Below, in pieces: positions 1 through 64,000 of a DNA stretch of 64,000 bases; position 1 is the stretch's first letter; the number at the start of each line of letters is the position of its first letter. The DNA is taken from positions 1,397,662 to 1,461,661 of the forward strand of contig NZ_FOAF01000001.1 in assembly GCF_900109575.1 (NCBI RefSeq). The letters are read 5' to 3'. The translations under genes were made by a program, and so were the position numbers. The notes under the pieces were generated by a model, which saw nothing but the letters and a program-made list of their open reading frames with translations, made no database searches and was not told the DNA's origin. Source of the DNA: Olivibacter domesticus. GTDB taxonomy: Bacteria; Bacteroidota; Bacteroidia; Sphingobacteriales; Sphingobacteriaceae.

Positions 1-1238
1 TCGTACACATAATTACCCATTTCATCTTGGTATTTTCCATAAGGACTTTGTTTAATGGCGTGTTCGATATTCGGTGTAACGCCACCATCCTCTCTTTGAA
101 CAAACTGCACGCCAATGCCTGTAGTTAGCCAGTCATTGAAAGTTTGGTCGATATTGGTAGAAAGATTATAACGTGTCAGCTTTGAATTATAAACCACACC
201 CTCCTGGCTGAGATAAGCCGCTGCCGCCATGTACTTCGTTTTCTCCGTTCCACCTGATATACTGAGTTGATGATCCGTCGTGAGCGCCTTTCGGAAAATG
301 TAATCTTGCCAGTCGTGGGTAATGCCCTTGATGTAATTCTCGCGTTCAGTAAGACTGATAATATTCCCCGCTACCGGGTCTAGCAGTTCTCCTGTATAAC
401 CTTCCTTTAAACGGCCGATATCTTGTTGCAGACGTATATATTCATCGGGGCCCATTACGTCAATCCGTTGCATAGGTTCAGCAACGCCAAGCTGTCCCCT
501 ATAAGCCACCTGAGGTTTGCCTTCCATTCCCCTTTTGGTTTGAACAAGTATGACCCCATTGGAGCCACGCGACCCGTAGATTGCGACCGCAGACGCATCT
601 TTCAATACGGTAAGATTCTCTATATTATTGGGATCCAGATCTGTTAGAGATCCACTATAAGGAATACCATCTAAAACAATTAAAGGCGAATTACTCGCTG
701 ATAGGGAATTTTCTCCGCGGATGAGCAGCGTTTGGTCTTGCCCTGGAGCAGCATTTGTTGTAGTAATACTAAATCCGGCAACCTGCCCCACCAGTCGGTC
801 CATTAAATTGTTGGTCGAAACCATCTCCAGCTGTTCTTTGCCAACCACCGATAAACCACCCGTCACATCCTTTTTCTTCATACTACCGTAGCCAACCACT
901 ACCACTTCGTTGAGCTGTTGCTCTCCTGCCATGCTAATATTCATCACGCCGGATGGATTTACTGCCAACTCCTGACTAATATAGCCTACATAAGAAAATA
1001 CCAGAGAGGAAGATGGAGAAGCCTGCAACATATATTGTCCGTTCGCATCGGTTATCGTACCTGTACGCTGATCTTTTACACGAACGGAAACACCTATCAG
1101 TGCTTCTCCTTGCTCATCAATAACTTTTCCAGTAACTCTAATAAGCTGTTGCTGCGAATAAATGGGTGTGATAGATAGTAAGAGGAGGGCAAGCACCATC
1201 CAATAGCCCCTCAGCCTTATGTGATTTTTTTTTATCAT
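1..1238 (-). CDS. SusC-like TonB-dependent outer membrane receptor (partial)
   Basis: This is the N-terminal part of a SusC/RagA glycan receptor; the rest lies beyond the left edge. The frame is open from the ATG at 1238 to base 1 (412 whole codons). It starts with a basic, hydrophobic signal peptide ending near YSQQ. A carboxypeptidase-like beta-sandwich domain follows (about residues 35-105, with the typical GVSVRVK and TDANGQY pieces). Then comes the hallmark junction NEVVVVGYGSMKKKDVTGG and a plug domain with the usual LKDASAVAIYGSRGSNGVI block. SusC proteins import oligosaccharides through the outer membrane with a SusD lid lipoprotein, presumably encoded beyond the edge. The hybrid two-component regulator lies upstream on the same strand, as in many polysaccharide utilisation loci. 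The family is clear; the substrate cannot be read from the sequence. Confidence 0.95.
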   Translation of the reverse strand, partial: MIKKNHIRLRGYWMVLALLLLSITPIYSQQQLIRVTGKVIDEQGEALIGVSVRVKDQRTGTITDANGQYMLQASPSSSLVFSYVGYISQELAVNPSGVMNISMAGEQQLNEVVVVGYGSMKKKDVTGGLSVVGKEQLEMVSTNNLMDRLVGQVAGFSITTTNAAPGQDQTLLIRGENSLSASNSPLIVLDGIPYSGSLTDLDPNNIENLTVLKDASAVAIYGSRGSNGVILVQTKRGMEGKPQVAYRGQLGVAEPMQRIDVMGPDEYIRLQQDIGRLKEGYTGELLDPVAGNIISLTERENYIKGITHDWQDYIFRKALTTDHQLSISGGTEKTKYMAAAAYLSQEGVVYNSKLTRYNLSTNIDQTFNDWLTTGIGVQFVQREDGGVTPNIEHAIKQSPYGKYQDEMGNYVY

Positions 1239-1732
1239 ATAAATTTAGATTTAGATAAGGTTAACGTTAAAAAAAATTTAATCCTACCATCCTATTGTAG
1301 TTAGGCTTGGAAGACAGTCCGTTTTAATTTGGATATCGTTTTTATTTTCTATAGGCAATTGTATTTAAAGGTTACTTTTCTTTTACTACCGATGCTTATT
1401 GTAGGTCCGAAGATTTTAATTGGTCTTGCTCTTGGTCTGCAAAACTAGGCGAACAATACGATGAGGACGGTATTGATTTGTACAGAAATGGTTCTATTTT
1501 GTACAGAGAGAGAATTTTCAGGGAGTATCCTGAGTTAAATGGTTGAGTGGAGAATTATTCATTCGTGTCCACTTAAAAGGTATTCCCCGAAAGAATCGGG
1601 ACGGGCATGAGTTCGCTACGCTCCGTTACTCAATTAGCCAATTTGTTAATTGATCAAAGTGAACTTACAACTAGGAACACGCAACTCACAACTAATAACC
1701 AACAACGAGTAACTAGTAACTAACAACCAAAC
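1239..1732. other. Intergenic region upstream of the partial susC
   Basis: About 490 bases separate the stop of the hybrid regulator from the start of susC, so it should hold the susC promoter on the minus strand. I could not place a clean TAnnTTTG box. The plus strand has a startless open frame at 1355-1546 (63 codons, ending YPELNG) that reads like protein but has no ATG. It may be a gene relic or chance. Near 1694-1728 lies an AAC-rich repeat that recurs at 42.3 kb. Confidence 0.5.
1694..1728. repeat. AAC-rich dispersed intergenic repeat, copy 1
   Basis: This is a low-complexity stretch built from AATAACC, AACAAC, TAACTA and CTAACAACC units, just after the regulator stop codon. A closely similar arrangement, AATAACGAACAAC then CTAACAACC, occurs at 42277-42309 after the fucose operon. 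Both copies lie in intergenic space. Its role is unknown; it may be a degenerate dispersed repeat. Confidence 0.4.
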
Positions 1733-4700
1733 CTACTTTTTCCGAAATTCTGTAGGCGTTAGCTCAAATTGCTTTTTAAAGCAGATACTGAAATGCTTAG
1801 GATTACTAAATCCGATTAGGTAGGAAATTTCCGATATGGTCAGATCCGATTCTGCTAATAATTGCGCACCTCGTTTTAGCCGGATATCCATAATAAATTC
1901 TTTGATCGACATCCCGAGTATGTCGTTAATCTTTTGATATAAGAGCGTGCGCCCAATCCCCATATCAGACACAAAAGATTCCACGTTATAATCAATATTG
2001 TCCATATTTCTTTCGATGTGTTCCATTGCTCTTCTCAACAAATCCTCATCGGTAGAAGAAATCGTAATTTTAGCAGGTTCGGCAATGTATTTTTTACTGT
2101 ACGATTTTTTCAGCTCATCTTGATTTTTTATTAGATTTTCTATTTGTTTGAGTAGAAAATCCATATCAAAGGGTTTATCGATAAACACATTCGCTCCACT
2201 TTCCAGTGCTTTGATCTTATTTTCCGTATACCTCCCCAATCCCGAAAGCACCAGGATTGGAATATGACTCGTCTTGATATTGGATCGTAGTTTTCGACAG
2301 ACATCAAACCCATCGGCCTGGGGCATCATTAAATCAGTAATCACCATTTGTGGAAAGATCTTTTCTGCCTTCGCGATTCCCTCATTTCCATTGCAGGCCG
2401 CATATACGTTATAATACTCCGATAATCGTTGTTCTATATAAGACCTCAGGCTCGGATCATCTTCGATAAGAACAATGCTGGAAGCTTTACGTCTTTGCTT
2501 GTCGCCGAAATGCATTTCTTCCGATTCAGCCAACATATTGTCTATCTCCGCTATTGTATATTCGTAAGAGCTAACTGGTGTAACTGCTTTCACAACGGTT
2601 GAAACAAGAGGTAAAACTACCGTAAAAGTAACCTCCGAATTCCCTGAATATAAAGTAACTTTTCCTGCCAAATAACTAACCAATTCTTTAACAATGGCCA
2701 AGCCTAATCCCGTACTTTTTTCAAAAGCGAGCTTACCCGTGGTTAATCGGTTGAAAGATTCAAATATGACTTCTTTTTTATCATCCGGAATCGTTGTGCC
2801 TGTATTCGTGACCGCAATTGATATATAGTCGCTCCCCATATCGGTTGTTAACCCTAGCGTTGCCAGCTCCTCTTCCTTGGTTCTGCTAATTTTTACCCCT
2901 ACAAATCCATTTTCAGTTGTGTATTTTATAGCATTAGAAAACAAATTCGTGCATATTTTTTCGATTACATCGTGATCGAATTTGGTATAAAAACTCTCCA
3001 TTTCCGATTTGAAAGCTGTTTCGATTCCCTTCTTGTTGGCATAAAGTTCAAATAAAGAAAAAATATCCCTGATGTATTGAATCATATCGCCGAGCTGTTG
3101 AATAACCGTTATTTTTTGACTTTCTATTTCTCTGAAATGCAGTAATTGACTAATCATTCGTTGAATACGATTTACGTTCTTTTCGATAAGCTGTACATAG
3201 GCATTTACTGATCGATTTTCAGGCAAGGTTTCCTTAAGTTGTTTCAAGGGATCGACCACTAAGGTAAGTGGTGTTTTCAGATCATGTGAAATATTGGTAA
3301 AGAAGTTAATACGCGCTTGCGTCAGTTCTTTCATATTTTGTTCTTTTAATTGCTCCATCTCAAGCTGATGCTTAAATATCTTTTTATTGGTAAAATACCT
3401 CAAGATAAAATAGAGGATAAACAATAAGAGCGCACTATAGAACACATAAGCCCAAATAGACAAGAATGGAGAAGGTTTTATCTGGAAATACAAAGCAGCA
3501 ATATCATTGCCCCACAAGCCATCGTTATTCGCTGCTTTTATTTGAAAAATGTAGGTTCCGGAAGGTAAATTAAAAAACTGTACCGATTTCTGCCCTTGCG
3601 GTAAAAGGTACCATTTATCCGAAAGGCCAAGCATTCTGTAAGCATAGTGGTTTTTTTCGGCTTGCAGATAACTGTTTGCCGAAACCCGTATTTCTATATT
3701 AGCCTGCTTATGAGAAAGTATGATTTTGTCATCCTTATTGCTCGAATAAGACAGAGTGGAGATGTCTCGTTTTAGTATGGCATTTTTATCTCCGGGGACT
3801 ATTTTTTGATTATTGATGAGTAACTCCGCAAAAAAGACTTTCGGTTTTTGATTGTTTTTTTTGATCTTACTGGGTGTGAACATAATGAATCCATTGGTTC
3901 CACCAAACAGCATTTCGCCTTTTGAGGTTTTAAAACAGGATCGCGTATAAAACGTACCGCAAAGACTCGTAATGTCGAGCGGAAATTTGTTGATGCGTTG
4001 ACTTTCCTGCTCGTAATAATATAAACCATCATTGGTACTGAACCAAACATTTTTTGTATAGGTATCTTCCAATATTCCGAAAACAGTTTTTCCCAATAAA
4101 CCCTCTTTTTCGCCAAGATTAACATAGGCTCCATCTTTACTCAATCGGTTAACACCTCCGCCTCGTGTTCCCAACCAAATAGTTGAATCAGCTGCCATAT
4201 AATAGGAACAAAGGTTATTCGCCGCATAAGGAACGTCTGCTATATAATCATGTTTTATGATGCGTCGAGTATGTACGTTCATCCTATACAATCCAGTGTG
4301 GGTTATTAGCCATAGATAGTCCCCCTTATCACGAAATAGCGTTTCAATCCGCATGCTAATAATCTTCCCCTTTGCATCAATCGGCGAAACTATTTCCGTT
4401 TTTCCACTCCTTATATTCTTATATAGCAATTTCGCATCAGGATCTGTCATCCAAATACCCGAGTCGCCTTCCATTTCGAAGTCGTAGACGTTAAGGGTAT
4501 GTATACTTTTTGGATCATTAGCCGGCAATTCAACAAAACGTTGCTGTGTGTTGTCGAATCGCGCCACGCCTCCATTAAAGGCTGAGGTCTGCAAAACTTT
4601 ATTACTTTTGGTATAGTGTAAACTTTTTATCATGTTGGACCGTATACCACTTTTATTTTCCTGCGTGTAATACGAAAAATGATCCGTCTTTCTGTTCCAA

Positions 4701-5782
4701 TAATTTACCCCGCCCCCTTCAGTACCAATCCATAAATTCCCCTGATCATCTTCCTCAAAGCAACTAACGATCGGATGGTTTAAGCCCCCCGGGGTAGGTT
4801 TGAAATAGTTTACATCATTATCAAAAAAAGTCATATACGCCAGTTTCCCGCCATACATACCTATCCATACCCCGCCATCAGGGTCGGGATAAATCGACCA
4901 TACAGAATTACTGGGCAGCGAATAAGGGTAATGAAGATTAGATCGAAGCAAACGCGTTTTGTTATCCAATGGATCCACAAGGAAGAGACCGGATTGCGTC
5001 GCTACCCATATCATGTTTTCAGCATCAACATAGAGACCTTTTGCCGTAGCAGACTTTCTGTCTCCGAAAGAAAGGGCATTGTGCATAACGATGTGCCCTT
5101 CCTGATCACATTCAAATAATCCGTTGCTTTGTGTGAGTATATACCTTGATTGCTGATGCTCGATCAAATCCTTTATTACATAATCCTCGTTTCCGAGATC
5201 AGTAAATAAATGGTATTGCTTGGTTTCTTTATTTACGCGATATACTTTTCCTTTTGAAGCAACATAGAGCTGCTTCTTAGTACTTATTAAGGCAGATATA
5301 GGGAGCTTTGATAAAAGCGGATAATCATTTACTACTGATAAATGATCGGGATCAAATGATTCGATTTTATTATTTCTGACCAACCAAATAGCCCCATCTT
5401 TATCTACCGTCATTGTACCGATATTTCCTTCCAAAATTCGTTCAAACTTTTGGGTTTGATAATCGAAACGCAGTAGTCCGTGATTCGTAGCAACATATAA
5501 TCTTTTGGCCTTATCTGTAATCACTTGCCCGTAGGTCCAGTATGAGCTCGGTGAATAGCTTGTCACTAGGTCATTCATCTGTATAAATGAATTACCATTA
5601 TAGACAAAAACGGCATCATATCCGCTAAACCATATTCTACCGATGCTGTCTTTTGTAATGCTATGTATACCGCCATAATAAGCGGTTTCCGGCATAGAAT
5701 GAAATCGGTAATCCGAAATATTGATGGCAAAACTTAGCCACGGGAGTAAAATAAAGAGTAGAACTATAAATGGAGATTTCAT
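1733..5782 (-). CDS. Hybrid two-component system sensor/regulator (HTCS)
   Basis: One polypeptide combines a periplasmic sensor, a histidine kinase, a receiver and an AraC DNA-binding domain, the usual regulator of Bacteroidota glycan loci. The order is: signal peptide (MKSPFIVLLFILLPWLSFA); repeated beta-propeller blades with WIGTEGGG and WLGTRGGG pieces; a Y_Y_Y domain; a membrane span near residues 775-797; HisKA with the phospho-accepting His near 833 (NISHDLKTPL); an ATPase domain with the GLGLAIVKELV G-box; a receiver with Asp near 1150 (VITDLMMPQADG); and a C-terminal AraC helix-turn-helix (ISEISYLIGFSNPKHFS). An upstream TTG at 5833 would add 17 residues, but the ATG at 5782 directly precedes a good signal peptide. 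The likely targets are the susC downstream and the divergent sulfatase. The ligand is probably an oligosaccharide released from the target glycan. Confidence 0.95.
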   Translation of the reverse strand: MKSPFIVLLFILLPWLSFAINISDYRFHSMPETAYYGGIHSITKDSIGRIWFSGYDAVFVYNGNSFIQMNDLVTSYSPSSYWTYGQVITDKAKRLYVATNHGLLRFDYQTQKFERILEGNIGTMTVDKDGAIWLVRNNKIESFDPDHLSVVNDYPLLSKLPISALISTKKQLYVASKGKVYRVNKETKQYHLFTDLGNEDYVIKDLIEHQQSRYILTQSNGLFECDQEGHIVMHNALSFGDRKSATAKGLYVDAENMIWVATQSGLFLVDPLDNKTRLLRSNLHYPYSLPSNSVWSIYPDPDGGVWIGMYGGKLAYMTFFDNDVNYFKPTPGGLNHPIVSCFEEDDQGNLWIGTEGGGVNYWNRKTDHFSYYTQENKSGIRSNMIKSLHYTKSNKVLQTSAFNGGVARFDNTQQRFVELPANDPKSIHTLNVYDFEMEGDSGIWMTDPDAKLLYKNIRSGKTEIVSPIDAKGKIISMRIETLFRDKGDYLWLITHTGLYRMNVHTRRIIKHDYIADVPYAANNLCSYYMAADSTIWLGTRGGGVNRLSKDGAYVNLGEKEGLLGKTVFGILEDTYTKNVWFSTNDGLYYYEQESQRINKFPLDITSLCGTFYTRSCFKTSKGEMLFGGTNGFIMFTPSKIKKNNQKPKVFFAELLINNQKIVPGDKNAILKRDISTLSYSSNKDDKIILSHKQANIEIRVSANSYLQAEKNHYAYRMLGLSDKWYLLPQGQKSVQFFNLPSGTYIFQIKAANNDGLWGNDIAALYFQIKPSPFLSIWAYVFYSALLLFILYFILRYFTNKKIFKHQLEMEQLKEQNMKELTQARINFFTNISHDLKTPLTLVVDPLKQLKETLPENRSVNAYVQLIEKNVNRIQRMISQLLHFREIESQKITVIQQLGDMIQYIRDIFSLFELYANKKGIETAFKSEMESFYTKFDHDVIEKICTNLFSNAIKYTTENGFVGVKISRTKEEELATLGLTTDMGSDYISIAVTNTGTTIPDDKKEVIFESFNRLTTGKLAFEKSTGLGLAIVKELVSYLAGKVTLYSGNSEVTFTVVLPLVSTVVKAVTPVSSYEYTIAEIDNMLAESEEMHFGDKQRRKASSIVLIEDDPSLRSYIEQRLSEYYNVYAACNGNEGIAKAEKIFPQMVITDLMMPQADGFDVCRKLRSNIKTSHIPILVLSGLGRYTENKIKALESGANVFIDKPFDMDFLLKQIENLIKNQDELKKSYSKKYIAEPAKITISSTDEDLLRRAMEHIERNMDNIDYNVESFVSDMGIGRTLLYQKINDILGMSIKEFIMDIRLKRGAQLLAESDLTISEISYLIGFSNPKHFSICFKKQFELTPTEFRKK

Positions 5783-5871
5783 TAATGAAAAAATTAGGTT
5801 TATTTTAGCGAATGCAGTGAATACGCAAAGCAAAGATATAAATATCGGTGTAAAACATTTAATCTCTTACA

Positions 5872-7302
5872 ATGATGTATCCAGTTAGACTACTTTTATT
5901 CACATTCTATTTCTGTATCCCTCCGTACGCTTTTGGGCAGGTGAAACAGAATAAAAAGCCAAATATTTTGCTAATAATTGCGGACGATCTTTCCAAGACA
6001 TTACCCCTTTATGGCGACAGCACCATTACCACGCCTGGTATGGATGGTGTAGCCAAAAACGGAGTAGTATTTGACCATGCGTACTGTTCGGCCGCATCAT
6101 GTACTCCCTCAAGGGCAAGCATTTTAACCGGCAAGTACCCTCACCAACTGGCGGAAGGGGGTAACCTACATGGCACTTTACCTCTGGTATACGAAAATTA
6201 CACCTATATTTTAGCTAAAAATGGGTATCGCGTGGGTTTGCAGGGAAAGGGATGGGGACCCGGGAATTTTACTGCAGGGGGCTATAAAAATAATCCTGCT
6301 GGACAATCCTATCCAAGTTTTGAAAATTTTCTGCAAAATCAGCCTGAAGATACTCCTTTCTGTTTCTGGATTGGCAGCAACGACCCACATAGGCCTTATA
6401 AGCCCTTGCTCAAAGATAGTCTAGGTATTGATTCGCTGAAAGTAAAGGTGCCTGTTTGGCTGCCGAATGATGCGCTAGTGCATCATGATCTGCTGGACTA
6501 CTACGCTGAATCAAAGCGTTTTGACCAAACAGTTGAAAGGGCGATAGCGCTACTCAAGAAAAAAGGAATTTATGACCAAACACTGATTATCATCACCAGT
6601 GATCATGGGATGCCTTTTCCGCGCGTCAAAGCAAATGCCTACGATATGAGCACCAGTGTTCCGCTTATAATACGATGGGATGAACATTTCATGAAGGGAA
6701 AACGGATCAAAGAACTGGTCAGTCTAGTAGATCTGGCCCCAACGTTTCTCTCGGCAGCCGGTATAGATGTGCCCAAGTCAATGGTTGGAAAATCTTTATT
6801 GGGACTGCTTACATCTGGTAAAAGTAACCACGAGCGTACAGAAGTTTTTACCGAGCGGGAAAGGCACGCTTATGTTCGAGCGGGCAACCTGAGCTATCCG
6901 ATGCGGGCAATCAGAACCAACCGTTTCTTGTACATCAATAACCTACGCCCCGAACGTTGGCCGGCAGGAGATCCAGAGAACCCCGAGACGAACAGGTTCT
7001 TTGGAGATATTGACAATGGACCAACGAAGCAACTTTTGCTGGAACATCAAAACGATCCAAATTATAGAAATTTCTGGTTGTGGAGTTTGGACAAACGGCC
7101 TGCCGAAGAACTATATGATCTGGAAACCGATCCGAACCAGTTGAAAAATCTGGCAAATGACCCCTCCTACAATAAGGTTCGGCGTGAATTGGCAACGCGT
7201 CTAATTAAATGGAGGAGCAGCACAAACGACCCTGTGACTGAAACCGCAGAACCTTTTGATAGCTATCCTTACTATGGAGGAAAAATTAAAGGTTTGAAAT
7301 AA
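5872..7302 (+). CDS. Family S1 sulfatase, heparan N-sulfatase (SGSH)-like
   Basis: This is an exported sulfatase of the alkaline phosphatase superfamily, predicted to remove sulfate from a glycan in the periplasm. A signal peptide covers about residues 1-22 (ends YAFGQ). The metal-binding ADD is at 38-39, and the CTPSR motif (Cys77) is where formylglycine is made. The second half holds SNDPHRPYK and TSDHGMPFPR, which carry further metal and substrate residues. The layout, including the short chain and the DPHRPY block, resembles the N-sulfoglucosamine sulfohydrolase group rather than arylsulfatase A. The gene is divergent from the hybrid regulator across 89 bases, which suggests shared control. 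No sulfatase-maturating enzyme is in the window, so activation must rely on one elsewhere. The family is certain; the exact sulfate ester or sulfamide is not. Confidence 0.92.
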   Translation: MMYPVRLLLFTFYFCIPPYAFGQVKQNKKPNILLIIADDLSKTLPLYGDSTITTPGMDGVAKNGVVFDHAYCSAASCTPSRASILTGKYPHQLAEGGNLHGTLPLVYENYTYILAKNGYRVGLQGKGWGPGNFTAGGYKNNPAGQSYPSFENFLQNQPEDTPFCFWIGSNDPHRPYKPLLKDSLGIDSLKVKVPVWLPNDALVHHDLLDYYAESKRFDQTVERAIALLKKKGIYDQTLIIITSDHGMPFPRVKANAYDMSTSVPLIIRWDEHFMKGKRIKELVSLVDLAPTFLSAAGIDVPKSMVGKSLLGLLTSGKSNHERTEVFTERERHAYVRAGNLSYPMRAIRTNRFLYINNLRPERWPAGDPENPETNRFFGDIDNGPTKQLLLEHQNDPNYRNFWLWSLDKRPAEELYDLETDPNQLKNLANDPSYNKVRRELATRLIKWRSSTNDPVTETAEPFDSYPYYGGKIKGLK

Positions 7303-7336
7303 AAACGATTAAAATTTTACTATAATAAATAAGAAG

Positions 7337-7489
7337 GTGACATTAATATCAACTATATATGAACAGCTCGTCGAAATACCTAGTGGCTTAATTGATTTAC
7401 GAGACGATAGAAAAGGTCACAAATGGCGTGTTGAGATTAAAGCTTTTCTACTAGGAAAATTTCAGGTTACTCAAAAGTTGTCTAACTAG
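7337..7489 (+). pseudogene. Possible transposase N-terminal remnant
   Basis: In the 311-base gap after the sulfatase, a GTG-started frame encodes 50 residues and then stops. The segment around EIPSGLIDLRDDRKGHKW looks like the start of ISAs1/IS4-type transposases, which begin with a 'PDPR...HPL' block. No DDE core or terminal inverted repeats are visible, so if the match is real this is a stump. It could also be an unrelated small protein. The rest of the gap (7303-7336 and 7490-7613) shows nothing else; the promoter of the following SDR should lie there. Confidence 0.3.
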
Positions 7490-7613
7490 GCTAGGCCCAT
7501 CGCAGCAGCAGATTTAAATTTTCGGGAACAAAACAGGGTGTTGTCTGGTTATCAATTAAAGTGTTACGATTAGACGTAAACTCTTTTAAGTAATTCTTTA
7601 AAAATTTAAAACA

Positions 7614-8498
7614 ATGACACAATTTAAAAATCCTCATACAAAATACCCTGTTCCCCCCTTTCCAAAACAAGAACAAAAAGTTCCAGGTACGGAGGTCGAA
7701 ATGAAACCTAAAGCCGATCATGGCGAGGAAACTTATACCGGCACAGAAAAGTTAAAGGGTGCAAAAGCTATTATTACCGGTGCTGATTCTGGTATCGGAC
7801 GTGCTATCGCAATTGCCTACGCCCGGGAAGGAGCCGATGTGGTCATCAATTACGGTTATGATATAGAAGATGAAGATGCTGAAGAAACCGTTCATTGGAT
7901 TGAAAAGGAAGGCTGTAAAGCCATCCTTTCAAAAGGCGATCTGAGAAACGAAAATTATTGTAATGAGTTAATAGATATGGCGATCAAGGAATTCGGAACC
8001 ATCGATATACTGGTCAATAATGCGGCATATCAGATGGCTCATAAGTCGCTCGAAGAGATTACCTCTAAAGAATGGGATCGTACTTTTGAGACCAATATCA
8101 GAAGCATGTTTTATTTGAGTAAAGCCGTGGTACCTTACATGAAACCGGGAAGCTCTATCATTAATACGGCTTCGGTTGTTTCCTACAACCCCAATGCGGT
8201 ATTATTAGATTACGCAGCAACGAAAGGAGCGATCCAAAACTTTACAGCTAACCTAGCACAAGTATTGATGGATCAGGATAAGGGTATACGGGTCAATGCC
8301 GTTGCGCCCGGTCCGGTCTGGACGCCCTTAATTCCATCGACGATGCCCGAACCGGAAAACTTCGGAAAAGACAGCCCGATAAAACGTCCGGCACAGCCTG
8401 CTGAGATAGCACCCGCCTATGTCTTCCTAGCGTCGGAAGATAGCAGCTATATTGCGGGGGCAACGATTGCCATAACCGGCGGAAAAGTAGCTTTCTAA
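7614..8498 (+). CDS. SDR oxidoreductase, YghA / general stress protein 39 type
   Basis: This is a short-chain dehydrogenase with the N-terminal extension typical of the YghA/YhdF/YdaD stress group (proline- and lysine-rich opening, then EETYTGTEKLKG). The Rossmann motif TGADSGIG is at residues 55-62, NNAA at 135-138, and the catalytic Ser187, Tyr200 and Lys204 (LDYAATKGA) are all present. The C-terminus is a normal SDR ending (AGATIAITGGK). At 294 residues it matches the family. It probably reduces or oxidises aldehyde or sugar-type substrates with NAD(P) in the cytoplasm; the natural substrate is unknown for this group. It opens a run of stress and envelope genes. An alternative name is glucose/ribitol dehydrogenase, but I see no evidence for a specific polyol. 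Confidence 0.9.
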   Translation: MTQFKNPHTKYPVPPFPKQEQKVPGTEVEMKPKADHGEETYTGTEKLKGAKAIITGADSGIGRAIAIAYAREGADVVINYGYDIEDEDAEETVHWIEKEGCKAILSKGDLRNENYCNELIDMAIKEFGTIDILVNNAAYQMAHKSLEEITSKEWDRTFETNIRSMFYLSKAVVPYMKPGSSIINTASVVSYNPNAVLLDYAATKGAIQNFTANLAQVLMDQDKGIRVNAVAPGPVWTPLIPSTMPEPENFGKDSPIKRPAQPAEIAPAYVFLASEDSSYIAGATIAITGGKVAF

Positions 8499-8688
8499 GC
8501 TTAGTGCTAAACATATTTCGCACACTACGTAAACACCTCATCCATAAGTTTTATGTTATTCAAAGGGATCGATTGGCATAGGAAGTCCTATGTAAGCATG
8601 CGTTATAAGGTTTCTCTTATTTCATTTTAATGAAAAACACTTATTGTTGTGAAGTTATTGACAAAATATAAAAACACAATATTAGAGA

Positions 8689-9582
8689 ATGCTTACGAAT
8701 ACAAGGATACCGATTGGATATATTTTTAAAAAAATTCGCCTACAGATAGTGTACGTTATTATCATCGGGCTGATCGTGAAATCTATCACTATTTATTTTA
8801 TAGATTTGATTCCCCAAATGCCTATAGCCATACCCGCTTTCATTGGAACAGCTATTTCGGTCTTACTATCTTTTAATTTGAATCAATCGTACGATCGCTG
8901 GTGGGAAGCTCGAAAAATATGGGGTGCTATCGTGAATGACAGCAGGAGCTTAGTTCTTCAATTACAATCTTTTGTAAGCAAAGAAAAACAAACCACCATT
9001 AGGCAGATAGCGCTTAGACATGTTGCCTGGTGTTACAGTTTGGGCCAAAATCTACGGGGATTAGATCCGAAAGAAAATATAGAAGACCTGATCAATACGG
9101 AAGATATGCTTGAAATGGACGCCCATAGCAACAAGCCTCTGGCGCTGTTGCAAATGAACGCATTGCAAATTGCAGATCTGAAGAAAGATGGACATTTAAG
9201 CGAATTTTACCACGTTCAGTTGAATACTACTTTGGTCAAGTTCTCGGATACTATGGGGATGGCCGAACGTATAAAGAATACGGTATTTCCAGTTACTTAT
9301 CGGTTGTTTCTTCATTTCATGATTTACGTATTTGTCGTCACTTTATCCATCTCATTGGGAGAAATCGACAGTATATATGAAATTCCTTTACTAGTGGTTA
9401 TTTCAGGATGTTTTTTATTGCTCGAAAGAACGGCCGCCCATCTGCAAGATCCTTTCGACAATCGTCCGACCGATACACCGGTTACCGCTATTGCGAGAAC
9501 CATCCATATTAATACATGCAACCTTCTTAATGAAAGCAAGGTGCCTGCTCCTTTAGCTCCCAAATCGTTCTATGTGCTTTGA
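8689..9582 (+). CDS. Bestrophin family (UPF0187) membrane protein
   Basis: This 297-residue inner-membrane protein is of the bacterial bestrophin family, whose members form pentameric ion channels. Recognition rests on the early hydrophobic helices, the block LNQSYDRWWEARKIWGAIVN near residues 65-84, the conserved middle segment with LRHVAWCY, and the late DPFDNRPTDTPV block, all typical of YneE-type bestrophins. Length fits the family. The gap upstream is about 190 bases and the next gene is convergent, so it is probably transcribed alone. Ion selectivity cannot be predicted: bacterial members studied conduct cations, animal ones conduct anions. Confidence 0.9.
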   Translation: MLTNTRIPIGYIFKKIRLQIVYVIIIGLIVKSITIYFIDLIPQMPIAIPAFIGTAISVLLSFNLNQSYDRWWEARKIWGAIVNDSRSLVLQLQSFVSKEKQTTIRQIALRHVAWCYSLGQNLRGLDPKENIEDLINTEDMLEMDAHSNKPLALLQMNALQIADLKKDGHLSEFYHVQLNTTLVKFSDTMGMAERIKNTVFPVTYRLFLHFMIYVFVVTLSISLGEIDSIYEIPLLVVISGCFLLLERTAAHLQDPFDNRPTDTPVTAIARTIHINTCNLLNESKVPAPLAPKSFYVL

Positions 9583-9703
9583 TTGAATCCTTTGGTGGTA
9601 AAAGCAGTTTAATTTTCATCTGTTTATTTTTGTTTTTTTAATAGTCAGATGGAGCTTACCATGATTAAATAATCATTAAACACGCAGGGGAATGATTATT
9701 TAA

Positions 9704-10192
9704 TCAGGACGGTTCATTAGTTGATTTTATACCTTCTTCTTCATAAGAAACAAAAGGATCAAATTGCCTGCTGCAATAAGCAACCCCTAAAGCGAAAATA
9801 ATATGGGCTAATAATAGATGACCGGCAAAACGCATAAATGGAATGTGCGGAGGATTTGGATGAACACGAAAAAGGATTTTCCAAATCATAACGCCTGTGA
9901 TGCCTCCAATAACTCCCGTGACCAAGCCTTGTTTAGTAGCAGGAATCGTGTTCGTTTTCTTCCAGCATTGCTGGAACACCATCGTCATGACCACACCCAT
10001 GGCATAATGCATAGCCCAACCACTCATTCTAGGGAGCTTGTCTTTATGTGTATGAAACGCTCTTTTTACTATTTGAGCTAATACTTTGGGTTCTTTGAAG
10101 TTTTCACCTTTGGCATGCGAAACAACATAGCTAAAAATGGACATTAATGTTGTGCCGCTTATTGCTGGAATAATGACGGTCTTTGTAATCAT
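9704..10192 (-). CDS. Small multi-span membrane protein of unknown function
   Basis: I do not recognise a named family. The 162-residue protein has about four hydrophobic segments: near residues 5-25, 62-78 (GWAMHYAMGVVMTMVF), 92-110 (VTGVIGGITGVMIWKILF) and 122-142. A basic cytoplasmic loop (IVKRAFHTHKDKLPR) follows the first span. The His-rich motifs HYAMG and MRFAGHLLLAHIIF could bind a metal or heme, but that is speculation. It is followed on the same strand by nothing close, and preceded by the DUF4142 lipoprotein 25 bases upstream, so the two probably form one transcript. Confidence 0.75.
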   Translation of the reverse strand: MITKTVIIPAISGTTLMSIFSYVVSHAKGENFKEPKVLAQIVKRAFHTHKDKLPRMSGWAMHYAMGVVMTMVFQQCWKKTNTIPATKQGLVTGVIGGITGVMIWKILFRVHPNPPHIPFMRFAGHLLLAHIIFALGVAYCSRQFDPFVSYEEEGIKSTNEPS

Positions 10193-10217
10193 ACGTCGGA
10201 TTTTTTATGGTTAATTG

Positions 10218-10790
10218 CTATTGCCCACGTTTATTTATCAAGCCATTTGCAATTCTCAAATGGTTTCTGATAATCGGAATATTTTTATTGGCGAAGGCTT
10301 GAAGCTGCACATCTTTACCATGTGCCCCTGTCTGGTCGAATAAAGCGAGCGCTGTATTATGGTCGTTTATCATCATCTGTAGAAATGTACGGTCGAAATC
10401 CGATGACGAAACAGCTTTCAAGCTGTCTATTTTTTGTTGATGGATATCGTCTAGTTTTTCTGGAAAATGAATATCACGCTGCGCGACAACATCTTTTAAA
10501 TCTTTAGCTAATTGTTGGTGATGGGTTACCAGCAAGCTTCCGAAGTTTTGTATGGCTGTGTCCTTAGACATTTCTTTAGCCAACTTTCCAGTTGCTATTT
10601 CCACCATGCCTGACAAGGCAATAGCTTTTACAAAATTTTGATCTTCTATGGATAATTTCGCTGAATCAGCTTCCCTTTTCTGTTGGAGAGAGTCTTCACT
10701 ACTTAAAGGCTCCCCACTATTTTCATTTCGTTGTTGTTGATTACAAGCGATCATTATAAGGAGGACGGCGGCGACGAGCAAATTTTTCAT
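10218..10790 (-). CDS. DUF4142 lipoprotein
   Basis: This is an exported lipoprotein of 190 residues. The signal peptide ends in a lipobox (LIMIAC, Cys16) followed by a Gln/Asn/Ser-rich linker. The body is the four-helix DUF4142 fold, a ferritin-like bundle, with FVKAIALSGMVEIATGKLA at the start and MMINDHNTALALFDQ plus NIPIIRNHLRIAN near the end. DUF4142 proteins are common stress-associated envelope proteins in Bacteroidota and Proteobacteria; their biochemical role is unknown. It lies 25 bases upstream of the small membrane protein gene and likely shares its transcript. Confidence 0.88.
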   Translation of the reverse strand: MKNLLVAAVLLIMIACNQQQRNENSGEPLSSEDSLQQKREADSAKLSIEDQNFVKAIALSGMVEIATGKLAKEMSKDTAIQNFGSLLVTHHQQLAKDLKDVVAQRDIHFPEKLDDIHQQKIDSLKAVSSSDFDRTFLQMMINDHNTALALFDQTGAHGKDVQLQAFANKNIPIIRNHLRIANGLINKRGQ

Positions 10791-11249
10791 TTTCTTTCTA
10801 TTTTATAGTTAACATTTATAGGAAGCGAGATGTTTTCATTTCTTTAAATGACTAACCGATATCATGCCTAAAGAATCATCGGCCGCACACAAAACAAAAA
10901 TAAAGGAATTAACACTTTAGAAACACCTAATTAATCTAGCTCTATTAGCTTTGCAATGTTAATACGTCTTCTCACAATTAGGTTTATAATTAGTTAGCAT
11001 GACGCTCCGTTACTCCCCGTTTCGGAGCGTTCTTATATAAGGACCAAAAACTTGTATACCATAACCGGCACAACATTGATCAATAGTTTTTAATACCGTT
11101 CCTATCACCATAATTTCTCCCTTTTTCACAGTTCTCAAATTTCTATTATACAATCAATTGAATGCAAAATCTGCAATTTAGGATCAACCGTATATACCAT
11201 TAATGTTTGGACGTGATTTAGGCATAAAAAACAATTAAAACACAGTATT
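10791..11249. other. Intergenic region between DUF4142 and OmpA-like genes
   Basis: This 459-base AT-rich region lies between divergent genes and should carry promoters for both. The only structure I can support is the hairpin at 11002-11030. No coding frame with a start codon convinces me. Confidence 0.5.
11002..11030. repeat. Inverted repeat (hairpin), possible terminator relic
   Basis: ACGCTCCG at 11002-11009 is perfectly complementary to CGGAGCGT at 11023-11030 with a 13-base loop. The plus-strand side continues TCTTATAT rather than with a clean T-run, so it is only a weak terminator candidate. The sequence GCTCCGTTACT also appears near 1619-1629, outside any gene. Confidence 0.4.
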
Positions 11250-11708
11250 ATGGAAAGAACAGCAATTAATGTAGGTTTAGTCGCCTTATTTTGTGCGATA
11301 ACGACTTTCGCTTTCTCATTTGCGGATAGTAGGTCAACAAAAAATAAAGTGGTCCGACATCGTGTTGTTATAGCTCGAAAGACATTCAACAACATTGAAT
11401 TCGGTTTTGATAAGACCGTGATCTCTAAAAACTTTGAATCGGAGCTAGAAGAATTGGTTGCCGCAGTAAAAGAAGACGATTATATCATTAAACTCAGCGG
11501 GCATGCAGATTCAATAGGAGAATATGTTTACAACTGGAAGTTATCCAAATCACGCGCAGACAAGGTTAAAGATTTTCTGGTTAACAATGGTATCAATGCT
11601 TCCAAAATAGCTGCTACAGAATTTGGAGATACCAAGCCAATTGCCACAAACGCTACCGTGGAAGGCAGACAAAAAAACCGTCGGGTAGAGATAGAGATTA
11701 TTGATTAA
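11250..11708 (+). CDS. OmpA-family peptidoglycan-binding protein
   Basis: This short (152-residue) exported protein has a hydrophobic N-terminal segment (about residues 5-26) and an OmpA C-terminal domain. The domain starts with the beta strand FNNIEFGFDKTVI. It has the LSGHADSIGEYVYNWKLSKSRAD block, with the Asp and Arg that contact diaminopimelate, and ends in the usual GRQKNRRVEIEI. There is no barrel, so it anchors to peptidoglycan rather than forming a pore. The N-terminus could be a cleaved signal or a membrane anchor, as no lipobox is visible. It stands alone, divergent from the DUF4142 lipoprotein, and fits the envelope-stress character of this segment. Confidence 0.92.
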   Translation: MERTAINVGLVALFCAITTFAFSFADSRSTKNKVVRHRVVIARKTFNNIEFGFDKTVISKNFESELEELVAAVKEDDYIIKLSGHADSIGEYVYNWKLSKSRADKVKDFLVNNGINASKIAATEFGDTKPIATNATVEGRQKNRRVEIEIID

Positions 11709-11859
11709 AAATCGTATCTAATTGTTTATCTTCATGGTTCAAGGATAGGTTCTTTTTAATATATACGTATCTTTCGGCCATCAAGCAATGGTTTCGGGAT
11801 GGTACAGAGATTCCTCTTTCCATCCCAATTACCAGAGCAGGTTATGAGGGTCAAACCTG

Positions 11860-13395
11860 TTATTTGCTACGTTCATCTGCTAAAACAGCGGCTAGCTCTT
11901 TCACAACTTCCGGATGTTTTGCAGCCACATTATTCTTTTCGCCTATGTCTTTCGACAGGTCATATAACTGCGGGTTCGGTGCGTTTCCCAGTTCGGTATC
12001 TGTTAACTTAGCGTAAGCCCGTCCATTGCTGGGCTCAATATACTTCCAGTTACCCTTAATAACTCCCAAGCTCCCAGCATGTTCAATTAAGTGACTTCTA
12101 CCTTGTTTATCTTTTCCAAGAAAAGTGCCCCACAATGCTTGGCTATCAAAGGCTTCTCCTTTTGGTATCGGCTGTCCCAGCATATTTGAAATAGATGCAA
12201 GTAAATCGATTTGACAGATAAGCGCATCTGAAGTCGTACCCTTAGCAACGCCTGCCCCACTGACGATAAATGGCACACGAGTTCCCCCTTCGAAAATACT
12301 GTACTTCCCCCCTCTCAAAGATCCAGCTGGCATATGTCCGTTCCGTTGGGTAACGGCCCCATCTTGATAGCCATCATCCAATACCGGTCCATTGTCGCTG
12401 GAAAAAATAATAATAGTATTATCTGCTAAACCCAGTGCCTCCACTTGATCGATGATCTGCCCAACGGTCCAATCCAATTGCAAAATGGCATCCCCTCGAT
12501 AACCTAAACCGCTTTTTCCTTTAAATATTGTAGCGGGCATGCGAGGAACATGCGGTTCCGTAAGTGCAAAATAAAGGAAGAAAGGATTTTCCTTGTTCTT
12601 TTTAATATAATCCTGGGCAACCGACAGAAATGTGGTGGAAACCTCTTCGTCTACCCATCTCGTACGATAGCCGCCACTCATATAACCGATACGGCCGATA
12701 CCGTTTACGATGGTTTGGTTATGTCCGTGTTCGGGCGATGATTGCATCTTCAGTAATTCGGGGTGTTCTTTTCCTGTAGGATCATTGCCGACTATGTGCT
12801 GGTAATCTACTTCTATGGGGTCACCTTCTTCAAGCCCAAGCACTCGATGATTTTCCATAAATACCGTAGGTACACGATCGGCAGTAGCCGGAAATATAAA
12901 CGAATAATCGAACCCGACCTCATTGGGCCCAGGCTTTACATCCTTATTCCAATCTTTTTTCACCTGCGTACCTAAGCCTAAATGCCATTTGCCTACAACC
13001 GCAGTATGGTAACCAGCCTGTTTAAAAACTTTGGGCAAGCTAATCCGATCGGTAGGGATAATGAGTTTAGCATCTCCGGGAAGCACTCCCGTACCTTGCT
13101 GCCGCCAGGGATATATACCAGTCATCAAACCATATCGCGACGGGGTACAGGTAGCAGAGGTGGTGTGCGCGTTAGTAAAACGTATGCCACTGGCAGCCAG
13201 TCGATCTAGATTAGGCGTCTGTAATTTGCCAGCGCCATAAGCACTAACGTCCCCATAACCCAAATCATCTGCATATATATAAATAATATTTGGTTTGGAA
13301 GTATTTTGCTGTGCATGTCCGGTTACCGGAGCTAGCAGCAAAAAGCTTATTGAAGCTATTTTCAACCATGGTTTTAATGTATCTGATGTGTTCAT
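11860..13395 (-). CDS. Family S1 arylsulfatase (exported)
   Basis: This 511-residue periplasmic sulfatase has a signal peptide ending at GHAQ (about residue 29). The metal-binding ADD is at 42-44, and CTPSR with the formylglycine Cys83 follows (TTSATCTPSRYGLMTG). Further conserved blocks are GKWHLG, the FSSDNGPV metal site, and the GGTRVPFIVSGAG loop, all characteristic of arylsulfatase A/B-like enzymes, with a C-terminal small domain (LYDLSKDIGEKNNVA). It should hydrolyse a sulfate ester on a glycan or aryl compound; specificity is not readable. It faces the HAD phosphatase gene divergently across 555 bases, and differs from the SGSH-like sulfatase at 5.9 kb in architecture. It needs a maturating enzyme encoded elsewhere. 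Confidence 0.93.
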   Translation of the reverse strand: MNTSDTLKPWLKIASISFLLLAPVTGHAQQNTSKPNIIYIYADDLGYGDVSAYGAGKLQTPNLDRLAASGIRFTNAHTTSATCTPSRYGLMTGIYPWRQQGTGVLPGDAKLIIPTDRISLPKVFKQAGYHTAVVGKWHLGLGTQVKKDWNKDVKPGPNEVGFDYSFIFPATADRVPTVFMENHRVLGLEEGDPIEVDYQHIVGNDPTGKEHPELLKMQSSPEHGHNQTIVNGIGRIGYMSGGYRTRWVDEEVSTTFLSVAQDYIKKNKENPFFLYFALTEPHVPRMPATIFKGKSGLGYRGDAILQLDWTVGQIIDQVEALGLADNTIIIFSSDNGPVLDDGYQDGAVTQRNGHMPAGSLRGGKYSIFEGGTRVPFIVSGAGVAKGTTSDALICQIDLLASISNMLGQPIPKGEAFDSQALWGTFLGKDKQGRSHLIEHAGSLGVIKGNWKYIEPSNGRAYAKLTDTELGNAPNPQLYDLSKDIGEKNNVAAKHPEVVKELAAVLADERSK

Positions 13396-13853
13396 ATAGT
13401 TTAAACTCTTTAGGTATATATAAACTGGCAGTCTAGACAGACCTTCAACAAAATTAAGTTACAAACCTAAGAAAATAGAATGAACTTAATAGTCAACGGC
13501 AAACGCAACCGATTGCTCAAAAAATAATCAACCATGGATAATACAGCATAACCCAGTTTTGAGTAGACTAACGACTTAATAAAAATTTTCTTTTTATATG
13601 ACCACATCAAATATGATACAAAGCTATAAACCGTTTAGTATTTGTAAATTTTGTTGATTATATTTAATAAAAGCATAATATTAAAACCTTTTTGTTAGCA
13701 TTAGCTTAACAATCATCGGTTTAATTAGACACTATTTCATCGTTGTATTCAACAAATACCGAACTCATCTATAAAGTCAGTACAGTCAGATCACCATTGT
13801 TTCGCCAAACGTACCAAGGATACAAAAATTTAACACCTTAATAGTTCATTTTA
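13396..13853. other. Divergent promoter region, sulfatase / HAD phosphatase
   Basis: An AT-rich intergenic stretch with no supported gene. The sulfatase promoter (minus strand) should lie near its right-hand start, where a GTCTAGAC palindrome occurs at 13431-13438. The HAD promoter elements are listed separately just downstream. Confidence 0.5.
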
Positions 13854-13868
13854 TATAAACTTTGTTTA
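13854..13868 (+). promoter_or_regulatory. 15-bp motif TATAAACTTTGTTTA shared with the dehydrogenase promoter
   Basis: The 15-mer TATAAACTTTGTTTA lies 83-97 bases before the HAD start. The same 15-mer occurs on the minus strand at 32591-32605, 53-67 bases before the zinc dehydrogenase start. It overlaps the left edge of the putative -7 box. Both genes resemble families linked to phosphonate catabolism, so a shared operator is possible. A chance match is not excluded in AT-rich DNA. Confidence 0.4.
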
Positions 13869-13874
13869 TTTTTG
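13867..13874 (+). promoter_or_regulatory. Putative Bacteroidota -7 promoter box for the HAD gene
   Basis: TATTTTTG matches the TAnnTTTG consensus used by the primary sigma factor in Bacteroidota, 76 bases before the ATG at 13951. No clear -33 TTG is present at the expected spacing. Confidence 0.4.
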
Positions 13875-13950
13875 TTGAACGAATTCATCGATACGGGTTA
13901 TATGTCGTTCGTTTTGGATTCAGAAGTTTGTGATTTATTTCAATAATAGC

Positions 13951-14631
13951 ATGTCTAACAGGATAAAAATGGTCGTTTTTGATATGGCCGGAACCACCGT
14001 AAACGAAGATAATATTGTTTATAAAACCGTACGTAGCGCAATTAACGAAGCTGGGTTTAATTTAAACTTGGAACAAGTATTGGCAGAAGGAGCTGGCAAA
14101 GAAAAGCGGCAAGCCATCCGATCCATTCTGGCTGTTTATGCCAATATATACGATGAAGAATTGATCAATTCCATTTTCGAAAATTTTAAGCAACAACTAA
14201 AGGTAGCTTATGATCGAGAAGAGCTCTTACCCCAAAACAATGCAGAGAACCTTTTCCAGGCCTTAAAAGACAAAAACGTATTTGTTGTTCTGAATACAGG
14301 TTATGATAGAGCCACGGCTGAGTCCATCATTCACAAGTTGGGTTGGAAAGAGGGGGTGCAAATTGACGCCTTGGTAACGGCCAGTGATGTTTCTAAAAAT
14401 CGGCCTGATCCAGATATGATCCATTCTGCTATGAAACGTTTCCATATTTCGGATAGCCGTGAGGTAGCCAAGGTAGGTGATTCCACCATCGACATCGAAG
14501 AAGGTAAAAACGCAGGTTGTGGTTTGAGCATTGGTATTACGACAGGCGCACATACGGCGGATCAACTGCAATCGGCTCATCCGGATAAAATCATCCATGA
14601 TTTAACAGAATTATTGCCCTTGTTAGACTAA
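13951..14631 (+). CDS. HAD-family hydrolase, phosphonatase-like (PhnX-like)
   Basis: This cytoplasmic HAD phosphohydrolase resembles the PhnX-like branch. The nucleophile motif FDMAGTTV (Asp11) is at the start, followed by an alpha-helical cap. Motif II is LNTGYDRATAE, and the Lys and acidic residues of motifs III/IV lie in KNRPDPDMI and KVGDSTIDIEEGKNAG. The 'MAGTTV' wording is typical of phosphonoacetaldehyde hydrolase relatives. I chose the ATG at 13951 because MSNRIKMVVFD puts the nucleophile at the usual distance; an upstream ATG at 13930 adds seven residues. It may act on phosphonoacetaldehyde-like compounds or a simple phosphate ester. No aminotransferase (PhnW) partner is in the window, so the assignment to phosphonate use is inference. 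Confidence 0.82.
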   Translation: MSNRIKMVVFDMAGTTVNEDNIVYKTVRSAINEAGFNLNLEQVLAEGAGKEKRQAIRSILAVYANIYDEELINSIFENFKQQLKVAYDREELLPQNNAENLFQALKDKNVFVVLNTGYDRATAESIIHKLGWKEGVQIDALVTASDVSKNRPDPDMIHSAMKRFHISDSREVAKVGDSTIDIEEGKNAGCGLSIGITTGAHTADQLQSAHPDKIIHDLTELLPLLD

Positions 14632-14652
14632 TATAATTTGTCTGTTTTTCTT

Positions 14653-14693
14653 ATACTTTCAAAGAGGGCTAAAGTATGCACTCTTTATTTTTT
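14653..14693. terminator. Possible bidirectional terminator
   Basis: Two overlapping hairpins lie between the convergent HAD and glycosidase genes. One pairs ATACTTT (14653-14659) with AAAGTAT (14671-14677). The other pairs AAAGAG (14661-14666) with CTCTTT (14681-14686) and is followed by a run of seven T residues. The second fits a terminator for the HAD transcript. Confidence 0.5.
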
Positions 14694-14706
14694 TGCGCTT
14701 TAACAC

Positions 14707-16071
14707 CTATTGTTCCACTTCAACTGAGCTTGCCTCCACAGGCTCTTTTGCCGATATATTCGCACCTGTTTCTTTCGTGGCCCAAGCGTACATCATGGTA
14801 ATGGCCTTCGACAAGGTGCCTGCTGATCCCTTAAAACTTCCCGAACCACTCGGCACATTGCCCTGACCGTACCATTCGAAGAAACCTTTATTTTTAATCA
14901 CACGATCGATCATTGGACGGATTTCGCTATAGGCTTCAGTCGTGAAGTTGTTTAACACAAGTTGTTGAATCATACGGCCACCAAACCAGGTCCAATCACC
15001 ACCGTTTTGATACATATATGGATTTGACATATTACCATGAAAAAATCCCTTTGGGTAAGTCGGATATAATGTTAAACCAATGCTGGGCATACCCGATAGT
15101 TTTGCATTTTCGAGCATTTGTTTATTGACAATCGTTATCTCCTCATTCGACAAGAGCCCTGCCTCTATGGCTATTGCTGTTCCACCATGATAGTGAATTT
15201 TATTTTCATCAAAATCTTCAGGGATGGGGGATCCATTGGGATACACATGGGGTATAAATTTCTCATTTTTAGCATCCCACAGATGTTTTCTTACGTTCGC
15301 TTTTATCTCATCACGCAATACACACCATCTTCTGACATCTTCTTGGTTTTCAGTCATATCAATTAGATAATTTAAAGAAATGATCAACATGGCGTTGTCG
15401 TAAACATCAATGGCTTCGTGCGACAGCTCATTCCAATCACAACCAAAATCATCATAGGGCTGGACATCTCCCCAGTCGGCCGTCATAGCACCATAGAGCA
15501 ACCCATATTTTTTATTGTAACGTTCCCGCAGCAGATACCTAATCATTTGTTCCATTCTGGCGAGCACCGTTACCCCAGCCACTTCTTCCTTTAACAAATC
15601 GCGATCGCTTGTCTTTTTTACATATTTACCAACCAACTGAATAAGCGACGTTTCTTGGTCGGTTTCTACTGTATTTTTAAACCCAACATGATTTGGAGCT
15701 GCATCCGAATAGTAAGGTGTGTCGTCATGCCAGGTAAAGTCCTTTTTCAATACATAGCCATCTACCATCTCATCGTTTTTCTGTTGTAACGCAAAAAACA
15801 ACAGAATGGCGCCCCGCACTTCTTCTTTTGGCACTTCCTCTAAAGCAGTTTCAATAAAGGTATTCATATCACGTGCCCAAATTTGAGAATAACCACTCCC
15901 AGCGTTAAAACCTTCACGTATTAAGCTCCTAGCCATGCGATCTACTGTACGAAGGGAAGTATCGGCTAAAATAGTCTGCGCCAGCCCTTGCTTTTCCGGC
16001 TTCTTTTCTGACCCGCAGGAACACACCAATATGGTATTGAACATCAGGAGGTAAAATAGTTTTATTTTCAT
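14707..16071 (-). CDS. Six-hairpin (alpha/alpha)6 glycosidase-like lipoprotein
   Basis: This is a 454-residue lipoprotein (lipobox LVCSC, Cys19) whose body looks like an (alpha/alpha)6-barrel glycosidase. Supporting segments are SQIWARDMNTF near the start, the repeated acidic helices with TADWGDVQPYDDFGCDW, NAMLIISLNYLID, the glycine-rich YQNGGDWTWFGGRMIQQL block, and GFFEWYGQGNVPSGSGSFKGSAGTLSKAI at the end (pattern seen in GH15/GH63/GH100-like enzymes). The WARD and DWTW segments probably line the active site. I cannot assign a GH family with confidence. It is divergent from the membrane protein at 16.5 kb, and its upstream region contains two identical palindromic sites, which suggests that protein or a local regulator controls it. 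Confidence 0.75.
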   Translation of the reverse strand: MKIKLFYLLMFNTILVCSCGSEKKPEKQGLAQTILADTSLRTVDRMARSLIREGFNAGSGYSQIWARDMNTFIETALEEVPKEEVRGAILLFFALQQKNDEMVDGYVLKKDFTWHDDTPYYSDAAPNHVGFKNTVETDQETSLIQLVGKYVKKTSDRDLLKEEVAGVTVLARMEQMIRYLLRERYNKKYGLLYGAMTADWGDVQPYDDFGCDWNELSHEAIDVYDNAMLIISLNYLIDMTENQEDVRRWCVLRDEIKANVRKHLWDAKNEKFIPHVYPNGSPIPEDFDENKIHYHGGTAIAIEAGLLSNEEITIVNKQMLENAKLSGMPSIGLTLYPTYPKGFFHGNMSNPYMYQNGGDWTWFGGRMIQQLVLNNFTTEAYSEIRPMIDRVIKNKGFFEWYGQGNVPSGSGSFKGSAGTLSKAITMMYAWATKETGANISAKEPVEASSVEVEQ

Positions 16072-16117
16072 TTGTTTAATTTGGCTAAAAATAATCGGCT
16101 ACCAAATGTACCAATAA

Positions 16118-16134
16118 ATGTATATACATAGAAA
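16118..16134. promoter_or_regulatory. Palindromic operator candidate, copy 1
   Basis: The 17-mer ATGTATATACATAGAAA starts with a perfect 12-base palindrome (ATGTATATACAT). It lies 47 bases before the glycosidase start. An identical 17-mer occurs at 16267-16283, exactly 149 bases away, in the same divergent intergenic region. Confidence 0.55.
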
Positions 16135-16266
16135 GATAATATGAATTTTATAGGGCCTAAAAAAAGTAACAATTACATTAACACAAGTTAATTTATCATA
16201 ATAAATTGATTTACAACATAATATCAATAAATTTATCACTCAATATGAATATCTATTCAACAAGAC

Positions 16267-16283
16267 ATGTATATACATAGAAA
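16267..16283. promoter_or_regulatory. Palindromic operator candidate, copy 2
   Basis: This is the second exact copy of ATGTATATACATAGAAA. It sits just upstream of the putative -7 box TATTTTTG (16307-16314) for the membrane protein gene, a position suited to control of that promoter. Confidence 0.55.
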
Positions 16284-16462
16284 ACATCACAGCAATAATA
16301 TATTAGTATTTTTGGTTTAATTCCACAATGATGATAATTTGCATGCATTGCGAAAATGCCGTCCATTAGAAAGCCGATTACGATCGCATCTAAAAGTTCG
16401 GTTTGCAAAATTCACCCAACGTTCCTAATTTAGTTAACCTAAAATTCGCTATTTAAAACAAC

Positions 16463-17797
16463 ATGAATGAACAATATGGACAAACAGAAAAATTAGATTT
16501 TTTTAATTCATTAGATGCTTGTTGTCAACAGATAGCCTTGAAAGTTGGAAAAGAGGATATTTCAGTTTGGAAAAATAGCGATTACATCAAGTTGGGTGCT
16601 TTACTTTATCGCGAAACAAAAATAACAATTAGCGAAAATACATTGAAACGTATTTTTGGAAAACTAAAAACATCTACTCGTTATTATCCACAAAAAGCCA
16701 CACGGGATGCCCTAGCTCAGTTCATTGGTCATCGGGACTGGTATGAGTTTGAATTGTTGCAAAACAGCCAACTTGCACCTCCAAACACAAATCAACACAA
16801 AAAAAAACAGCACCTTACTCAGCCAAACAGCAAGAAAAAAAACAGGCTGGCATTTTACATCATAACTGGTGTCGCTGTGGTTAGTGCTATCACCTTTTTC
16901 GTTTTTTTCAAGAACCAGAACGAACTTGTTGGTGTACAATTGCTCTGTTTAAATCCGGAAGGAAAAACCCCACACTCCGCTATTTTTAAGTTGCAATCAG
17001 AGGATATCCTTGAAGCTGATCACCCTAATTTCTCAATAAGTTTTGATGATGGACGCTCCAAACGGACCTCTTTTAAAGACAGTCTCCTGAATCATTATTA
17101 TGATAATCCGGGCAGGTATTTTCCTGTATTATATCACCACGATAGACCTATCGATACCGCTATCGTTTATTTAAGAAGCAAAGGTTGGTCGGCTATTGCC
17201 TCCATGCAAGCTGATACGACAAGGGTATATCCAATTCTAAACAACAAGGTATTAGATCCTAATAGTCCAATGTTTTCCTTAATGGATGTTTACCGCGCCG
17301 GTGTTGACACGACAAAAACATTTTTTCTTGAATACGCCAATATCAAACCAAGCACCATCAAAGCCGACAATTTAGAATTCCATACCTATGTTGAAACCTC
17401 TGGTAATAGACCAGGTGTTCGCTGCTCTCAAGTGGACATTGTGATTTACGGCGAATATGGCTATCATTACTTCATAATTACTAAACCTGAATGTGTTGCT
17501 TGGTCGCGTTGCAAATTTTCCGATAATATTAGAGAAGGAGGTAAAGATGACTTACGGCAATTAGGACATGACCTCAGTAAAGGAGGATCCCTTAAATTAC
17601 GAATATTAAATAAAAATGTTCAATTATTTGTCAATGATACGCTTTCCATGAAAACCAGTTACCGTAAACCCATTGGTAACCTAATGGGTATTAAGATTAT
17701 TTTTGCTGGAGTGGGGCATTTTAGCGATCTCGATGTCATGGACTTGAAGACAAAGCAGCATTACTTAAGTGATAAAATAAACTTAATTTACAATTGA
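16463..17797 (+). CDS. Single-span membrane protein with putative regulatory N-terminus and lectin-like C-terminus
   Basis: I do not recognise a named family. The 444-residue chain has three visible parts. The N-terminal about 100 residues are helical and charged, with the block ISVWKNSDYIKLGALLYRE and TISENTLKRIFGKLKT, reminiscent of a helix-turn-helix ('SENTLKRIFG'). A Lys/Gln-rich linker precedes one membrane span at about 129-149. The C-terminal 290 residues are probably periplasmic, beta-rich, and end in a concanavalin-like pattern (LKLRILNKNVQLFVND). No signal peptide is visible, so the N-terminus should be cytoplasmic. That layout would suit a one-component sensor that binds ligand outside and DNA inside, controlling the divergent glycosidase through the palindromic pair. 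This is inference; it may instead be a structural membrane protein. Confidence 0.7.
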   Translation: MNEQYGQTEKLDFFNSLDACCQQIALKVGKEDISVWKNSDYIKLGALLYRETKITISENTLKRIFGKLKTSTRYYPQKATRDALAQFIGHRDWYEFELLQNSQLAPPNTNQHKKKQHLTQPNSKKKNRLAFYIITGVAVVSAITFFVFFKNQNELVGVQLLCLNPEGKTPHSAIFKLQSEDILEADHPNFSISFDDGRSKRTSFKDSLLNHYYDNPGRYFPVLYHHDRPIDTAIVYLRSKGWSAIASMQADTTRVYPILNNKVLDPNSPMFSLMDVYRAGVDTTKTFFLEYANIKPSTIKADNLEFHTYVETSGNRPGVRCSQVDIVIYGEYGYHYFIITKPECVAWSRCKFSDNIREGGKDDLRQLGHDLSKGGSLKLRILNKNVQLFVNDTLSMKTSYRKPIGNLMGIKIIFAGVGHFSDLDVMDLKTKQHYLSDKINLIYN

Positions 17798-17839
17798 TAA
17801 ACAAATAAAAAAATAATCGTACAAAAACTGACAGTATTA

Positions 17840-17847
17840 TATATTTG
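17840..17847 (+). promoter_or_regulatory. Putative -7 promoter box for the phosphodiesterase
   Basis: TATATTTG matches TAnnTTTG, 58 bases before the ATG at 17905. It is followed by GTAAACAAAATAC, whose reverse complement contains TTTGTTTAC, also found at the dehydrogenase promoter. Confidence 0.4.
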
Positions 17848-17904
17848 TAAACAAAATACATTAAATGTTTAGTATTACCTCACCAGTATACAATACCAGA
17901 AGTC

Positions 17905-18816
17905 ATGATAAAAAAAGCGATTATTTACTTCGTACTAATATGTGCAACAACTATCAGTTATGGACAGCCAAAGACGCCCACACGCGTAATTTTAATAGGT
18001 CTGGATGGTTTTAGTGTTGCTGGATTTAAACAAGCAAAACACCCAAATCTCGATAAGCTTTTAAGAGAAGGTGTCGTATCCCTCAACACGCGGACGGTGA
18101 TGCCGTCGGTAACGATGCCCAATTGGACCAGTCACCTAACTGGAAGTGGCCCTGAGCAACATGGTGTGAACAACAATGCATGGACACTTAGCAAACATGC
18201 CTTACCTCCTATTGCAACCGATCAGGACGGTTATTATCCTTCCATTTTCAAGGTGGTAAAAAAAGAGATACCTACCGTTAAAACGGCCTTCTTTTATAAT
18301 TGGAAAGAACTCATCAACCCTTTTAACAAACGCTATTTGGATGAGGTGTATTTTGAAGAAAATGATGCCTACCAACAGAGCTACGCTAAAGCGATTGATT
18401 TTATCAAAAATAATCGTGACAAGCCAACTTTAACCTTTCTTTATTCGGTGCATATAGATCATGCAGGCCATAGTCATGGATGGTTGTCTACACCCTATCT
18501 CAATGCCATTGAAGAAGTAGATGTTGCCATAGGGCGTTTAATTGCGCAATTGAAAGAAGCGGACCTGTTTACCGGAACGCATTTTATTTTCTTTACAGAT
18601 CATGGGGGTATCGGAACGGGGCATGGTGGTTTTACGCTTGATGAGATGGAAGTTCCATGGAGCGTTGTAGGGCCGGAGATTAAAAAGACGCCGTCGCTAA
18701 AAGCGCCAAACAACAATACCAATACAGCCCTTATTATCGCTCGTATCTTTGGTTGTAAGGATCTACCTGAAGCCTGGACCGGTAAAGTGCCGAGGGGGAT
18801 ATTCGCCCGCGACTAA
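17905..18816 (+). CDS. Exported NPP-type phosphodiesterase / alkaline phosphatase superfamily
   Basis: This is a 303-residue periplasmic enzyme of the nucleotide pyrophosphatase/phosphodiesterase branch. The signal peptide ends near ISYGQ (residue 21). Metal ligands are at LIGLDGF (Asp34) and the nucleophile is Thr70 in MPSVTMPNWTSHLTG. The second metal set is HIDHAGHSHG and FFTDHGGIGTGHGG. The compact size lacks the insertions of animal NPPs. Such enzymes cleave phosphodiesters; the superfamily also includes phosphonoacetate hydrolase, which has the same threonine nucleophile. Given the PhnX-like HAD and the organophosphate-type permease nearby, it may supply phosphorylated or phosphonate monomers, but the substrate is unproven. 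The MscS-type channel gene follows at 59 bases. Confidence 0.85.
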   Translation: MIKKAIIYFVLICATTISYGQPKTPTRVILIGLDGFSVAGFKQAKHPNLDKLLREGVVSLNTRTVMPSVTMPNWTSHLTGSGPEQHGVNNNAWTLSKHALPPIATDQDGYYPSIFKVVKKEIPTVKTAFFYNWKELINPFNKRYLDEVYFEENDAYQQSYAKAIDFIKNNRDKPTLTFLYSVHIDHAGHSHGWLSTPYLNAIEEVDVAIGRLIAQLKEADLFTGTHFIFFTDHGGIGTGHGGFTLDEMEVPWSVVGPEIKKTPSLKAPNNNTNTALIIARIFGCKDLPEAWTGKVPRGIFARD

Positions 18817-18875
18817 TGATAATGAACTAGATTATACGCTAATATTATAAACATTATTTTTACTTTTATAAAATA

Positions 18876-21356
18876 ATGTCTTCTATGATCAAAGCATTGC
18901 TGGCAAGTATATTCTTGCTATCGGCCTATTTAGCCAACGCAACTACTCTAAAGCTACGAGCTGATTCGCTTCAGGATACAGTAAGGCATGATTTTGTTAG
19001 CAAAATGAAACGCTTTTCAGAGCAATCGGCTATCAAAAGTTCCCAGGAGCTAGCAGCAGATCGATTAGCCCTTCGGCAGAACGAAGTGATCGAAAGCGTA
19101 AAAAAGGCAACGCAAAAAGCGAAGAATTACCTAAAAAGAGGCATTGATACCCTAGCTATTCAGCAAGAGCTTCGCCAGTTAAGCACTTGGCATCAATTAG
19201 CGGGCGATGGTATCTTCACCAATCAAGGCAACACCCACACCAATCGGAATTTAACAACTTCATACAATATTTTGACGGTGTTAGCCAATTCCGTGGCCAG
19301 TAGGAAAAGTCACGTAGACCGCTATCAAACAGATTTAAGCAACTTCCGATTACAGATCGACTCGCTGTCCAATGATTCGGCTCTTTTTAAGTTTCCAAGT
19401 GATTCCGTAGAACTCACCAAATACCTACAGAAAATTGTTGTACTTGCCTATGAAGTAAGTCCGGTTGACAGTGCGCTTAAAGTTGCCATCAATAATGTAC
19501 AAGTATTACAAAATCAAATTAATTTAGAGGCTTTTAAATTAGCGTCGAACCAGGAGGAAATCAACGTCTTTCAACAAGAAGTTTCCGACAAGCTGTTTCA
19601 GCGGGAGTTTGTTAATATTTGGGAACAAACTGACTTTTCTCGTCCTTTCCGTGAAATTCTTTCTTTTTCAGAAATAAAAAGTTGGCTCGTACTCCGCTTC
19701 TACGTACAGAGTCATCCCGGTAAAGTTTTTATATTCATTTCCATGGTCGGAATTTGTCTCTTTTATATCCGTTCACTCCGGAAGCTCTATCTAACAAATC
19801 AATCATTAGCTGGTAATACTAATAGCCAACTCATTCTACGCTATCCGCTGCTTTCTGCACTGATCATTATAAGTTGTGTTTTTCAATTTATCTTTCCTTC
19901 TCCACCCTTTATTTTTAGCGCCATTTTATGGATTTGTGCCGCCCTATCACTGTCTTTTATTTTTCAGACTTTTATTAGCACCTATTGGATGCGGGTTTGG
20001 CTATTTATACTCATTTTGTTCACCCTTGCTTGTTTAAATAACCTCATATTACAAGCTTCTAGGCCTGAACGATGGATCATGCTCTGTTTAGCGACCGTGG
20101 GCTTTGTTTTTGGTTCATTCATCATTTTAAAAGGGCGTCATCATGAGCTGCGTGAGCGATGGATCTTATATCCCATTGGTTTTATGGCACTGTTAGCGCT
20201 AGCTTCTGTTGCTGCAAACGTATTTGGCCGGTATAATCTTTCCAAAACACTACTCATGGCTGGCTATAGCAATGTCGTGATTGCCATTTTATTTCTATGG
20301 ACCGTTCGCTTGGTAAACGAGGGATTGACCTTGGCAGCTAGCGTATATACACATCAGGAAAAAAAACTTTTTTTTCTCAATTACAATCGGATAGGTAAAA
20401 AAGCGCCTACCTTCTTTTATGCCTTCTTGATTATCGGTTGGTTTATTTTATTCGGAAAACATTTCTACGCGTTTCGTCAAATATCTGATCCTTTCAAGGA
20501 CTTCTTAAGTGAAGACCGAAGCTTGGGCGACTATACTTTTACTATCAATAGTCTGCTGGTTTTTATAATAATCATGGTTCTTACCACCGTTGTATCCCGC
20601 ATCGTATCTTTTTTTGCAGCCGATCAACAATGGAATGGCAGGCCGTCAGAACAGGAAAAGAAGCTAAAAATTGGCAGTTGGCTTTTGCTCATTCGGATTA
20701 CTATCATCGTTTTGGGGCTGTTCCTGGCCTTCGCAGCAGTGGGCATTCCAATGGACAGGATTACGCTTATATTGGGCGCATTGGGTGTTGGTATTGGTTT
20801 TGGTTTACAAAGTCTGGTGAATAACCTGGTTAGCGGACTTGTTATTGCCTTTGAGAAGCCATTAAACGTTGGTGATTTAGTGGAAGTGGGTGGACAAGGG
20901 GGTACCGTTAAATCGATTGGTTTTCGTAGCAGCGTTATTTCAACTTCAGAAGGCGCGGATTTGGTTTTACCTAATGGCGACTTGCTGAATTCGCATGTTA
21001 CAAATTGGACTTCAGGAGGTTTTAAGAAGCGGATGACCATTTCAGTGGGGATAGCCTACGGAACAGACCTCGAAAAAGTACGGAGTCTTTTGATTGATAA
21101 GTTTAGTGGAGACGACCGTATTCTTAAGTACCCCGCACCGCTTATCCATTTTCAACAGTTCAATAGCAGCTCCATCGATATCAATATCTTTTTCTGGGTA
21201 AAAAATATTAAGGAAGGATTAACCACAAAAAGTGATATGATAGTCGCTATCGATAAGCTTTTCAAAGCCAATGACATTGTCATCCCATTCCCACAACAAG
21301 ACATTTACCTCCATCAAACGCAATCGGAAGAAAAAGAAAAGGGCGAAACACTTTAA
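18876..21356 (+). CDS. Large MscS-family mechanosensitive channel
   Basis: This 826-residue inner-membrane channel has a signal-like N-terminus (ends near YLANA) and a periplasmic coiled-coil region (about residues 25-260). Roughly ten hydrophobic segments follow, then the MscS core. The pore-lining TM3 and beta domain read GALGVGIGFGLQSLVNNL, then GLVIAFEKPLNVGDLVEV and LPNGDLLNSHVTNW. The C-terminal soluble domain ends with acidic/lysine-rich residues. It resembles the large MscK/YbdG-like group with a periplasmic extension rather than minimal MscS. Its role is release of solutes after osmotic downshock. Start ATG at 18876, with a second at 18885 also possible. It follows the phosphodiesterase closely and may share its transcript, though no functional link is evident. 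Confidence 0.93.
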   Translation: MSSMIKALLASIFLLSAYLANATTLKLRADSLQDTVRHDFVSKMKRFSEQSAIKSSQELAADRLALRQNEVIESVKKATQKAKNYLKRGIDTLAIQQELRQLSTWHQLAGDGIFTNQGNTHTNRNLTTSYNILTVLANSVASRKSHVDRYQTDLSNFRLQIDSLSNDSALFKFPSDSVELTKYLQKIVVLAYEVSPVDSALKVAINNVQVLQNQINLEAFKLASNQEEINVFQQEVSDKLFQREFVNIWEQTDFSRPFREILSFSEIKSWLVLRFYVQSHPGKVFIFISMVGICLFYIRSLRKLYLTNQSLAGNTNSQLILRYPLLSALIIISCVFQFIFPSPPFIFSAILWICAALSLSFIFQTFISTYWMRVWLFILILFTLACLNNLILQASRPERWIMLCLATVGFVFGSFIILKGRHHELRERWILYPIGFMALLALASVAANVFGRYNLSKTLLMAGYSNVVIAILFLWTVRLVNEGLTLAASVYTHQEKKLFFLNYNRIGKKAPTFFYAFLIIGWFILFGKHFYAFRQISDPFKDFLSEDRSLGDYTFTINSLLVFIIIMVLTTVVSRIVSFFAADQQWNGRPSEQEKKLKIGSWLLLIRITIIVLGLFLAFAAVGIPMDRITLILGALGVGIGFGLQSLVNNLVSGLVIAFEKPLNVGDLVEVGGQGGTVKSIGFRSSVISTSEGADLVLPNGDLLNSHVTNWTSGGFKKRMTISVGIAYGTDLEKVRSLLIDKFSGDDRILKYPAPLIHFQQFNSSSIDINIFFWVKNIKEGLTTKSDMIVAIDKLFKANDIVIPFPQQDIYLHQTQSEEKEKGETL

Positions 21357-21380
21357 GTCTCCCCTCTCGTGGCGTCCGTT

Positions 21381-22232
21381 TTACTTCTTCGCTTTACTGC
21401 CGAACGGCATCCGCTTTGCAATATATTTGATGGCCCCATTATAGGAATCTAAGCTACCGAGTAGCGGCCTTTTGGTTTCAGAAAATATATTTTCGCCAGA
21501 CTCGTTGTATAAGATCAGCTCGACCTTGGTAGAATAAGTAGTAGTTGTATAGGAATTTTGACTGGAATATTCCGTTCCTTTTTCCTTATCATCTTTCTTC
21601 TGTCCTTTATAGGTACTAGAGCTGCTTCCTGAGGTCATCGTACCCTCATTTTTTATATCATAGGTTCCGAATACCACATATTCGACTCCTAATAACTTTG
21701 CTGCTTCCTCTGGGGACAGTGCGTCAACATCTTCCATTTTAATATTGTTTTTGGCAAGTATGGAATTTGTTGTACGTGGATCCTGCACTTGTACCGTCGC
21801 AGATTCTTTGCGAAGTGTAGACACACAGCTTGCTTGAATTTCATGTTGCATCGCTTCGGTGGTCAAAGATGCGTCATTGCTAACAATTTGAAAAGGTAAT
21901 ACCGCAATTTTGTTCTTTGTATCAGCATTCTCTGCAGCCGATCTCGGTGAGCTAACCGGAGCTGTTGTATTGCTATCATTAATAAGCTCTATACGGCCAC
22001 TTGCAAATTCAATTTGATTAATGTCCGATTTCTTAAATTCGTATCCCAAGCTTTCTCCGCTATATTCGAATTTAATCGTACTATCATTGATAGCGACCAC
22101 TTTGCCTTTCTTTTTATCACCGCTCAACATTACCACCACATCTTCCTTTTGCTGGGCTATTGAAACGAATGAGCTAGTCATGAAAAATAAGCTAAACAAT
22201 AGCACGAATGGGCTAGTATAAATCGACTTCAT
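21381..22232 (-). CDS. Exported CsgG/FlgO-like protein of unknown function
   Basis: A 283-residue exported protein with a signal peptide ending around SIAQQ. The first mature domain (VVMLSGDKKKGKVVAINDS, then YEFKKSDINQIEFASG) looks like a small beta-barrel 'SH3-like' module found in many Bacteroidota periplasmic proteins. The second half is CsgG-like: KIAVLPFQIVSNDASLTTEA, a helix region with SPEEAAKLLGVEYVVFGTYDI, and a closing strand pair. A Ser/Thr/Lys-rich low-complexity insertion (TMTSGSSSSTYKGQ and following) interrupts that domain. CsgG relatives take part in outer-membrane secretion or assembly, but no curli or flagellar partner is present. It converges on the MscS gene with a 24-base gap. 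Confidence 0.75.
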   Translation of the reverse strand: MKSIYTSPFVLLFSLFFMTSSFVSIAQQKEDVVVMLSGDKKKGKVVAINDSTIKFEYSGESLGYEFKKSDINQIEFASGRIELINDSNTTAPVSSPRSAAENADTKNKIAVLPFQIVSNDASLTTEAMQHEIQASCVSTLRKESATVQVQDPRTTNSILAKNNIKMEDVDALSPEEAAKLLGVEYVVFGTYDIKNEGTMTSGSSSSTYKGQKKDDKEKGTEYSSQNSYTTTTYSTKVELILYNESGENIFSETKRPLLGSLDSYNGAIKYIAKRMPFGSKAKK

Positions 22233-22782
22233 AGTGTTTTATTAAGTGAAACGCTGATAGAATCTATTTTGTTTGTGATGATCCCAGATATTTAAAATCA
22301 CGGTTTTCTTCTTCTCCCCACGCGAACATATGTTTCTTAGGCAGTCGCCAAAAAACTTGATCGCTTCAAACTATTCACAAATTTGCATAAGATAAGATGT
22401 TGTCCAACAAAAACTTATAAAACCATTAATTTACAAGTGGTTAGTCCCATATGGGCTGTTCTATTTTTGATAAATCCCGACAGATCTGTTTAGCGGGACA
22501 ATGATGAGTTGTCCAAAGTTGCATAAAAAACCCTCTAATAATCTTTTTATCAGCCTGTTAAGCTGTCAATACAATTGGTCAGCCATTTGTACAAGCAACA
22601 TCGCCTTCTTAACCGATTCACTCTAATATTTTTGCCTGCAACCAATTGCTTTCAGAACAGACCGTTCCGAAGTATAAACACAAATCGATAAGTCAGCAAA
22701 GGAGGATTATGAAAAAATAGTTTTTACACCCGCATCAGATACTATTGTATAATTAACTAATTATTTATAAACAACCTAAAAA
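22233..22782. other. Upstream regulatory region of the susCD operon
   Basis: A 550-base gap with no gene. It contains a 10-base palindrome CCCATATGGG (22446-22455), the 9-mer GTTGTCCAA twice (22399-22407 and 22508-22516), and an unusually strong ribosome site AAAGGAGG before a three-codon frame (ATG AAA AAA TAG, 22710-22721). The susC promoter should lie here, but no full consensus is certain. No FecI/FecR pair or hybrid regulator adjoins the operon. Confidence 0.5.
22446..22455. promoter_or_regulatory. Palindrome CCCATATGGG upstream of susC
   Basis: A perfect 10-base palindrome located 328 bases before the susC start, in otherwise featureless DNA. It could be a dimeric regulator site; there is no second copy nearby. 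Confidence 0.3.
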
Positions 22783-25700
22783 ATGTTAAAGAAAGAAAAT
22801 GTATACAGGCACAGCTGGAAACGGCGTACACTGTTGAAATCCGTTTTAAAGCTTTTACTACTCGTCTTCATGATGCTGGATTTCGCAATTCAGCAAGTAG
22901 CTGGTCAGCAAAAAACGACCATTAGTGGCAAGATCACTAATGAGAAAAACGAATCACTTCCGGGTGTTTCCATTTCCGTAAAGCCAAGTTCCTCAACCGG
23001 TACGCAAACCGACAGTCTAGGTAGATTCTCCCTTCAAGTACCAGAAAATGCTACGCTAGTAGTAAGCTACGTTGGTTATAAAACACAGGAAATGCAGATT
23101 GGCAACCAAACCAGCCTTAATATTATGCTCACGCCGAACGATGCTGTTTTAGATGAAGTAGTGGTAGTTGGTTATGGTACGATCAACAAAAAAGATCTAA
23201 CGGGTGCCGTTTCTGCTGTACAGGGTGACGATATTATCAGCCGGAAAACAACCCAAGTTTCGCAGGCCCTTCAGGGCGCTGTACCCGGCGTGATGGTTAC
23301 AAGGAGTGGTAATACACCGGGATCCGGCGCTACGATCCGCGTGCGCGGTATCACTACCATTACGGAGGGCGGTATGAATCCCTTATATATTTTGGACGGC
23401 GTACCCATTGATGATATAAATGCCGTAAACCCAAATGATATTGAAAACATTTCTGTACTAAAAGATGCGGCTTCTGCATCCATTTATGGATCGAGGGCCG
23501 CATCAGGTGTTATCTTAATAACCACCAAAAGAGCAAAAGAAGGACAGGTTGGTTTGGATTACTCTTTTGAGTATGGGTTGGAACGCGCTACTAAGTATCC
23601 GGAATATGTAGGAGCCAGACGTTACATGGAAATGACCAATGAGCTGCGCTGGAATGATAACGGCAATAATAATGATCAATTTCCAACCTATGCGAAGGAT
23701 GTAATTGACAATTACGATCAGTTACATGCGGAAAATCCAGATTTATACCCAAATACCGATTGGAGAGGCTTAGCACTTCGTGAATATGCGCCAAGACAAA
23801 GCCATATTCTATCGCTTTATGGTGCCAGCAAGTTTGTTCGGACCCGCGCATCGCTCGTGTATGACCATAACGAAGCTTTTTATGATAACCGCAATTACGA
23901 TCGAGTTACCGCACGTATTAATAACGATTTTACTATTGGCAAGTATTTATCAGCAACAGTTGATTTAAACTATCGTAGAACAGCTGAAAAATATCCAATT
24001 TTCGATAGTAGAGATTTACGGGTCTCCGATCGAACAACACATCCTATGTATCGGATTGGTATAACACCTCCCGTCTACGCGGCTTTATGGTCAGATGGTC
24101 GTATCGCTGAAGGAAAAAGTGGAGCCAATATTTATGCATTATTGAGAGATGGAGGGTTTGAAAATCATTGGTACAATCAGGTTGGTGGTAAAATGAGTTT
24201 AGATTTTACACCCATTGAAGGCTTAAAAGTTTCGGGTATTTTCTCACCATTCTTTGACTTTGATAAATCTAAATTATTTAATCGAAAGATCCCCTATACA
24301 AGTGCAACAGACCCTAATACCATTGCGGGTTACGTAGACAATGCTAACCAGACAAAGTTACAAGAGGCACGCGACGACAGCTATCGCTATACCATTCAAT
24401 TCCTGGCAAATTACAACAAGCAGTTAGGTGATCATAATTTAAGCCTCTTAGCGGGCTACGAATATTTCTACGCCTTTAATGAAACACTTGATGCTTCGAG
24501 GGGTCAATACACGGTAAGCGGCTATCCCTATCTGGATGTCGGCCCATTGGATTTACGCGATAACGGGGGCGGTGCCAATGAAAATGCCTATCGCTCCTGG
24601 TTTGGCCGTGTGAACTATAATTATAAAAACAGGTATTTATTGCAGGCCAATGTACGCTTCGACGCTTCTTCACGCTTTGCACCGAATTACCGCTGGGGGT
24701 CTTTCCCCTCTGTTTCCGCTGGTTGGGTATTGTCCGAAGAATCCTTTTTAAAAGATCAAATGGGGCCCCTGTCCTTCCTGAAATTACGCGCTTCATACGG
24801 AACGCTTGGGAACGAGCGGATTGGCAATTACCCCTACCAAAGCATTCTGACTTTCGAAAACGGATCACTTTTTTATCAGGGAAATGCGGCTATCGCGGCG
24901 CAATCAGCCGCACAATTTCAGTATGCCATTCGCGATATCAGCTGGGAAACAACGTCTTCAGTGGATGTGGGTCTTGATATAAATTTCTTTAACAACAAGC
25001 TGAGCTTTGTAGGAGACTACTATAAAAAAACCACCAAAGACATGTTACTCGAATTGGAAATACCTGACTATGTGGGTTTCGATAATCCTTACCAAAATAC
25101 TGGCAAGATGTACACGGAGGGCTGGGAATTCCAAATCGGTTGGAACGATCAAATCGGCGACCTCCGATACCGGGCAAGCGTCAACTTATCCGACTTCAAG
25201 TCGAAAATGGGAGATCTAGGTGGTACTGAATTCATTGGCGACCAGATAAAAATTCAAGGCAGTCAATTTAACGAGTGGTATGGTTACCTCTCCGAAGGCC
25301 TTTATCAAACACAGGAGGAAGTAGATAATTCAGCTAAGCTGAATAACAATGTACGTCCCGGAGACGTGCGTTATCGTGATGTAAGTGGTCCGAATGGAGT
25401 ACCTGATGGGATTATATCGCCCGATTATGACCGCGTATTACTTGGCGGGTCTTTACCAAGATTAATGTATGGTGGCAGTTTAAATTTCGGATACAAGAAC
25501 TGGGATCTGGCATTGACTGTACAAGGAGTAGGTAAACAAAATTCGCAACTCGGCGCCCATATCGTACAACCCCTACTTGAAAACTGGGGAAATTTCCCTG
25601 TCATCTTAGATGGAAATAGCTGGAGTCAGTACAATACGCCCGAGCAGAATCTAACAGCTCAATATCCGCGTTATACCTTTACGAATAGATCAAACAATTA

Positions 25701-25941
25701 TGCGTTATCGAATTATTGGTTAATCAATGGTGGCTATTTCCGATTGAAAAATATAACTATTGGTTACAATTTGCCAAATAGTATCCTCGAGAAAGTTCAC
25801 ATAAAGGCCTTACGTCTTTACACCACCATTAATGATCTCTGGAGTATACATAACTTTCCGAAAGGTTGGGACCCTGAAATGACCAGCTTAGGTTATCCAA
25901 TTACAACTACCTTCTTATTTGGTGCATCTGTTAAATTTTAA
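22783..25941 (+). CDS. SusC/RagA TonB-dependent outer membrane receptor
   Basis: Full-length 1052-residue receptor. An unusually long basic leader (RHSWKRRTLLK) precedes a hydrophobic signal core ending at VAGQQ. A carboxypeptidase-like domain (about 45-120: SGKITNEKNESLPGVSISV, DSLGRFSLQVP) and the hallmark LDEVVVVGYGTINKKDLTGA follow. Then come the plug (NPNDIENISVLKDAASASIY) and a beta barrel ending in the aromatic strand FLFGASVKF. There is no STN domain, so signalling to an anti-sigma factor is unlikely. SusD follows after 5 bases. Together they import an oligomer with TonB energy. The 824-residue protein 33 bases after SusD is presumably exported with them. The substrate may contain phosphorus if the neighbouring genes are a guide, but that is inference. 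Confidence 0.96.
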   Translation: MLKKENVYRHSWKRRTLLKSVLKLLLLVFMMLDFAIQQVAGQQKTTISGKITNEKNESLPGVSISVKPSSSTGTQTDSLGRFSLQVPENATLVVSYVGYKTQEMQIGNQTSLNIMLTPNDAVLDEVVVVGYGTINKKDLTGAVSAVQGDDIISRKTTQVSQALQGAVPGVMVTRSGNTPGSGATIRVRGITTITEGGMNPLYILDGVPIDDINAVNPNDIENISVLKDAASASIYGSRAASGVILITTKRAKEGQVGLDYSFEYGLERATKYPEYVGARRYMEMTNELRWNDNGNNNDQFPTYAKDVIDNYDQLHAENPDLYPNTDWRGLALREYAPRQSHILSLYGASKFVRTRASLVYDHNEAFYDNRNYDRVTARINNDFTIGKYLSATVDLNYRRTAEKYPIFDSRDLRVSDRTTHPMYRIGITPPVYAALWSDGRIAEGKSGANIYALLRDGGFENHWYNQVGGKMSLDFTPIEGLKVSGIFSPFFDFDKSKLFNRKIPYTSATDPNTIAGYVDNANQTKLQEARDDSYRYTIQFLANYNKQLGDHNLSLLAGYEYFYAFNETLDASRGQYTVSGYPYLDVGPLDLRDNGGGANENAYRSWFGRVNYNYKNRYLLQANVRFDASSRFAPNYRWGSFPSVSAGWVLSEESFLKDQMGPLSFLKLRASYGTLGNERIGNYPYQSILTFENGSLFYQGNAAIAAQSAAQFQYAIRDISWETTSSVDVGLDINFFNNKLSFVGDYYKKTTKDMLLELEIPDYVGFDNPYQNTGKMYTEGWEFQIGWNDQIGDLRYRASVNLSDFKSKMGDLGGTEFIGDQIKIQGSQFNEWYGYLSEGLYQTQEEVDNSAKLNNNVRPGDVRYRDVSGPNGVPDGIISPDYDRVLLGGSLPRLMYGGSLNFGYKNWDLALTVQGVGKQNSQLGAHIVQPLLENWGNFPVILDGNSWSQYNTPEQNLTAQYPRYTFTNRSNNYALSNYWLINGGYFRLKNITIGYNLPNSILEKVHIKALRLYTTINDLWSIHNFPKGWDPEMTSLGYPITTTFLFGASVKF

Positions 25942-25946
25942 AGCTC

Positions 25947-27626
25947 ATGAAGAAATATCAAATATATGCGCTCATCGCAACAACATCATTCTTAGTATCC
26001 TGTAGTAAATTGGATCTCAATCCGCTATCACAAGGCTCGAATGAAACCTGGAATTCAACAGCCGAAGAAATCAATATTTCATTGAACGGCTTGTATAAAC
26101 CTGTATTCTGGCCAGCCGACGAGCATTCATGGACGGATGACTTTACATATCGGGAAATGCTTAGTCCAGTTACAGGGGCCACCATCAACGGACAGGATTT
26201 ATTTGTCAAAGAACGGTGGGTAAATGCCTATAAATGCATTGCTCGGGCCAATAACATCTTAACGAGTGTTGAACGAGCCTCAGGCCTACTAACAGCAGAA
26301 CAAATTAATGCCTTCATTGCAGAGGCACGCTTTATCCGCGCCTGCCAATATGCCATGTTGCTCACTCATTATGGAAATATAATCTATACAGAAAAAGTAT
26401 TGGAAATTGAAGAAGCGAAGGAGGTACAACAAGCCGATCCTGCTATGGTGCTACAAAAAATCTACGAAGACTTTGACTTTGCTGCCGCTAACTTAAAATC
26501 CAGCTATGGTGCCGGCGAACTCAAACGCGCCACGGCGGGTGCAGCCCTAGCCATGAAAGCTCGCACGGCTCTTTATATGGGCGACTGGCAAGTAGCGCGT
26601 GATGCGTCAAAAGCTTGTATCGAACTGGGAATTTACACCTTGCATCCAAACTATGAGGAACTCTTTTTATCGCGAACCAAAAACTCTCCAGAAACGATTT
26701 TCGGCTTTCCAAGATCAGTCGCCTTGCAGGTAACGCTAGGTGGGCTTCAAGATTACGTCCCACGGAATGCCGGTGGTTATGGTGCGATGGTTCCTACATG
26801 GGACCTATTATCTGCTTTCACTTGTATAGATGGTTTACCGATCGACCAATCATCATTGTACAATCCACGTGAACCCTTTGAAAATCGCGATCCCCGCTGT
26901 ACCGCTACAATCGTAGAATTTAACACCCCTCATGTGGGATTTATCTATGAACCGCATCCTGACACCTTAAAAGTGAAGCGCGTTTCGGATAATCAATTGG
27001 TGGAGAACCGCGACAATCGCGCTGTTGCACAATTTGCTTCATATACAGGATTGCTTTGGAAGAAAGGTGTAGATGACGACTGGTTAAAAAATTCCTGGCA
27101 AGCGGAGCCCGATAAAATCATTATCCGCTATGCAGATGTATTACTCATGTATGCCGAGGCCAAAACGGAATTAGGAGAAATTGACCAAAGTGTAACGGAT
27201 GCTATTAATCAGGTGAGAGCACGTGCCTATGCCCCAGTGAACGCCTATCCCGCTGTGACGGCAACTACACAAGGCGAACTCCGACAGATCATACGTAACG
27301 AAAGACGGATGGAATTTGCCTTTGAGGGTTTGCGCTACATGGATCTCATCCGCTGGCGCTTAGCCGAAAAGGTCCTTAACACCCCTATTTATGGCATGTT
27401 AGATCCGGCCATACTACGCGAAAAAGTGATTACACCAGGTTTGTGGTTCTTCCCACAAGTGGCGCCTATTGATGAAGACGGTATTGCGGATTTTTCAGCC
27501 ATGGCCGCTGCCGGACTGATTAAGCAAATCGTCGTCCGTAAATTCGATGCAAGCAAGCAGTATCTCTGGCCAATCCCAACGAGCGAAGTATTGACAAGTG
27601 GCTTAAAGCAGAATCCTAATTATTAA
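25947..27626 (+). CDS. SusD/RagB substrate-binding lipoprotein
   Basis: This 559-residue outer-membrane lipoprotein (lipobox LVSC, Cys19) is the partner of the SusC just upstream. It shows the SusD pattern: N-terminal helices with LNPLSQGSNETWNSTAEEI, the FIAEARFIRACQYAMLL helix, tetratricopeptide-like helices in the middle, and the C-terminal block IIRYADVLLMYAEAKTELG, then IRNERRMEFAFEGLRYMDLIRW, ending with IPTSEVLTSGLKQNPNY. SusD proteins lie as a lid over SusC and bind the incoming oligosaccharide. The five-base gap indicates one operon. Length is normal for the family. Confidence 0.96.
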   Translation: MKKYQIYALIATTSFLVSCSKLDLNPLSQGSNETWNSTAEEINISLNGLYKPVFWPADEHSWTDDFTYREMLSPVTGATINGQDLFVKERWVNAYKCIARANNILTSVERASGLLTAEQINAFIAEARFIRACQYAMLLTHYGNIIYTEKVLEIEEAKEVQQADPAMVLQKIYEDFDFAAANLKSSYGAGELKRATAGAALAMKARTALYMGDWQVARDASKACIELGIYTLHPNYEELFLSRTKNSPETIFGFPRSVALQVTLGGLQDYVPRNAGGYGAMVPTWDLLSAFTCIDGLPIDQSSLYNPREPFENRDPRCTATIVEFNTPHVGFIYEPHPDTLKVKRVSDNQLVENRDNRAVAQFASYTGLLWKKGVDDDWLKNSWQAEPDKIIIRYADVLLMYAEAKTELGEIDQSVTDAINQVRARAYAPVNAYPAVTATTQGELRQIIRNERRMEFAFEGLRYMDLIRWRLAEKVLNTPIYGMLDPAILREKVITPGLWFFPQVAPIDEDGIADFSAMAAAGLIKQIVVRKFDASKQYLWPIPTSEVLTSGLKQNPNY

Positions 27627-27659
27627 TTATATAGACACGAATTAGAACGAACACAGAAC

Positions 27660-30134
27660 ATGATTTACGCAAAATTAGCCACCCGAGCTTCACTGACAAT
27701 GCTGATACCCCTGTTTGTAGCCTGCAAAACAGGTAAGCCGGCCATTGAAAAACCCCAGGCCTTTAGTGGTATTTATCCTCATCTAGCCATGTACAATAAC
27801 GAAGGCGAATGTGGTACCGGTGCAGTTGTACCTTGGGGTGGCGATTTATGGGCCGTTACTTATGGTCCACACCTACCCTTTGGATCTTCCGACAAGTTAT
27901 ATCAAATAACACCCGATTTAAAGCGCACCGTCCGAACGGAAAGTATTGGCGGAACCCCTGCAAACCGAATGATCCATCCCGAGAGCCATCAACTGTTCAT
28001 CGGTCCTTATGCCATCGACTCAGGCGGAAAAGTGCGGGTCATTCCTTACGACAAGATGCCCGGAAGGCATACAGGTAATGCTCGTCATTTGAGCGACCCC
28101 GCCGGAAAGATCTATTACGGCACCATGGAAGAAGGGTTTTATGAAGTAGATGTGAAGACATTAGCACCTACCTGCTTATATCCCGATGGAAATGTTAAAA
28201 AAGAAAAAAGTAAGGGTATTTCAGAAGCTAAGCTCATTGGCGCACATGGTAAAGGCCTCTATAGCGGACAAGGCGTATTGGTATACAGCAACAATGGTGA
28301 ACTGAGTAAAGAGGCTATGGAACGATTTGACGCACCCTCCGGGGGCTTGCACGAATGGGATGGCAAGCAATGGAAGATGATCCGCCGAAACCAATTCGTG
28401 GAAATTACGGGGCCCGGGGGCATCACCGGCAACAAAAATCCGCAGACCGACCCGATATGGACTACCGGATGGGATCACAAATCTTTACTACTAGGTGTTC
28501 GCGGGAATAATACCTGGCGTTTTTTCCGCCTGCCAAAAGCCAGTCACAGCTACGACGGCGCGCATGGGTGGAATACAGAGTGGCCGAGAATTCGAGATAT
28601 AGGCACCAAAGAGCAGCCAGATTACTTAATGACAATGCATGGCATGTTCTGGAAATTCCCTATGCAGTTCAATATCGGAAATACCGGTGGAATTCGCCCC
28701 CGTTCCACTTATTTAAAAGTGATTGGCGACTATACACGCTGGAATGATCAGTTGGTATTTGGTTGCGATGATTCGGCAGAAAAGGAATTTTTGAATAAAC
28801 GGAAAGCCAAGGGAAACATTTTGGGCCCTGGGCAGTCAAATTCAAATTTGTGGTTCACTTCCATTAACCTGCCCGATTCCTTAGGGCCAAATACCGCAGA
28901 TGGTGCCGTTTGGCAGCGGGAAGAGGTTAAGGCAAATACGCCTTCAGACCCCTTTCTATTCACCGGCTGGTCGAGCCGTAGTGCTTGGATCAAAAATGAA
29001 TCCAAATCAGCTGTCACATTTAGGTTTGAACTTGATAAAGATGGCCATGATGCTTGGACAGCTTTCAAGATCATCACTGTAGCACCTGGAGCTTCCACTA
29101 ATTACTCCTTCACTGGGCAGGAAGATGGCGAATGGGTTCGAGTCCAAACGGACAAACCCGCTAAGGTAAGTGTGCATTTTGTTTACGCAAACCCAGACAT
29201 GCGCACATCTCCTGCACCCATATTTACTGGTTTAAGCAAACAAGCTACCAATGAAGGCGGCCTGCTTTATGCATTAGGCAACAACCAACGCACACTTGCT
29301 GTCCTTGCGCAGCATGTAGAAAACGGCATTGCCAAGAAAACTGGTTATTACGAGTTGAACGAAAAAATGGAGCTGCAAAAGAAAAGTAATGATTCCGTAG
29401 AGCAAAAAATCAATCAGCATATGGCAATATACAAAGACGCTGTAGCGATGGACAATGCTTCCGTTTTGGTTATTGATGACGCCGGACGTCGATGGCGCCT
29501 GCCCTTTGGAAATGAATCCTATACGGAGCTTACCAAAAAAGGTGCTTTAAGAGTTTGTAGGGAAGTAGCAACGGAACGTGACCTCTTCAATTGTCACGGT
29601 ACATTTTATGAGTTACCTGCAGAAAATGCCGACGGCTATGCGAAGATCAGACCCGTTTCATCGCACAATCTTAAAATCAACGACTATGCCTCCTACCGAG
29701 GTTTATTGGTGATGTCTGGAATTGATATAAAAGCGAACGAAACGTTAAATAACCCGCACATCATTCTTTCACAAGATAAACAAGCGGCTGTTTGGGTGGG
29801 TGCCATTGACGATTTATGGAAACTGGGAAAACCGACTGGACATGGTGGACCTTGGGCGCAAACTGATGTAAAAGCAGGCAAAGCATCTGACCCTTATTTA
29901 ATTGGGTTCTATGATAAAAAATCATTAAAATTATCGCATAAGGCTGCATCAGAAGTAAACTTCACGGTAGAAGTTGATCCCGGTGGCGAAGGCAACTGGA
30001 TGACTTATCAAAAAATTACGGTGAAGCCTAATGAGACATTCAACTATCACTTTCCTGCCTCTTTCCAAGGAAGGTGGATACGTTTTCGAAGTAACCAAGA
30101 TTGTATCGCAACGGCCTTTTTAACTTATGATTAA
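27660..30134 (+). CDS. Lipoprotein of unknown function with a duplicated domain
   Basis: I do not recognise a characterised family. The 824-residue lipoprotein (lipobox, Cys22) opens with propeller-like strands (GTGAVVPWGGDLWAVTYGPH, GTPANRMIHPESHQLFIGP, AGKIYYGTMEEGFYEVD). Its main feature is an internal repeat of about 120 residues. One copy runs near 395-515 (DPFLFTGWSSRSAW, FRFELDKDGHDAWTAFKIIT, GEWVRVQ) and the second closes the protein at about 705-824 (DPYLIGFYDKKSLK, FTVEVDPGGEGNWMTYQKIT, GRWIRFRSN). It is the third gene of the SusCD operon and is probably on the cell surface or in the periplasm. Such positions are usually held by glycan-binding proteins, hydrolases or lyases. A carbohydrate-active role is therefore likely but not shown. 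Confidence 0.85.
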   Translation: MIYAKLATRASLTMLIPLFVACKTGKPAIEKPQAFSGIYPHLAMYNNEGECGTGAVVPWGGDLWAVTYGPHLPFGSSDKLYQITPDLKRTVRTESIGGTPANRMIHPESHQLFIGPYAIDSGGKVRVIPYDKMPGRHTGNARHLSDPAGKIYYGTMEEGFYEVDVKTLAPTCLYPDGNVKKEKSKGISEAKLIGAHGKGLYSGQGVLVYSNNGELSKEAMERFDAPSGGLHEWDGKQWKMIRRNQFVEITGPGGITGNKNPQTDPIWTTGWDHKSLLLGVRGNNTWRFFRLPKASHSYDGAHGWNTEWPRIRDIGTKEQPDYLMTMHGMFWKFPMQFNIGNTGGIRPRSTYLKVIGDYTRWNDQLVFGCDDSAEKEFLNKRKAKGNILGPGQSNSNLWFTSINLPDSLGPNTADGAVWQREEVKANTPSDPFLFTGWSSRSAWIKNESKSAVTFRFELDKDGHDAWTAFKIITVAPGASTNYSFTGQEDGEWVRVQTDKPAKVSVHFVYANPDMRTSPAPIFTGLSKQATNEGGLLYALGNNQRTLAVLAQHVENGIAKKTGYYELNEKMELQKKSNDSVEQKINQHMAIYKDAVAMDNASVLVIDDAGRRWRLPFGNESYTELTKKGALRVCREVATERDLFNCHGTFYELPAENADGYAKIRPVSSHNLKINDYASYRGLLVMSGIDIKANETLNNPHIILSQDKQAAVWVGAIDDLWKLGKPTGHGGPWAQTDVKAGKASDPYLIGFYDKKSLKLSHKAASEVNFTVEVDPGGEGNWMTYQKITVKPNETFNYHFPASFQGRWIRFRSNQDCIATAFLTYD

Positions 30135-30155
30135 GAATTCAAAGATGCTTGGATA

Positions 30156-30185
30156 AAACAAGGGGTTCGTGTGAGCCCCTTGTTT
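30156..30185. terminator. Rho-independent bidirectional terminator
   Basis: AAACAAGGGG (30156-30165) pairs perfectly with CCCCTTGTTT (30176-30185) around a 10-base loop. The stem lies 22 bases after the stop of the 824-residue protein and 34 bases from the convergent MFS stop. The A and T tails on either side suit transcription from both directions, so it should close both operons. Confidence 0.8.
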
Positions 30186-30218
30186 CCAATATTTTGCTTA
30201 AACACGGCTCATCGCAAA

Positions 30219-31454
30219 TCAATCTTTCGCCGGTCCGTACTTGATGAAGAACATAATAGTGGCCGACAGTAAACAAATCACCGCTATGACGAGGAATATA
30301 TTCTGTGAATTACCTGTAATATCGATGGTATGCCCCAGAAGCGGTTCGCCTATGGCGGCAAAGAGATAGCCACACATATTCATAAAACCAATACCTGTTC
30401 CGGTATATTTACTCCCTAGCATATCTGGACTTAGTGGCCAAAAACAAGCTTGAGGCCCGTATACGAAAAATCCGGCCAGTAACATTAAGACACCCCCCAT
30501 CAGCAGATTATGCCCCGGCAATACATACACCCCCAAAGAGATCAGCGCACTGGCCGACATCCCAACAAAAATAGCCTTCAACCGGTCGCGCTTAAAGAAC
30601 GTATCTGATAGCAATCCAAAGGATAAAGCACCCACTGCCATACCAACTGGCAGCAAGAAAGTCACCCATATATGTTCCGGGCTATCCTTCCAATTTTTTC
30701 CCAAGTAATGAACGGGAACCCAAAAGATCAATCCATACCGCGCCATACTTTCAAAACCGAAAGCAAGCGAGGTGAGTAAAAATCGTTTATTCCCCAATAC
30801 CATTCGATAACGTGTTAACCAGGTTTCGGCGGGTTGTTCGGACGCCATCGTTTCACCCTGATCAACGGTTTGCTCCGGTTTATCACGTGCAAGTATCAAA
30901 AAGATCGTGGCGGAGAGCAACAATAATAGCACGGGCAGACGAAAGAGCATCCGCCACTCGTACCCTTGTGCCAGCAGTAAAATCGAAAGAAAGTAAGTTA
31001 CCACGGATGAAAGACCTGCAGCCATGGTATAAAAACCGAAGGCTTTCCCACGTTCCTCCTGCCCCCACCAATTATTGATCAACTTTCCTCCCGGTGCCCA
31101 GGCCATGGATTGAAAATAGCCATTCAATGCCCATAATACCATAATTGGGTATAAACTATTGGCAAAACTAATAGCGATATTGGTAAAAATAGATAAATAA
31201 GCACCCGTTGTCATCATTAGACGGTCACTAAAACGATCAGCTAAATTTCCGTTAATTAATTGACCAACAGAATAACCGATCAACATGCAAAAACTGACCC
31301 AACCGATTGTTGCATATGGAATACTTAAGGCTTGCGCCATTCCTGTTGCAGCCCAGCCAAAGTTATGTCGTCCGGTGTAAAAGAAAAGGTAACATAACAT
31401 CGTTACCAGCAACATCTTCCATTGCTTCTTTCGAAAATCCTTTGTGTGTACCAT
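30219..31454 (-). CDS. MFS transporter, organophosphate:phosphate antiporter-like
   Basis: This is a 12-span inner-membrane permease of about 411 residues resembling the GlpT/UhpT family. Diagnostic segments are FFYTGRHNFGWA in the first span, GYSVGQLINGNLADRFSDR (motif A region), and NGYFQSMAWAPGGKLINNWW followed by GQEERGKAFGFYTM. These align with the GlpT block containing WWSQKERG. Family members exchange a phosphorylated organic anion for phosphate. I prefer the ATG at 31454 (MVHTKDFRKKQW), which leaves a 4-base gap after the dehydrogenase stop; a longer frame starting at 31496 would overlap it. The gene is the second of a two-gene operon with the zinc dehydrogenase. Solute specificity is unknown; a sugar or phosphonate compound is possible. 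Confidence 0.87.
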   Translation of the reverse strand: MVHTKDFRKKQWKMLLVTMLCYLFFYTGRHNFGWAATGMAQALSIPYATIGWVSFCMLIGYSVGQLINGNLADRFSDRLMMTTGAYLSIFTNIAISFANSLYPIMVLWALNGYFQSMAWAPGGKLINNWWGQEERGKAFGFYTMAAGLSSVVTYFLSILLLAQGYEWRMLFRLPVLLLLLSATIFLILARDKPEQTVDQGETMASEQPAETWLTRYRMVLGNKRFLLTSLAFGFESMARYGLIFWVPVHYLGKNWKDSPEHIWVTFLLPVGMAVGALSFGLLSDTFFKRDRLKAIFVGMSASALISLGVYVLPGHNLLMGGVLMLLAGFFVYGPQACFWPLSPDMLGSKYTGTGIGFMNMCGYLFAAIGEPLLGHTIDITGNSQNIFLVIAVICLLSATIMFFIKYGPAKD

Positions 31455-31458
31455 GTAT

Positions 31459-32538
31459 TTAGTCGCCAGCGTGAGGGTTGATAAGAATGCCAACACGTAG
31501 CGGCTTTTTCTTTAGTGCATAATCAAATGCAGCTTCTGCATCTTTCAAAGCAAACTCGCGGCCAACAATTGTTGAAAAGGGAAAGTTTTGATAATGCTCG
31601 CTAATAAAATCAACAGCACATACAAAATCCTCAAAATTATAATTGTGTAGCCCTTTTATCGTTAAAAGTCGGCGTATAACCTTTTCAGCATCTACTTGGA
31701 TTTTTCGCGTATTCAAAACTGCACCTACCCATACCGCTAAACCACCTATAGCGAGCGACGCAAGTCCGAGCTCCATTGCCTCAGGAGAGCCGCTCATATC
31801 AAAGGCAACATCAATGTCTTTAAGATTTTCAGGTGTACCACTGCTCAGCATATGGATTTCGTCTGCGCCAAATTCTTTTGCTTGCAGTAAGCGCTGCTCA
31901 TTGATATCTGCAACATGAATGGTGGCTGCGCCCGCTGCTTTGCTCATTGCTACACTAACAATACCTAAGAGACCTGCTCCTGTAATAAGCACCTTACTAT
32001 TTTTAACAGTACCCGCTAGGCGAAAGGCACCGGCAACGGTTGCAACCGCGCAATTAATGGTAGCAGCAATTGGCAGCGGAATATCTGTAGCGATCTTAAG
32101 TACCGCAGTTCCCGCTTTCAAAATGCAGTGCGTTCCCAAACCTCCATGCAAGGTGTCCGTATTGGTAATTTGTGCATGGCCGTATTTAAAAAGTCCGCTT
32201 CCCTTTTGTGGCATCCCCTTTCGCGCCATTTCAGAGTTCACATCCGAAGAAAATATACTCCATGTAATCCTGTCCCCTACCTGCAATGTATTACCACAGT
32301 AATCCATCCCCGAATGCTGGGCAGATATGGCCAGAATCTCGCCCACTATCTCGTGGCCAAGCACTGTTGGCGTATTTTCCTTTCTTAATCCGCAATAAGT
32401 ATGCAAGTCGCTGCCACAAATGGTGGTATATAAATTTTTGACTAAGATCTCTCCTGCCTCAATTGTTGGAATTGGTACTTCGAGTAATTGCATTGATTCA
32501 TTATGTCCGTGAAAGGCTATTATTTTTGCATTCTTCAT
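31459..32538 (-). CDS. Zinc-type MDR alcohol dehydrogenase without structural-zinc cysteines (HpnZ-like)
   Basis: A 359-residue medium-chain dehydrogenase. Catalytic zinc ligands are visible in TICGSDLHTYCG (Cys41) and GHEIVGE (His60, Glu61). The Rossmann motif is ITGAGLLGIVSV. The lobe that normally holds the structural zinc reads SIFSSDVNSEMARKGMPQKG then FKYGHAQ: the surrounding GMPQK and KYGH blocks match a branch annotated as phosphonate-catabolism-associated dehydrogenase, but all four expected cysteines are absent. NAD(P) binding is expected, with an alcohol, polyol or hydroxyphosphonate as possible substrate. It is co-transcribed with the MFS permease and divergent from fuconate dehydratase across 335 bases, so a role in the fucose pathway is also possible. 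Confidence 0.85.
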   Translation of the reverse strand: MKNAKIIAFHGHNESMQLLEVPIPTIEAGEILVKNLYTTICGSDLHTYCGLRKENTPTVLGHEIVGEILAISAQHSGMDYCGNTLQVGDRITWSIFSSDVNSEMARKGMPQKGSGLFKYGHAQITNTDTLHGGLGTHCILKAGTAVLKIATDIPLPIAATINCAVATVAGAFRLAGTVKNSKVLITGAGLLGIVSVAMSKAAGAATIHVADINEQRLLQAKEFGADEIHMLSSGTPENLKDIDVAFDMSGSPEAMELGLASLAIGGLAVWVGAVLNTRKIQVDAEKVIRRLLTIKGLHNYNFEDFVCAVDFISEHYQNFPFSTIVGREFALKDAEAAFDYALKKKPLRVGILINPHAGD

Positions 32539-32873
32539 ATATGCTTGGTTAATTTTGGTTCAAATATATGCCGTTAATGTTTAACTAATGTAAACAAAGT
32601 TTATAAAAATTATTAACTTATCCCGCAGAAACTCCAACCACATATCCAATTAGTATACAAAAAAGCGCCATCTCCTGACTTATCAGGGGTTTAAATATCC
32701 GTTGCATAAGCCCTCCTGTTGCTTTGTTTTGCCGAATGCTAAATATGCTACAATACAGTTAATATATGTAAATAAACTTTTAAGGTTCAAAACGGCTTTC
32801 GTTTACCTTCGTAACGTTATATAGCGATAAAGTTTTAATAGTTTTCAAAAGGAATCGCTTTGATAAATCACAC
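32539..32873. other. Divergent promoter region, dehydrogenase / fuconate dehydratase
   Basis: A 335-base gene-free region. On the minus strand it has a -7-like TATATTTG (32568-32561) 23 bases before the dehydrogenase ATG, and the 15-mer motif at 32591-32605. A related sequence, TGTAAATAAACTTTTAA, occurs near 32767-32783 on the side of the fuconate dehydratase gene, so both directions may share a regulator. Confidence 0.5.
32591..32605 (-). promoter_or_regulatory. 15-bp motif shared with the HAD phosphatase promoter
   Basis: On the minus strand this reads TATAAACTTTGTTTA, identical to 13854-13868. It lies upstream of the putative -7 box for the dehydrogenase/MFS operon, a suitable place for an activator site. 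Confidence 0.4.
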
Positions 32874-34103
32874 ATGATCTACAAATTTAACGTTCGAGAC
32901 GTACGCTTTCCTCTTGCCGCCGGAGCAGGTAGCGATGCCGTCCATCAAAATCCTGTATATTCTTATGCCGTTGTTCAGTTAAGGGATGACAACGGTTTTA
33001 CTGGTACAGGTTTAGCCTTCACCCTTGGCGAAGGAACAAACCTTGTATGTAAGGCAGCCGAGTTTTACGCCGAAAAATTACTAAAATGTGATATCGAGGA
33101 GTTAATGTCGCATTTCGGCGAAACCTTTAACCACCTCAGTAATGAACAGCAATTTCGATGGCTCGGGCCACATAAAGGAGTTGTTCACTTAGCGCTTGCA
33201 GCAGTAACCAATGCTTGTTATGACTTATGGGCAAGAAAAAGAGGTGTACCCTTATGGAAATTACTCATCGACCTTCCTCCAGAACAATTGGTCAACACGC
33301 TGGATCTATCCTATTTAGAAGATGAACTGACGCGGGAGCATGCTATCCAGCTGCTGAATGAAAACAAAACAAGTCAACACACGCGGATGAGCATTATTAA
33401 AGCGGGTTATCCGGGCTATGATACATCCGTGGGCTGGTTCAATTACAGCGACGACGACATAAAAGTAAATTGCCGTAAAGCCATCGACAACGGTTTTAGC
33501 GCATTGAAACTTAAAGTCGGCAGCCCGGAGCCCGAACGTGATATACGCCGCGCACACCTCGTTCGGGACATTGCCGGCAATGATGTAAAAGTAATGCTCG
33601 ACGCCAACCAACAGTGGACATTGCCACAAGCACTTTTCATCGGAAAAAAACTACTTTCTATGAATCCCTATTGGATAGAAGAACCGACGCATCCTGATGA
33701 TATTTTTGCACACCAGCTACTAGCTAAAAACCTGGCACCCTGCAAAATTGCTTTAGGAGAACACGTATCCAACCGCATTTTATTTAAAAATTACCTCCAA
33801 TTGGAAACAGCAGGTTTTATTCAAGTAGATGCCTTACGCGTTGGGGGCGTAAGCGAATTTATCAGCATCAGTTTATTATGTCGTAAATATGGAATTCCTG
33901 TTGTACCACATGTAGGTGATATGGGCCAGCTACACCAACATCTGGTTCTTTTTAATCACATTAGCTTAAATCACGAGGCCCTATTTCTAGAACATATACC
34001 ACATTTAAAAAGCCACTTCGAACAACCGGTAGTAGTACAGGATGGAGTATATAAGACCCCGATGGAAGCAGGCAGTAGTTGTAACTTCAAGGAAATGTTA
34101 TGA
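32874..34103 (+). CDS. fucD: L-fuconate dehydratase (enolase superfamily)
   Basis: This 409-residue cytoplasmic enzyme dehydrates L-fuconate to 2-keto-3-deoxy-L-fuconate (EC 4.2.1.68), the third step of the non-phosphorylating fucose pathway known from Xanthomonas. Recognition rests on the FucD-specific opening (VRFPLAAGAGSDAVH), the RWLGPHKGVVHLALAAV block and the mandelate-racemase-type core. Core residues are the general-base lysines in ALKLKVG (near 212-214), metal ligands Asp243 (MLDANQQW), Glu269 (WIEEPTHPDD) and Glu296 (ALGEHVSN), and the catalytic His346 (VVPHVGDMGQ). It overlaps the following symporter gene by 4 bases (ATGA), a clear sign of co-translation. L-rhamnonate dehydratase is a related alternative, but the overall wording and fucosidase neighbours favour fuconate. 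Confidence 0.92.
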   Translation: MIYKFNVRDVRFPLAAGAGSDAVHQNPVYSYAVVQLRDDNGFTGTGLAFTLGEGTNLVCKAAEFYAEKLLKCDIEELMSHFGETFNHLSNEQQFRWLGPHKGVVHLALAAVTNACYDLWARKRGVPLWKLLIDLPPEQLVNTLDLSYLEDELTREHAIQLLNENKTSQHTRMSIIKAGYPGYDTSVGWFNYSDDDIKVNCRKAIDNGFSALKLKVGSPEPERDIRRAHLVRDIAGNDVKVMLDANQQWTLPQALFIGKKLLSMNPYWIEEPTHPDDIFAHQLLAKNLAPCKIALGEHVSNRILFKNYLQLETAGFIQVDALRVGGVSEFISISLLCRKYGIPVVPHVGDMGQLHQHLVLFNHISLNHEALFLEHIPHLKSHFEQPVVVQDGVYKTPMEAGSSCNFKEML

Positions 34104-35746
34104 TGTTAAAACCCATCGATTTAACGATTGCTGTCCTGTATATCCTTTTCATATTCGTTATAGGACTTTGGACGGGCTGGCAACATAAAAGAAGTATAAA
34201 AGGCAAAAGCGGCCAGGCTTATTTCTTGGCCGGCAAAACCTTAGCCTGGCCTGCCATCGGTTTGGCATTGTTCGCCACCAATATATCTACCGTTCATTTA
34301 GTTAGTCTTGCCCAAAGTGGTTTCGACACGGGGCTGCTCAATGGAAACTTTGAATGGATGGCTGCGTTTACGCTTATTCTTCTAGCCTTGTTTTTCATCC
34401 CCTTTTACCTCAAATCGGGCGTATCAACGCTTCCAGATTTCCTGGAAAGAAGATACGACCGAGCGAGTAGAGACTGGCTAACGGTTATTTCTATTATATC
34501 TGCTATTGTCATACACATAGCCTTTTCTATGTTAGCTGGTGGTATTGTTCTCAAAACCCTCTTCGGGTTCAATATGTACCTAAGTATCTCCGCCATTTGC
34601 GTGGTAACCGGCATATATACCATTATCGGTGGATTGAAAGCAGTGGTAGTTACCGAATCCATTCAAACCATCGTGTTGCTTTTAGGCGCATTCATCATCA
34701 GTTTTGCTGCATTTCACCAAATGGGCGGATGGCAGCCAATGGTAACTGTTCTGAAAGAAAATGCGGAACTGGAAAAGCTATCCATGCTCCGATCCTCTTC
34801 AGACCCTAGTGGAATGCCCTGGTATGCGGTACTTTTCGGTTATCCTGTTTTGGGGATTTGGTACTGGTGTGCAGACCAAACGATCGTGCAACGTGTGCTC
34901 GGTGCGAAAGATGAGAACCATGGCCGTATAGGTGCACTATTTTGCGGATTTATAAAAATTTTGCCTGTATTTATCTTTATCCTACCGGGATTGTTCGCCT
35001 ATACGTTGAGCCAAACAGGGCGGCTCGATCTGCAAAGCCTAGGTGTAAATGATCAGGGAGAAGTTAATTCTAAGGGCATTTATGCCCTAATGATTACACA
35101 GTTGCTTCCTTCCGGTTTGATAGGTATATTGGTTGCGGCCTTACTTTCGGGGCTGATGAGTCAAATATCCGGTGCGTTAAACTCCATCTCAACATTAGTC
35201 AGCTACGATATTTATAAGCGATTTCGGCCCCAAGCACATGACGAACAACTAATTAGGGCAGGAAAGGTAGCAGCAGTTATCGCCATGATCGTATCATTAG
35301 GCCTGCTACCTTTGCTAAACAAATATGAAAGTATATTTAACGGCATAAACGACGTTATCGCCCATATCGCACCACCTATTACCTGTGTGTTTCTGTTGGG
35401 TGTTTTTTGGAAGAAGGCATCACCTATGTCCGCTAAGCTAACACTCTGGATAGGGTCCGTTTTGGGAATTGTTGTCTTTACCATTAGTAAATATGATTTA
35501 GAAAGCTTTATCGGAAAAATTCCGTTCATGGTGATGGCCTTCTATCTATTTGTTGTCTGTTTGGTTTTACAAATAAGCTTGTCCTTTTTATTTCCAACAA
35601 AAACCAATATACAACGCCATGATTTATACTGGAAAAACCCTTTAGATGCCTTACGTGGCCCGGCTTGGAAAGGTGTAGGTAATTATAAATTTTTATCTAT
35701 TTTATTATTCACGGTAATCTGTTTACTTTATGCCTTATTTCACTAA
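34100..35746 (+). CDS. SSS-family sodium:solute symporter (probably L-fucose)
   Basis: A 548-residue inner-membrane symporter with about 13-14 spans. It has the SGLT-type blocks YFLAGKTLAWPAIGLALFAT and NISTVHLVSLAQSGF, the SSF signature region TIIGGLKAVVVTESIQ, and later GLIGILVAALLSGLMSQISGALNS. These define sodium-coupled sugar transporters. It overlaps fuconate dehydratase by 4 bases and precedes the fucose-dehydrogenase-like SDR by 46, so L-fucose (or fuconate) is the likely cargo. Two in-frame ATGs (34100 and 34103) are equally possible starts. Assignment to SSS is firm; the substrate is inferred from context. Confidence 0.9.
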   Translation: MMLKPIDLTIAVLYILFIFVIGLWTGWQHKRSIKGKSGQAYFLAGKTLAWPAIGLALFATNISTVHLVSLAQSGFDTGLLNGNFEWMAAFTLILLALFFIPFYLKSGVSTLPDFLERRYDRASRDWLTVISIISAIVIHIAFSMLAGGIVLKTLFGFNMYLSISAICVVTGIYTIIGGLKAVVVTESIQTIVLLLGAFIISFAAFHQMGGWQPMVTVLKENAELEKLSMLRSSSDPSGMPWYAVLFGYPVLGIWYWCADQTIVQRVLGAKDENHGRIGALFCGFIKILPVFIFILPGLFAYTLSQTGRLDLQSLGVNDQGEVNSKGIYALMITQLLPSGLIGILVAALLSGLMSQISGALNSISTLVSYDIYKRFRPQAHDEQLIRAGKVAAVIAMIVSLGLLPLLNKYESIFNGINDVIAHIAPPITCVFLLGVFWKKASPMSAKLTLWIGSVLGIVVFTISKYDLESFIGKIPFMVMAFYLFVVCLVLQISLSFLFPTKTNIQRHDLYWKNPLDALRGPAWKGVGNYKFLSILLFTVICLLYALFH

Positions 35747-35792
35747 ATAATTTGAAATTCTTACACATTCTTGTTCATTGAAATTTATACCT

Positions 35793-36566
35793 ATGAAATC
35801 ACTAGAGGGAAAAACAATCTTGTTAACAGGCGGAACGGACGGTATCGGTTTGGCTTGTGCGACAGCTTATGTTGAAGCCGGAGCCCAATTGGCCGTCATC
35901 GGCATCGATCAAGATTCGATTGACAGGACATTAAAACTAATTGGCGCAAGCAACCACCTCGGGCTTTTATGCGATGTAAGCATAGAAGCGTACGTTAAAA
36001 CCGCTATCGCACGTACACTCGAACGCTTTCATAAAATAGACGTTATACATAATAATGCGGGAATTGCATCACCTTCAAAACCATTACACGAAACAAGTGA
36101 TCACGAATGGCAATGCCTATTCGATGTCAACTTAAGAAGTATACTCTATACTACGAGATATGGTTATAAACACTTAAAAGAAACGCAAGGCTGTGTCATC
36201 AACACCAGTAGTTTGGTAGGTGATATCGGACAAGAAAATCACGCTGCATATGCAGCCACAAAGGGAGCGATGAATGCACTCACCAAATCCATGGCGCTGG
36301 ATTACGCAAAAGACCATATCCGGGTTAATGCCGTTTTACCGGCAGCCGTGATGACGCCCATGCTGAAACAATGGATAAAAGAGCAGCCTCAGCCTGAAAA
36401 AATCGTGGATTTTTTAGAAGATATTCATCCTTTAGGTTACTGCCCAGAGGGTGATGTCATTGCGGATGCATGTGTATTTCTTGCATCAGAAAAAGCGCGC
36501 TTTATTACCGGTGTTACGTTGCCCGTTAGTGGCGGAGCCGAACTGGGTTATCGCAGAAATAGCTAA
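35793..36566 (+). CDS. SDR, L-fucose dehydrogenase-like
   Basis: This 257-residue classical SDR has TGGTDGIG at 12-19, NNAG at 87-90, and the catalytic Ser140, Tyr153 and Lys157. Its wording is close to human HSD17B14, a known L-fucose dehydrogenase: VINTSSLVGDIGQENHAAY and the unusual C-terminal SGGAELGY match that protein's pattern. It would oxidise L-fucose to the lactone with NAD(P), the first enzymatic step before fuconate dehydratase. I chose the ATG at 35793 (MKSLEGKTILLTGG); a TTG at 35778 could add five residues. An alternative is 2-keto-3-deoxyfuconate 4-dehydrogenase, another SDR of the same pathway. The gene ends one base from the convergent AraC gene. Confidence 0.87.
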   Translation: MKSLEGKTILLTGGTDGIGLACATAYVEAGAQLAVIGIDQDSIDRTLKLIGASNHLGLLCDVSIEAYVKTAIARTLERFHKIDVIHNNAGIASPSKPLHETSDHEWQCLFDVNLRSILYTTRYGYKHLKETQGCVINTSSLVGDIGQENHAAYAATKGAMNALTKSMALDYAKDHIRVNAVLPAAVMTPMLKQWIKEQPQPEKIVDFLEDIHPLGYCPEGDVIADACVFLASEKARFITGVTLPVSGGAELGYRRNS

Positions 36567-36567
36567 T

Positions 36568-37440
36568 TTAATGAGGTATCAGCGTTTTTCTATAGTCGGA
36601 TGGTGTCTGTCCTTTTACCTCTTTAAATAACTTATTAAAATTAGAAAGGCTGTTGAAACCGCATTCATAAGCTAGACAGGTTATTTGCTTTTCCCCTTCA
36701 GCAATCAACTTGCAGGCATGGCTGATGCGTACCTCCGTCACAAACTCCATAAAGGTGCGCTGTGTCCGGTTTTTAAAAAACCGGCAAAATGCATGCCTGC
36801 TCATATGTACGATATCAGCAACATCTTCCAGTTTAATCTGCTGTGAGAAATGATCAAATATGTATTTAAGAATTTTATCAATACGATCATTATCCTTAAG
36901 TTGGTACGTATTCGTGTAACCTGCTTTTGTAAGCAGATCAAATTCTTTCGTATGCGCCAAAATTTTAAGAATCTGCGCCAAAATTGTCAAACGTTCAAAA
37001 GTTTCTTCTTGCTCATTGATTTTGAATAATAAGTCTTTCAAGTGCTTCTTGGTATCTCCATAGAACTTTAATCCGGATTTACTAACTCCAAGAATATGCG
37101 AGAGCCTTTGCATATTCCCGAACGTCCCCAACAATTGTAGAAGTTTGCATGGATGTATAAAAAGAGAAACCGACTTCGCTCCTTCCGTGCCGTCTCTGAA
37201 GTATAATGGATTGTTGTGCCATACATGAGGTACATTAGATCCAACAAGTATCAGTTCATCCGGACCGAAATTTTCTACGCTGTCTCCGATCATGCGTTTG
37301 CCTTCACTTTCAACCACATAAATTAGCTGGCATTCTTCGTGGAAATGAAAGGTCGTCGAAAAATAAGGCAATTCCACAATTTTTGTTCCGAACACCTCAT
37401 TTTCCTTTCCTTGTAAAATAGTAGCTTGTATAGGTTTCAT
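36568..37440 (-). CDS. AraC-family transcriptional regulator (cupin sensor)
   Basis: A 290-residue activator with an N-terminal cupin (FHFHEECQLIYVVESEG, then VPHVWHNNPLYF). A C-terminal AraC double helix-turn-helix follows: IKLEDVADIVHMSRHAFCRF and ITCLAYECGFNSLSNFNKLF. The cupin probably binds a sugar. It is divergent from the GH95 fucosidase (328-base gap) and convergent, one base apart, with the fucose-dehydrogenase-like SDR. A role as fucose-responsive regulator of both operons is the simplest reading. Length and architecture are like RhaR/MelR-type sugar regulators. Confidence 0.93.
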   Translation of the reverse strand: MKPIQATILQGKENEVFGTKIVELPYFSTTFHFHEECQLIYVVESEGKRMIGDSVENFGPDELILVGSNVPHVWHNNPLYFRDGTEGAKSVSLFIHPCKLLQLLGTFGNMQRLSHILGVSKSGLKFYGDTKKHLKDLLFKINEQEETFERLTILAQILKILAHTKEFDLLTKAGYTNTYQLKDNDRIDKILKYIFDHFSQQIKLEDVADIVHMSRHAFCRFFKNRTQRTFMEFVTEVRISHACKLIAEGEKQITCLAYECGFNSLSNFNKLFKEVKGQTPSDYRKTLIPH

Positions 37441-37768
37441 TTATATTGATTTGGCAGAACTAAAATACGGTATATTAACATAAAATAATAAAAAATTAAT
37501 AAAAATTGTTAAGATACATTCAACACTAGCTAATATAGATTTATTAAAGGAAATAATTTTTTTTAGTTATGGCGAAGGAGTCGGCAAAGCAATATACAGG
37601 TACGATCAGCAAATCAAAGGTGTACTATTCTCTTAGGTAAGATTAACAAACTAAAGCAAAAATAGCGGTAAAACATTAATATAAAATCAGTCTTTGCAAA
37701 CATAGTATTTGTTTCTCAGCCTTTCATTTTAGACATTAGCATCCACTAAACAATATAAATATCAATTT
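37441..37768. other. Divergent regulatory region, AraC / GH95
   Basis: A 328-base AT-rich gap. It holds a 23-codon frame at 37569-37640 (MAKESAKQYTG...) that I do not believe is a gene. It should contain the AraC binding sites. If the GH95 start is a fusion to an SDR gene (see below), the promoter here may be that of the lost SDR. Confidence 0.45.
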
Positions 37769-37816
37769 ATGCTAAACGGTAAAGTTGCTTTACTTACAGG
37801 TGGAAGCGAAGGCATT
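37769..37816 (+). other. SDR N-terminal relic fused to the fucosidase
   Basis: The first 16 codons of the GH95 frame read MLNGKVALLTGGSEGI, an ordinary SDR beginning with the TGGxxGI cofactor motif. The frame then changes to a hydrophobic signal peptide (FFIALIFVVISSIQSTYAQ). No other start codon lies between, so translation must begin in the SDR part. The upstream SDR at 35.8 kb is not a close nucleotide match, so the donor was a different SDR gene. Confidence 0.8.
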
Positions 37817-40240
37817 CTATTCAAAGCCAAATTCTTTATAGCTTTAATTTTTGTTGTAATATCCAGTATCCAATCTACATATGCGCAGCAGTACCAAAAT
37901 AAGCTCTGGTATACAAGTCCAGCCGATGCCACCGCAAAAGATAACCCTGATGGTTGGGTAAGCGACCAAGAATGGCTAAAAGCTTTACCTATTGGTAATG
38001 GGCGCATGGGTGCTATGGTTTTTGGCGATGTAAATCAAGAACGGGTCCAACTGAACGAGCTCTCGCTTTGGAGTGGTAGTGTAGACGATAACGACAATCC
38101 TGAAGCAAGAAAATATCTTCCGCAAATAAGAAAGCTACTTTTTGAGGGTAAATACAAAGAAGCTTCTGAACTGACCAACAAAACCCAGGTCTGTAAAGGA
38201 AAGGGTTCTGGCCAAGGCAACGGAGCCAATGTACCTTTTGGCTGTTATCAAACTCTTGGCGATCTGTGGTTGGATTTTGGAACCAAAGGAAAAGCTTATA
38301 CAGATTATAGTCGTGAGTTGGACTTGATCAATGGAATTGCTAAGAGTTCGTTTACTCAAAATGGCGTAACCTATATCCGCGAGGTTTTTTCCTCTTTTCC
38401 AGATCAAGCTATTGTCATCCGATTAACCGCAAATAAACCAAAATCAATCAGTTTTAGCATAGACATCAATAGACCCGAACGTTTCAAAACCATCTCTACT
38501 AATAAACAACTGGTAATGAGCGGCATCCTTGATAACGGTAAAGGTGGAGATGGTATGCATTACAAAACTTTTGTTACGCCCTTACTTACCGATGGAACGT
38601 TAAGTACCAAGAACAATCAATTGCAAGTAAGCCAAGCTACTGCAGTAACCATCTTGATTACCGCCAAAACCAATTACCGATTACACTATCCCGATTACAT
38701 CAACAATAACTTTGAAAAAGAATTAGATGCGATTACGAAAAAGGCAGGTTCGAAAACTTATATCGCCCTAAAGCAGGCACATATGAAGGATTTTTCGGCC
38801 TACATGAACCGGGTAGACCTTAAGCTTGACAACGCAAACAACATTCTACCCACCAACGAGTTGATGGGCAAAAATTTTGAGTTAAAAAACGAAAATGCCT
38901 ACTATCCATTGTATCTTCAGTTTGGCCGTTACCTATTGCTATCTTCATCGAGAGACGGCGGTTTGCCAGCCAATTTACAGGGCATTTGGGCCAATAAAAT
39001 CCAAACACCCTGGAATGGCGACTACCATACCGACATTAACGTACAAATGAACTACTGGCCTGCCGAAACCACCAATTTGGCAGAGTGCCACAAGCCTTTG
39101 ATGGATTTGATTTTTTCTATCCAGGAACCAGCAAAAAAAACGGCCAAAACACAATATGGCATGAAAGGCTGGGCCTTGCACCCCGTTACTAATGTTTGGG
39201 GGTATACGGCGCCCGGCGAACACCCCAGCTGGGGTATGCACGTTGGTGCTGGCGCCTGGATTGCACAACACCTTTGGGAACATTACGCTTTTAACAACGA
39301 CAAAAGCTTTTTGACCAAAGCCTATCCTGCTCTTAAAGGAGCTTGTATGTTTTATCTCGATTGGCTGGTGAAAGATCCTAAAACCGGAAAATTAGTTTCA
39401 GGCCCATCGCCATCGCCAGAAAACACCTTTAAAGCTCCAGACGGCGCTACAGTGCAAATCAGCATGGGGCCAACGCACGATCAAGAAGTGATTTATGATT
39501 TATTTGAACACACGTTAGCAACAACAAAAATACTGGGTATCAGCGATGCCGCTTTTGTTAAAAACTTAACCGATGCCAAAAACAAGCTGGCCCGCCCGAA
39601 AATTGGAAGCGATGGAAGATTGATGGAATGGGCGAAAGAATTTGAAGAGGTAGAGCCTACACACAGGCATCTCTCGCATTTATTTGCCCTGTACCCGGGC
39701 AACGAGATTTCCCCAAATAAAACTCCCGAGCTGGCAGAGGCGGTAAAGAAATCTTTAGAAGCACGTGGCGACGGAGGTGTGGGCTGGACATTCGCCTGGA
39801 AAATTGCACTTTGGGCACGTCTACATGACGGTAATCGCGCTTTAAGCATCCTTAATAGCCAACTCCGGCCTACCACAGAAGTAAATACCCTTTACAACAA
39901 AGGCGGCGGCGCTTATTACAACTTGTTTAACGCCGGTCCCCCCTTCCAAATAGATGGTAATCTTGGCATAATTGCCGGCATGGCCGAAATGTTTGTGCAA
40001 AGTCATGAGGAATTTATTGAACTATTACCAGCCTTACCGAACAAATGGAAAGAAGGATCGATTAAAGGATTGGTTGCCCGTGGAGGTTTCGTAGTAAACA
40101 TAGAATGGGAAAACGGTAAGCTGACCGCTGGAAGTATTACCAGTAAAAAAGGTGGCAAATGCAAAGTAAAATACGGCGATAAAATCATCAGTCTTAGCAT
40201 ATTGCCGGATCAAACGTTAACTATAACCGAAAAATTATAA
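37769..40240 (+). CDS. GH95 alpha-L-fucosidase with SDR-derived N-terminal extension
   Basis: This 823-residue exported fucosidase is expected to remove alpha-1,2-linked fucose with inversion. After the 16-residue SDR-like leader and the signal core (about 20-38, ending STYAQQ) comes the GH95 N-domain: LWYTSPADA, then LPIGNGRMGAMVFGDV and QLNELSLWSG. The (alpha/alpha)6 core has TDINVQMNYWPAETTN with the catalytic asparagines, FEEVEPTHRHLSHL with the acid glutamate, and FQIDGNLGIIAGMAEM near the end. Length is normal for the family once the leader is ignored. The leader leaves an unusually long n-region; whether export still works is unknown. GH29 follows after 32 bases. It is probably controlled by the divergent AraC regulator. 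Confidence 0.93.
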   Translation: MLNGKVALLTGGSEGILFKAKFFIALIFVVISSIQSTYAQQYQNKLWYTSPADATAKDNPDGWVSDQEWLKALPIGNGRMGAMVFGDVNQERVQLNELSLWSGSVDDNDNPEARKYLPQIRKLLFEGKYKEASELTNKTQVCKGKGSGQGNGANVPFGCYQTLGDLWLDFGTKGKAYTDYSRELDLINGIAKSSFTQNGVTYIREVFSSFPDQAIVIRLTANKPKSISFSIDINRPERFKTISTNKQLVMSGILDNGKGGDGMHYKTFVTPLLTDGTLSTKNNQLQVSQATAVTILITAKTNYRLHYPDYINNNFEKELDAITKKAGSKTYIALKQAHMKDFSAYMNRVDLKLDNANNILPTNELMGKNFELKNENAYYPLYLQFGRYLLLSSSRDGGLPANLQGIWANKIQTPWNGDYHTDINVQMNYWPAETTNLAECHKPLMDLIFSIQEPAKKTAKTQYGMKGWALHPVTNVWGYTAPGEHPSWGMHVGAGAWIAQHLWEHYAFNNDKSFLTKAYPALKGACMFYLDWLVKDPKTGKLVSGPSPSPENTFKAPDGATVQISMGPTHDQEVIYDLFEHTLATTKILGISDAAFVKNLTDAKNKLARPKIGSDGRLMEWAKEFEEVEPTHRHLSHLFALYPGNEISPNKTPELAEAVKKSLEARGDGGVGWTFAWKIALWARLHDGNRALSILNSQLRPTTEVNTLYNKGGGAYYNLFNAGPPFQIDGNLGIIAGMAEMFVQSHEEFIELLPALPNKWKEGSIKGLVARGGFVVNIEWENGKLTAGSITSKKGGKCKVKYGDKIISLSILPDQTLTITEKL

Positions 40241-40272
40241 GGTATGCTTAAATAATACATAAATCACATTCC

Positions 40273-41571
40273 ATGACTAAGAAAATTATATTCCTATGTG
40301 TTTTTATCGTAGCCAATTTTAACGCGTATGCACAGGCTGATAAAGAAGCGCTCAAAAAATTCATGAACGATCGTTTCGGTATGTTTATCCACTGGGGACC
40401 CGTGAGCTTACGCGGAACGGAAATAGGTTGGAGCAGAGATAATCAGGTGGCGGTAAACGACTATGATAGTCTATACAAAGAATTCAATCCGGTGCTTTTC
40501 AATGCGGAAGATATTGTTAAGGTAGCTAAAGATGCTGGAATGAAATACCTCACCATCACGGCACGCCATCATGATGGATTTTGCCTTTGGCCTTCGGCCT
40601 TTACTGATTACGATATTACCAACACACCCTATAAAAAAGATATTGTTGCAGCTTTGAATGAAGCCTGCAAAAAGGCAGATATCAAATTCTGCATCTATTA
40701 CTCCGTGCTAGATTGGTACCATCCAGATTATCCGAAACACAGCTCGAAAGAAATTCCTTTGGATCCTAAGTCGGACATGCCGAAATATATCGCCTATATG
40801 AAAAACCAATTAAAGGAATTGATCACTAACTATGATCCCTACATGCTCTGGTTCGACGGTCAATGGGAAAAACCATGGACGGATGAGATGGGTAAAGATA
40901 TATATGATTATGTTAAAGAACTAAAGCCCAGCATTATCACCAATAACCGCTTAGGAAAAGAAATGGCCGGTGTGGACAACAAAACAACCGATCATACCAA
41001 GATTATCGGTGATTATGATACCCCCGAACAAGTGGTGGGCAAGATGAATATGGATTTCCCTTGGGAAAGTTGTTTCACCATCTGTCAACAATGGTCGTGG
41101 AAACCCAACGATAAAATGAAATCGCTGGATACCTGTATCAGTATACTGGCAAAGACGGCAGGAGGAAACGGCAATCTTTTATTAAATGTTGGCCCCATGC
41201 CTGATGGCAGGATCGAAGCGCGTCAAATAAAACGCTTGGAAGAGATTGGTGACTGGCTGAAAACAAACGGCCAAGCTATTTACGGTACCTTAGGTGGACC
41301 GTACGAACCCAAGTCCACTTATGCTACCACCAGAAAAGACAACAAAGTCTTTATCCATCTATTGGAAACCAGTGCTTCAACCATCGACCTTAAACAGCTA
41401 CCAAACAGAAAAATAAATAAGGCCTACGTGCTGGGAGGCAGTCCGGTATCTATTACCCCACATCAAGAGAATTTTACGCTTTTCCTTCCAGCAAAGCAGC
41501 ATGCCCGTACCCCCTATGTTGTCGTACTGGAGCTAAATGGGAGCAGTGAGAATCTACCCATCATTAAGTAG
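40273..41571 (+). CDS. GH29 alpha-L-fucosidase
   Basis: A 432-residue periplasmic retaining fucosidase. The signal peptide ends at NAYAQ (residue 21). Conserved pieces are RFGMFIHWGPVSLRG, the TARHHDGFCLW histidine pair (99-100), and the catalytic nucleophile Asp195 in MLWFDGQWEKP. The later WSWKPNDKMKS segment and the GGNGNLLLNVGPMPDG block are typical of the family. The C-terminal beta domain is short. The acid/base is not conserved enough in GH29 to name here. It lies between GH95 and the mutarotase and complements GH95 on other fucose linkages (alpha-1,3/4/6 types). Confidence 0.95.
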   Translation: MTKKIIFLCVFIVANFNAYAQADKEALKKFMNDRFGMFIHWGPVSLRGTEIGWSRDNQVAVNDYDSLYKEFNPVLFNAEDIVKVAKDAGMKYLTITARHHDGFCLWPSAFTDYDITNTPYKKDIVAALNEACKKADIKFCIYYSVLDWYHPDYPKHSSKEIPLDPKSDMPKYIAYMKNQLKELITNYDPYMLWFDGQWEKPWTDEMGKDIYDYVKELKPSIITNNRLGKEMAGVDNKTTDHTKIIGDYDTPEQVVGKMNMDFPWESCFTICQQWSWKPNDKMKSLDTCISILAKTAGGNGNLLLNVGPMPDGRIEARQIKRLEEIGDWLKTNGQAIYGTLGGPYEPKSTYATTRKDNKVFIHLLETSASTIDLKQLPNRKINKAYVLGGSPVSITPHQENFTLFLPAKQHARTPYVVVLELNGSSENLPIIK

Positions 41572-41616
41572 GCAGATTGATTACAGGAATTTTGTTCAGA
41601 GAAGAATCGCTATAAA

Positions 41617-42051
41617 ATGAGGCTTTATATAACAGGTTTGATCACCCTATTCATACTTTGTATCTTTGGTTGTCAGCAAAATCAGAAAGCGAAAGAAATG
41701 AGAAATAATAATATACAACGCTATGGATCGGTAACAGGCGTCAAGCCTGAAAAGCTTTCGTATTATAAAGAACTGCATGCAGCCATTTGGCCGGATGTGG
41801 CAAAAAAAATTACGGAATGCAATATTCAGAACTACTCTATCTACCTAAAAGAGATAGACGGGCAATTTTACCTGTTTAGCTATTTTGAGTATGTAGGAAA
41901 CAATTTCTCGACAGATATGCAGAAGATGGCTACCGATACGGCAACACAGCGCTGGTGGAAAGAAACAGACCCAACACAACTACCACTACCAGATGCGGCA
42001 GACAAAGGAGAAATTTGGAGCCCCATGGAAGAAGTATTTCATCAAGATTAA
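41617..42051 (+). CDS. L-rhamnose/L-fucose mutarotase-like lipoprotein
   Basis: A 144-residue protein of the RhaM/DUF718 type, which interconverts alpha and beta anomers of deoxy sugars. The core has the conserved YKELHAAIWPDVAKKI (catalytic His), then NYSIYLKEIDGQFYLFSYFEY, and the closing RWWKETDPTQ. Unlike most members it begins with a lipoprotein signal (lipobox, Cys19), so it would act in the periplasm or at the outer membrane. It ends the GH95-GH29 operon. Placing a mutarotase outside the cytoplasm makes sense if the importer prefers one anomer of the fucose released there. Rhamnose is an alternative substrate, but context favours fucose. Confidence 0.88.
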   Translation: MRLYITGLITLFILCIFGCQQNQKAKEMRNNNIQRYGSVTGVKPEKLSYYKELHAAIWPDVAKKITECNIQNYSIYLKEIDGQFYLFSYFEYVGNNFSTDMQKMATDTATQRWWKETDPTQLPLPDAADKGEIWSPMEEVFHQD

Positions 42052-42543
42052 TTAATCGACGCTCGTTCTTCAAACTGCTTATTTTTCCTAATCTCGATCT
42101 AAATTTGCCCCAACACCTTTACGCATCTTTGCCTAGGTATGGCTGAAAGGGATATTTCCACAACAAGACATTTACCTGCATAGAACAGATTTACAAGCAA
42201 AAGAACAAAATCGAGAAATATAAATTCGGCCATAACATCTTTTACTAAGCAATCAGCTCCATAACACACGCTAGCGAATAACGAACAACAAATAACTAAG
42301 CTAACAACCCTAGGTCTATACTTTCATAAATCATCAACAAAACAAAATGAACAGAATGAACTAATCTCTTTGATGAACAGGTGGTTATATTTATTTTCTA
42401 ATATTTAATAAGCGTATGCACGAACTCTTACCGTAGGCTCTTCCAATTCATTTCCCTAGTGATTCCCCAGAAAAATACAGTAAAAAATTAAAAATAGTGA
42501 AACCGAAGTACTCAACTCAATTACATTTTCAAAGCCCAGTACC
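42052..42543. other. Intergenic region before the terpene synthase
   Basis: A 492-base AT-rich gap without a supported gene. It contains the AAC-rich repeat (42277-42309). The terpene synthase promoter should lie here, but I could not place one. Confidence 0.5.
42277..42309. repeat. AAC-rich dispersed intergenic repeat, copy 2
   Basis: AATAACGAACAAC, AAATAACTAAG and CTAACAACC follow one another, paralleling the copy at 1694-1728 with a short deletion. Both copies sit after the end of glycan-related genes. Confidence 0.4.
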
Positions 42544-43548
42544 ATGACAAACGAGCAAGAATTCTATTCATTATTTCAACACATGCCACGTCCAGAATAT
42601 CCTTTCCCTAATCTGATCTCTCCGTTTGCGCAAGAGATGCGGGAAATATATTACAATTGGATTGATACAGACTACACCTTTCATTCTGAAAAAGCACGGG
42701 AAACGCATAAAAAGCACGTACTGACTGATATAGCGGCCCGCGGCCTGCCATTCCTGAAAACACTGGATGAATTATTTCCAGTTGCAAGTTTAGCGGCAAA
42801 TGGTGCCATGATGGATGACTATTTTGACAATTGCACTTACGATGAGATGTATGCCATAAGAGAAAGAAGTATAGCACTACTCGATGGGCAGGATAAAGAA
42901 GAACCCACTGACAATGGTATATTTCGTCAGCTCTATTTACTAAGACAGCGTGCTATTAAATGCAGTATGCCACAACATCTGTATGATAAATTTATAGCTG
43001 CCATTCATAATATGCTATTAGGTTTTCAGGATGAAAAGCGGTATATGTCTGCCAATACCATACCGCCACTTTCGGTCTATTTAATACTTCGCGAAGATAC
43101 CAGCGGTGGATTACCTTTTTGCAAATACGTAGCGATGCAAAAAGACTTTCGCCTATTGCCAGATGCTGTGTTAGAACATCCCCATATTTTGAGATTGCAT
43201 ACATTAGCAGCCCTCATGATCGGCGTGCATAACGATATTATTTCGCTACCAAAGGAGTTGAACAGGAAAGGTGACGTCATTAATATCGTAAAAGTAATGC
43301 ACAACGAAAATAATGTATCATGGGAAGAAGCCTATATGATGGCGATGGATTTCCATGATAAACTCCTGAATGAGTTTAAACTGCTACACGAGCATCTTCC
43401 TAATTTGGGGAAATGGCAGGAACCGGCTTATGATTACGTACACAAGATAGGAATTATGATACAAGGCGTATACGCATGGCATACCAACGATAAATCCCGC
43501 TATGTTCCGGGTGGTTACGTAGAGCCCGAGTATCAAAGCGCTAAATAG
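42544..43548 (+). CDS. Class I terpene synthase (terpene cyclase)
   Basis: This 334-residue cytoplasmic protein shows the full set of bacterial class I terpene cyclase signatures. The Asp-rich Mg site is MDDYFDN (Asp91, Asp92, Asp95). The NSE triad is NDIISLPKE (Asn230, Ser234, Glu238). A pyrophosphate-sensor Arg (Arg183) sits about 47 residues before it, and the C-terminal Arg-Tyr pair is at 319-320 (KSRY). Length is exactly typical. It should ionise a prenyl diphosphate and cyclise it, giving a mono-, sesqui- or diterpene; which one cannot be predicted. No prenyltransferase, P450 or other tailoring gene is adjacent, so it probably draws on general isoprenoid metabolism and makes an unmodified volatile or hydrocarbon product. 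It is not close to the preceding or following gene. Confidence 0.9.
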   Translation: MTNEQEFYSLFQHMPRPEYPFPNLISPFAQEMREIYYNWIDTDYTFHSEKARETHKKHVLTDIAARGLPFLKTLDELFPVASLAANGAMMDDYFDNCTYDEMYAIRERSIALLDGQDKEEPTDNGIFRQLYLLRQRAIKCSMPQHLYDKFIAAIHNMLLGFQDEKRYMSANTIPPLSVYLILREDTSGGLPFCKYVAMQKDFRLLPDAVLEHPHILRLHTLAALMIGVHNDIISLPKELNRKGDVINIVKVMHNENNVSWEEAYMMAMDFHDKLLNEFKLLHEHLPNLGKWQEPAYDYVHKIGIMIQGVYAWHTNDKSRYVPGGYVEPEYQSAK

Positions 43549-43671
43549 GATCGTGCAGGAAGGTTGAATCACATTATGCTACCAGTGGCGATAGACCGAA
43601 CTTTTATAGCCTTTAGTTGTTATAAGTGTTAAACTGGTGGGAATCCTTAAATTTACGCTAAAACGAACTAT

Positions 43672-44241
43672 ATGAAGCAACGTTACTTATCTATGTATTT
43701 TCTATTAGCTCTTTTCATTACCGCATGTAAAGACAATCAAAAAACAGAGCAGTTAGCGAAGCGTGAGCAAGCATTATTAGAACGTGAAAGGCAATTCGCA
43801 TTCAAAGAAACAGATTATCGATCGTTATTGCACATGCGAGACAGTATCCTGGCAAAAAACGATACGATTATGCCCAGTAGTTGGCCAGAAGCAGTAGTAG
43901 GCACCTGGAGCAGTAAAGTTATTTGTAAAGAATCCAACTGCAATGATTATGCTGTGGGTGATCAGCGCACGGCAATTTGGGATTTTACAAGCGATTCTAC
44001 CGGCATGTACACCAAAGTTATCAATAATAATAAGCTGAGCCGCATTTTTAGGGGGAGCTTTCAAAATGGCAACGTAGCACTACACTTCTCCACAGATACT
44101 AGTGCTCAAAAACAAGTAACCATGCAGGTTATGCTTAACCAAGCGGGCAATGACTTAATAAAAGGTACCCAAGTAATCCAGGTTGACAATCGTTGTACAG
44201 CCAAATTTTCTGTTGAATTAGTACGAGCCTCAAACCAATAA
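43672..44241 (+). CDS. Lipoprotein of unknown function
   Basis: I do not recognise a family. The 189-residue chain has a lipobox (FITAC, Cys19) followed by a charged helical, possibly coiled-coil, stretch (KREQALLERERQFAFKE). A beta-rich domain with four or more cysteines (VICKESNCNDY; later NRCTAKF) follows, suggesting a disulfide-bonded periplasmic domain. Segments such as WSSKVI and GTWSSK recall lipocalin-like folds, but this is weak. It ends three bases before the CPA2 antiporter gene, so the two are almost certainly co-transcribed and may act together at the envelope. Confidence 0.75.
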   Translation: MKQRYLSMYFLLALFITACKDNQKTEQLAKREQALLERERQFAFKETDYRSLLHMRDSILAKNDTIMPSSWPEAVVGTWSSKVICKESNCNDYAVGDQRTAIWDFTSDSTGMYTKVINNNKLSRIFRGSFQNGNVALHFSTDTSAQKQVTMQVMLNQAGNDLIKGTQVIQVDNRCTAKFSVELVRASNQ

Positions 44242-44244
44242 GCT

Positions 44245-46368
44245 ATGCCATTATTAAGTATTCAGCACTTAAGCCTGCCCATCGAGGATCCATTATTGAA
44301 GTTTTTATTAGAGCTTATCATCATATTAAGTGCACCCCTTTTATTAAACAAAATAAAGGTACCTCACTTATTGGGTCTTATCATTGCCGGCGCAGTTATT
44401 GGCCCTAACGGATTCAATGTACTGGCCAGAGATAGCAGCGTGGTGGTTACCGGCACTACCGGTCTACTGTATATCATGTTCCTTGCTGGGTTGGAAATCG
44501 ATATGGGCGACTTTAAAAAAAACAAGTGGAAAAGTATTACGTTCTCCATTTATACCTTCGCAGCCCCATTTGCATTAGGTTTTTTTGGCGGTTACTACCT
44601 CTTACATTTTAATTTGCTCACATCCATTCTCTTCGCGAGTCTTTTTTCTTCTCATACACTTATTGTATACCCGTTGATCAGCAAATTGGGCCTAGCAAAA
44701 AAACTATCTGTAAACATTACGGTAGGCGGAACAATGATTACCGACGTGCTCTCGCTCTTGGTATTAGCGGTGGTTGTTGGCATGACGCAGGGCGAAGTTG
44801 GTAGTAGTTTTTGGATTCGACTTTCGATATCGATGCTTCTTTTCGGTCTTATCGTGCTGTTGGTTTTTCCAATGATAGGACGATGGTTTTTTAAGCAAGT
44901 GGAGGATAAGATTTCGCAATACATTTTTGTTTTGGTAATGATTTATTTGGCAGCCCTATTAGCAGAAATTGCCGGTGTAGAAGCTATCATTGGCGCCTTT
45001 TTCGCTGGCTTAGCCCTTAACAGGCTTATTCCTCATGCCTCATCGCTCATGAATCGGGTAGAATTTGTGGGAAACGCTATCTTCATCCCCTTCTTTCTAA
45101 TCAGTGTAGGCATGTTAATCGACTTTAAAGTATTTTTCAAAAGCTGGGAAACCCTTGGTGTCGCTACCGTCATGATGATAGCATCTATCGGTGGTAAGTA
45201 TATCGCTGCTATTGCGACCCAAAAAACCTTCAAATTAACCAAAGATGAGGGTCGGCTGATCTTCGGAATGAGCGCAGCTTCTGCTGCAGCTACCCTCGCC
45301 TCCGTTATGGTGGGCTACAACATTATCATTTCAGAGACGGCCAGCGGTGAGCCCATTCGTTTACTGAATGAACACGTACTTAATGGAAGTATTCTGCTAA
45401 TTTTAGTTTCCTGTACCATTTCTTCCTTCATTTCTATGGCCAGCGGGGAACGAATTGCGGAGGCCGATCAGGAAGATACAGCTTCCGGTAATAGTCGCGA
45501 GCGAGAATATATCCTATTGGCGATGAACCATGAGGAAACCGTAGAACGTATGGTAAATCTGGGGTTGCTGATGAAGTCCGAAACAAATACCGATCGCTTA
45601 TTCGCACTCAATGTAATCAACGAAGACAAAAATGAGTCTTCCATAAAAAATGCCGAAAAGATACTACACAATGCGGTAGATACTGCTTCCGCTGCCGATG
45701 TGGCCATCCAGCCACTCACCAGATATGATAATGATGTCATTTCGGGTATCAATAACGTCATCAAAGAGAAAAAGGTTACCGATCTTGTTATCGGGCTCGA
45801 AGACGAAAAAGGTTTTTCGCCTTCGTTTGTTTACAATCTTTACAATGGTTATTTGCAAAACGAACACGTGAATGTATTGGTATACCATGCGGCGCAACCC
45901 ATCGCTACGCTTAAACGCCATGTCGTTCTGATCCCGGAAAATGCGGAAAAAGAACCCGGCTTTTTCCATGCATTACTAAGAATATGGAATATTGCCAGAA
46001 GTTCGGGCGCTTTGATAAGTTTTTATGCAACAGCAAATACCATACATGTTTTAGAACGCATTTTAAAGAGAGCAAATATTGAAGCTGAACTGAAAGAAAT
46101 ACAGCATTGGAAAGTAGCAGAAAAGGCCGCTATGGAGCTTGGAGAAGACGAGGGACTTATTGTGCTAATGGCAAAACGAGGTATGGTGTCGTATTTTCCA
46201 CAAATGCGCTTCATGCCCGAATTTCTAAATCAGCATTTACACGACAATAATTATCTATTGATTTATCCTTTTTCCCAAGAAGATGGAACAGCTATGGAAA
46301 AACGCGCTGTGGGTAACCATCGGGATTTCGGTGAGATTAGCAAGGTTATCGGGAAATTATTTAAGTAA
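44245..46368 (+). CDS. CPA2 cation:proton antiporter with C-terminal USP-like domain
   Basis: A 707-residue inner-membrane antiporter of the KefB/NapA type. The first 390 residues give about 12 spans: PHLLGLIIAGAVIGPNGFNV, the MFLAGLEIDMGDFKK helix, and EIAGVEAIIGAFFAGLALNR. The last 300 residues are soluble, with two universal-stress-like alpha/beta segments (EYILLAMNHEETVERMVNLG and VVLIPENAEKEPGFFHALLR). No RCK domain is visible. It exchanges Na+ or K+ for H+ and probably serves pH or salt homeostasis, the C-terminal part perhaps sensing nucleotide. It starts three bases after the lipoprotein stop. Confidence 0.93.
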   Translation: MPLLSIQHLSLPIEDPLLKFLLELIIILSAPLLLNKIKVPHLLGLIIAGAVIGPNGFNVLARDSSVVVTGTTGLLYIMFLAGLEIDMGDFKKNKWKSITFSIYTFAAPFALGFFGGYYLLHFNLLTSILFASLFSSHTLIVYPLISKLGLAKKLSVNITVGGTMITDVLSLLVLAVVVGMTQGEVGSSFWIRLSISMLLFGLIVLLVFPMIGRWFFKQVEDKISQYIFVLVMIYLAALLAEIAGVEAIIGAFFAGLALNRLIPHASSLMNRVEFVGNAIFIPFFLISVGMLIDFKVFFKSWETLGVATVMMIASIGGKYIAAIATQKTFKLTKDEGRLIFGMSAASAAATLASVMVGYNIIISETASGEPIRLLNEHVLNGSILLILVSCTISSFISMASGERIAEADQEDTASGNSREREYILLAMNHEETVERMVNLGLLMKSETNTDRLFALNVINEDKNESSIKNAEKILHNAVDTASAADVAIQPLTRYDNDVISGINNVIKEKKVTDLVIGLEDEKGFSPSFVYNLYNGYLQNEHVNVLVYHAAQPIATLKRHVVLIPENAEKEPGFFHALLRIWNIARSSGALISFYATANTIHVLERILKRANIEAELKEIQHWKVAEKAAMELGEDEGLIVLMAKRGMVSYFPQMRFMPEFLNQHLHDNNYLLIYPFSQEDGTAMEKRAVGNHRDFGEISKVIGKLFK

Positions 46369-46591
46369 CGGCCAATTGCTGAACGACACGTATACTACCG
46401 CCTGTTTTAAAGGTTTTCACCCCGCTATATTTGATCGTGAAATCGACCTAAGCATCTTTTACGCCAATTATATAGGAGTTGAAAAAGTCGCAATCCGCCT
46501 CGTAGTTTGACGCTTATATGCTAACTTCTTCTCATATTATTCTATAGCTTTGTTTATCAGCGAAGGATCCGCTAAACTTAAAAATAAACTT

Positions 46592-47035
46592 ATGAAAACA
46601 TTACAGTTCACAAAAGAAATCAAAGCTCCAATCAAAAAAGTTTGGGATGTACTTTGGAACGAAAACACTTATTCAAAATGGACAAGTGCCTTTAATCCAG
46701 AAGGCGAATCTACTATGCAAAGCGATTGGCAGGTGGGTGGAAAAACACTTTTCGTAGATAACAAGGGCAATGGCATGGTAAGTACCATAAAAACTAAAAA
46801 CGACCCTTATGAAATCGTCTTTGAGCATTTGGGAGAAATAATGGATGGTAAAGAAGATACTACCAGCGAAAAAGTAAAAGCCTGGGCAGGTTCATTAGAA
46901 GAATACCACCTTTCTGAAAACAATGGAATTACTACACTCAAGGCTTCCGTACAAATAGGAGAAGAATGGGGGGATATGATGACTAATGGGTTTACTGTAG
47001 GCCTGGAAACAGTCAGAAAACTCTCAGAACAATAA
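46592..47035 (+). CDS. SRPBCC (AHSA1-like) protein
   Basis: A 147-residue cytoplasmic START/Bet v1-like protein with the family opening FTKEIKAPIKKVWDVLWNENTYSKW, a beta-sheet core, and a C-terminal helix (GFTVGLETVRKLSEQ). Such proteins bind small hydrophobic ligands. I use the ATG at 46592 (MKTLQFTKEI); the frame extends 14 codons further upstream without family similarity. It stands alone, 223 bases after the antiporter. Function is not known. Confidence 0.85.
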   Translation: MKTLQFTKEIKAPIKKVWDVLWNENTYSKWTSAFNPEGESTMQSDWQVGGKTLFVDNKGNGMVSTIKTKNDPYEIVFEHLGEIMDGKEDTTSEKVKAWAGSLEEYHLSENNGITTLKASVQIGEEWGDMMTNGFTVGLETVRKLSEQ

Positions 47036-47052
47036 AATTAAATTTTATAGAT

Positions 47053-47074
47053 CCCCGCGTATTTTATCGCGGGG
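47053..47074. terminator. Bidirectional terminator overlapping the HD gene end
   Basis: CCCCGCG (47053-47059) pairs with CGCGGGG (47068-47074) around an 8-base A/T loop, with A- and T-rich flanks, between the convergent SRPBCC and HD genes. The HD stop codon (47064-47066) lies in the loop, so the 3' arm is coding for that gene. Confidence 0.75.
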
Positions 47075-47666
47075 CATCTTTTCTAAGGATACCCTTTTCA
47101 ACGCTTTCGTTCAATACGTGTTCCGCATAGGCCCAAATGGAGGTCGAACCCTTTTTAATCGCTTTCTTTTTATCATAAACTTTCTGGTATTCCACCTTAA
47201 ATTCGGCCCAGGTCCCACCACCATTAGAAGCATTTTGCAGCAAAGGCTCAAACCGATCCATCGTTCTGGCAAATTTTGCATCATCTGTAATCCCTGCTTC
47301 AAATTCTTCCCAAATCGCCATAAACTCTTGCGCCTGTTTTTCAGGCAATAATCCAAAAATCCGCTTTGCAGCCAATCGTTCCTCTTCCGTATTGCTATGG
47401 TTTTTCGATGTATCGTAAATAAACGTATCACCTGCATCAATTTCCACCAGATCATGAATCAACACCATCTTCAACACCCTAAGCACATCAATAGCTTTAT
47501 CTGCATGTTCGGCCAACACCAATGTCATCATTGCCAAGTGCCAACTATGTTCCGCATCGTTTTCGTGCCGATCGCTGTGAAACAGTTTGGTTCTGCGTTG
47601 AATGTACTTTAATTTATCAATCTCTTTAATAAAAGCTACCTGCTTTAACAAATCGTTTGTACTCAT
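47064..47666 (-). CDS. HD-domain phosphohydrolase (YfbR-like)
   Basis: A 200-residue HD-family metal hydrolase. Metal ligands are visible in ENDAEHSWHLAMM (His), the central IHDLVEIDAGDTF (His-Asp), and a downstream Asp. The pattern is that of the HD_3 group including 5'-deoxynucleotidase YfbR and archaeal/bacterial homologues, acting on nucleotides in the cytoplasm. The last stem of the terminator lies in its final codons. It starts divergently from the AraC relic/SDR unit. Confidence 0.87.
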   Translation of the reverse strand: MSTNDLLKQVAFIKEIDKLKYIQRRTKLFHSDRHENDAEHSWHLAMMTLVLAEHADKAIDVLRVLKMVLIHDLVEIDAGDTFIYDTSKNHSNTEEERLAAKRIFGLLPEKQAQEFMAIWEEFEAGITDDAKFARTMDRFEPLLQNASNGGGTWAEFKVEYQKVYDKKKAIKKGSTSIWAYAEHVLNESVEKGILRKDAPR

Positions 47667-47700
47667 CCCTTTATATATGCAGTAAATATAACCATTTAAG

Positions 47701-47904
47701 TTACGAAGCTTTGTACAAGCACGGTTATTTTGTTCCGCAAGCGATGCTGCAATTAACTTAAGTGAAAAATTAGCTCATATTATAGCAGATCTGGAATGTG
47801 CGATCAGTTATAGCCTGGGCTTTGTACAATCATCACATTTTACCTACCTTTTCAAGAAACAAACCAAGGTGAACCTACTTCCGTCCGACTTGTTTGAATT
47901 TCGA
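47701..47904 (+). pseudogene. AraC regulator C-terminal relic
   Basis: The frame preceding the SDR gene is open from 47691 and reads like the last part of an AraC helix-turn-helix: AISYSLGFVQSSHFTYLFKK then QTKVNLLPSDLFEFR. Normal AraC proteins have 'IAYSLGF...SSHFTRLFKK.. G.TPSEFR'. The ligand-binding part and first helix-turn-helix are absent and no start codon is evident. The frame runs on into the SDR without a stop. It is probably the remains of a regulator that once controlled the SDR. Confidence 0.65.
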
Positions 47905-47961
47905 TACTATCCGTTTGATTCAGGCAAAAGCTTTGCTGTTTGCCTGTTATATCTTTGCTAT

Positions 47962-48810
47962 ATGAACATAATGAATATGGAAAACAAGAAAGTATGGTTT
48001 ATAACAGGTGCATCCAAAGGCCTGGGCTTAGCTTTAGTCAAACAATTATTACAGGCTGGCCACCAGGTGGCAGCGACCTCCCGCAATAGCATAAACCTGG
48101 TTGATGCCGTTAATTTTAACGGTGATACATTTCTACCCTTATCGGTAGCGCTGGGCAACGATGAAAATGTTGCCGCTGCCATCCAGCAGACCCATCAAAC
48201 CTTTGGTCGGATAGATGTAGTTGTGAATAATGCCGGTTACGGCATCGGTGGCAGTATAGAGGAACTGACCGACGAAGAGACACGTGATAGTTTCGAAGTC
48301 AATGTATTTGGTACGATCAACGTCATCCGCCATGTGCTACCGATCTTACGCCAACAGGGGGCTGGTCATATCATTAATATCTCTTCCATTGCCGGTATCG
48401 CTCCCGCCACCGGCTGGTCTGTTTACGGAGCTACAAAACATGCCGTAATTGGTTTAAGCGAAGTACTGGCTGAGGACGTCAAATCACTGGGTATCAATGT
48501 AACCGTCATCGCACCCGGAGCCTTCCGTACAAATTTCCTGCAGGCAGACTCGCTGGTACTATCGGAAAAGAAAATCGATGCTTATGCAGACATCCGTGCC
48601 TCGCATGAGCGCTATTCCAACATGAATGGTCATCAAGCCGGCGACCCCGAAAAAGCAGCAAAGGTCATGATCGAGCTATCGGAGATGTCGGAACCACCTC
48701 TATACTTACTTTTGGGTAGTGATGCCTATTCGCGCGCGTTTAGCAAGCTGGAGCTGCTCGCTTCAAGCTACAAGCAATGGGAAGCCTTAACAAAATCGAC
48801 GGATTATTGA
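47962..48810 (+). CDS. Classical SDR oxidoreductase
   Basis: This SDR of about 282 residues has FITGASKGLGLALVKQLLQ at the start, NNAG, and the catalytic INISSIAGIAPATGWSVYGATKHA (Ser, Tyr, Lys). The C-terminal part is helical. It resembles the group of 'oxidoreductases/short-chain dehydrogenases' with a long C-terminus (RDH-type) that oxidise alcohols or reduce ketones; substrate unknown. I use the ATG at 47962; a GTG at 47869 in the same frame belongs to the AraC relic. It has no close partner. Confidence 0.9.
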   Translation: MNIMNMENKKVWFITGASKGLGLALVKQLLQAGHQVAATSRNSINLVDAVNFNGDTFLPLSVALGNDENVAAAIQQTHQTFGRIDVVVNNAGYGIGGSIEELTDEETRDSFEVNVFGTINVIRHVLPILRQQGAGHIINISSIAGIAPATGWSVYGATKHAVIGLSEVLAEDVKSLGINVTVIAPGAFRTNFLQADSLVLSEKKIDAYADIRASHERYSNMNGHQAGDPEKAAKVMIELSEMSEPPLYLLLGSDAYSRAFSKLELLASSYKQWEALTKSTDY

Positions 48811-49261
48811 TCTCGAAGCCATACATATATCAAACAATAAGATCCAGATTGCATTTTAAAAAATTCTGCAATAAAAAAATCTTCAACCGGGGAGATTGAA
48901 TACTTTTAACTAACCAATTATAAACCTAAATTATGATGACACAAAGATAGTGTACAAGATACAAGCTACGCCAACGATGGGACTGCCTATTTTCTGTGAC
49001 AACTAGAAGAACGGTGTTAGCGACATAAATCTATAAGAACTTTTTTGTTGCTTTTACGGACGGCAATGTTATCAGCGATTTGACATTTCATGAAACTTCC
49101 ATTAATTTATTTTTTTAATTTTGGATAACTTGTCGCATTATAAGAGCAAATGGATAAAGCTTATTGCTGAGGAGAATCCAAATGCAACAGCGCCATTACC
49201 TGCTATTCATATTGTAAAAAGTAACAAAAAGAGAATCAGATACAACCCTAAAAAAGAAATT
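48811..49261. other. Intergenic region before the chorismate mutase
   Basis: About 450 bases with no supported gene. An in-frame TTG-started extension (from 49121) to the mutase lacks a signal peptide and is unlikely to be coding. I see no clear promoter box or hairpin. Confidence 0.5.
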
Positions 49262-49639
49262 ATGCGCAAAATAATCACGATCACCAGTATATGTGTTATG
49301 GGTATTATGGCAGCAAGGGCCCAAGATCATGCAGTACTTGCTCAAGATACAATGACTGTCTATCGGAAAAAGATTGATAAATTAGACAAAGAGATTATCC
49401 ACTTACTAGGTGATCGCATGCAAGCTGCCAGAACTATTGGAGCTTATAAAGTGAAACACAAGGTAGCCGTAGTACAGCCCGACCGCTTCAACAAGGTGCT
49501 GCAACAGGCTGTTATTGAAGGGGAAAAGGTCGGCTTATCGGCGGATTTTGTAAAGAAACTGTACGAAGATGTGCATACTGAAAGTGTACGTCAGGAAGAG
49601 GAGCTCAAACAAAAAGCTATCACACAAAGAAAGGATTAA
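49262..49639 (+). CDS. Exported AroQ-type chorismate mutase
   Basis: From the ATG at 49262 the protein is 125 residues: a signal peptide (MRKIITITSICVMGIMAARA) and a single AroQ helical domain. Active-site positions known from the E. coli enzyme are visible: Arg35 (MTVYRKKIDKLDKEII), Arg52 (DRMQAARTIGAYK), Lys63/Lys65, the PDRFNKV segment (Asp74), and Gln111 (ESVRQEEE). It should convert chorismate to prephenate, but outside the cytoplasm, where no chorismate is expected. Exported mutases are known in some pathogens and plant-associated bacteria. No aromatic-biosynthesis gene is adjacent. Confidence is high for the family and moderate for export. Confidence 0.87.
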   Translation: MRKIITITSICVMGIMAARAQDHAVLAQDTMTVYRKKIDKLDKEIIHLLGDRMQAARTIGAYKVKHKVAVVQPDRFNKVLQQAVIEGEKVGLSADFVKKLYEDVHTESVRQEEELKQKAITQRKD

Positions 49640-49650
49640 GCTATTTTAAA

Positions 49651-50601
49651 TTAAAAATGACGAATCTGGCTCGCAATTGCACGAATATGTTCTTCGTCAG
49701 TGCCGCAACAGCCACCAAACACCGTTAATTGGGAAAAAGTCTGTTTCAGCTTCTTATGTTCAACACTCCATTCCTGCGGGTTTCCTCTGTCTAACGCAGT
49801 CGTCTCATCTAATTCAACATGGCTCTTACAGGAAGCGTTTGCCCTTATCCCTTTTATTCGTTTTGTCCATTGCTCATTTCTTCCAGCTTCCAGTTCACTG
49901 TAAAAATGAGTTGGATGAGCGCAATTGATCATAAAATAAAGAGGAGGTTGTCCTACGCTTTTATCAACGTACTCAATAGCTTTCTTTAAGCTCATTCCAG
50001 TAGGGAGCCTACCATCTACTTCAACAGTAAAGGAAATCACTACCGGAAGCTTCGCTACACCCGCAGCTCTAGCAATACCAATGGCTTCTTCGGCATAATT
50101 CATCGTAATCGCCGAAACCATGTCAACAGGTGTTTGGCTGAATACTTCTATTTGTGCTGAATGATATTGCTGGGCGTCTTCCACAGACATTGTATTTTCC
50201 GGTTTGTAACCATCACCCCGAGGCCCAATACAACCGCTGATAACGATATTGGCTATATCATTCTCATATTCTTTTTGTAGGTTAACAAGTAGTTGAATGG
50301 CATTTCTATTAACCTCATATATCGCTGAATGCGGGTATCCTATTTTTTGAATCCAATCAGGATTGGCCCGCCAAGTAGGACTTTCTAAAATGAATCCCAT
50401 TTTAAAATCTTTTGCGATTTTTAAATACTGTCGATAATAATCCTCAATTGTATTATACCCCTTCTTATCCTTTAATAAATCAAAGGCAGCAAAGTAGGGT
50501 AGTTCGTAACCCTGAAGAAAAATCAGCGTCGTTTCCAGACCGCCATCAGTTAAGAACAAACTATCAGATGCATTTGGAAAAGTTACTTTAGTATTAGCCA
50601 T
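49651..50601 (-). CDS. Homocysteine S-methyltransferase family enzyme
   Basis: This 316-residue TIM-barrel zinc enzyme opens with DSLFLTDGGLETTLIFLQG. The zinc ligands are the Cys in MINCAHPTHF and the double Cys in VFGGCCGTDEEHIRAI. An inner block NIVISGCIGPRGDGY supports the fold. MmuM-type members transfer a methyl from S-methylmethionine to homocysteine; others act on betaine or different thiols. No vitamin B12 domain is present. It lies alone between the exported mutase and a terminator. Confidence 0.9.
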   Translation of the reverse strand: MANTKVTFPNASDSLFLTDGGLETTLIFLQGYELPYFAAFDLLKDKKGYNTIEDYYRQYLKIAKDFKMGFILESPTWRANPDWIQKIGYPHSAIYEVNRNAIQLLVNLQKEYENDIANIVISGCIGPRGDGYKPENTMSVEDAQQYHSAQIEVFSQTPVDMVSAITMNYAEEAIGIARAAGVAKLPVVISFTVEVDGRLPTGMSLKKAIEYVDKSVGQPPLYFMINCAHPTHFYSELEAGRNEQWTKRIKGIRANASCKSHVELDETTALDRGNPQEWSVEHKKLKQTFSQLTVFGGCCGTDEEHIRAIASQIRHF

Positions 50602-50741
50602 AAGTTATAGGTTTTAAACTGTGTATCACTCGCTTATATGCACTATAAAGCTACATAAAACGTCCAAATAAATACAAGCTAAATTAAGTCCCGTATTCGG
50701 CTATTATTGGTATATATTATCTATGCTTAAGCTTCTATAGG

Positions 50742-50773
50742 AAAACAAACCCGAAAAACTTCGGGTTTGTTTT
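50742..50773 (-). terminator. Rho-independent terminator for the SDR operon
   Basis: A perfect 14-base stem, AAAACAAACCCGAA (50742-50755) with TTCGGGTTTGTTTT (50760-50773), has a 4-base loop. On the minus strand the descending stem ends in a T-rich tract, 10 bases after the SDR stop codon. Confidence 0.85.
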
Positions 50774-50783
50774 ATTTTAAAGA

Positions 50784-51593
50784 TTAGATCGTATTTTCCC
50801 AAGCTTTCAATTGATGATCCTTTAACATATCTTCAATGGTTTTAGGAACTACATTTCTGAACTTTCCTTCATCAGACGGCACAATTTCGATCATGCGGTC
50901 TATCATTTCCTTTGAGTCCATCTTTCCTTCTGGAGTAGCGAAGAAATCATCAAAACCTTTACGGAGGTCAGCTCTTTTCGTGAAGTTCACCTCATCATCT
51001 AACCAGCGGAACGGGTTGTCCGCCATCGTTTCGTTGTATCCGGTATAATAAGCTCCCGGATTGATGGTCTGTACTTTTATTCCATAGGGCTCAAGCTCCT
51101 GCTGCATAGCTTCCGCTAAAGACTCCAACGCATGTTTAGAAGACACATAAGTTCCCCAGTTTGCGGGTGTGAACAAGCCGCCCATTGAAGAGGTGAACAC
51201 AACTTTTCCTTTTTTACCTTCCCCTACCCATTTTTGAACGACACCTTGTGTCAGAACCAGTGGTAAGAAAACATTCACTTCAAAGTTTTTTCTGACAAGA
51301 TCAACAGGGATTTCCCAAACAGGCCCGGCTTCGCCCATTCCAGCATTGTTCCAAAGAATATCAACGTTCCATTTCAACGCTTGTTTGATGTCGTATTGAT
51401 CAGTAAGATCCAAGCGTTCTACTCTAATCTTGTCTGACAAACCCAAGGCGGCGACTTCTTCGCGAAGGGGCGTTACCTGAGAGGAGACGTGCACAGCCGC
51501 AATGATGTTGTGTCCGTTTTTAGCCATTCCAATGGCAGCTCCTTTTCCAAATCCTGAGCCTGCTCCTGTAATTAAAATTGTTTTAGTTTCCAT
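50784..51593 (-). CDS. SDR oxidoreductase
   Basis: A 269-residue classical SDR with TGAGSGFGKGAAIGMAKNG, then NNAG in LWNNAGMGEAG and the catalytic FTSSMGGLFTPANWGTYVSSKHA (Ser, Tyr, Lys). It ends with a helical tail. It follows the GlcG-like gene by 45 bases on the same strand, and the pair is divergent from the AraC regulator at 52.2 kb, a common arrangement for an inducible reductase. Substrate unknown. Confidence 0.9.
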   Translation of the reverse strand: METKTILITGAGSGFGKGAAIGMAKNGHNIIAAVHVSSQVTPLREEVAALGLSDKIRVERLDLTDQYDIKQALKWNVDILWNNAGMGEAGPVWEIPVDLVRKNFEVNVFLPLVLTQGVVQKWVGEGKKGKVVFTSSMGGLFTPANWGTYVSSKHALESLAEAMQQELEPYGIKVQTINPGAYYTGYNETMADNPFRWLDDEVNFTKRADLRKGFDDFFATPEGKMDSKEMIDRMIEIVPSDEGKFRNVVPKTIEDMLKDHQLKAWENTI

Positions 51594-51638
51594 TTTTTTA
51601 GTTTTTTAAAATTGGTAATGAAATGTTTATTTATCTTT

Positions 51639-52049
51639 TTATTGGTTTTGGTTGAAAATTTCTGCCCCTGCTATTGCAATCTGAAGGTCTTCCGAAACGG
51701 CTCCACCTGACACGCCTATATAGCCGATGATACCCTTGTTCTTTAGGATAGGGAGCCCGCCGGCAAATCCTACCAAACCATCATTAGTGGCCGTCATTCC
51801 GTAAGTACCAGCCTCCGGTTTTAGGTATTGTCCAACGTTTTCGCTACTCGTTCTGAAAAGACTTGCCGTTTTAGCCTTCTTTATGGCAATGTCCATTGAT
51901 CCTAAAACGGCGTCATCCATTCTTTCAAAAATTTTAAGGTGTCCTGCCGTATCCAACACGGCAATATTTACATGCACATTCAGCTGTATAGCCTTTGCCC
52001 TCGCCTGCTGCACAACCTGTCTTGATTCATTGAGATTGATTTCCATCAT
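51639..52049 (-). CDS. GlcG/HbpS-like (DUF336) protein
   Basis: A 136-residue cytoplasmic protein of the GlcG/PduO-C/HbpS family: helical start (NESRQVVQQARAKAIQLN), VHVNIAVLDTAGHLKIFERM in the middle, and the family block KNKGIIGYIGVSGGAVSEDL near the end. Family members bind heme or cobalamin or have unknown roles. It heads the operon with the SDR and is divergent from the AraC gene. Confidence 0.88.
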   Translation of the reverse strand: MMEINLNESRQVVQQARAKAIQLNVHVNIAVLDTAGHLKIFERMDDAVLGSMDIAIKKAKTASLFRTSSENVGQYLKPEAGTYGMTATNDGLVGFAGGLPILKNKGIIGYIGVSGGAVSEDLQIAIAGAEIFNQNQ

Positions 52050-52205
52050 ATTGATTTTAAATTGTTGTTTCGTTTTGTTAAGACAAAGTTGCTGCAGATT
52101 TAGAAAGATTCTTATAGGAAAAAAGAGACAGATTTTATGAAAATCAAACCTTATAGAATTTTAAGATTTTTAATAACTTTATGAACCAAAAAACTAGCCA
52201 CGTGT

Positions 52206-53120
52206 ATGAAATCAACCATAGATCTCAAAGCGATAGATCAGCTCCGGAATTTTCCGGATCTTACACCTATATACAGAGAAGCCCACAACTCACCACCCAT
52301 CAGAGTTTTCAATCGTGCGATTGAGGATTGCAGGAATTATCTATCCGCCAACAGAAGGGATTTCTATAAAATCCTGATGATCACGGGAGGGGAAGGTGTT
52401 TTCACTTTGGGCCTAAATAAATACCTAATAAACGCACCGACCATTTTTTTTATACATCCACATGACATTATCTCGTGGCAGAAAACTTCGGGAGAATCAG
52501 CCGGGTATTACCTGCTTTTTAAAAGAGATTTTATTAACCATCACCCTCTATTGAAGACAACATTGGAGCGACTGGGATTATTTAAAGACAAATCAAAATC
52601 TGTCATTTGGATTGAAGATAAAGACCTTCCTGGTTTTAACCGCCTTTGGGAAAGCATGTACAATGAGCAGGGTAATGAGTTGGGATATGACGCTATTCAA
52701 GCCTATATACAATTGCTAATGATTGAGAGTGCAAGAAAATCCAACTACCTCATTCCTGAACATACCGGTGAAGAGTATGACCATATCCATCGATTTTTTG
52801 GTTTACTGGAAGAAGAAGTATCCCAAATTAACTATGAAAATCCCATCCGGCTCAGAACCGCACAGGAATTCGCTATGTCTCTGAATCTTCACCCCAATTA
52901 TTTGAACCGGATCCTCAAAAAGAGAACAGGTCAGAACGTGAGTACTCACATAAAAGGACGGCTTTTGGATGAATGCAAAGCACTTCTTTTACAGACAACG
53001 TGGACGCTGGAGCAGATAAGCTATGCGGTTGGGTTTTCCGACCAGCCGAATTTCAATTTTTTCTTTAAAAAAAATACAGGTTATACACCGAACGCTTTTA
53101 GAAAAGGAATTTTACAATAA
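52206..53120 (+). CDS. AraC-family transcriptional regulator
   Basis: A 304-residue regulator with a cupin-like sensor (FYKILMITGGEGVFTLG, then PTIFFIHPHDIISWQ) and a C-terminal AraC double helix-turn-helix (AQEFAMSLNLHPNYLNRILK and LEQISYAVGFSDQPNFNFFF). It is divergent from the GlcG-SDR operon and most likely its activator. The ligand is unknown. Confidence 0.92.
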   Translation: MKSTIDLKAIDQLRNFPDLTPIYREAHNSPPIRVFNRAIEDCRNYLSANRRDFYKILMITGGEGVFTLGLNKYLINAPTIFFIHPHDIISWQKTSGESAGYYLLFKRDFINHHPLLKTTLERLGLFKDKSKSVIWIEDKDLPGFNRLWESMYNEQGNELGYDAIQAYIQLLMIESARKSNYLIPEHTGEEYDHIHRFFGLLEEEVSQINYENPIRLRTAQEFAMSLNLHPNYLNRILKKRTGQNVSTHIKGRLLDECKALLLQTTWTLEQISYAVGFSDQPNFNFFFKKNTGYTPNAFRKGILQ

Positions 53121-53151
53121 TATTTATTGCTCCAAAATACTTAAGACGCCA

Positions 53152-54129
53152 TTATACCTCATTTGACACCCGTGCAAACTTGTTCCTATACTCAATTGGA
53201 GTAAGTCCTGTAATCTTTTTAAAGATATCTCTAAATGCTTTCGTATCTGTATAACCTACATCAAACATTGTTTCAGTTACATTCTTTCTGGATGCCTCAA
53301 AGAACTTTTTGGCGGCTTCTATTCTTACTCTTTGTATATACTCTATAGGTGTATTGTTGGTAGCCTCTTTAAATTTTCTTTCAAAAGTCCTACGGCCTGT
53401 ATTAATCAACTTTGCTAGCGTTTCTATTGATATTTTATTACAATAGTGTTTTTCAATGTAATCTTGGACTTTTTGAATATCATCGTCACCATGATTCCTT
53501 TGGCCTTTGAATATAGCAAATTGAGATTGATTATCTCTTCCAATGTCTAATGCAAAATATTTTGAAATCATTATAGCTGTTTCCCTGTCAGCAAATTTTT
53601 CAACCAGGTATAATATTAAATTCCATAAACTGCTTGCCCCGCCGCTGCTATAAATATTGTCATGTTCTGTAATGATCGCTCCATCTTCTACTTCCACATC
53701 GGGGTATCGCTCTTTAAATTCGTTGATATAAGCCCAATGTGTAGAGCATTTTTTTCCATTGAGTAAGCCTGTTTCAGCCAAAAGAAAAGCACCGATACAC
53801 AAACTGGCAAGACTAGCACCTTTCTCGTATAGCCTTTTAAAATAGGGTATCGCTTCTGCGTTGGCCTGAACTCCTTTATCGGTATCACCAAATGTAGGTG
53901 GTATAATAAGTAAGTCCGTTTCACGCACATCTTTGAGCAACCTATTGGTCTTTATAGTGTATTCGCCATTGTTGGCAGGCACGTATTCTTTTAAGCCCAC
54001 ATATTCAACCTTGAAAATAGGCTTTTTACCAAATGTTGTTAAAAACTCATTAGCGGTATGAAAGGTTCTGAATGGCGGGGTAATGGCTTCAATTACTCCA
54101 TACTCAGGTACAAAGACAGAAATCTGCAT
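53152..54129 (-). CDS. GlxA-type transcriptional regulator (DJ-1/PfpI plus AraC)
   Basis: A 325-residue regulator joining an N-terminal DJ-1/PfpI-like domain (LLIIPPTFGDTDKG, then SLCIGAFLLAETGLLNGKKC with the elbow-type Cys) to an AraC helix-turn-helix (ISIETLAKLINTGRRTFERK and TMFDVGYTDTKAFRDIFKK). Such GlxA-like proteins respond to small metabolites. It is divergent from the SRPBCC-DoxX-VOC operon and probably controls it. Confidence 0.92.
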   Translation of the reverse strand: MQISVFVPEYGVIEAITPPFRTFHTANEFLTTFGKKPIFKVEYVGLKEYVPANNGEYTIKTNRLLKDVRETDLLIIPPTFGDTDKGVQANAEAIPYFKRLYEKGASLASLCIGAFLLAETGLLNGKKCSTHWAYINEFKERYPDVEVEDGAIITEHDNIYSSGGASSLWNLILYLVEKFADRETAIMISKYFALDIGRDNQSQFAIFKGQRNHGDDDIQKVQDYIEKHYCNKISIETLAKLINTGRRTFERKFKEATNNTPIEYIQRVRIEAAKKFFEASRKNVTETMFDVGYTDTKAFRDIFKKITGLTPIEYRNKFARVSNEV

Positions 54130-54273
54130 ATCAATGGTTAGTATTAGCTCGCAAGTTAAAAAATAGTTTTGTCATAATTCACCCTTAAAATTGTCATTTT
54201 TACAACAGCCGCAATATTGTACCTTCTTGTAATTTTGAATTATAAATATTCATAAACAAAAAAATAAAAGACA

Positions 54274-54693
54274 ATGGCACAAGTAACAAGAATTACAGTA
54301 GAAACAGCAGCAAATGCACCCGTAGAAAAAGTTTGGAAGGCTTGGAATACTCCAAGCGACATTATGCAATGGAACACCCCTGACCCAAGCTGGCATTGCC
54401 CGAGTAGTGAAAACGACTTAAAGACAGGTGGTAAGTTCAAGAATAGAATGGAAGCTAAAGATGGTAGCTTCGGTTTTGACTTTGAAGGTATTTACGATAA
54501 GGTGGAATTGCATAAAGAAATCACTTACACAATGAGTGACGGAAGAAAGGCTACCACGCTGTTTACAGAGCAAAATGGTAAAACCAATATAGAAACCACA
54601 TTTGATGCTGAAACAGAAAATGAGCCAGAATTTCAGAAACAAGGATGGCAGGCTATCTTGGACAACTTTGTGAAATATGTTGAATCAAAATGA
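54274..54693 (+). CDS. SRPBCC (AHSA1-like) protein
   Basis: A 139-residue protein with the family opening TVETAANAPVEKVWKAWNTP, the DIMQWNTPDPSWHCPSSEND block, and the terminal helix KQGWQAILDNFVKYVES. Proteins of this kind are frequently encoded next to DoxX and glyoxalase-like genes, as here. It starts a three-gene operon. Ligand unknown. Confidence 0.9.
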   Translation: MAQVTRITVETAANAPVEKVWKAWNTPSDIMQWNTPDPSWHCPSSENDLKTGGKFKNRMEAKDGSFGFDFEGIYDKVELHKEITYTMSDGRKATTLFTEQNGKTNIETTFDAETENEPEFQKQGWQAILDNFVKYVESK

Positions 54694-54718
54694 TTTATAA
54701 ACTATTAACATTAATCAG

Positions 54719-55096
54719 GTGAAAAGGAATAAAATAATCTTTTGGGTGGCTACTACCATCATTATACTTTGGGAAGGCTTAATGCCGCTTAGTACCCTAT
54801 TGTTTGCACCACAATATGTGAATGCAGGCACAAAACCCTTAGGCTATCCTGATTACTTTGCCTATACACTCATCATCTGCAAAGTACTCGGCGTATTAGC
54901 GATCTCTTATCCAAAGGCACCAGCTAAGCTAAAGGAATGGGCATATGCAGGGCTTGCATTTAATTTAATCTTTGCATTCATCAGTCACTCATATGTAGAT
55001 AAGAACATCGGATTTATGCTGATGCCGATTGTGGTGCTGGGTATTCTTGCAGTTTCTTACATCTATAACAATAAAATTCGGTCTAAAAGCTTGTAG
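54719..55096 (+). CDS. DoxX-like membrane protein
   Basis: A 125-residue protein with four hydrophobic spans, GTG start 25 bases after the SRPBCC stop. The second span region (YPDYFAYTLIICKVLGVLAI) and the final IGFMLMPIVVLGILAVSYI fit the DoxX-like family. The function of these proteins is unclear, though DoxX relatives act in thiol or sulfur redox processes. Confidence 0.85.
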   Translation: MKRNKIIFWVATTIIILWEGLMPLSTLLFAPQYVNAGTKPLGYPDYFAYTLIICKVLGVLAISYPKAPAKLKEWAYAGLAFNLIFAFISHSYVDKNIGFMLMPIVVLGILAVSYIYNNKIRSKSL

Positions 55097-55130
55097 AACC
55101 TAAAATTCATGACGTCTAATTTAATCTACT

Positions 55131-55532
55131 ATGATTGACCATACGAAAGGTAAATTAGTGAGTGCCGTTTTTATCACATTTTCTGGTAACTGCAGGAAGG
55201 CACTCACATTTTACCAAACCTACTTTGGTGGCACCTTGCAATTTGAAACTTTTGAAAAAGAATTACAAGGTTATACGGAAATGCCCGTTGTCAGTGGGTC
55301 GCTTATTTCCGACAACATCATTATTCACGGTTCAGACTTATTGCACAACGAAGGAAGAACGCTTGGAAATTATATGTCTATTTTTCTGCATTGTAAAAAT
55401 ATTTATGATAGAAAAGAGCTTATTGAAAAGCTGGCATCTAATACAAAAGATCGTTTTATCAAGCATGATGATGAGCAAAAATTAGTTGAAGTGACAGATG
55501 CTTTTGATGTGAGGTGGGTATTGGGTATTTAG
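55131..55532 (+). CDS. VOC-family (PhnB-like glyoxalase) protein
   Basis: A 133-residue single-domain protein of the vicinal oxygen chelate superfamily: VFITFSGNCRKALTFYQTYFG opening, then a second beta-alpha unit (SIFLHCKNIYDRKELIEKL) and the ending VTDAFDVRWVLGI. The PhnB-like subgroup has no confirmed enzyme activity. It closes the SRPBCC-DoxX operon. A promoter for the next gene overlaps its last codons. Confidence 0.87.
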   Translation: MIDHTKGKLVSAVFITFSGNCRKALTFYQTYFGGTLQFETFEKELQGYTEMPVVSGSLISDNIIIHGSDLLHNEGRTLGNYMSIFLHCKNIYDRKELIEKLASNTKDRFIKHDDEQKLVEVTDAFDVRWVLGI

Positions 55533-55550
55533 GGTGAAATAATATCTTTG
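55521..55550 (+). promoter_or_regulatory. Putative promoter of the PIG-L deacetylase gene
   Basis: A TTG (55521-55523) and TATCTTTG (55543-55550) are separated by 19 bases, matching the Bacteroidota -33/-7 arrangement. It lies 71 bases before the ATG at 55621 and partly inside the end of the preceding gene. Confidence 0.6.
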
Positions 55551-55620
55551 TAAAAACAGAACGTTATGTATCCAAAATGATAGGTATTGTTCAAGCCCTT
55601 TACCAAAAATTAAACTAATT

Positions 55621-56496
55621 ATGTATAATTTTCTTTTCTTGTTCGTCTTTACTGTATTAGTGGTGCCTTTCATCCATGCGCAGGATAAGACATTACAGGT
55701 TATTATGATCGGCGCGCATCCCGACGATTGCGACATCAAGTGTGGTGGAATAGCCGCTTTGTATGCAGAAATGGGTCACCATGTAAAATTTATTGCTGTG
55801 ACAAACGGTGATGCTGGCCATCAAAAACAAAAAGGAAATGTATTGGTAAAGCGCCGAGCTGCCGAGGCCCAGAAGGCCGCCAAGATACTCGGGATCACCT
55901 ACGAAATATTGGATCATCATGATGGAGAATTAATGCCTACCCTGGATATACGCTTAGAGTTAATCCGGAAAATCAGGGAGTGGAATGCAGATATAGTTTT
56001 TACACATCGCCCCAATGATTATCATCCCGACCACCGTTATACAGGAATCTTGGTGCAGGACGCAGCTTTTCTGGTTGGCGTGCCTAGTATTGCCGCAGAT
56101 ACACCGCCCCTTAAGAAAAACCCTGTGTTTATGTATGCAGAGGACCGGTTTAAGAAACCCAATCCTTTCAGTGCTGATGTAAGCGTGGATATTACCAAGG
56201 TGATCGATAAAAAAATAAACGCGTTAAATGCGCATCAATCCCAGTTTTATGAATGGCTGCCCTGGATCAACGGTAACGAAGAAGAAGTCCCAGAAGGCGA
56301 ACAGGAAAGAAAAAAGTGGATATTAAAAAGCAGATGGCCTTCTATACCCCAAGAGATAAGGGCTAATTTGGAAAAATGGTATGGAGAATCACGGGCAAAG
56401 GAGATTGAACAAGCAGAAGCTTTCGAAATTTGCGAATACGGGACTCAACCTACTGAAGAAGAAATCAGGCGACTTTTTCCTATGCTTGGTAAATAA
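55621..56496 (+). CDS. Exported PIG-L/LmbE-family deacetylase
   Basis: A 291-residue zinc-dependent N-deacetylase-like protein. It has a signal-like start (ends HAQ, residue 20), then the zinc site IGAHPDDCDIKCGGIA (His-Asp-Asp) and the third ligand in RPNDYHPDHRYTG. Family members deacetylate GlcNAc-type groups in glycolipids or small molecules. Here the enzyme is exported, suggesting action on an extracellular acetamido sugar or conjugate. It is transcribed alone from its own promoter and converges on the monooxygenase gene. Confidence 0.9.
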   Translation: MYNFLFLFVFTVLVVPFIHAQDKTLQVIMIGAHPDDCDIKCGGIAALYAEMGHHVKFIAVTNGDAGHQKQKGNVLVKRRAAEAQKAAKILGITYEILDHHDGELMPTLDIRLELIRKIREWNADIVFTHRPNDYHPDHRYTGILVQDAAFLVGVPSIAADTPPLKKNPVFMYAEDRFKKPNPFSADVSVDITKVIDKKINALNAHQSQFYEWLPWINGNEEEVPEGEQERKKWILKSRWPSIPQEIRANLEKWYGESRAKEIEQAEAFEICEYGTQPTEEEIRRLFPMLGK

Positions 56497-56520
56497 TAAT
56501 AATAACAAAAGGTATCTATC

Positions 56521-57606
56521 CTACTCATCAAGGGTTTTCAACAATTCCCTAGCTGCCGCACCTCCAGCACGATTGGCACCAATAGTAGAAGCCGAAGGGC
56601 CGTAGCCTACCAAATGAATTCTCGGTTCTTTGGCAACCATTGTCGCTAACCTTCCAGTCATGCGGATTCCGCCATTTTCTTCCTTAGGCAATACCGGGTC
56701 CAAGTGTGCTAAGGCACTTCTGAAGCCTGTATTCCATAGAATAACATCCGCTCTTTCTGTTCGACCGTCTTCCCATTTTACACCATCTTTAGTGATCTCG
56801 CTAAACATAGGTAAACGTTTAAGCACACCGCGCCGATCCATTTCCTTGATTGCCGGCGTCACTGGCAGTCCGGTTACGGAAACGACCGACAAGGGCGGTA
56901 ATCCCTGTCTCACCCGCGCCTCTACTAGGGCAACCGCATGATGCCCGGCCATATCATCAAAAGGCCCCACCTTGAAGTCAGGCGGACGACGGGTAACCCA
57001 GGTGGTGGTGGTTACCTTCGAAATCTGATCAAGCAATTGAATGGCTGAAATGCCTGCTCCCACAACGATGACATGTTTGCCTTGAAAATAATCAGCGGTT
57101 TTAAAATCTTTTGTGTGCAACTGTTCACCTTGAAAAAGCGCTGCACCTGGATATTCGGGGATGTACGGACTCTCCCACGTGCCGGTTGCATTGATGATAC
57201 CCAAAGCAGAAAATAAGACTTCCTGTGTTGTGTCTATATAAAAACGGTTTTCACGCAGAAAGACTTTTTCAACTTTGAGAGGCCGGTATACCTGAAGGCT
57301 GAATTTCTTTTCGTATAGATCATAATAATGCGGAACGGAGACATTGGCACGCACGGCAGTTTCGTCGGTCACGAGCGTTTCTTCAAAGGACATCCCTGGC
57401 AAATCATGAATTTTGTTGACCGTACTCAGTGTTAGCGAAGGCCAGCGGAATTGCCACGCACCACCTGGAAGAGGTGCTTCGTCGAGGATAATAAAATCCC
57501 GACCGATTTCCATTCCTGCTTTTTTTAAATGGTAGGCAGCGGAAAGCCCTGCCTGCCCCGCGCCGATAACCGCTATCTTTGTTTTATACCGTAAGTTTTT
57601 TGCCAT
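56521..57606 (-). CDS. FAD-dependent monooxygenase-like (CzcO/FMO type)
   Basis: This flavoprotein of about 361 residues has two dinucleotide motifs: IAVIGAGQAGLSAAYHL for FAD and VIVVGAGISAIQLLDQ for NADPH. A NATGTWESPYIPEYPGA strand fits the FMO/Baeyer-Villiger group. It may oxidise a ketone, amine or thiol; a named substrate cannot be given. An upstream ATG at 57615 would leave a 4-base gap after the LLM oxidoreductase. The two are surely co-transcribed, which fits a shared oxidative pathway. Confidence 0.87.
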   Translation of the reverse strand: MAKNLRYKTKIAVIGAGQAGLSAAYHLKKAGMEIGRDFIILDEAPLPGGAWQFRWPSLTLSTVNKIHDLPGMSFEETLVTDETAVRANVSVPHYYDLYEKKFSLQVYRPLKVEKVFLRENRFYIDTTQEVLFSALGIINATGTWESPYIPEYPGAALFQGEQLHTKDFKTADYFQGKHVIVVGAGISAIQLLDQISKVTTTTWVTRRPPDFKVGPFDDMAGHHAVALVEARVRQGLPPLSVVSVTGLPVTPAIKEMDRRGVLKRLPMFSEITKDGVKWEDGRTERADVILWNTGFRSALAHLDPVLPKEENGGIRMTGRLATMVAKEPRIHLVGYGPSASTIGANRAGGAAARELLKTLDE

Positions 57607-57619
57607 CGCAAACATGTGC

Positions 57620-58642
57620 CTAACGCCATCCTAATGCTGGTGCTACATGCTCCAATATCGAAGATAACAGATGTACATTGTAATCTACACCCAAGGTATT
57701 AGGTATCGTTAAAAGGAGCGTATCTGCTTCTTGGATGGCTTCATCCTGCCCCAATTCCTTGATGAGTTGATCTGGTTCGGCTGCATAACTCCGTCCGAAA
57801 ATAGCGCGTTTGTCCTTTTCAATCATACCGATTTTATCGTCCCGATCGGCTTCCTGTCCAAAGTAGTACCGATCTTGATCGTTTACCAAGGCAAAAATTG
57901 ATCGACTCACCGAAACCCTTGCCTCACGCTGGTGTCCCGCTTTTTCCCATGCTTCTTTGTACAACCTGATCTGCTCAGCTTGCTGGACATGAAAAGGCTT
58001 GCCGCTTTCGTCGTATTTCAAGGTAGAGCTCTGCAGGCACATCCCGTTCTCGGCAGCCCAGACGGCCGTAGCATTGGAGGCAGCCCCCCACCAGATGCGC
58101 TCTCGTAAACCTACTGCGTGCGGTTCCAGGCGTAACAGGCCAGGCGGATTTGGAAACATCGGGTATGGGTTAGGCTGAGCAAATCCGACACCTTTTAACT
58201 TGTCCAAAAATTCCAAAGCTTTACGACGTCCCATGTCTGCGTCAGTCTCCCCCTCCGCCAATTCATAACCAAAATAGCGCCAGCCATCGATCACTTGTTC
58301 CGGGGAACCTCTGCTGATCCCTAATTGCAATCGACCGCCTGAAATCAAGTCGGCAGCTCCTGCGTCTTCCACCATATACAGTGGATTTTCGTATCGCATA
58401 TCAATCACACCGGTGCCGATTTCTATGTTGTTTGTCTTGGCACCAATGGCCGATAGCAACGGAAACGGCGATGCCAACTGAGCCGCAAAATGATGTACAC
58501 GAAAATAGGCACCATCTAGACCGATTTCTTCGGCAGCAATAGCCAAATCAATGGACTGGAGCAAAGTGTCGCTTGCGGTGCGAGCGTTATAGGCTGGATG
58601 ATTGGACCAATGTCCAAATGATAGAAATCCTATTTTTTTCAT
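57620..58642 (-). CDS. LLM-class flavin-dependent oxidoreductase
   Basis: A 340-residue luciferase-like monooxygenase (TIM barrel, FMN/F420 type). Recognisable segments are LGISRGSPEQVIDGWRYFGY in the middle and AIAAEEIGLDGAYFRVHHFA near the start. It would use reduced flavin supplied by a reductase. It precedes the FMO-like gene by a few bases; together they suggest sequential oxidation of a small organic compound. Substrate unknown. Confidence 0.9.
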   Translation of the reverse strand: MKKIGFLSFGHWSNHPAYNARTASDTLLQSIDLAIAAEEIGLDGAYFRVHHFAAQLASPFPLLSAIGAKTNNIEIGTGVIDMRYENPLYMVEDAGAADLISGGRLQLGISRGSPEQVIDGWRYFGYELAEGETDADMGRRKALEFLDKLKGVGFAQPNPYPMFPNPPGLLRLEPHAVGLRERIWWGAASNATAVWAAENGMCLQSSTLKYDESGKPFHVQQAEQIRLYKEAWEKAGHQREARVSVSRSIFALVNDQDRYYFGQEADRDDKIGMIEKDKRAIFGRSYAAEPDQLIKELGQDEAIQEADTLLLTIPNTLGVDYNVHLLSSILEHVAPALGWR

Positions 58643-58917
58643 AAATCCGTTACGTGGTCACTGTAAAAAATTCTTCAATTATTATTTCACCAGAGGTAAA
58701 ATAAGAAGATCGCCAAATATACTTAAATACCAAGAATGGATTGTAGAGCTTGAGTCGTAAACTACGTTTTTTTACCGTATTTTTATATCTGTATATCGTT
58801 TTTTAAGTTTAATTCCATTTGAATATTGCATCGCGTGTATGGTGTTAATTTATTTTCCAATAATTTGCTGTGCTCTGTCCTCTATTCAGCTAGTTTGCTT
58901 ATTATAAGGTTACTAAA

Positions 58918-59997
58918 CTAAATGTAGTTTTCTACTTCTTTGATTAAATTTAAGAGGATATCTTTCGTTGATTTTTCGCTGAAAGAATTAAGAGATTGCC
59001 CGGCCCATATACTTACAAACTCAGCATTCTTTTTCAATTTGGCGGCTTTTCGAAGTTCTGTTGTAAGCTTATTCTGATAAGGATATGGCAGTATATATTC
59101 CGTATTGTCAAGAGCCTTGGTAAAAACGTTCTGGATTCCTCTGGCATATTTTCCAGAAAAACTTTTAGTCAACGATATATCACTTTCTTTTGCGATTCTC
59201 AATCGCTCTTTTTCAAAGTCCATTAATGCACTTTCGGCTGATGCCACTAATAAGCTCCCTACTTGAAATCCCTGCGCTCCCAACATTCTAGCAGCCAGCA
59301 AAGTCTTGGCATCATAAATACCCCCTGCATAAATCAAGGGAGTTTTAACATTATCGTACACCTGAGAAAGTAATGAAAAACCACCAATCTTCGGCAGTTC
59401 TACATCCGTAAATGTACCTCGATGCCCTCCAGCTTCAATTCCCTGTACGCATATGATGTCGATACCGAGTTGTTCTAATATGCTTGCTTCTTCAACCGAA
59501 GTGGAAGTACCGATCAAAATTGTGCCGCTGTCTTTGAATCTCCTTATACTTTCTTCATCCGGGATCCCAAAAGTAAAGCTGACAATCCTGCATTTTTCAG
59601 CGATCAAGGCATCGACCTGCTCGTGGTAATCCGTAACTTTAATCTGATCGAAATCTGGAAGCACTACCTGAAGGCCATGCTGCTTCGCCAATTCTTCAAT
59701 AAATTTTTTGGCATTGTTGAATTTGACCTTTAATCCATCTGATGGCTCAGGTAACTTATTGAGAAAGATGTTGGCTGCAAAAGTTTTTTTTACAATCTGC
59801 TTAGTGGCCCTTATAAGCTCGACACACTTGTCGGCAGGCAAATCGCCAAGCGGCAGAGATCCTAATGCATTAGCATCCGTTGCTGCGGCTACCATTTGAG
59901 GTGTTGACACGGCAAACATAGGTGCTTGAACGATAGGGTACCTAATATTTAATATGTGCGTGATGTCATTTTCCCATTCTATAGTTTCGATATTCAT
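58918..59997 (-). CDS. Nitronate monooxygenase family protein
   Basis: A 359-residue FMN-dependent TIM-barrel enzyme: NIRYPIVQAPMFAVSTPQMV, SLPLGDLPADKC, and the catalytic-region CVQGIEAGGHRGTF, followed by the FMN-binding PLIYAGGIYDAKTLLAARMLGAQGFQVG block. It oxidises alkyl nitronates or, in related proteins, reduces enones or quinones. I take the ATG at 59997 as start; the longer frame begins with a TTG at 60027. It stands alone between A/T-rich gaps. Confidence 0.88.
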   Translation of the reverse strand: MNIETIEWENDITHILNIRYPIVQAPMFAVSTPQMVAAATDANALGSLPLGDLPADKCVELIRATKQIVKKTFAANIFLNKLPEPSDGLKVKFNNAKKFIEELAKQHGLQVVLPDFDQIKVTDYHEQVDALIAEKCRIVSFTFGIPDEESIRRFKDSGTILIGTSTSVEEASILEQLGIDIICVQGIEAGGHRGTFTDVELPKIGGFSLLSQVYDNVKTPLIYAGGIYDAKTLLAARMLGAQGFQVGSLLVASAESALMDFEKERLRIAKESDISLTKSFSGKYARGIQNVFTKALDNTEYILPYPYQNKLTTELRKAAKLKKNAEFVSIWAGQSLNSFSEKSTKDILLNLIKEVENYI

Positions 59998-60254
59998 GGA
60001 GTTCTGCTTTGATTGTTTATCGTTCAAAATTATGACTAATTTTAAAGCAATGAAAGCAATAAATAATGGTAGATAGTTCTCATTATCTTTGATTAATAAA
60101 ACATCTTAACGACGAGACATGTGTCTTAGTGAGCGGGTGCTAACGCTAATTGAATTTATTATCTGTGTACGATAGCGAACACCAGTGTTCGATTGTGAAC
60201 AATGCATTCGAAGCGGCCTCGTTAGATTTACGGGGAAATATATTTATTCTTAAC

Positions 60255-61322
60255 CTACTTTAGTTTTTGAAAAATTTCTAGCATTGTTTCATTGTCGAGG
60301 CTATTCATATCGACTAACTTCAGTGATTTTACCATTTTCAGTGTACTGGTTTTATAATGTTGAAAATGGGGTGTTCGTAAATGAGCCTGATACGCTTCTT
60401 TATTGGCATACATTTCTACAATCCTAATCTGTGTCGGGTTCTCCCGCTGATACATAGGGAATATAGCAATTACGCCCGGTTCAATTTTGACGGATGCAGC
60501 TGCCTCTTCCTTAAGAATATGATTGTATTCAGATAAACGTTCAGGCAGTATTTCAATTTCTGAAATGCGTATCATCATACCGGGTTCAATAATGGGCGAA
60601 AGTGGTTTTGCAATTAGCTTTCTTATTGAATTGGCTTGGGTTTTATTGATCTTTTTTTCTATGAGTTCTGCAAGCTGTTCCAATTGGTTTTCAGTGATGC
60701 CCGTGTTCTTTCCAATATTGATGTGGGATTGCAACTGCGATTCTAGTCCCGGTATTGCTGCCAACGCAGAAATAGTAACCAATTCTCTTTGCTGATAAGT
60801 CAGTACATCGCTATTGAAGATATCGGCAAACAAATGCTCTTTCAGAAAAGCATCCATTCGGGGAGCAAACTCACCAAAACCAGGAGCAGGTTTGGACTGC
60901 GGTGTTTTGGTGAGCGTTTCCAAAACTTTTCTACCTTGTTCATATTTGTCTGTCGAATTATTTTCTACGACAATCTCTTTTCCTTCCTTGTCTGAGATTC
61001 CGTTTGCTTTTCTTTCGTCTAAAACCGTTTTAAAAGTATTAATGGCATTGAGACTTCTCGGAAAACCACAATAAGCATAAAGCTGAACCAACACCTCCTT
61101 GATCTCATTAACTGTAATACCCGCATCTAAGCCACTGTTCAATTGCGCCTTTAATTGCTCCAGATTACCTGACGCTGTCAACGCTGATATACTCACAAGG
61201 TTTTTCTGTTGAGCTGTTAATATACTACTATCGGATTTACTTTGGGCGAACATTATACTGATATTTAGCATTGCGAGTAAAAGCCAACTCCATTTTAAGA
61301 TCGATGATTTACCCATTTGCAT
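60255..61322 (-). CDS. Exported fusion of two carboxymuconolactone-decarboxylase-like domains and an ABM domain
   Basis: A 355-residue protein from the ATG at 61322. A signal peptide (WSWLLLAMLNISIMFAQ) leads to two AhpD/CMD-like helical domains: KNLVSISALTASGNLEQLKA with VQLYAYCGFPRSLNAI, then RELVTISALAAIPGLESQLQ. The C-terminal antibiotic-biosynthesis-monooxygenase-type domain has IRISEIEILPERLSEYNHIL and IRIVEMYANKEAYQAHLRT. The first CMD domain keeps the single Cys typical of the decarboxylase group rather than the CxxC of peroxidase AhpD. The domain joining is unusual. It follows the cupin lipoprotein gene by 22 bases and both act outside the cytoplasm. Confidence 0.85.
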   Translation of the reverse strand: MQMGKSSILKWSWLLLAMLNISIMFAQSKSDSSILTAQQKNLVSISALTASGNLEQLKAQLNSGLDAGITVNEIKEVLVQLYAYCGFPRSLNAINTFKTVLDERKANGISDKEGKEIVVENNSTDKYEQGRKVLETLTKTPQSKPAPGFGEFAPRMDAFLKEHLFADIFNSDVLTYQQRELVTISALAAIPGLESQLQSHINIGKNTGITENQLEQLAELIEKKINKTQANSIRKLIAKPLSPIIEPGMMIRISEIEILPERLSEYNHILKEEAAASVKIEPGVIAIFPMYQRENPTQIRIVEMYANKEAYQAHLRTPHFQHYKTSTLKMVKSLKLVDMNSLDNETMLEIFQKLK

Positions 61323-61344
61323 TTTAGCTTTAAATCTCACGTTG

Positions 61345-61851
61345 TTATTTGTTTGCCTGCGAAAATTCTTGTTCAGTGACCGGATCAAGCCATGTTACAT
61401 TTTCTTCTCCTTGATAATTGGTTATTGCGATATGTATCATTTTGCTTTGAGCAGTAGCGCCATGCCAGTGCTTCACCTTTTCAGGGATAGTGACTACATC
61501 CCCTTTTTTGATTTCTTGAGCAGCTTTACCCTTTTCCTGGTAAATACCCTCGCCCTCAGTTACAATTAAAACCTGACCTTTGGGATGTGTATGCCAGTTA
61601 GTTCTGGCCCCGGGTTCAAAGGTTACACTGCCCACCGCAAAATCATTGTTTTTATCCCTTGATACTAGTGGTTGTAAAAATGCATCACCAACGAACCACT
61701 TGTTAGACAACTTTTCCCCTTTAGGAAAAAGCAATGTGTTATCTAAAGCTACCATATCTTTATGCGTTTTATTTTTATTACATCCTATTGAGAAGAGTGC
61801 AATTCCTACCATTACTACAACAAATGATACCGCTTTCAAGTTTGTTTTCAT
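61345..61851 (-). CDS. Cupin-domain lipoprotein
   Basis: A 168-residue exported cupin. The N-terminal segment is a lipoprotein signal (lipobox, Cys24). The cupin motif 1 is ARTNWHTHPKGQVLIVTEG and motif 2 is VVTIPEKVKHWHGATA, giving the His/His/His metal set. Related cupins are often annotated as 'quercetin 2,3-dioxygenase-like' or carboxymuconolactone-associated. It leads the operon with the CMD-ABM fusion, so both may process the same periplasmic organic acid or peroxide. Confidence 0.9.
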   Translation of the reverse strand: MKTNLKAVSFVVVMVGIALFSIGCNKNKTHKDMVALDNTLLFPKGEKLSNKWFVGDAFLQPLVSRDKNNDFAVGSVTFEPGARTNWHTHPKGQVLIVTEGEGIYQEKGKAAQEIKKGDVVTIPEKVKHWHGATAQSKMIHIAITNYQGEENVTWLDPVTEQEFSQANK

Positions 61852-62126
61852 TTTTCCCTTCTTGTGTATTTACTGATCTAATTCAAATGTTACGGTAATA
61901 ATGCAAAGTTCGTCGATTCCAATTTCAACTACCTTATACAGAATACGGGATTTTTTACCACTTTTACTGGTGTTGGTTTACAAAACCCAGATGCACATAT
62001 TAAAACACCAATAATCTATACCAACGAAACGCGCGGATTAATAAACACTTTAAAAGATCATAAATTGACTACCTGGTGATGTACAAGTAGATGCTTCTAC
62101 ATAGGATGGAAACCTATCAAAGGAGA

Positions 62127-63281
62127 TCATTGCCGCAATAGTTTCAAAAAATCTGCATATACAAGTGGGTTTTTCTCATATTCGCCTGCTGTCGTTAAAC
62201 CAAATGATTTTTGCAAAAACAAGGGATTTAAAAACCAGGAAGCCGATGTAGATTTCACCTCTTTCGTAAAACCTTGTTGAAGTAATGGATAAGTAGCCAG
62301 TACTACGCCATAATGCTTATAATATCGATGATAGGTTAATAGGTAATGTGCAGGATACCAGTCTTGCGACAAAAACAGCTCTTCCCATGCATCGATCGTA
62401 ACCTTACCGCTGTGTACGAGGTTCAGCCATTGATATAGTTTTATATTAGCAGGTAAACGGTATTTCTGCACAAAATCCTTTCCCTTCGCACTGTTGGCAA
62501 TACGGTCGCCGAAGTGTCTATTATATAGGCGGAATAAAGAAAACTCCGGTATAATGATAGGCTTCTTCGGCATCAAAGATCGAGCAAAATCCAATGCTTG
62601 TGGAATATGCAAGGTATCACCTATATGTAAATGCACCGCCAGTCCTTCAATTTCCGGATTGCGTTGCGTCAATTTGATCAGTTCCACCACACCGGGCAGT
62701 TGTTGCTGCTTTTTCTCGAAAAGAGCCGGTAAAGAACCTGTGTAAATCCGAGGTTTAGACCAATCGGGGTGTTGTTTATAAAAGTCAAGCACATGCATTA
62801 AAAGCCTTTCAGTAAACTGCACTAAAGGCACTTGCTGATTCCTGTCATACTGAAGATCAGCATTGATGGTTTCTAAATTGGGTTCATTCCCTAAGGTAAA
62901 GATTTGAATATAGGGGCCTACCCTTTCCAACAGCTGATCTACCGTCCGAAAGTAGTCAGCTTCACGAGGAGATCCGGATACAGGGATGGCTAATTTCCTA
63001 TTTTTGAAATCCCACCTGAAACCAAAAACAACCTGATAGCCCATTTTGCTCGCATCAACAACCCTTTGGATAGCCGTATCGCTTACCGCATCTAGCTTTC
63101 CGTCTACATAATCTAAAATACGAGGAGTGGTTCTGACCCATTTAACCGGCAATTGCCGAATATAATTAAAATCCATATTCTCCGGATTATGGTTAAAATT
63201 AAGGCCCATCTCTTGCGCTCTTACACGAGTAATTAGCAGCGATCCTAATAAAAGAGCCAAATAACAATATTTACTGTACAT
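62127..63281 (-). CDS. Exported TIM-barrel glycosidase, GH family unassigned
   Basis: A 384-residue exported protein (signal peptide ends RAQ, residue 23) with a clan-A (beta/alpha)8 pattern. The probable acid/base is Glu133 in FTLGNEPNLE and the probable nucleophile is Glu246 in IIIPEFSLFRLY; the spacing suits a retaining glycosidase. Strand segments VKWVRTTPRI and YQVVFGFRWDF support the barrel. I cannot choose a family. It is separated by two bases from the GH43-like gene upstream, so they share a transcript and probably a plant-type glycan substrate. Confidence 0.82.
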   Translation of the reverse strand: MYSKYCYLALLLGSLLITRVRAQEMGLNFNHNPENMDFNYIRQLPVKWVRTTPRILDYVDGKLDAVSDTAIQRVVDASKMGYQVVFGFRWDFKNRKLAIPVSGSPREADYFRTVDQLLERVGPYIQIFTLGNEPNLETINADLQYDRNQQVPLVQFTERLLMHVLDFYKQHPDWSKPRIYTGSLPALFEKKQQQLPGVVELIKLTQRNPEIEGLAVHLHIGDTLHIPQALDFARSLMPKKPIIIPEFSLFRLYNRHFGDRIANSAKGKDFVQKYRLPANIKLYQWLNLVHSGKVTIDAWEELFLSQDWYPAHYLLTYHRYYKHYGVVLATYPLLQQGFTKEVKSTSASWFLNPLFLQKSFGLTTAGEYEKNPLVYADFLKLLRQ

Positions 63282-63283
63282 GG

Positions 63284-64000
63284 TTACTTCGTATTAATAG
63301 TAGAATAAAAATCGGCTGCTGCTTTCCTATCCGGCTTTAAGCGATTACGTTCCCACTTCACAGGTACAACGGCAGGACGACAAGTTTGCACGAATTTTTT
63401 TCCCATAACACCTCGTGGATTAAAAAATACCGTTGACCACCAATCACCATCTTTATCTTGAAACAAATTGTTGTGGCCACCTTCCAGGATGGCAGGATAG
63501 CGCGGACCGTAGGGCCCATAAATATTAGCTGATTCCGCCACCACCACATCATAACTGTGCAACTGTTCGCCCGGCTTTTCCTTCCGTAAATAAGTATACT
63601 GACCATTAGAAGTGGGTACTGACCATACCGTTTGCAACAGTTGGTATTTACCATGATGCTTCGTTAGCCACACACCTTCAATATAAGGTTCTTTGGAATA
63701 TGGTGTTTCTTTAAAGCGTTTAAAAGGTTCAGCAACGTCACTGAGGTCATCCTTCATTCGAGCAATATAATGATTATGTCCAATGAGATAGACCTGACCG
63801 TCGTCATCTTCAAAGGCCCCCAGATCGATATTATCAAAAATAGCGTGCTGTTCGTTTCCTTTAATATTACGATAAGGTCCCTCTGGCTTTCCCGAAGTAC
63901 TTTCCAATACAAAAGAACCCTGATTGCCATTTAAGCAGGCGATGAGCAGCCATTTTTTCTTACTTTTTATATAATGCAATTCGGGTGCCCATACCGCACG
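63284..64000 (-). CDS. GH43-family glycosidase (partial)
   Basis: This is the C-terminal 238 residues of a five-bladed propeller glycosidase; the N-terminus lies beyond the right edge. The frame is open to base 64000 and begins RAVWAPELHYI, a very typical GH43 phrase. The blades include IDLGAFEDDDGQVYLIGHNH (with the Asp that raises the acid's pKa) and SKEPYIEGVWLTKHHGKY (general-acid Glu). The catalytic base Asp should be in the missing part. Enzymes of this type release arabinose, xylose or galactose. It ends two bases before the TIM-barrel glycosidase. Confidence 0.9.
   Translation of the reverse strand, partial: RAVWAPELHYIKSKKKWLLIACLNGNQGSFVLESTSGKPEGPYRNIKGNEQHAIFDNIDLGAFEDDDGQVYLIGHNHYIARMKDDLSDVAEPFKRFKETPYSKEPYIEGVWLTKHHGKYQLLQTVWSVPTSNGQYTYLRKEKPGEQLHSYDVVVAESANIYGPYGPRYPAILEGGHNNLFQDKDGDWWSTVFFNPRGVMGKKFVQTCRPAVVPVKWERNRLKPDRKAAADFYSTINTK

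Follow-up and report, generated by a model that had tools for sequence, protein, structure and literature searches.

A full SDR enzyme has a Rossmann domain with a catalytic YxxxK, and its N-terminal nucleotide-binding motif reads TGxxxGIG. In relatives of Olivibacter domesticus, genes of this family head fucose operons that face a divergent AraC-family regulator. A search of 301 family genomes with the AraC gene at 36568-37440 gave matches at E <= 1e-60 in 48 (its own included); the loci of 30 of the best matches were taken, and longer stretches (8-16 kb) were compared for 19 loci. Among the 29 loci other than its own, 13 have an SDR gene, here referred to as SDR-A, divergent to AraC and followed by an enolase-family gene, and the other 16 have a different divergent gene (e.g. 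a fucosidase or a mutarotase) or none found by a frame scan. The SDR-A loci share the order AraC (divergent), SDR-A, enolase, SSS-family symporter, GH29 and mutarotase, with a TonB-receptor/SusD pair inside the run in two, and in 5 of the 13 a GH95 gene lies further along the same gene run. The order nearest to the window belongs to Niabella hibiscisoli (L091), with AraC, SDR-A, enolase, SSS, GH95 and GH29, and the mutarotase further on. In this record (1280-9736) AraC, GH95 and GH29 each lie in several frameshifted pieces, perhaps through assembly errors of that record. A second arrangement, type B, occurs in Sphingobacterium (g16) and runs enolase, SSS, mutarotase, GH95 and SDR-B in L162, L164, L182 and L185, and enolase, SSS and SDR-B in L165.

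The window, which here means the whole stretch of 64,000 nucleotides of O. domesticus DNA that was analyzed, contains the following features.

32874-34103, plus strand: gene of a sugar-acid dehydratase (enolase superfamily), closest to type B (PF13378/PF02746)
34100-35746, plus strand: symporter gene of the SSS family, closest to type B (PF00474)
35793-36566, plus strand: intact SDR-B gene (PF13561/PF00106; ATG at 35793, first possible start TTG at 35778)
36568-37440, minus strand: AraC-family regulator gene, divergent from the fused gene (PF12833, PF00165)
37675-37700, plus strand: degenerate copy of the block GCTAATATAACATCAnTATTAGCAAA, a probable AraC operator
37769-40240, plus strand: fused GH95 alpha-L-fucosidase gene (domain matches, PDB matches, trees)
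37769-37816, plus strand: SDR-A remnant covering codons 1-16 with the start codon, MLNGKVALLTGGSEGI (direct reading, leader alignments)
37814-37816, plus strand: ATT codon of Ile16 at the junction, where the start codon of the ancestral GH95 gene stood (spacing to KLW)
37817-37885, plus strand: GH95 signal peptide LFKAKFFIALIFVVISSIQSTYA (direct reading, hydropathy), with predicted cleavage before QQ
40273-41571, plus strand: GH29 alpha-L-fucosidase gene, the next operon gene (PF01120)
41617-42051, plus strand: sugar mutarotase (RhaM family) gene, next and in the same direction (PF05336)

Read directly, the frame at 37769-40240 is open for 823 amino acids and begins MLNGKVALLTGGSEGI, then LFKAKFFIALIFVVISSIQSTYAQQYQNKLWYTSP; a Sec-type signal peptide, LFKAKFFIALIFVVISSIQSTYA, stands right after MLNGKVALLTGGSEGI and is followed by QQ. 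An in-frame scan found no ATG, GTG or TTG between codon 1 and codon 80, and no start codon lies in frame 5' of 37769 back to the upstream stop, the letters before the Met being TLASTKQYKYQF. The earlier note had described a frame that opens as an SDR N-terminus and turns into a signal peptide and GH95 without an alternative start between them. Both observations hold, the leader scoring 55 against SDR-A (below) and the next in-frame ATG, GTG or TTG being codon 80. If translation starts at ATG 37769, the precursor stretch MLNGKVALLTGG is expected in the product. The GH95 domains are complete in Pfam, all above cut-off (PF14498 at residues 46-304, PF22124 at 331-741 and PF21307 at 744-806). Nine distinct PDB sequences match the fused protein, with 2rdy as the best (E 1.4e-165), and by its domain content the gene is a predicted GH95 alpha-L-fucosidase.

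The first 16 residues resemble SDR-A starts. Their best BLOSUM62 score, 55, was obtained against eight SDR-A N-termini (range 47-55), all of the ML..K form, with 9-10 of 16 identities and equal M-to-K spacing. The runner-up among 3226 16-mers at start codons of the window scores 33, at the SDR-like gene at 47977, and none of 200,000 random 16-mers reached 55. SDR-A starts read ML..K....TGG..GIGWEC in nine of the 13 loci and in Niabella, and MN.NLHQK....TGG..GIGWEC in the other four. At the DNA level, the 48 bases of the leader gave z values of 4.2-7.9 against 10 of 14 SDR-A starts and 1.0-3.3 against the four MN.NLHQK starts, with the L158 start placed 3 bases off in this comparison as well as in the upstream-DNA and block-distance comparisons. 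The leader motif TGGSEGI is truncated ahead of the final G of TGxxxGIG, and the full SDR Rossmann domain is absent, the frame becoming GH95 past residue 16. A Pfam search with the first 44 residues of the frame gave no match, which is unsurprising with 16 SDR residues. Judged by these alignments, the leader is the remnant of an SDR and no SDR enzyme.

The same 16 residues could derive from an SDR-B-type gene, partially duplicated and set before GH95, instead of from a deleted SDR-A. The leader shares 10 of 16 residues with the window's own SDR-B (score 51) and 9 of 16 with the SDR-B of L037 (score 42), and the DNA comparison with the window's SDR-B gave a z of 3.5. Since SDR-B is as similar as SDR-A in protein, the discrimination falls to the start spacing, the DNA and the upstream sequence. 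The spacing is of the SDR-A type, and the 110 bp upstream of the leader are similar to the corresponding region in 8 of 14 SDR-A loci (equalled by 0-30 of 1000 shuffles), whereas the SDR-B upstream region, used as a control, is similar to none of the 14 (equalled by 99-612 of 1000). In the other six SDR-A regions, Niabella's included, similarity to the window's 110 bp was not significant (105-574 of 1000 shuffles). The repeat search showed no repeat pair at the junction, and we regard such a duplication as very unlikely. Origin from SDR-A remains the preferred reading.

The traits that mark the front of the SDR-A-led operon are present at the fused gene: the divergent AraC, the block (in degenerate form), the SDR-A-type start and the conserved spacing. 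The AraCs that adjoin SDR-A in relatives (13 of the 29 other loci) are 54-58% identical to the window's. The block GCTAATATAACATCAnTATTAGCAAA lies between AraC and SDR-A, with small variations, in 12 of the 13 SDR-A intergenic regions, L158 having parts only. Its distance to the ATG is 68 bp in the window, 67-71 bp in 9 of the 13 relatives and 110-112 bp in the other four. The window copy scores 17 bits vs 22-38 for SDR-A loci, on a matrix built on nine of those loci; a first matrix had given 12.4 vs 11.6 for the best of 20 random windows. It ranks second of 127,950 window positions and ties with a position at 31388 inside an MFS transporter gene, which was taken as chance. The block is a probable AraC operator. 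The intergenic region between AraC and the ATG (37441-37768) measures 328 bp, compared with 120-282 bp in relatives, and the surplus falls on the AraC side in the alignment.

In the AraC tree, the window's regulator falls within the large clade that includes the SDR-A AraCs but pairs (support 86) with three g16 AraCs that face genes other than SDR-A, a placement that counts against the deletion scenario given below. The AraC subfamily faces fucosidases or a mutarotase in L119, L124, L134, L138, L145 and others, with a related upstream block in several, and GCTAATATAACATCAnTATTAGCAAA occurs in weaker form also beside other AraCs of the family. Given this variety of neighbours, the regulator and its operator may travel as a unit from one fucose gene to another.

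On the other side of AraC, the genes at 32874-36566 are nearest to type B. The enolase is 72-74% identical to type B and 69-72% to type A in g14 loci (nearest rows 74% and 72%, respectively). The symporter is 75-77% identical to type B and 64-67% to type A, and SDR-B 68-71% identical to SDR-B and 55-60% to SDR-A. In phylogenetic trees, which were quick, unrooted and without bootstrap, each of these three proteins branches with five type-B rows (SH-aLRT 100), the window row standing at the type-B base, with a close placement for SDR and SSS and a looser one for the enolase. The window GH95 groups with g14 rows and Niabella (SH-aLRT 95), a grouping with nine g16 rows being rejected (p-AU 0.0018), and the GH29 is likewise placed with Niabella and the g14 rows, with an unstarred support of 92. 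The Niabella GH95, GH29 and AraC rows of these trees were joined from separate pieces, with internal stops as X. The AraC pieces (minus strand) were joined in the wrong order, so that the Niabella position in the AraC tree is unreliable, and the Niabella enolase branch is very long (0.76). From these comparisons, the stretch 32874-36566 has the look of a type-B cassette, and 36568-42051 that of an operon of the SDR-A type minus SDR-A, enolase-A and SSS-A. Taken as a whole, the locus resembles a hybrid between the fucose operons of two lineages. NCBIfam gave no equivalog above cut-off for SDR-B, the enolase or the symporter, the last passing the superfamily model TIGR00813 only, so the substrates of all three are putative. 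MFS transporter and zinc alcohol dehydrogenase genes at 30219-32538 (minus strand) adjoin the type-B cassette, and similar MFS and alcohol dehydrogenase genes (54% and 51%) are present in L148.

The window order from AraC onward is AraC (divergent), SDR-A codons 1-16 fused to GH95, then GH29. Ile16, encoded by ATT, lies 29 residues before KLW, and the initiator Met of GH95 lies at the same distance before K[LI]W in L153, L155 and L158, and 27 and 28 residues before it in L151 and L159, respectively. Since Ile16 occupies the place of the initiator Met, the join would have removed the GH95 start codon itself. We consider it highly probable that a single in-frame deletion in an SDR-A-led operon made the SDR-A/GH95 fusion, with the type-B cassette covering the lost functions. 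The ancestor would have carried AraC (divergent), SDR-A, enolase, SSS, GH95, GH29 and mutarotase, in the order kept in Niabella, and a deletion of about 3.7 kb (from the Niabella spacing) would have begun at SDR-A codon 17 and ended at the GH95 start codon, keeping the frame. The GH95 frame would then be headed by the promoter, operator, 5' leader and codons 1-16 of SDR-A, with translation from the SDR-A ATG. The product would be a pre-fucosidase with a 21-residue n-region (net charge about +2), most likely exported by Sec and cut after STYA, the SDR peptide being discarded. The dehydrogenase, dehydratase and symporter functions would be supplied by the cassette upstream of AraC, which may have made the lost genes redundant. 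The mosaic composition, the similarity of the leader to SDR starts, the upstream block, the absence of a GH95 start codon and, at the sensitivity of the genome search, of an SDR-A orthologue elsewhere are observed. The deletion as an event, its timing relative to the gain of type B, the use of the start site, export and AraC control are the parts of this scenario that we infer. A repeat search found no repeats at the junction, and the deletion was therefore probably illegitimate; base composition in 700-base steps gave nothing useful there. That TGGxxGI is still legible, though free of selection for nucleotide binding, suggests a recent event.

Translation might instead begin at the junction. 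ATT is a rare start codon, as in infC of E. coli, and here it stands where L153, L155 and L158 have their initiator Met, so a transcribed leader followed by initiation at ATT would yield a normal signal peptide without SDR residues. Set against this, AUU initiation is very rare, and the SDR-A ATG is whole and in frame together with its own 5' leader; we judge a start at the ATT to be unlikely. An assembly chimera of two separate loci at 37816/37817 must also be weighed, as the junction is known from one assembly only and occurs in no other genome searched. It is nevertheless in frame within an open gene of 823 amino acids and lies deep in its contig (the window covers 1,397,662-1,461,661, and contig matches extend up to 2,453,329). 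In addition, the genes on both flanks share one operon type in relatives, and an SDR-A orthologue was not found elsewhere in the genome. A chimera is, in our estimation, extremely improbable.

The presumably deleted genes were also sought elsewhere. Between AraC and the fucosidases, intact SDR-A, enolase-A and SSS-A are absent (for enolase-A the search covered the window). In the rest of the genome no SDR-A orthologue was found at the sensitivity of the search, SDR-B being 58% identical and all others at most 36%, and no SSS-A was found, the type-B SSS being 67% identical and the next 35%. GH95 paralogues in the same genome gave seven matches, two of them pieces of one stretch, with 32-45% identity except for a 70-residue piece (59%). 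The DNA of 36568-38300 had no match in 4 other genomes of the genus, and with that of 37441-37900 only short matches, about 34-45 bases long, turned up in 2 of 59 other genomes. One locus, L032 (genome G039), has a 45-base stretch 82% identical to window positions 37758-37802, overlapping the leader; in a simple frame scan of L032, no reading frame from an ATG opened with TGG..GIG. Class-wide searches with AraC (395 genomes, E <= 1e-90) and GH95 (385 genomes, E <= 1e-250) found no closer locus, and none of the genomes searched showed an intermediate state.

The earlier note had further traced the leader and promoter to a lost SDR gene joined to a secreted fucosidase and had suggested a comparison with relatives that keep the two genes apart. 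This origin is supported: the parental order is present in 13 of the 29 other AraC loci and in Niabella, and an upstream block is shared with relatives. Its proposal that the fusion probably placed the fucosidase under the SDR's regulation finds no support in that form, as the SDR-A gene run of Niabella and of 5 of the 13 SDR-A loci already includes a downstream GH95. The fusion would have promoted GH95 to first gene and cost it its own start codon, probably without creating new AraC control. The note had also recognized that a leader shared by GH95 proteins of distant species would speak against a fusion. Of 126 loci surveyed for GH95 leaders, L028 gave no match and L091 was dropped (its best piece starts at residue 124), leaving 124 rows with some genomes represented twice; none of the 123 rows other than the window's carries an SDR-like leader. 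The Niabella GH95 start, read by eye, is also without an SDR leader, and no ATG was found ahead of its signal peptide in the frame read.

Inspection and hydropathy both show the traits of a Sec signal in the fused protein, namely a positive n-region (charges at K5, E14, K19 and K21), a hydrophobic core and small residues ahead of the cleavage site. The most hydrophobic 12-mer has residue 23 as its first, so 22 residues precede the core. The distance from the nearest Met to the core is 0-27 residues in 114 other GH95 rows, with a median of 6 and more than 22 in 3 of the 114, and 7 further rows have no Met ahead of the core. Since long signal sequences exist elsewhere, export of the fused fucosidase would be expected to continue. 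Long signal sequences with a domain organization are described for autotransporters (PMC2805444), and that precedent, with the unusual length of the n-region here, could favor a leader selected for function, such as slowing or regulating export of the fucosidase. The sequence, however, resembles an SDR start and not an evolved signal domain, and none of the relatives examined has it; a selected function seems improbable to us. About as likely as not is the broader idea of a hybrid signal peptide born of an operon deletion. In it, the secreted fucosidase would have exchanged its own start for the promoter, 5' leader and 16 codons of a cytoplasmic dehydrogenase from the same pathway, and the first beta-strand and glycine loop of that dehydrogenase would serve as a working n-region, tolerated or even tuning export.

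The fusion relic is real and well supported and its parental states are clear, and its general interest is modest. Both parental arrangements are legible in relatives, and the position of the junction is known to one or two bases. Such a gene, with a foreign start and beside a redundant cassette, helps the study of operon turnover, and it offers a natural test of how much extra n-region length a Sec signal peptide tolerates. It is also a warning that fused genes of this sort could be misread when starts are called automatically or signal peptides predicted. Among the titles turned up by a few narrow literature searches the fusion is undescribed, which leaves room for a published description elsewhere.

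Compared with known systems, the locus shares with the SDR-A-led operon of Sphingobacteriaceae relatives and Niabella the divergent AraC, the block, the SDR start and the downstream fucosidase and mutarotase genes; it differs in having no SDR-A past codon 16, no type-A enolase and no type-A SSS, and in a GH95 fused to the SDR start. The cassette at 32874-36566 has the same gene order as L165 and is of the Sphingobacterium type in the trees, but unlike that type it lies upstream of AraC and has no GH95 of its own. As in the solved GH95 alpha-L-fucosidases (2rdy, 8zbv, 7kmq, 4ufc and 2eab), the N-terminal, catalytic and C-terminal domains are whole, and the window protein differs from them by the 16 SDR-derived residues ahead of its signal peptide. 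With the autotransporter signal sequences (PMC2805444) it has in common a long stretch before the hydrophobic core, whereas its own leader would owe its origin to a gene fusion and has no family-wide conservation.
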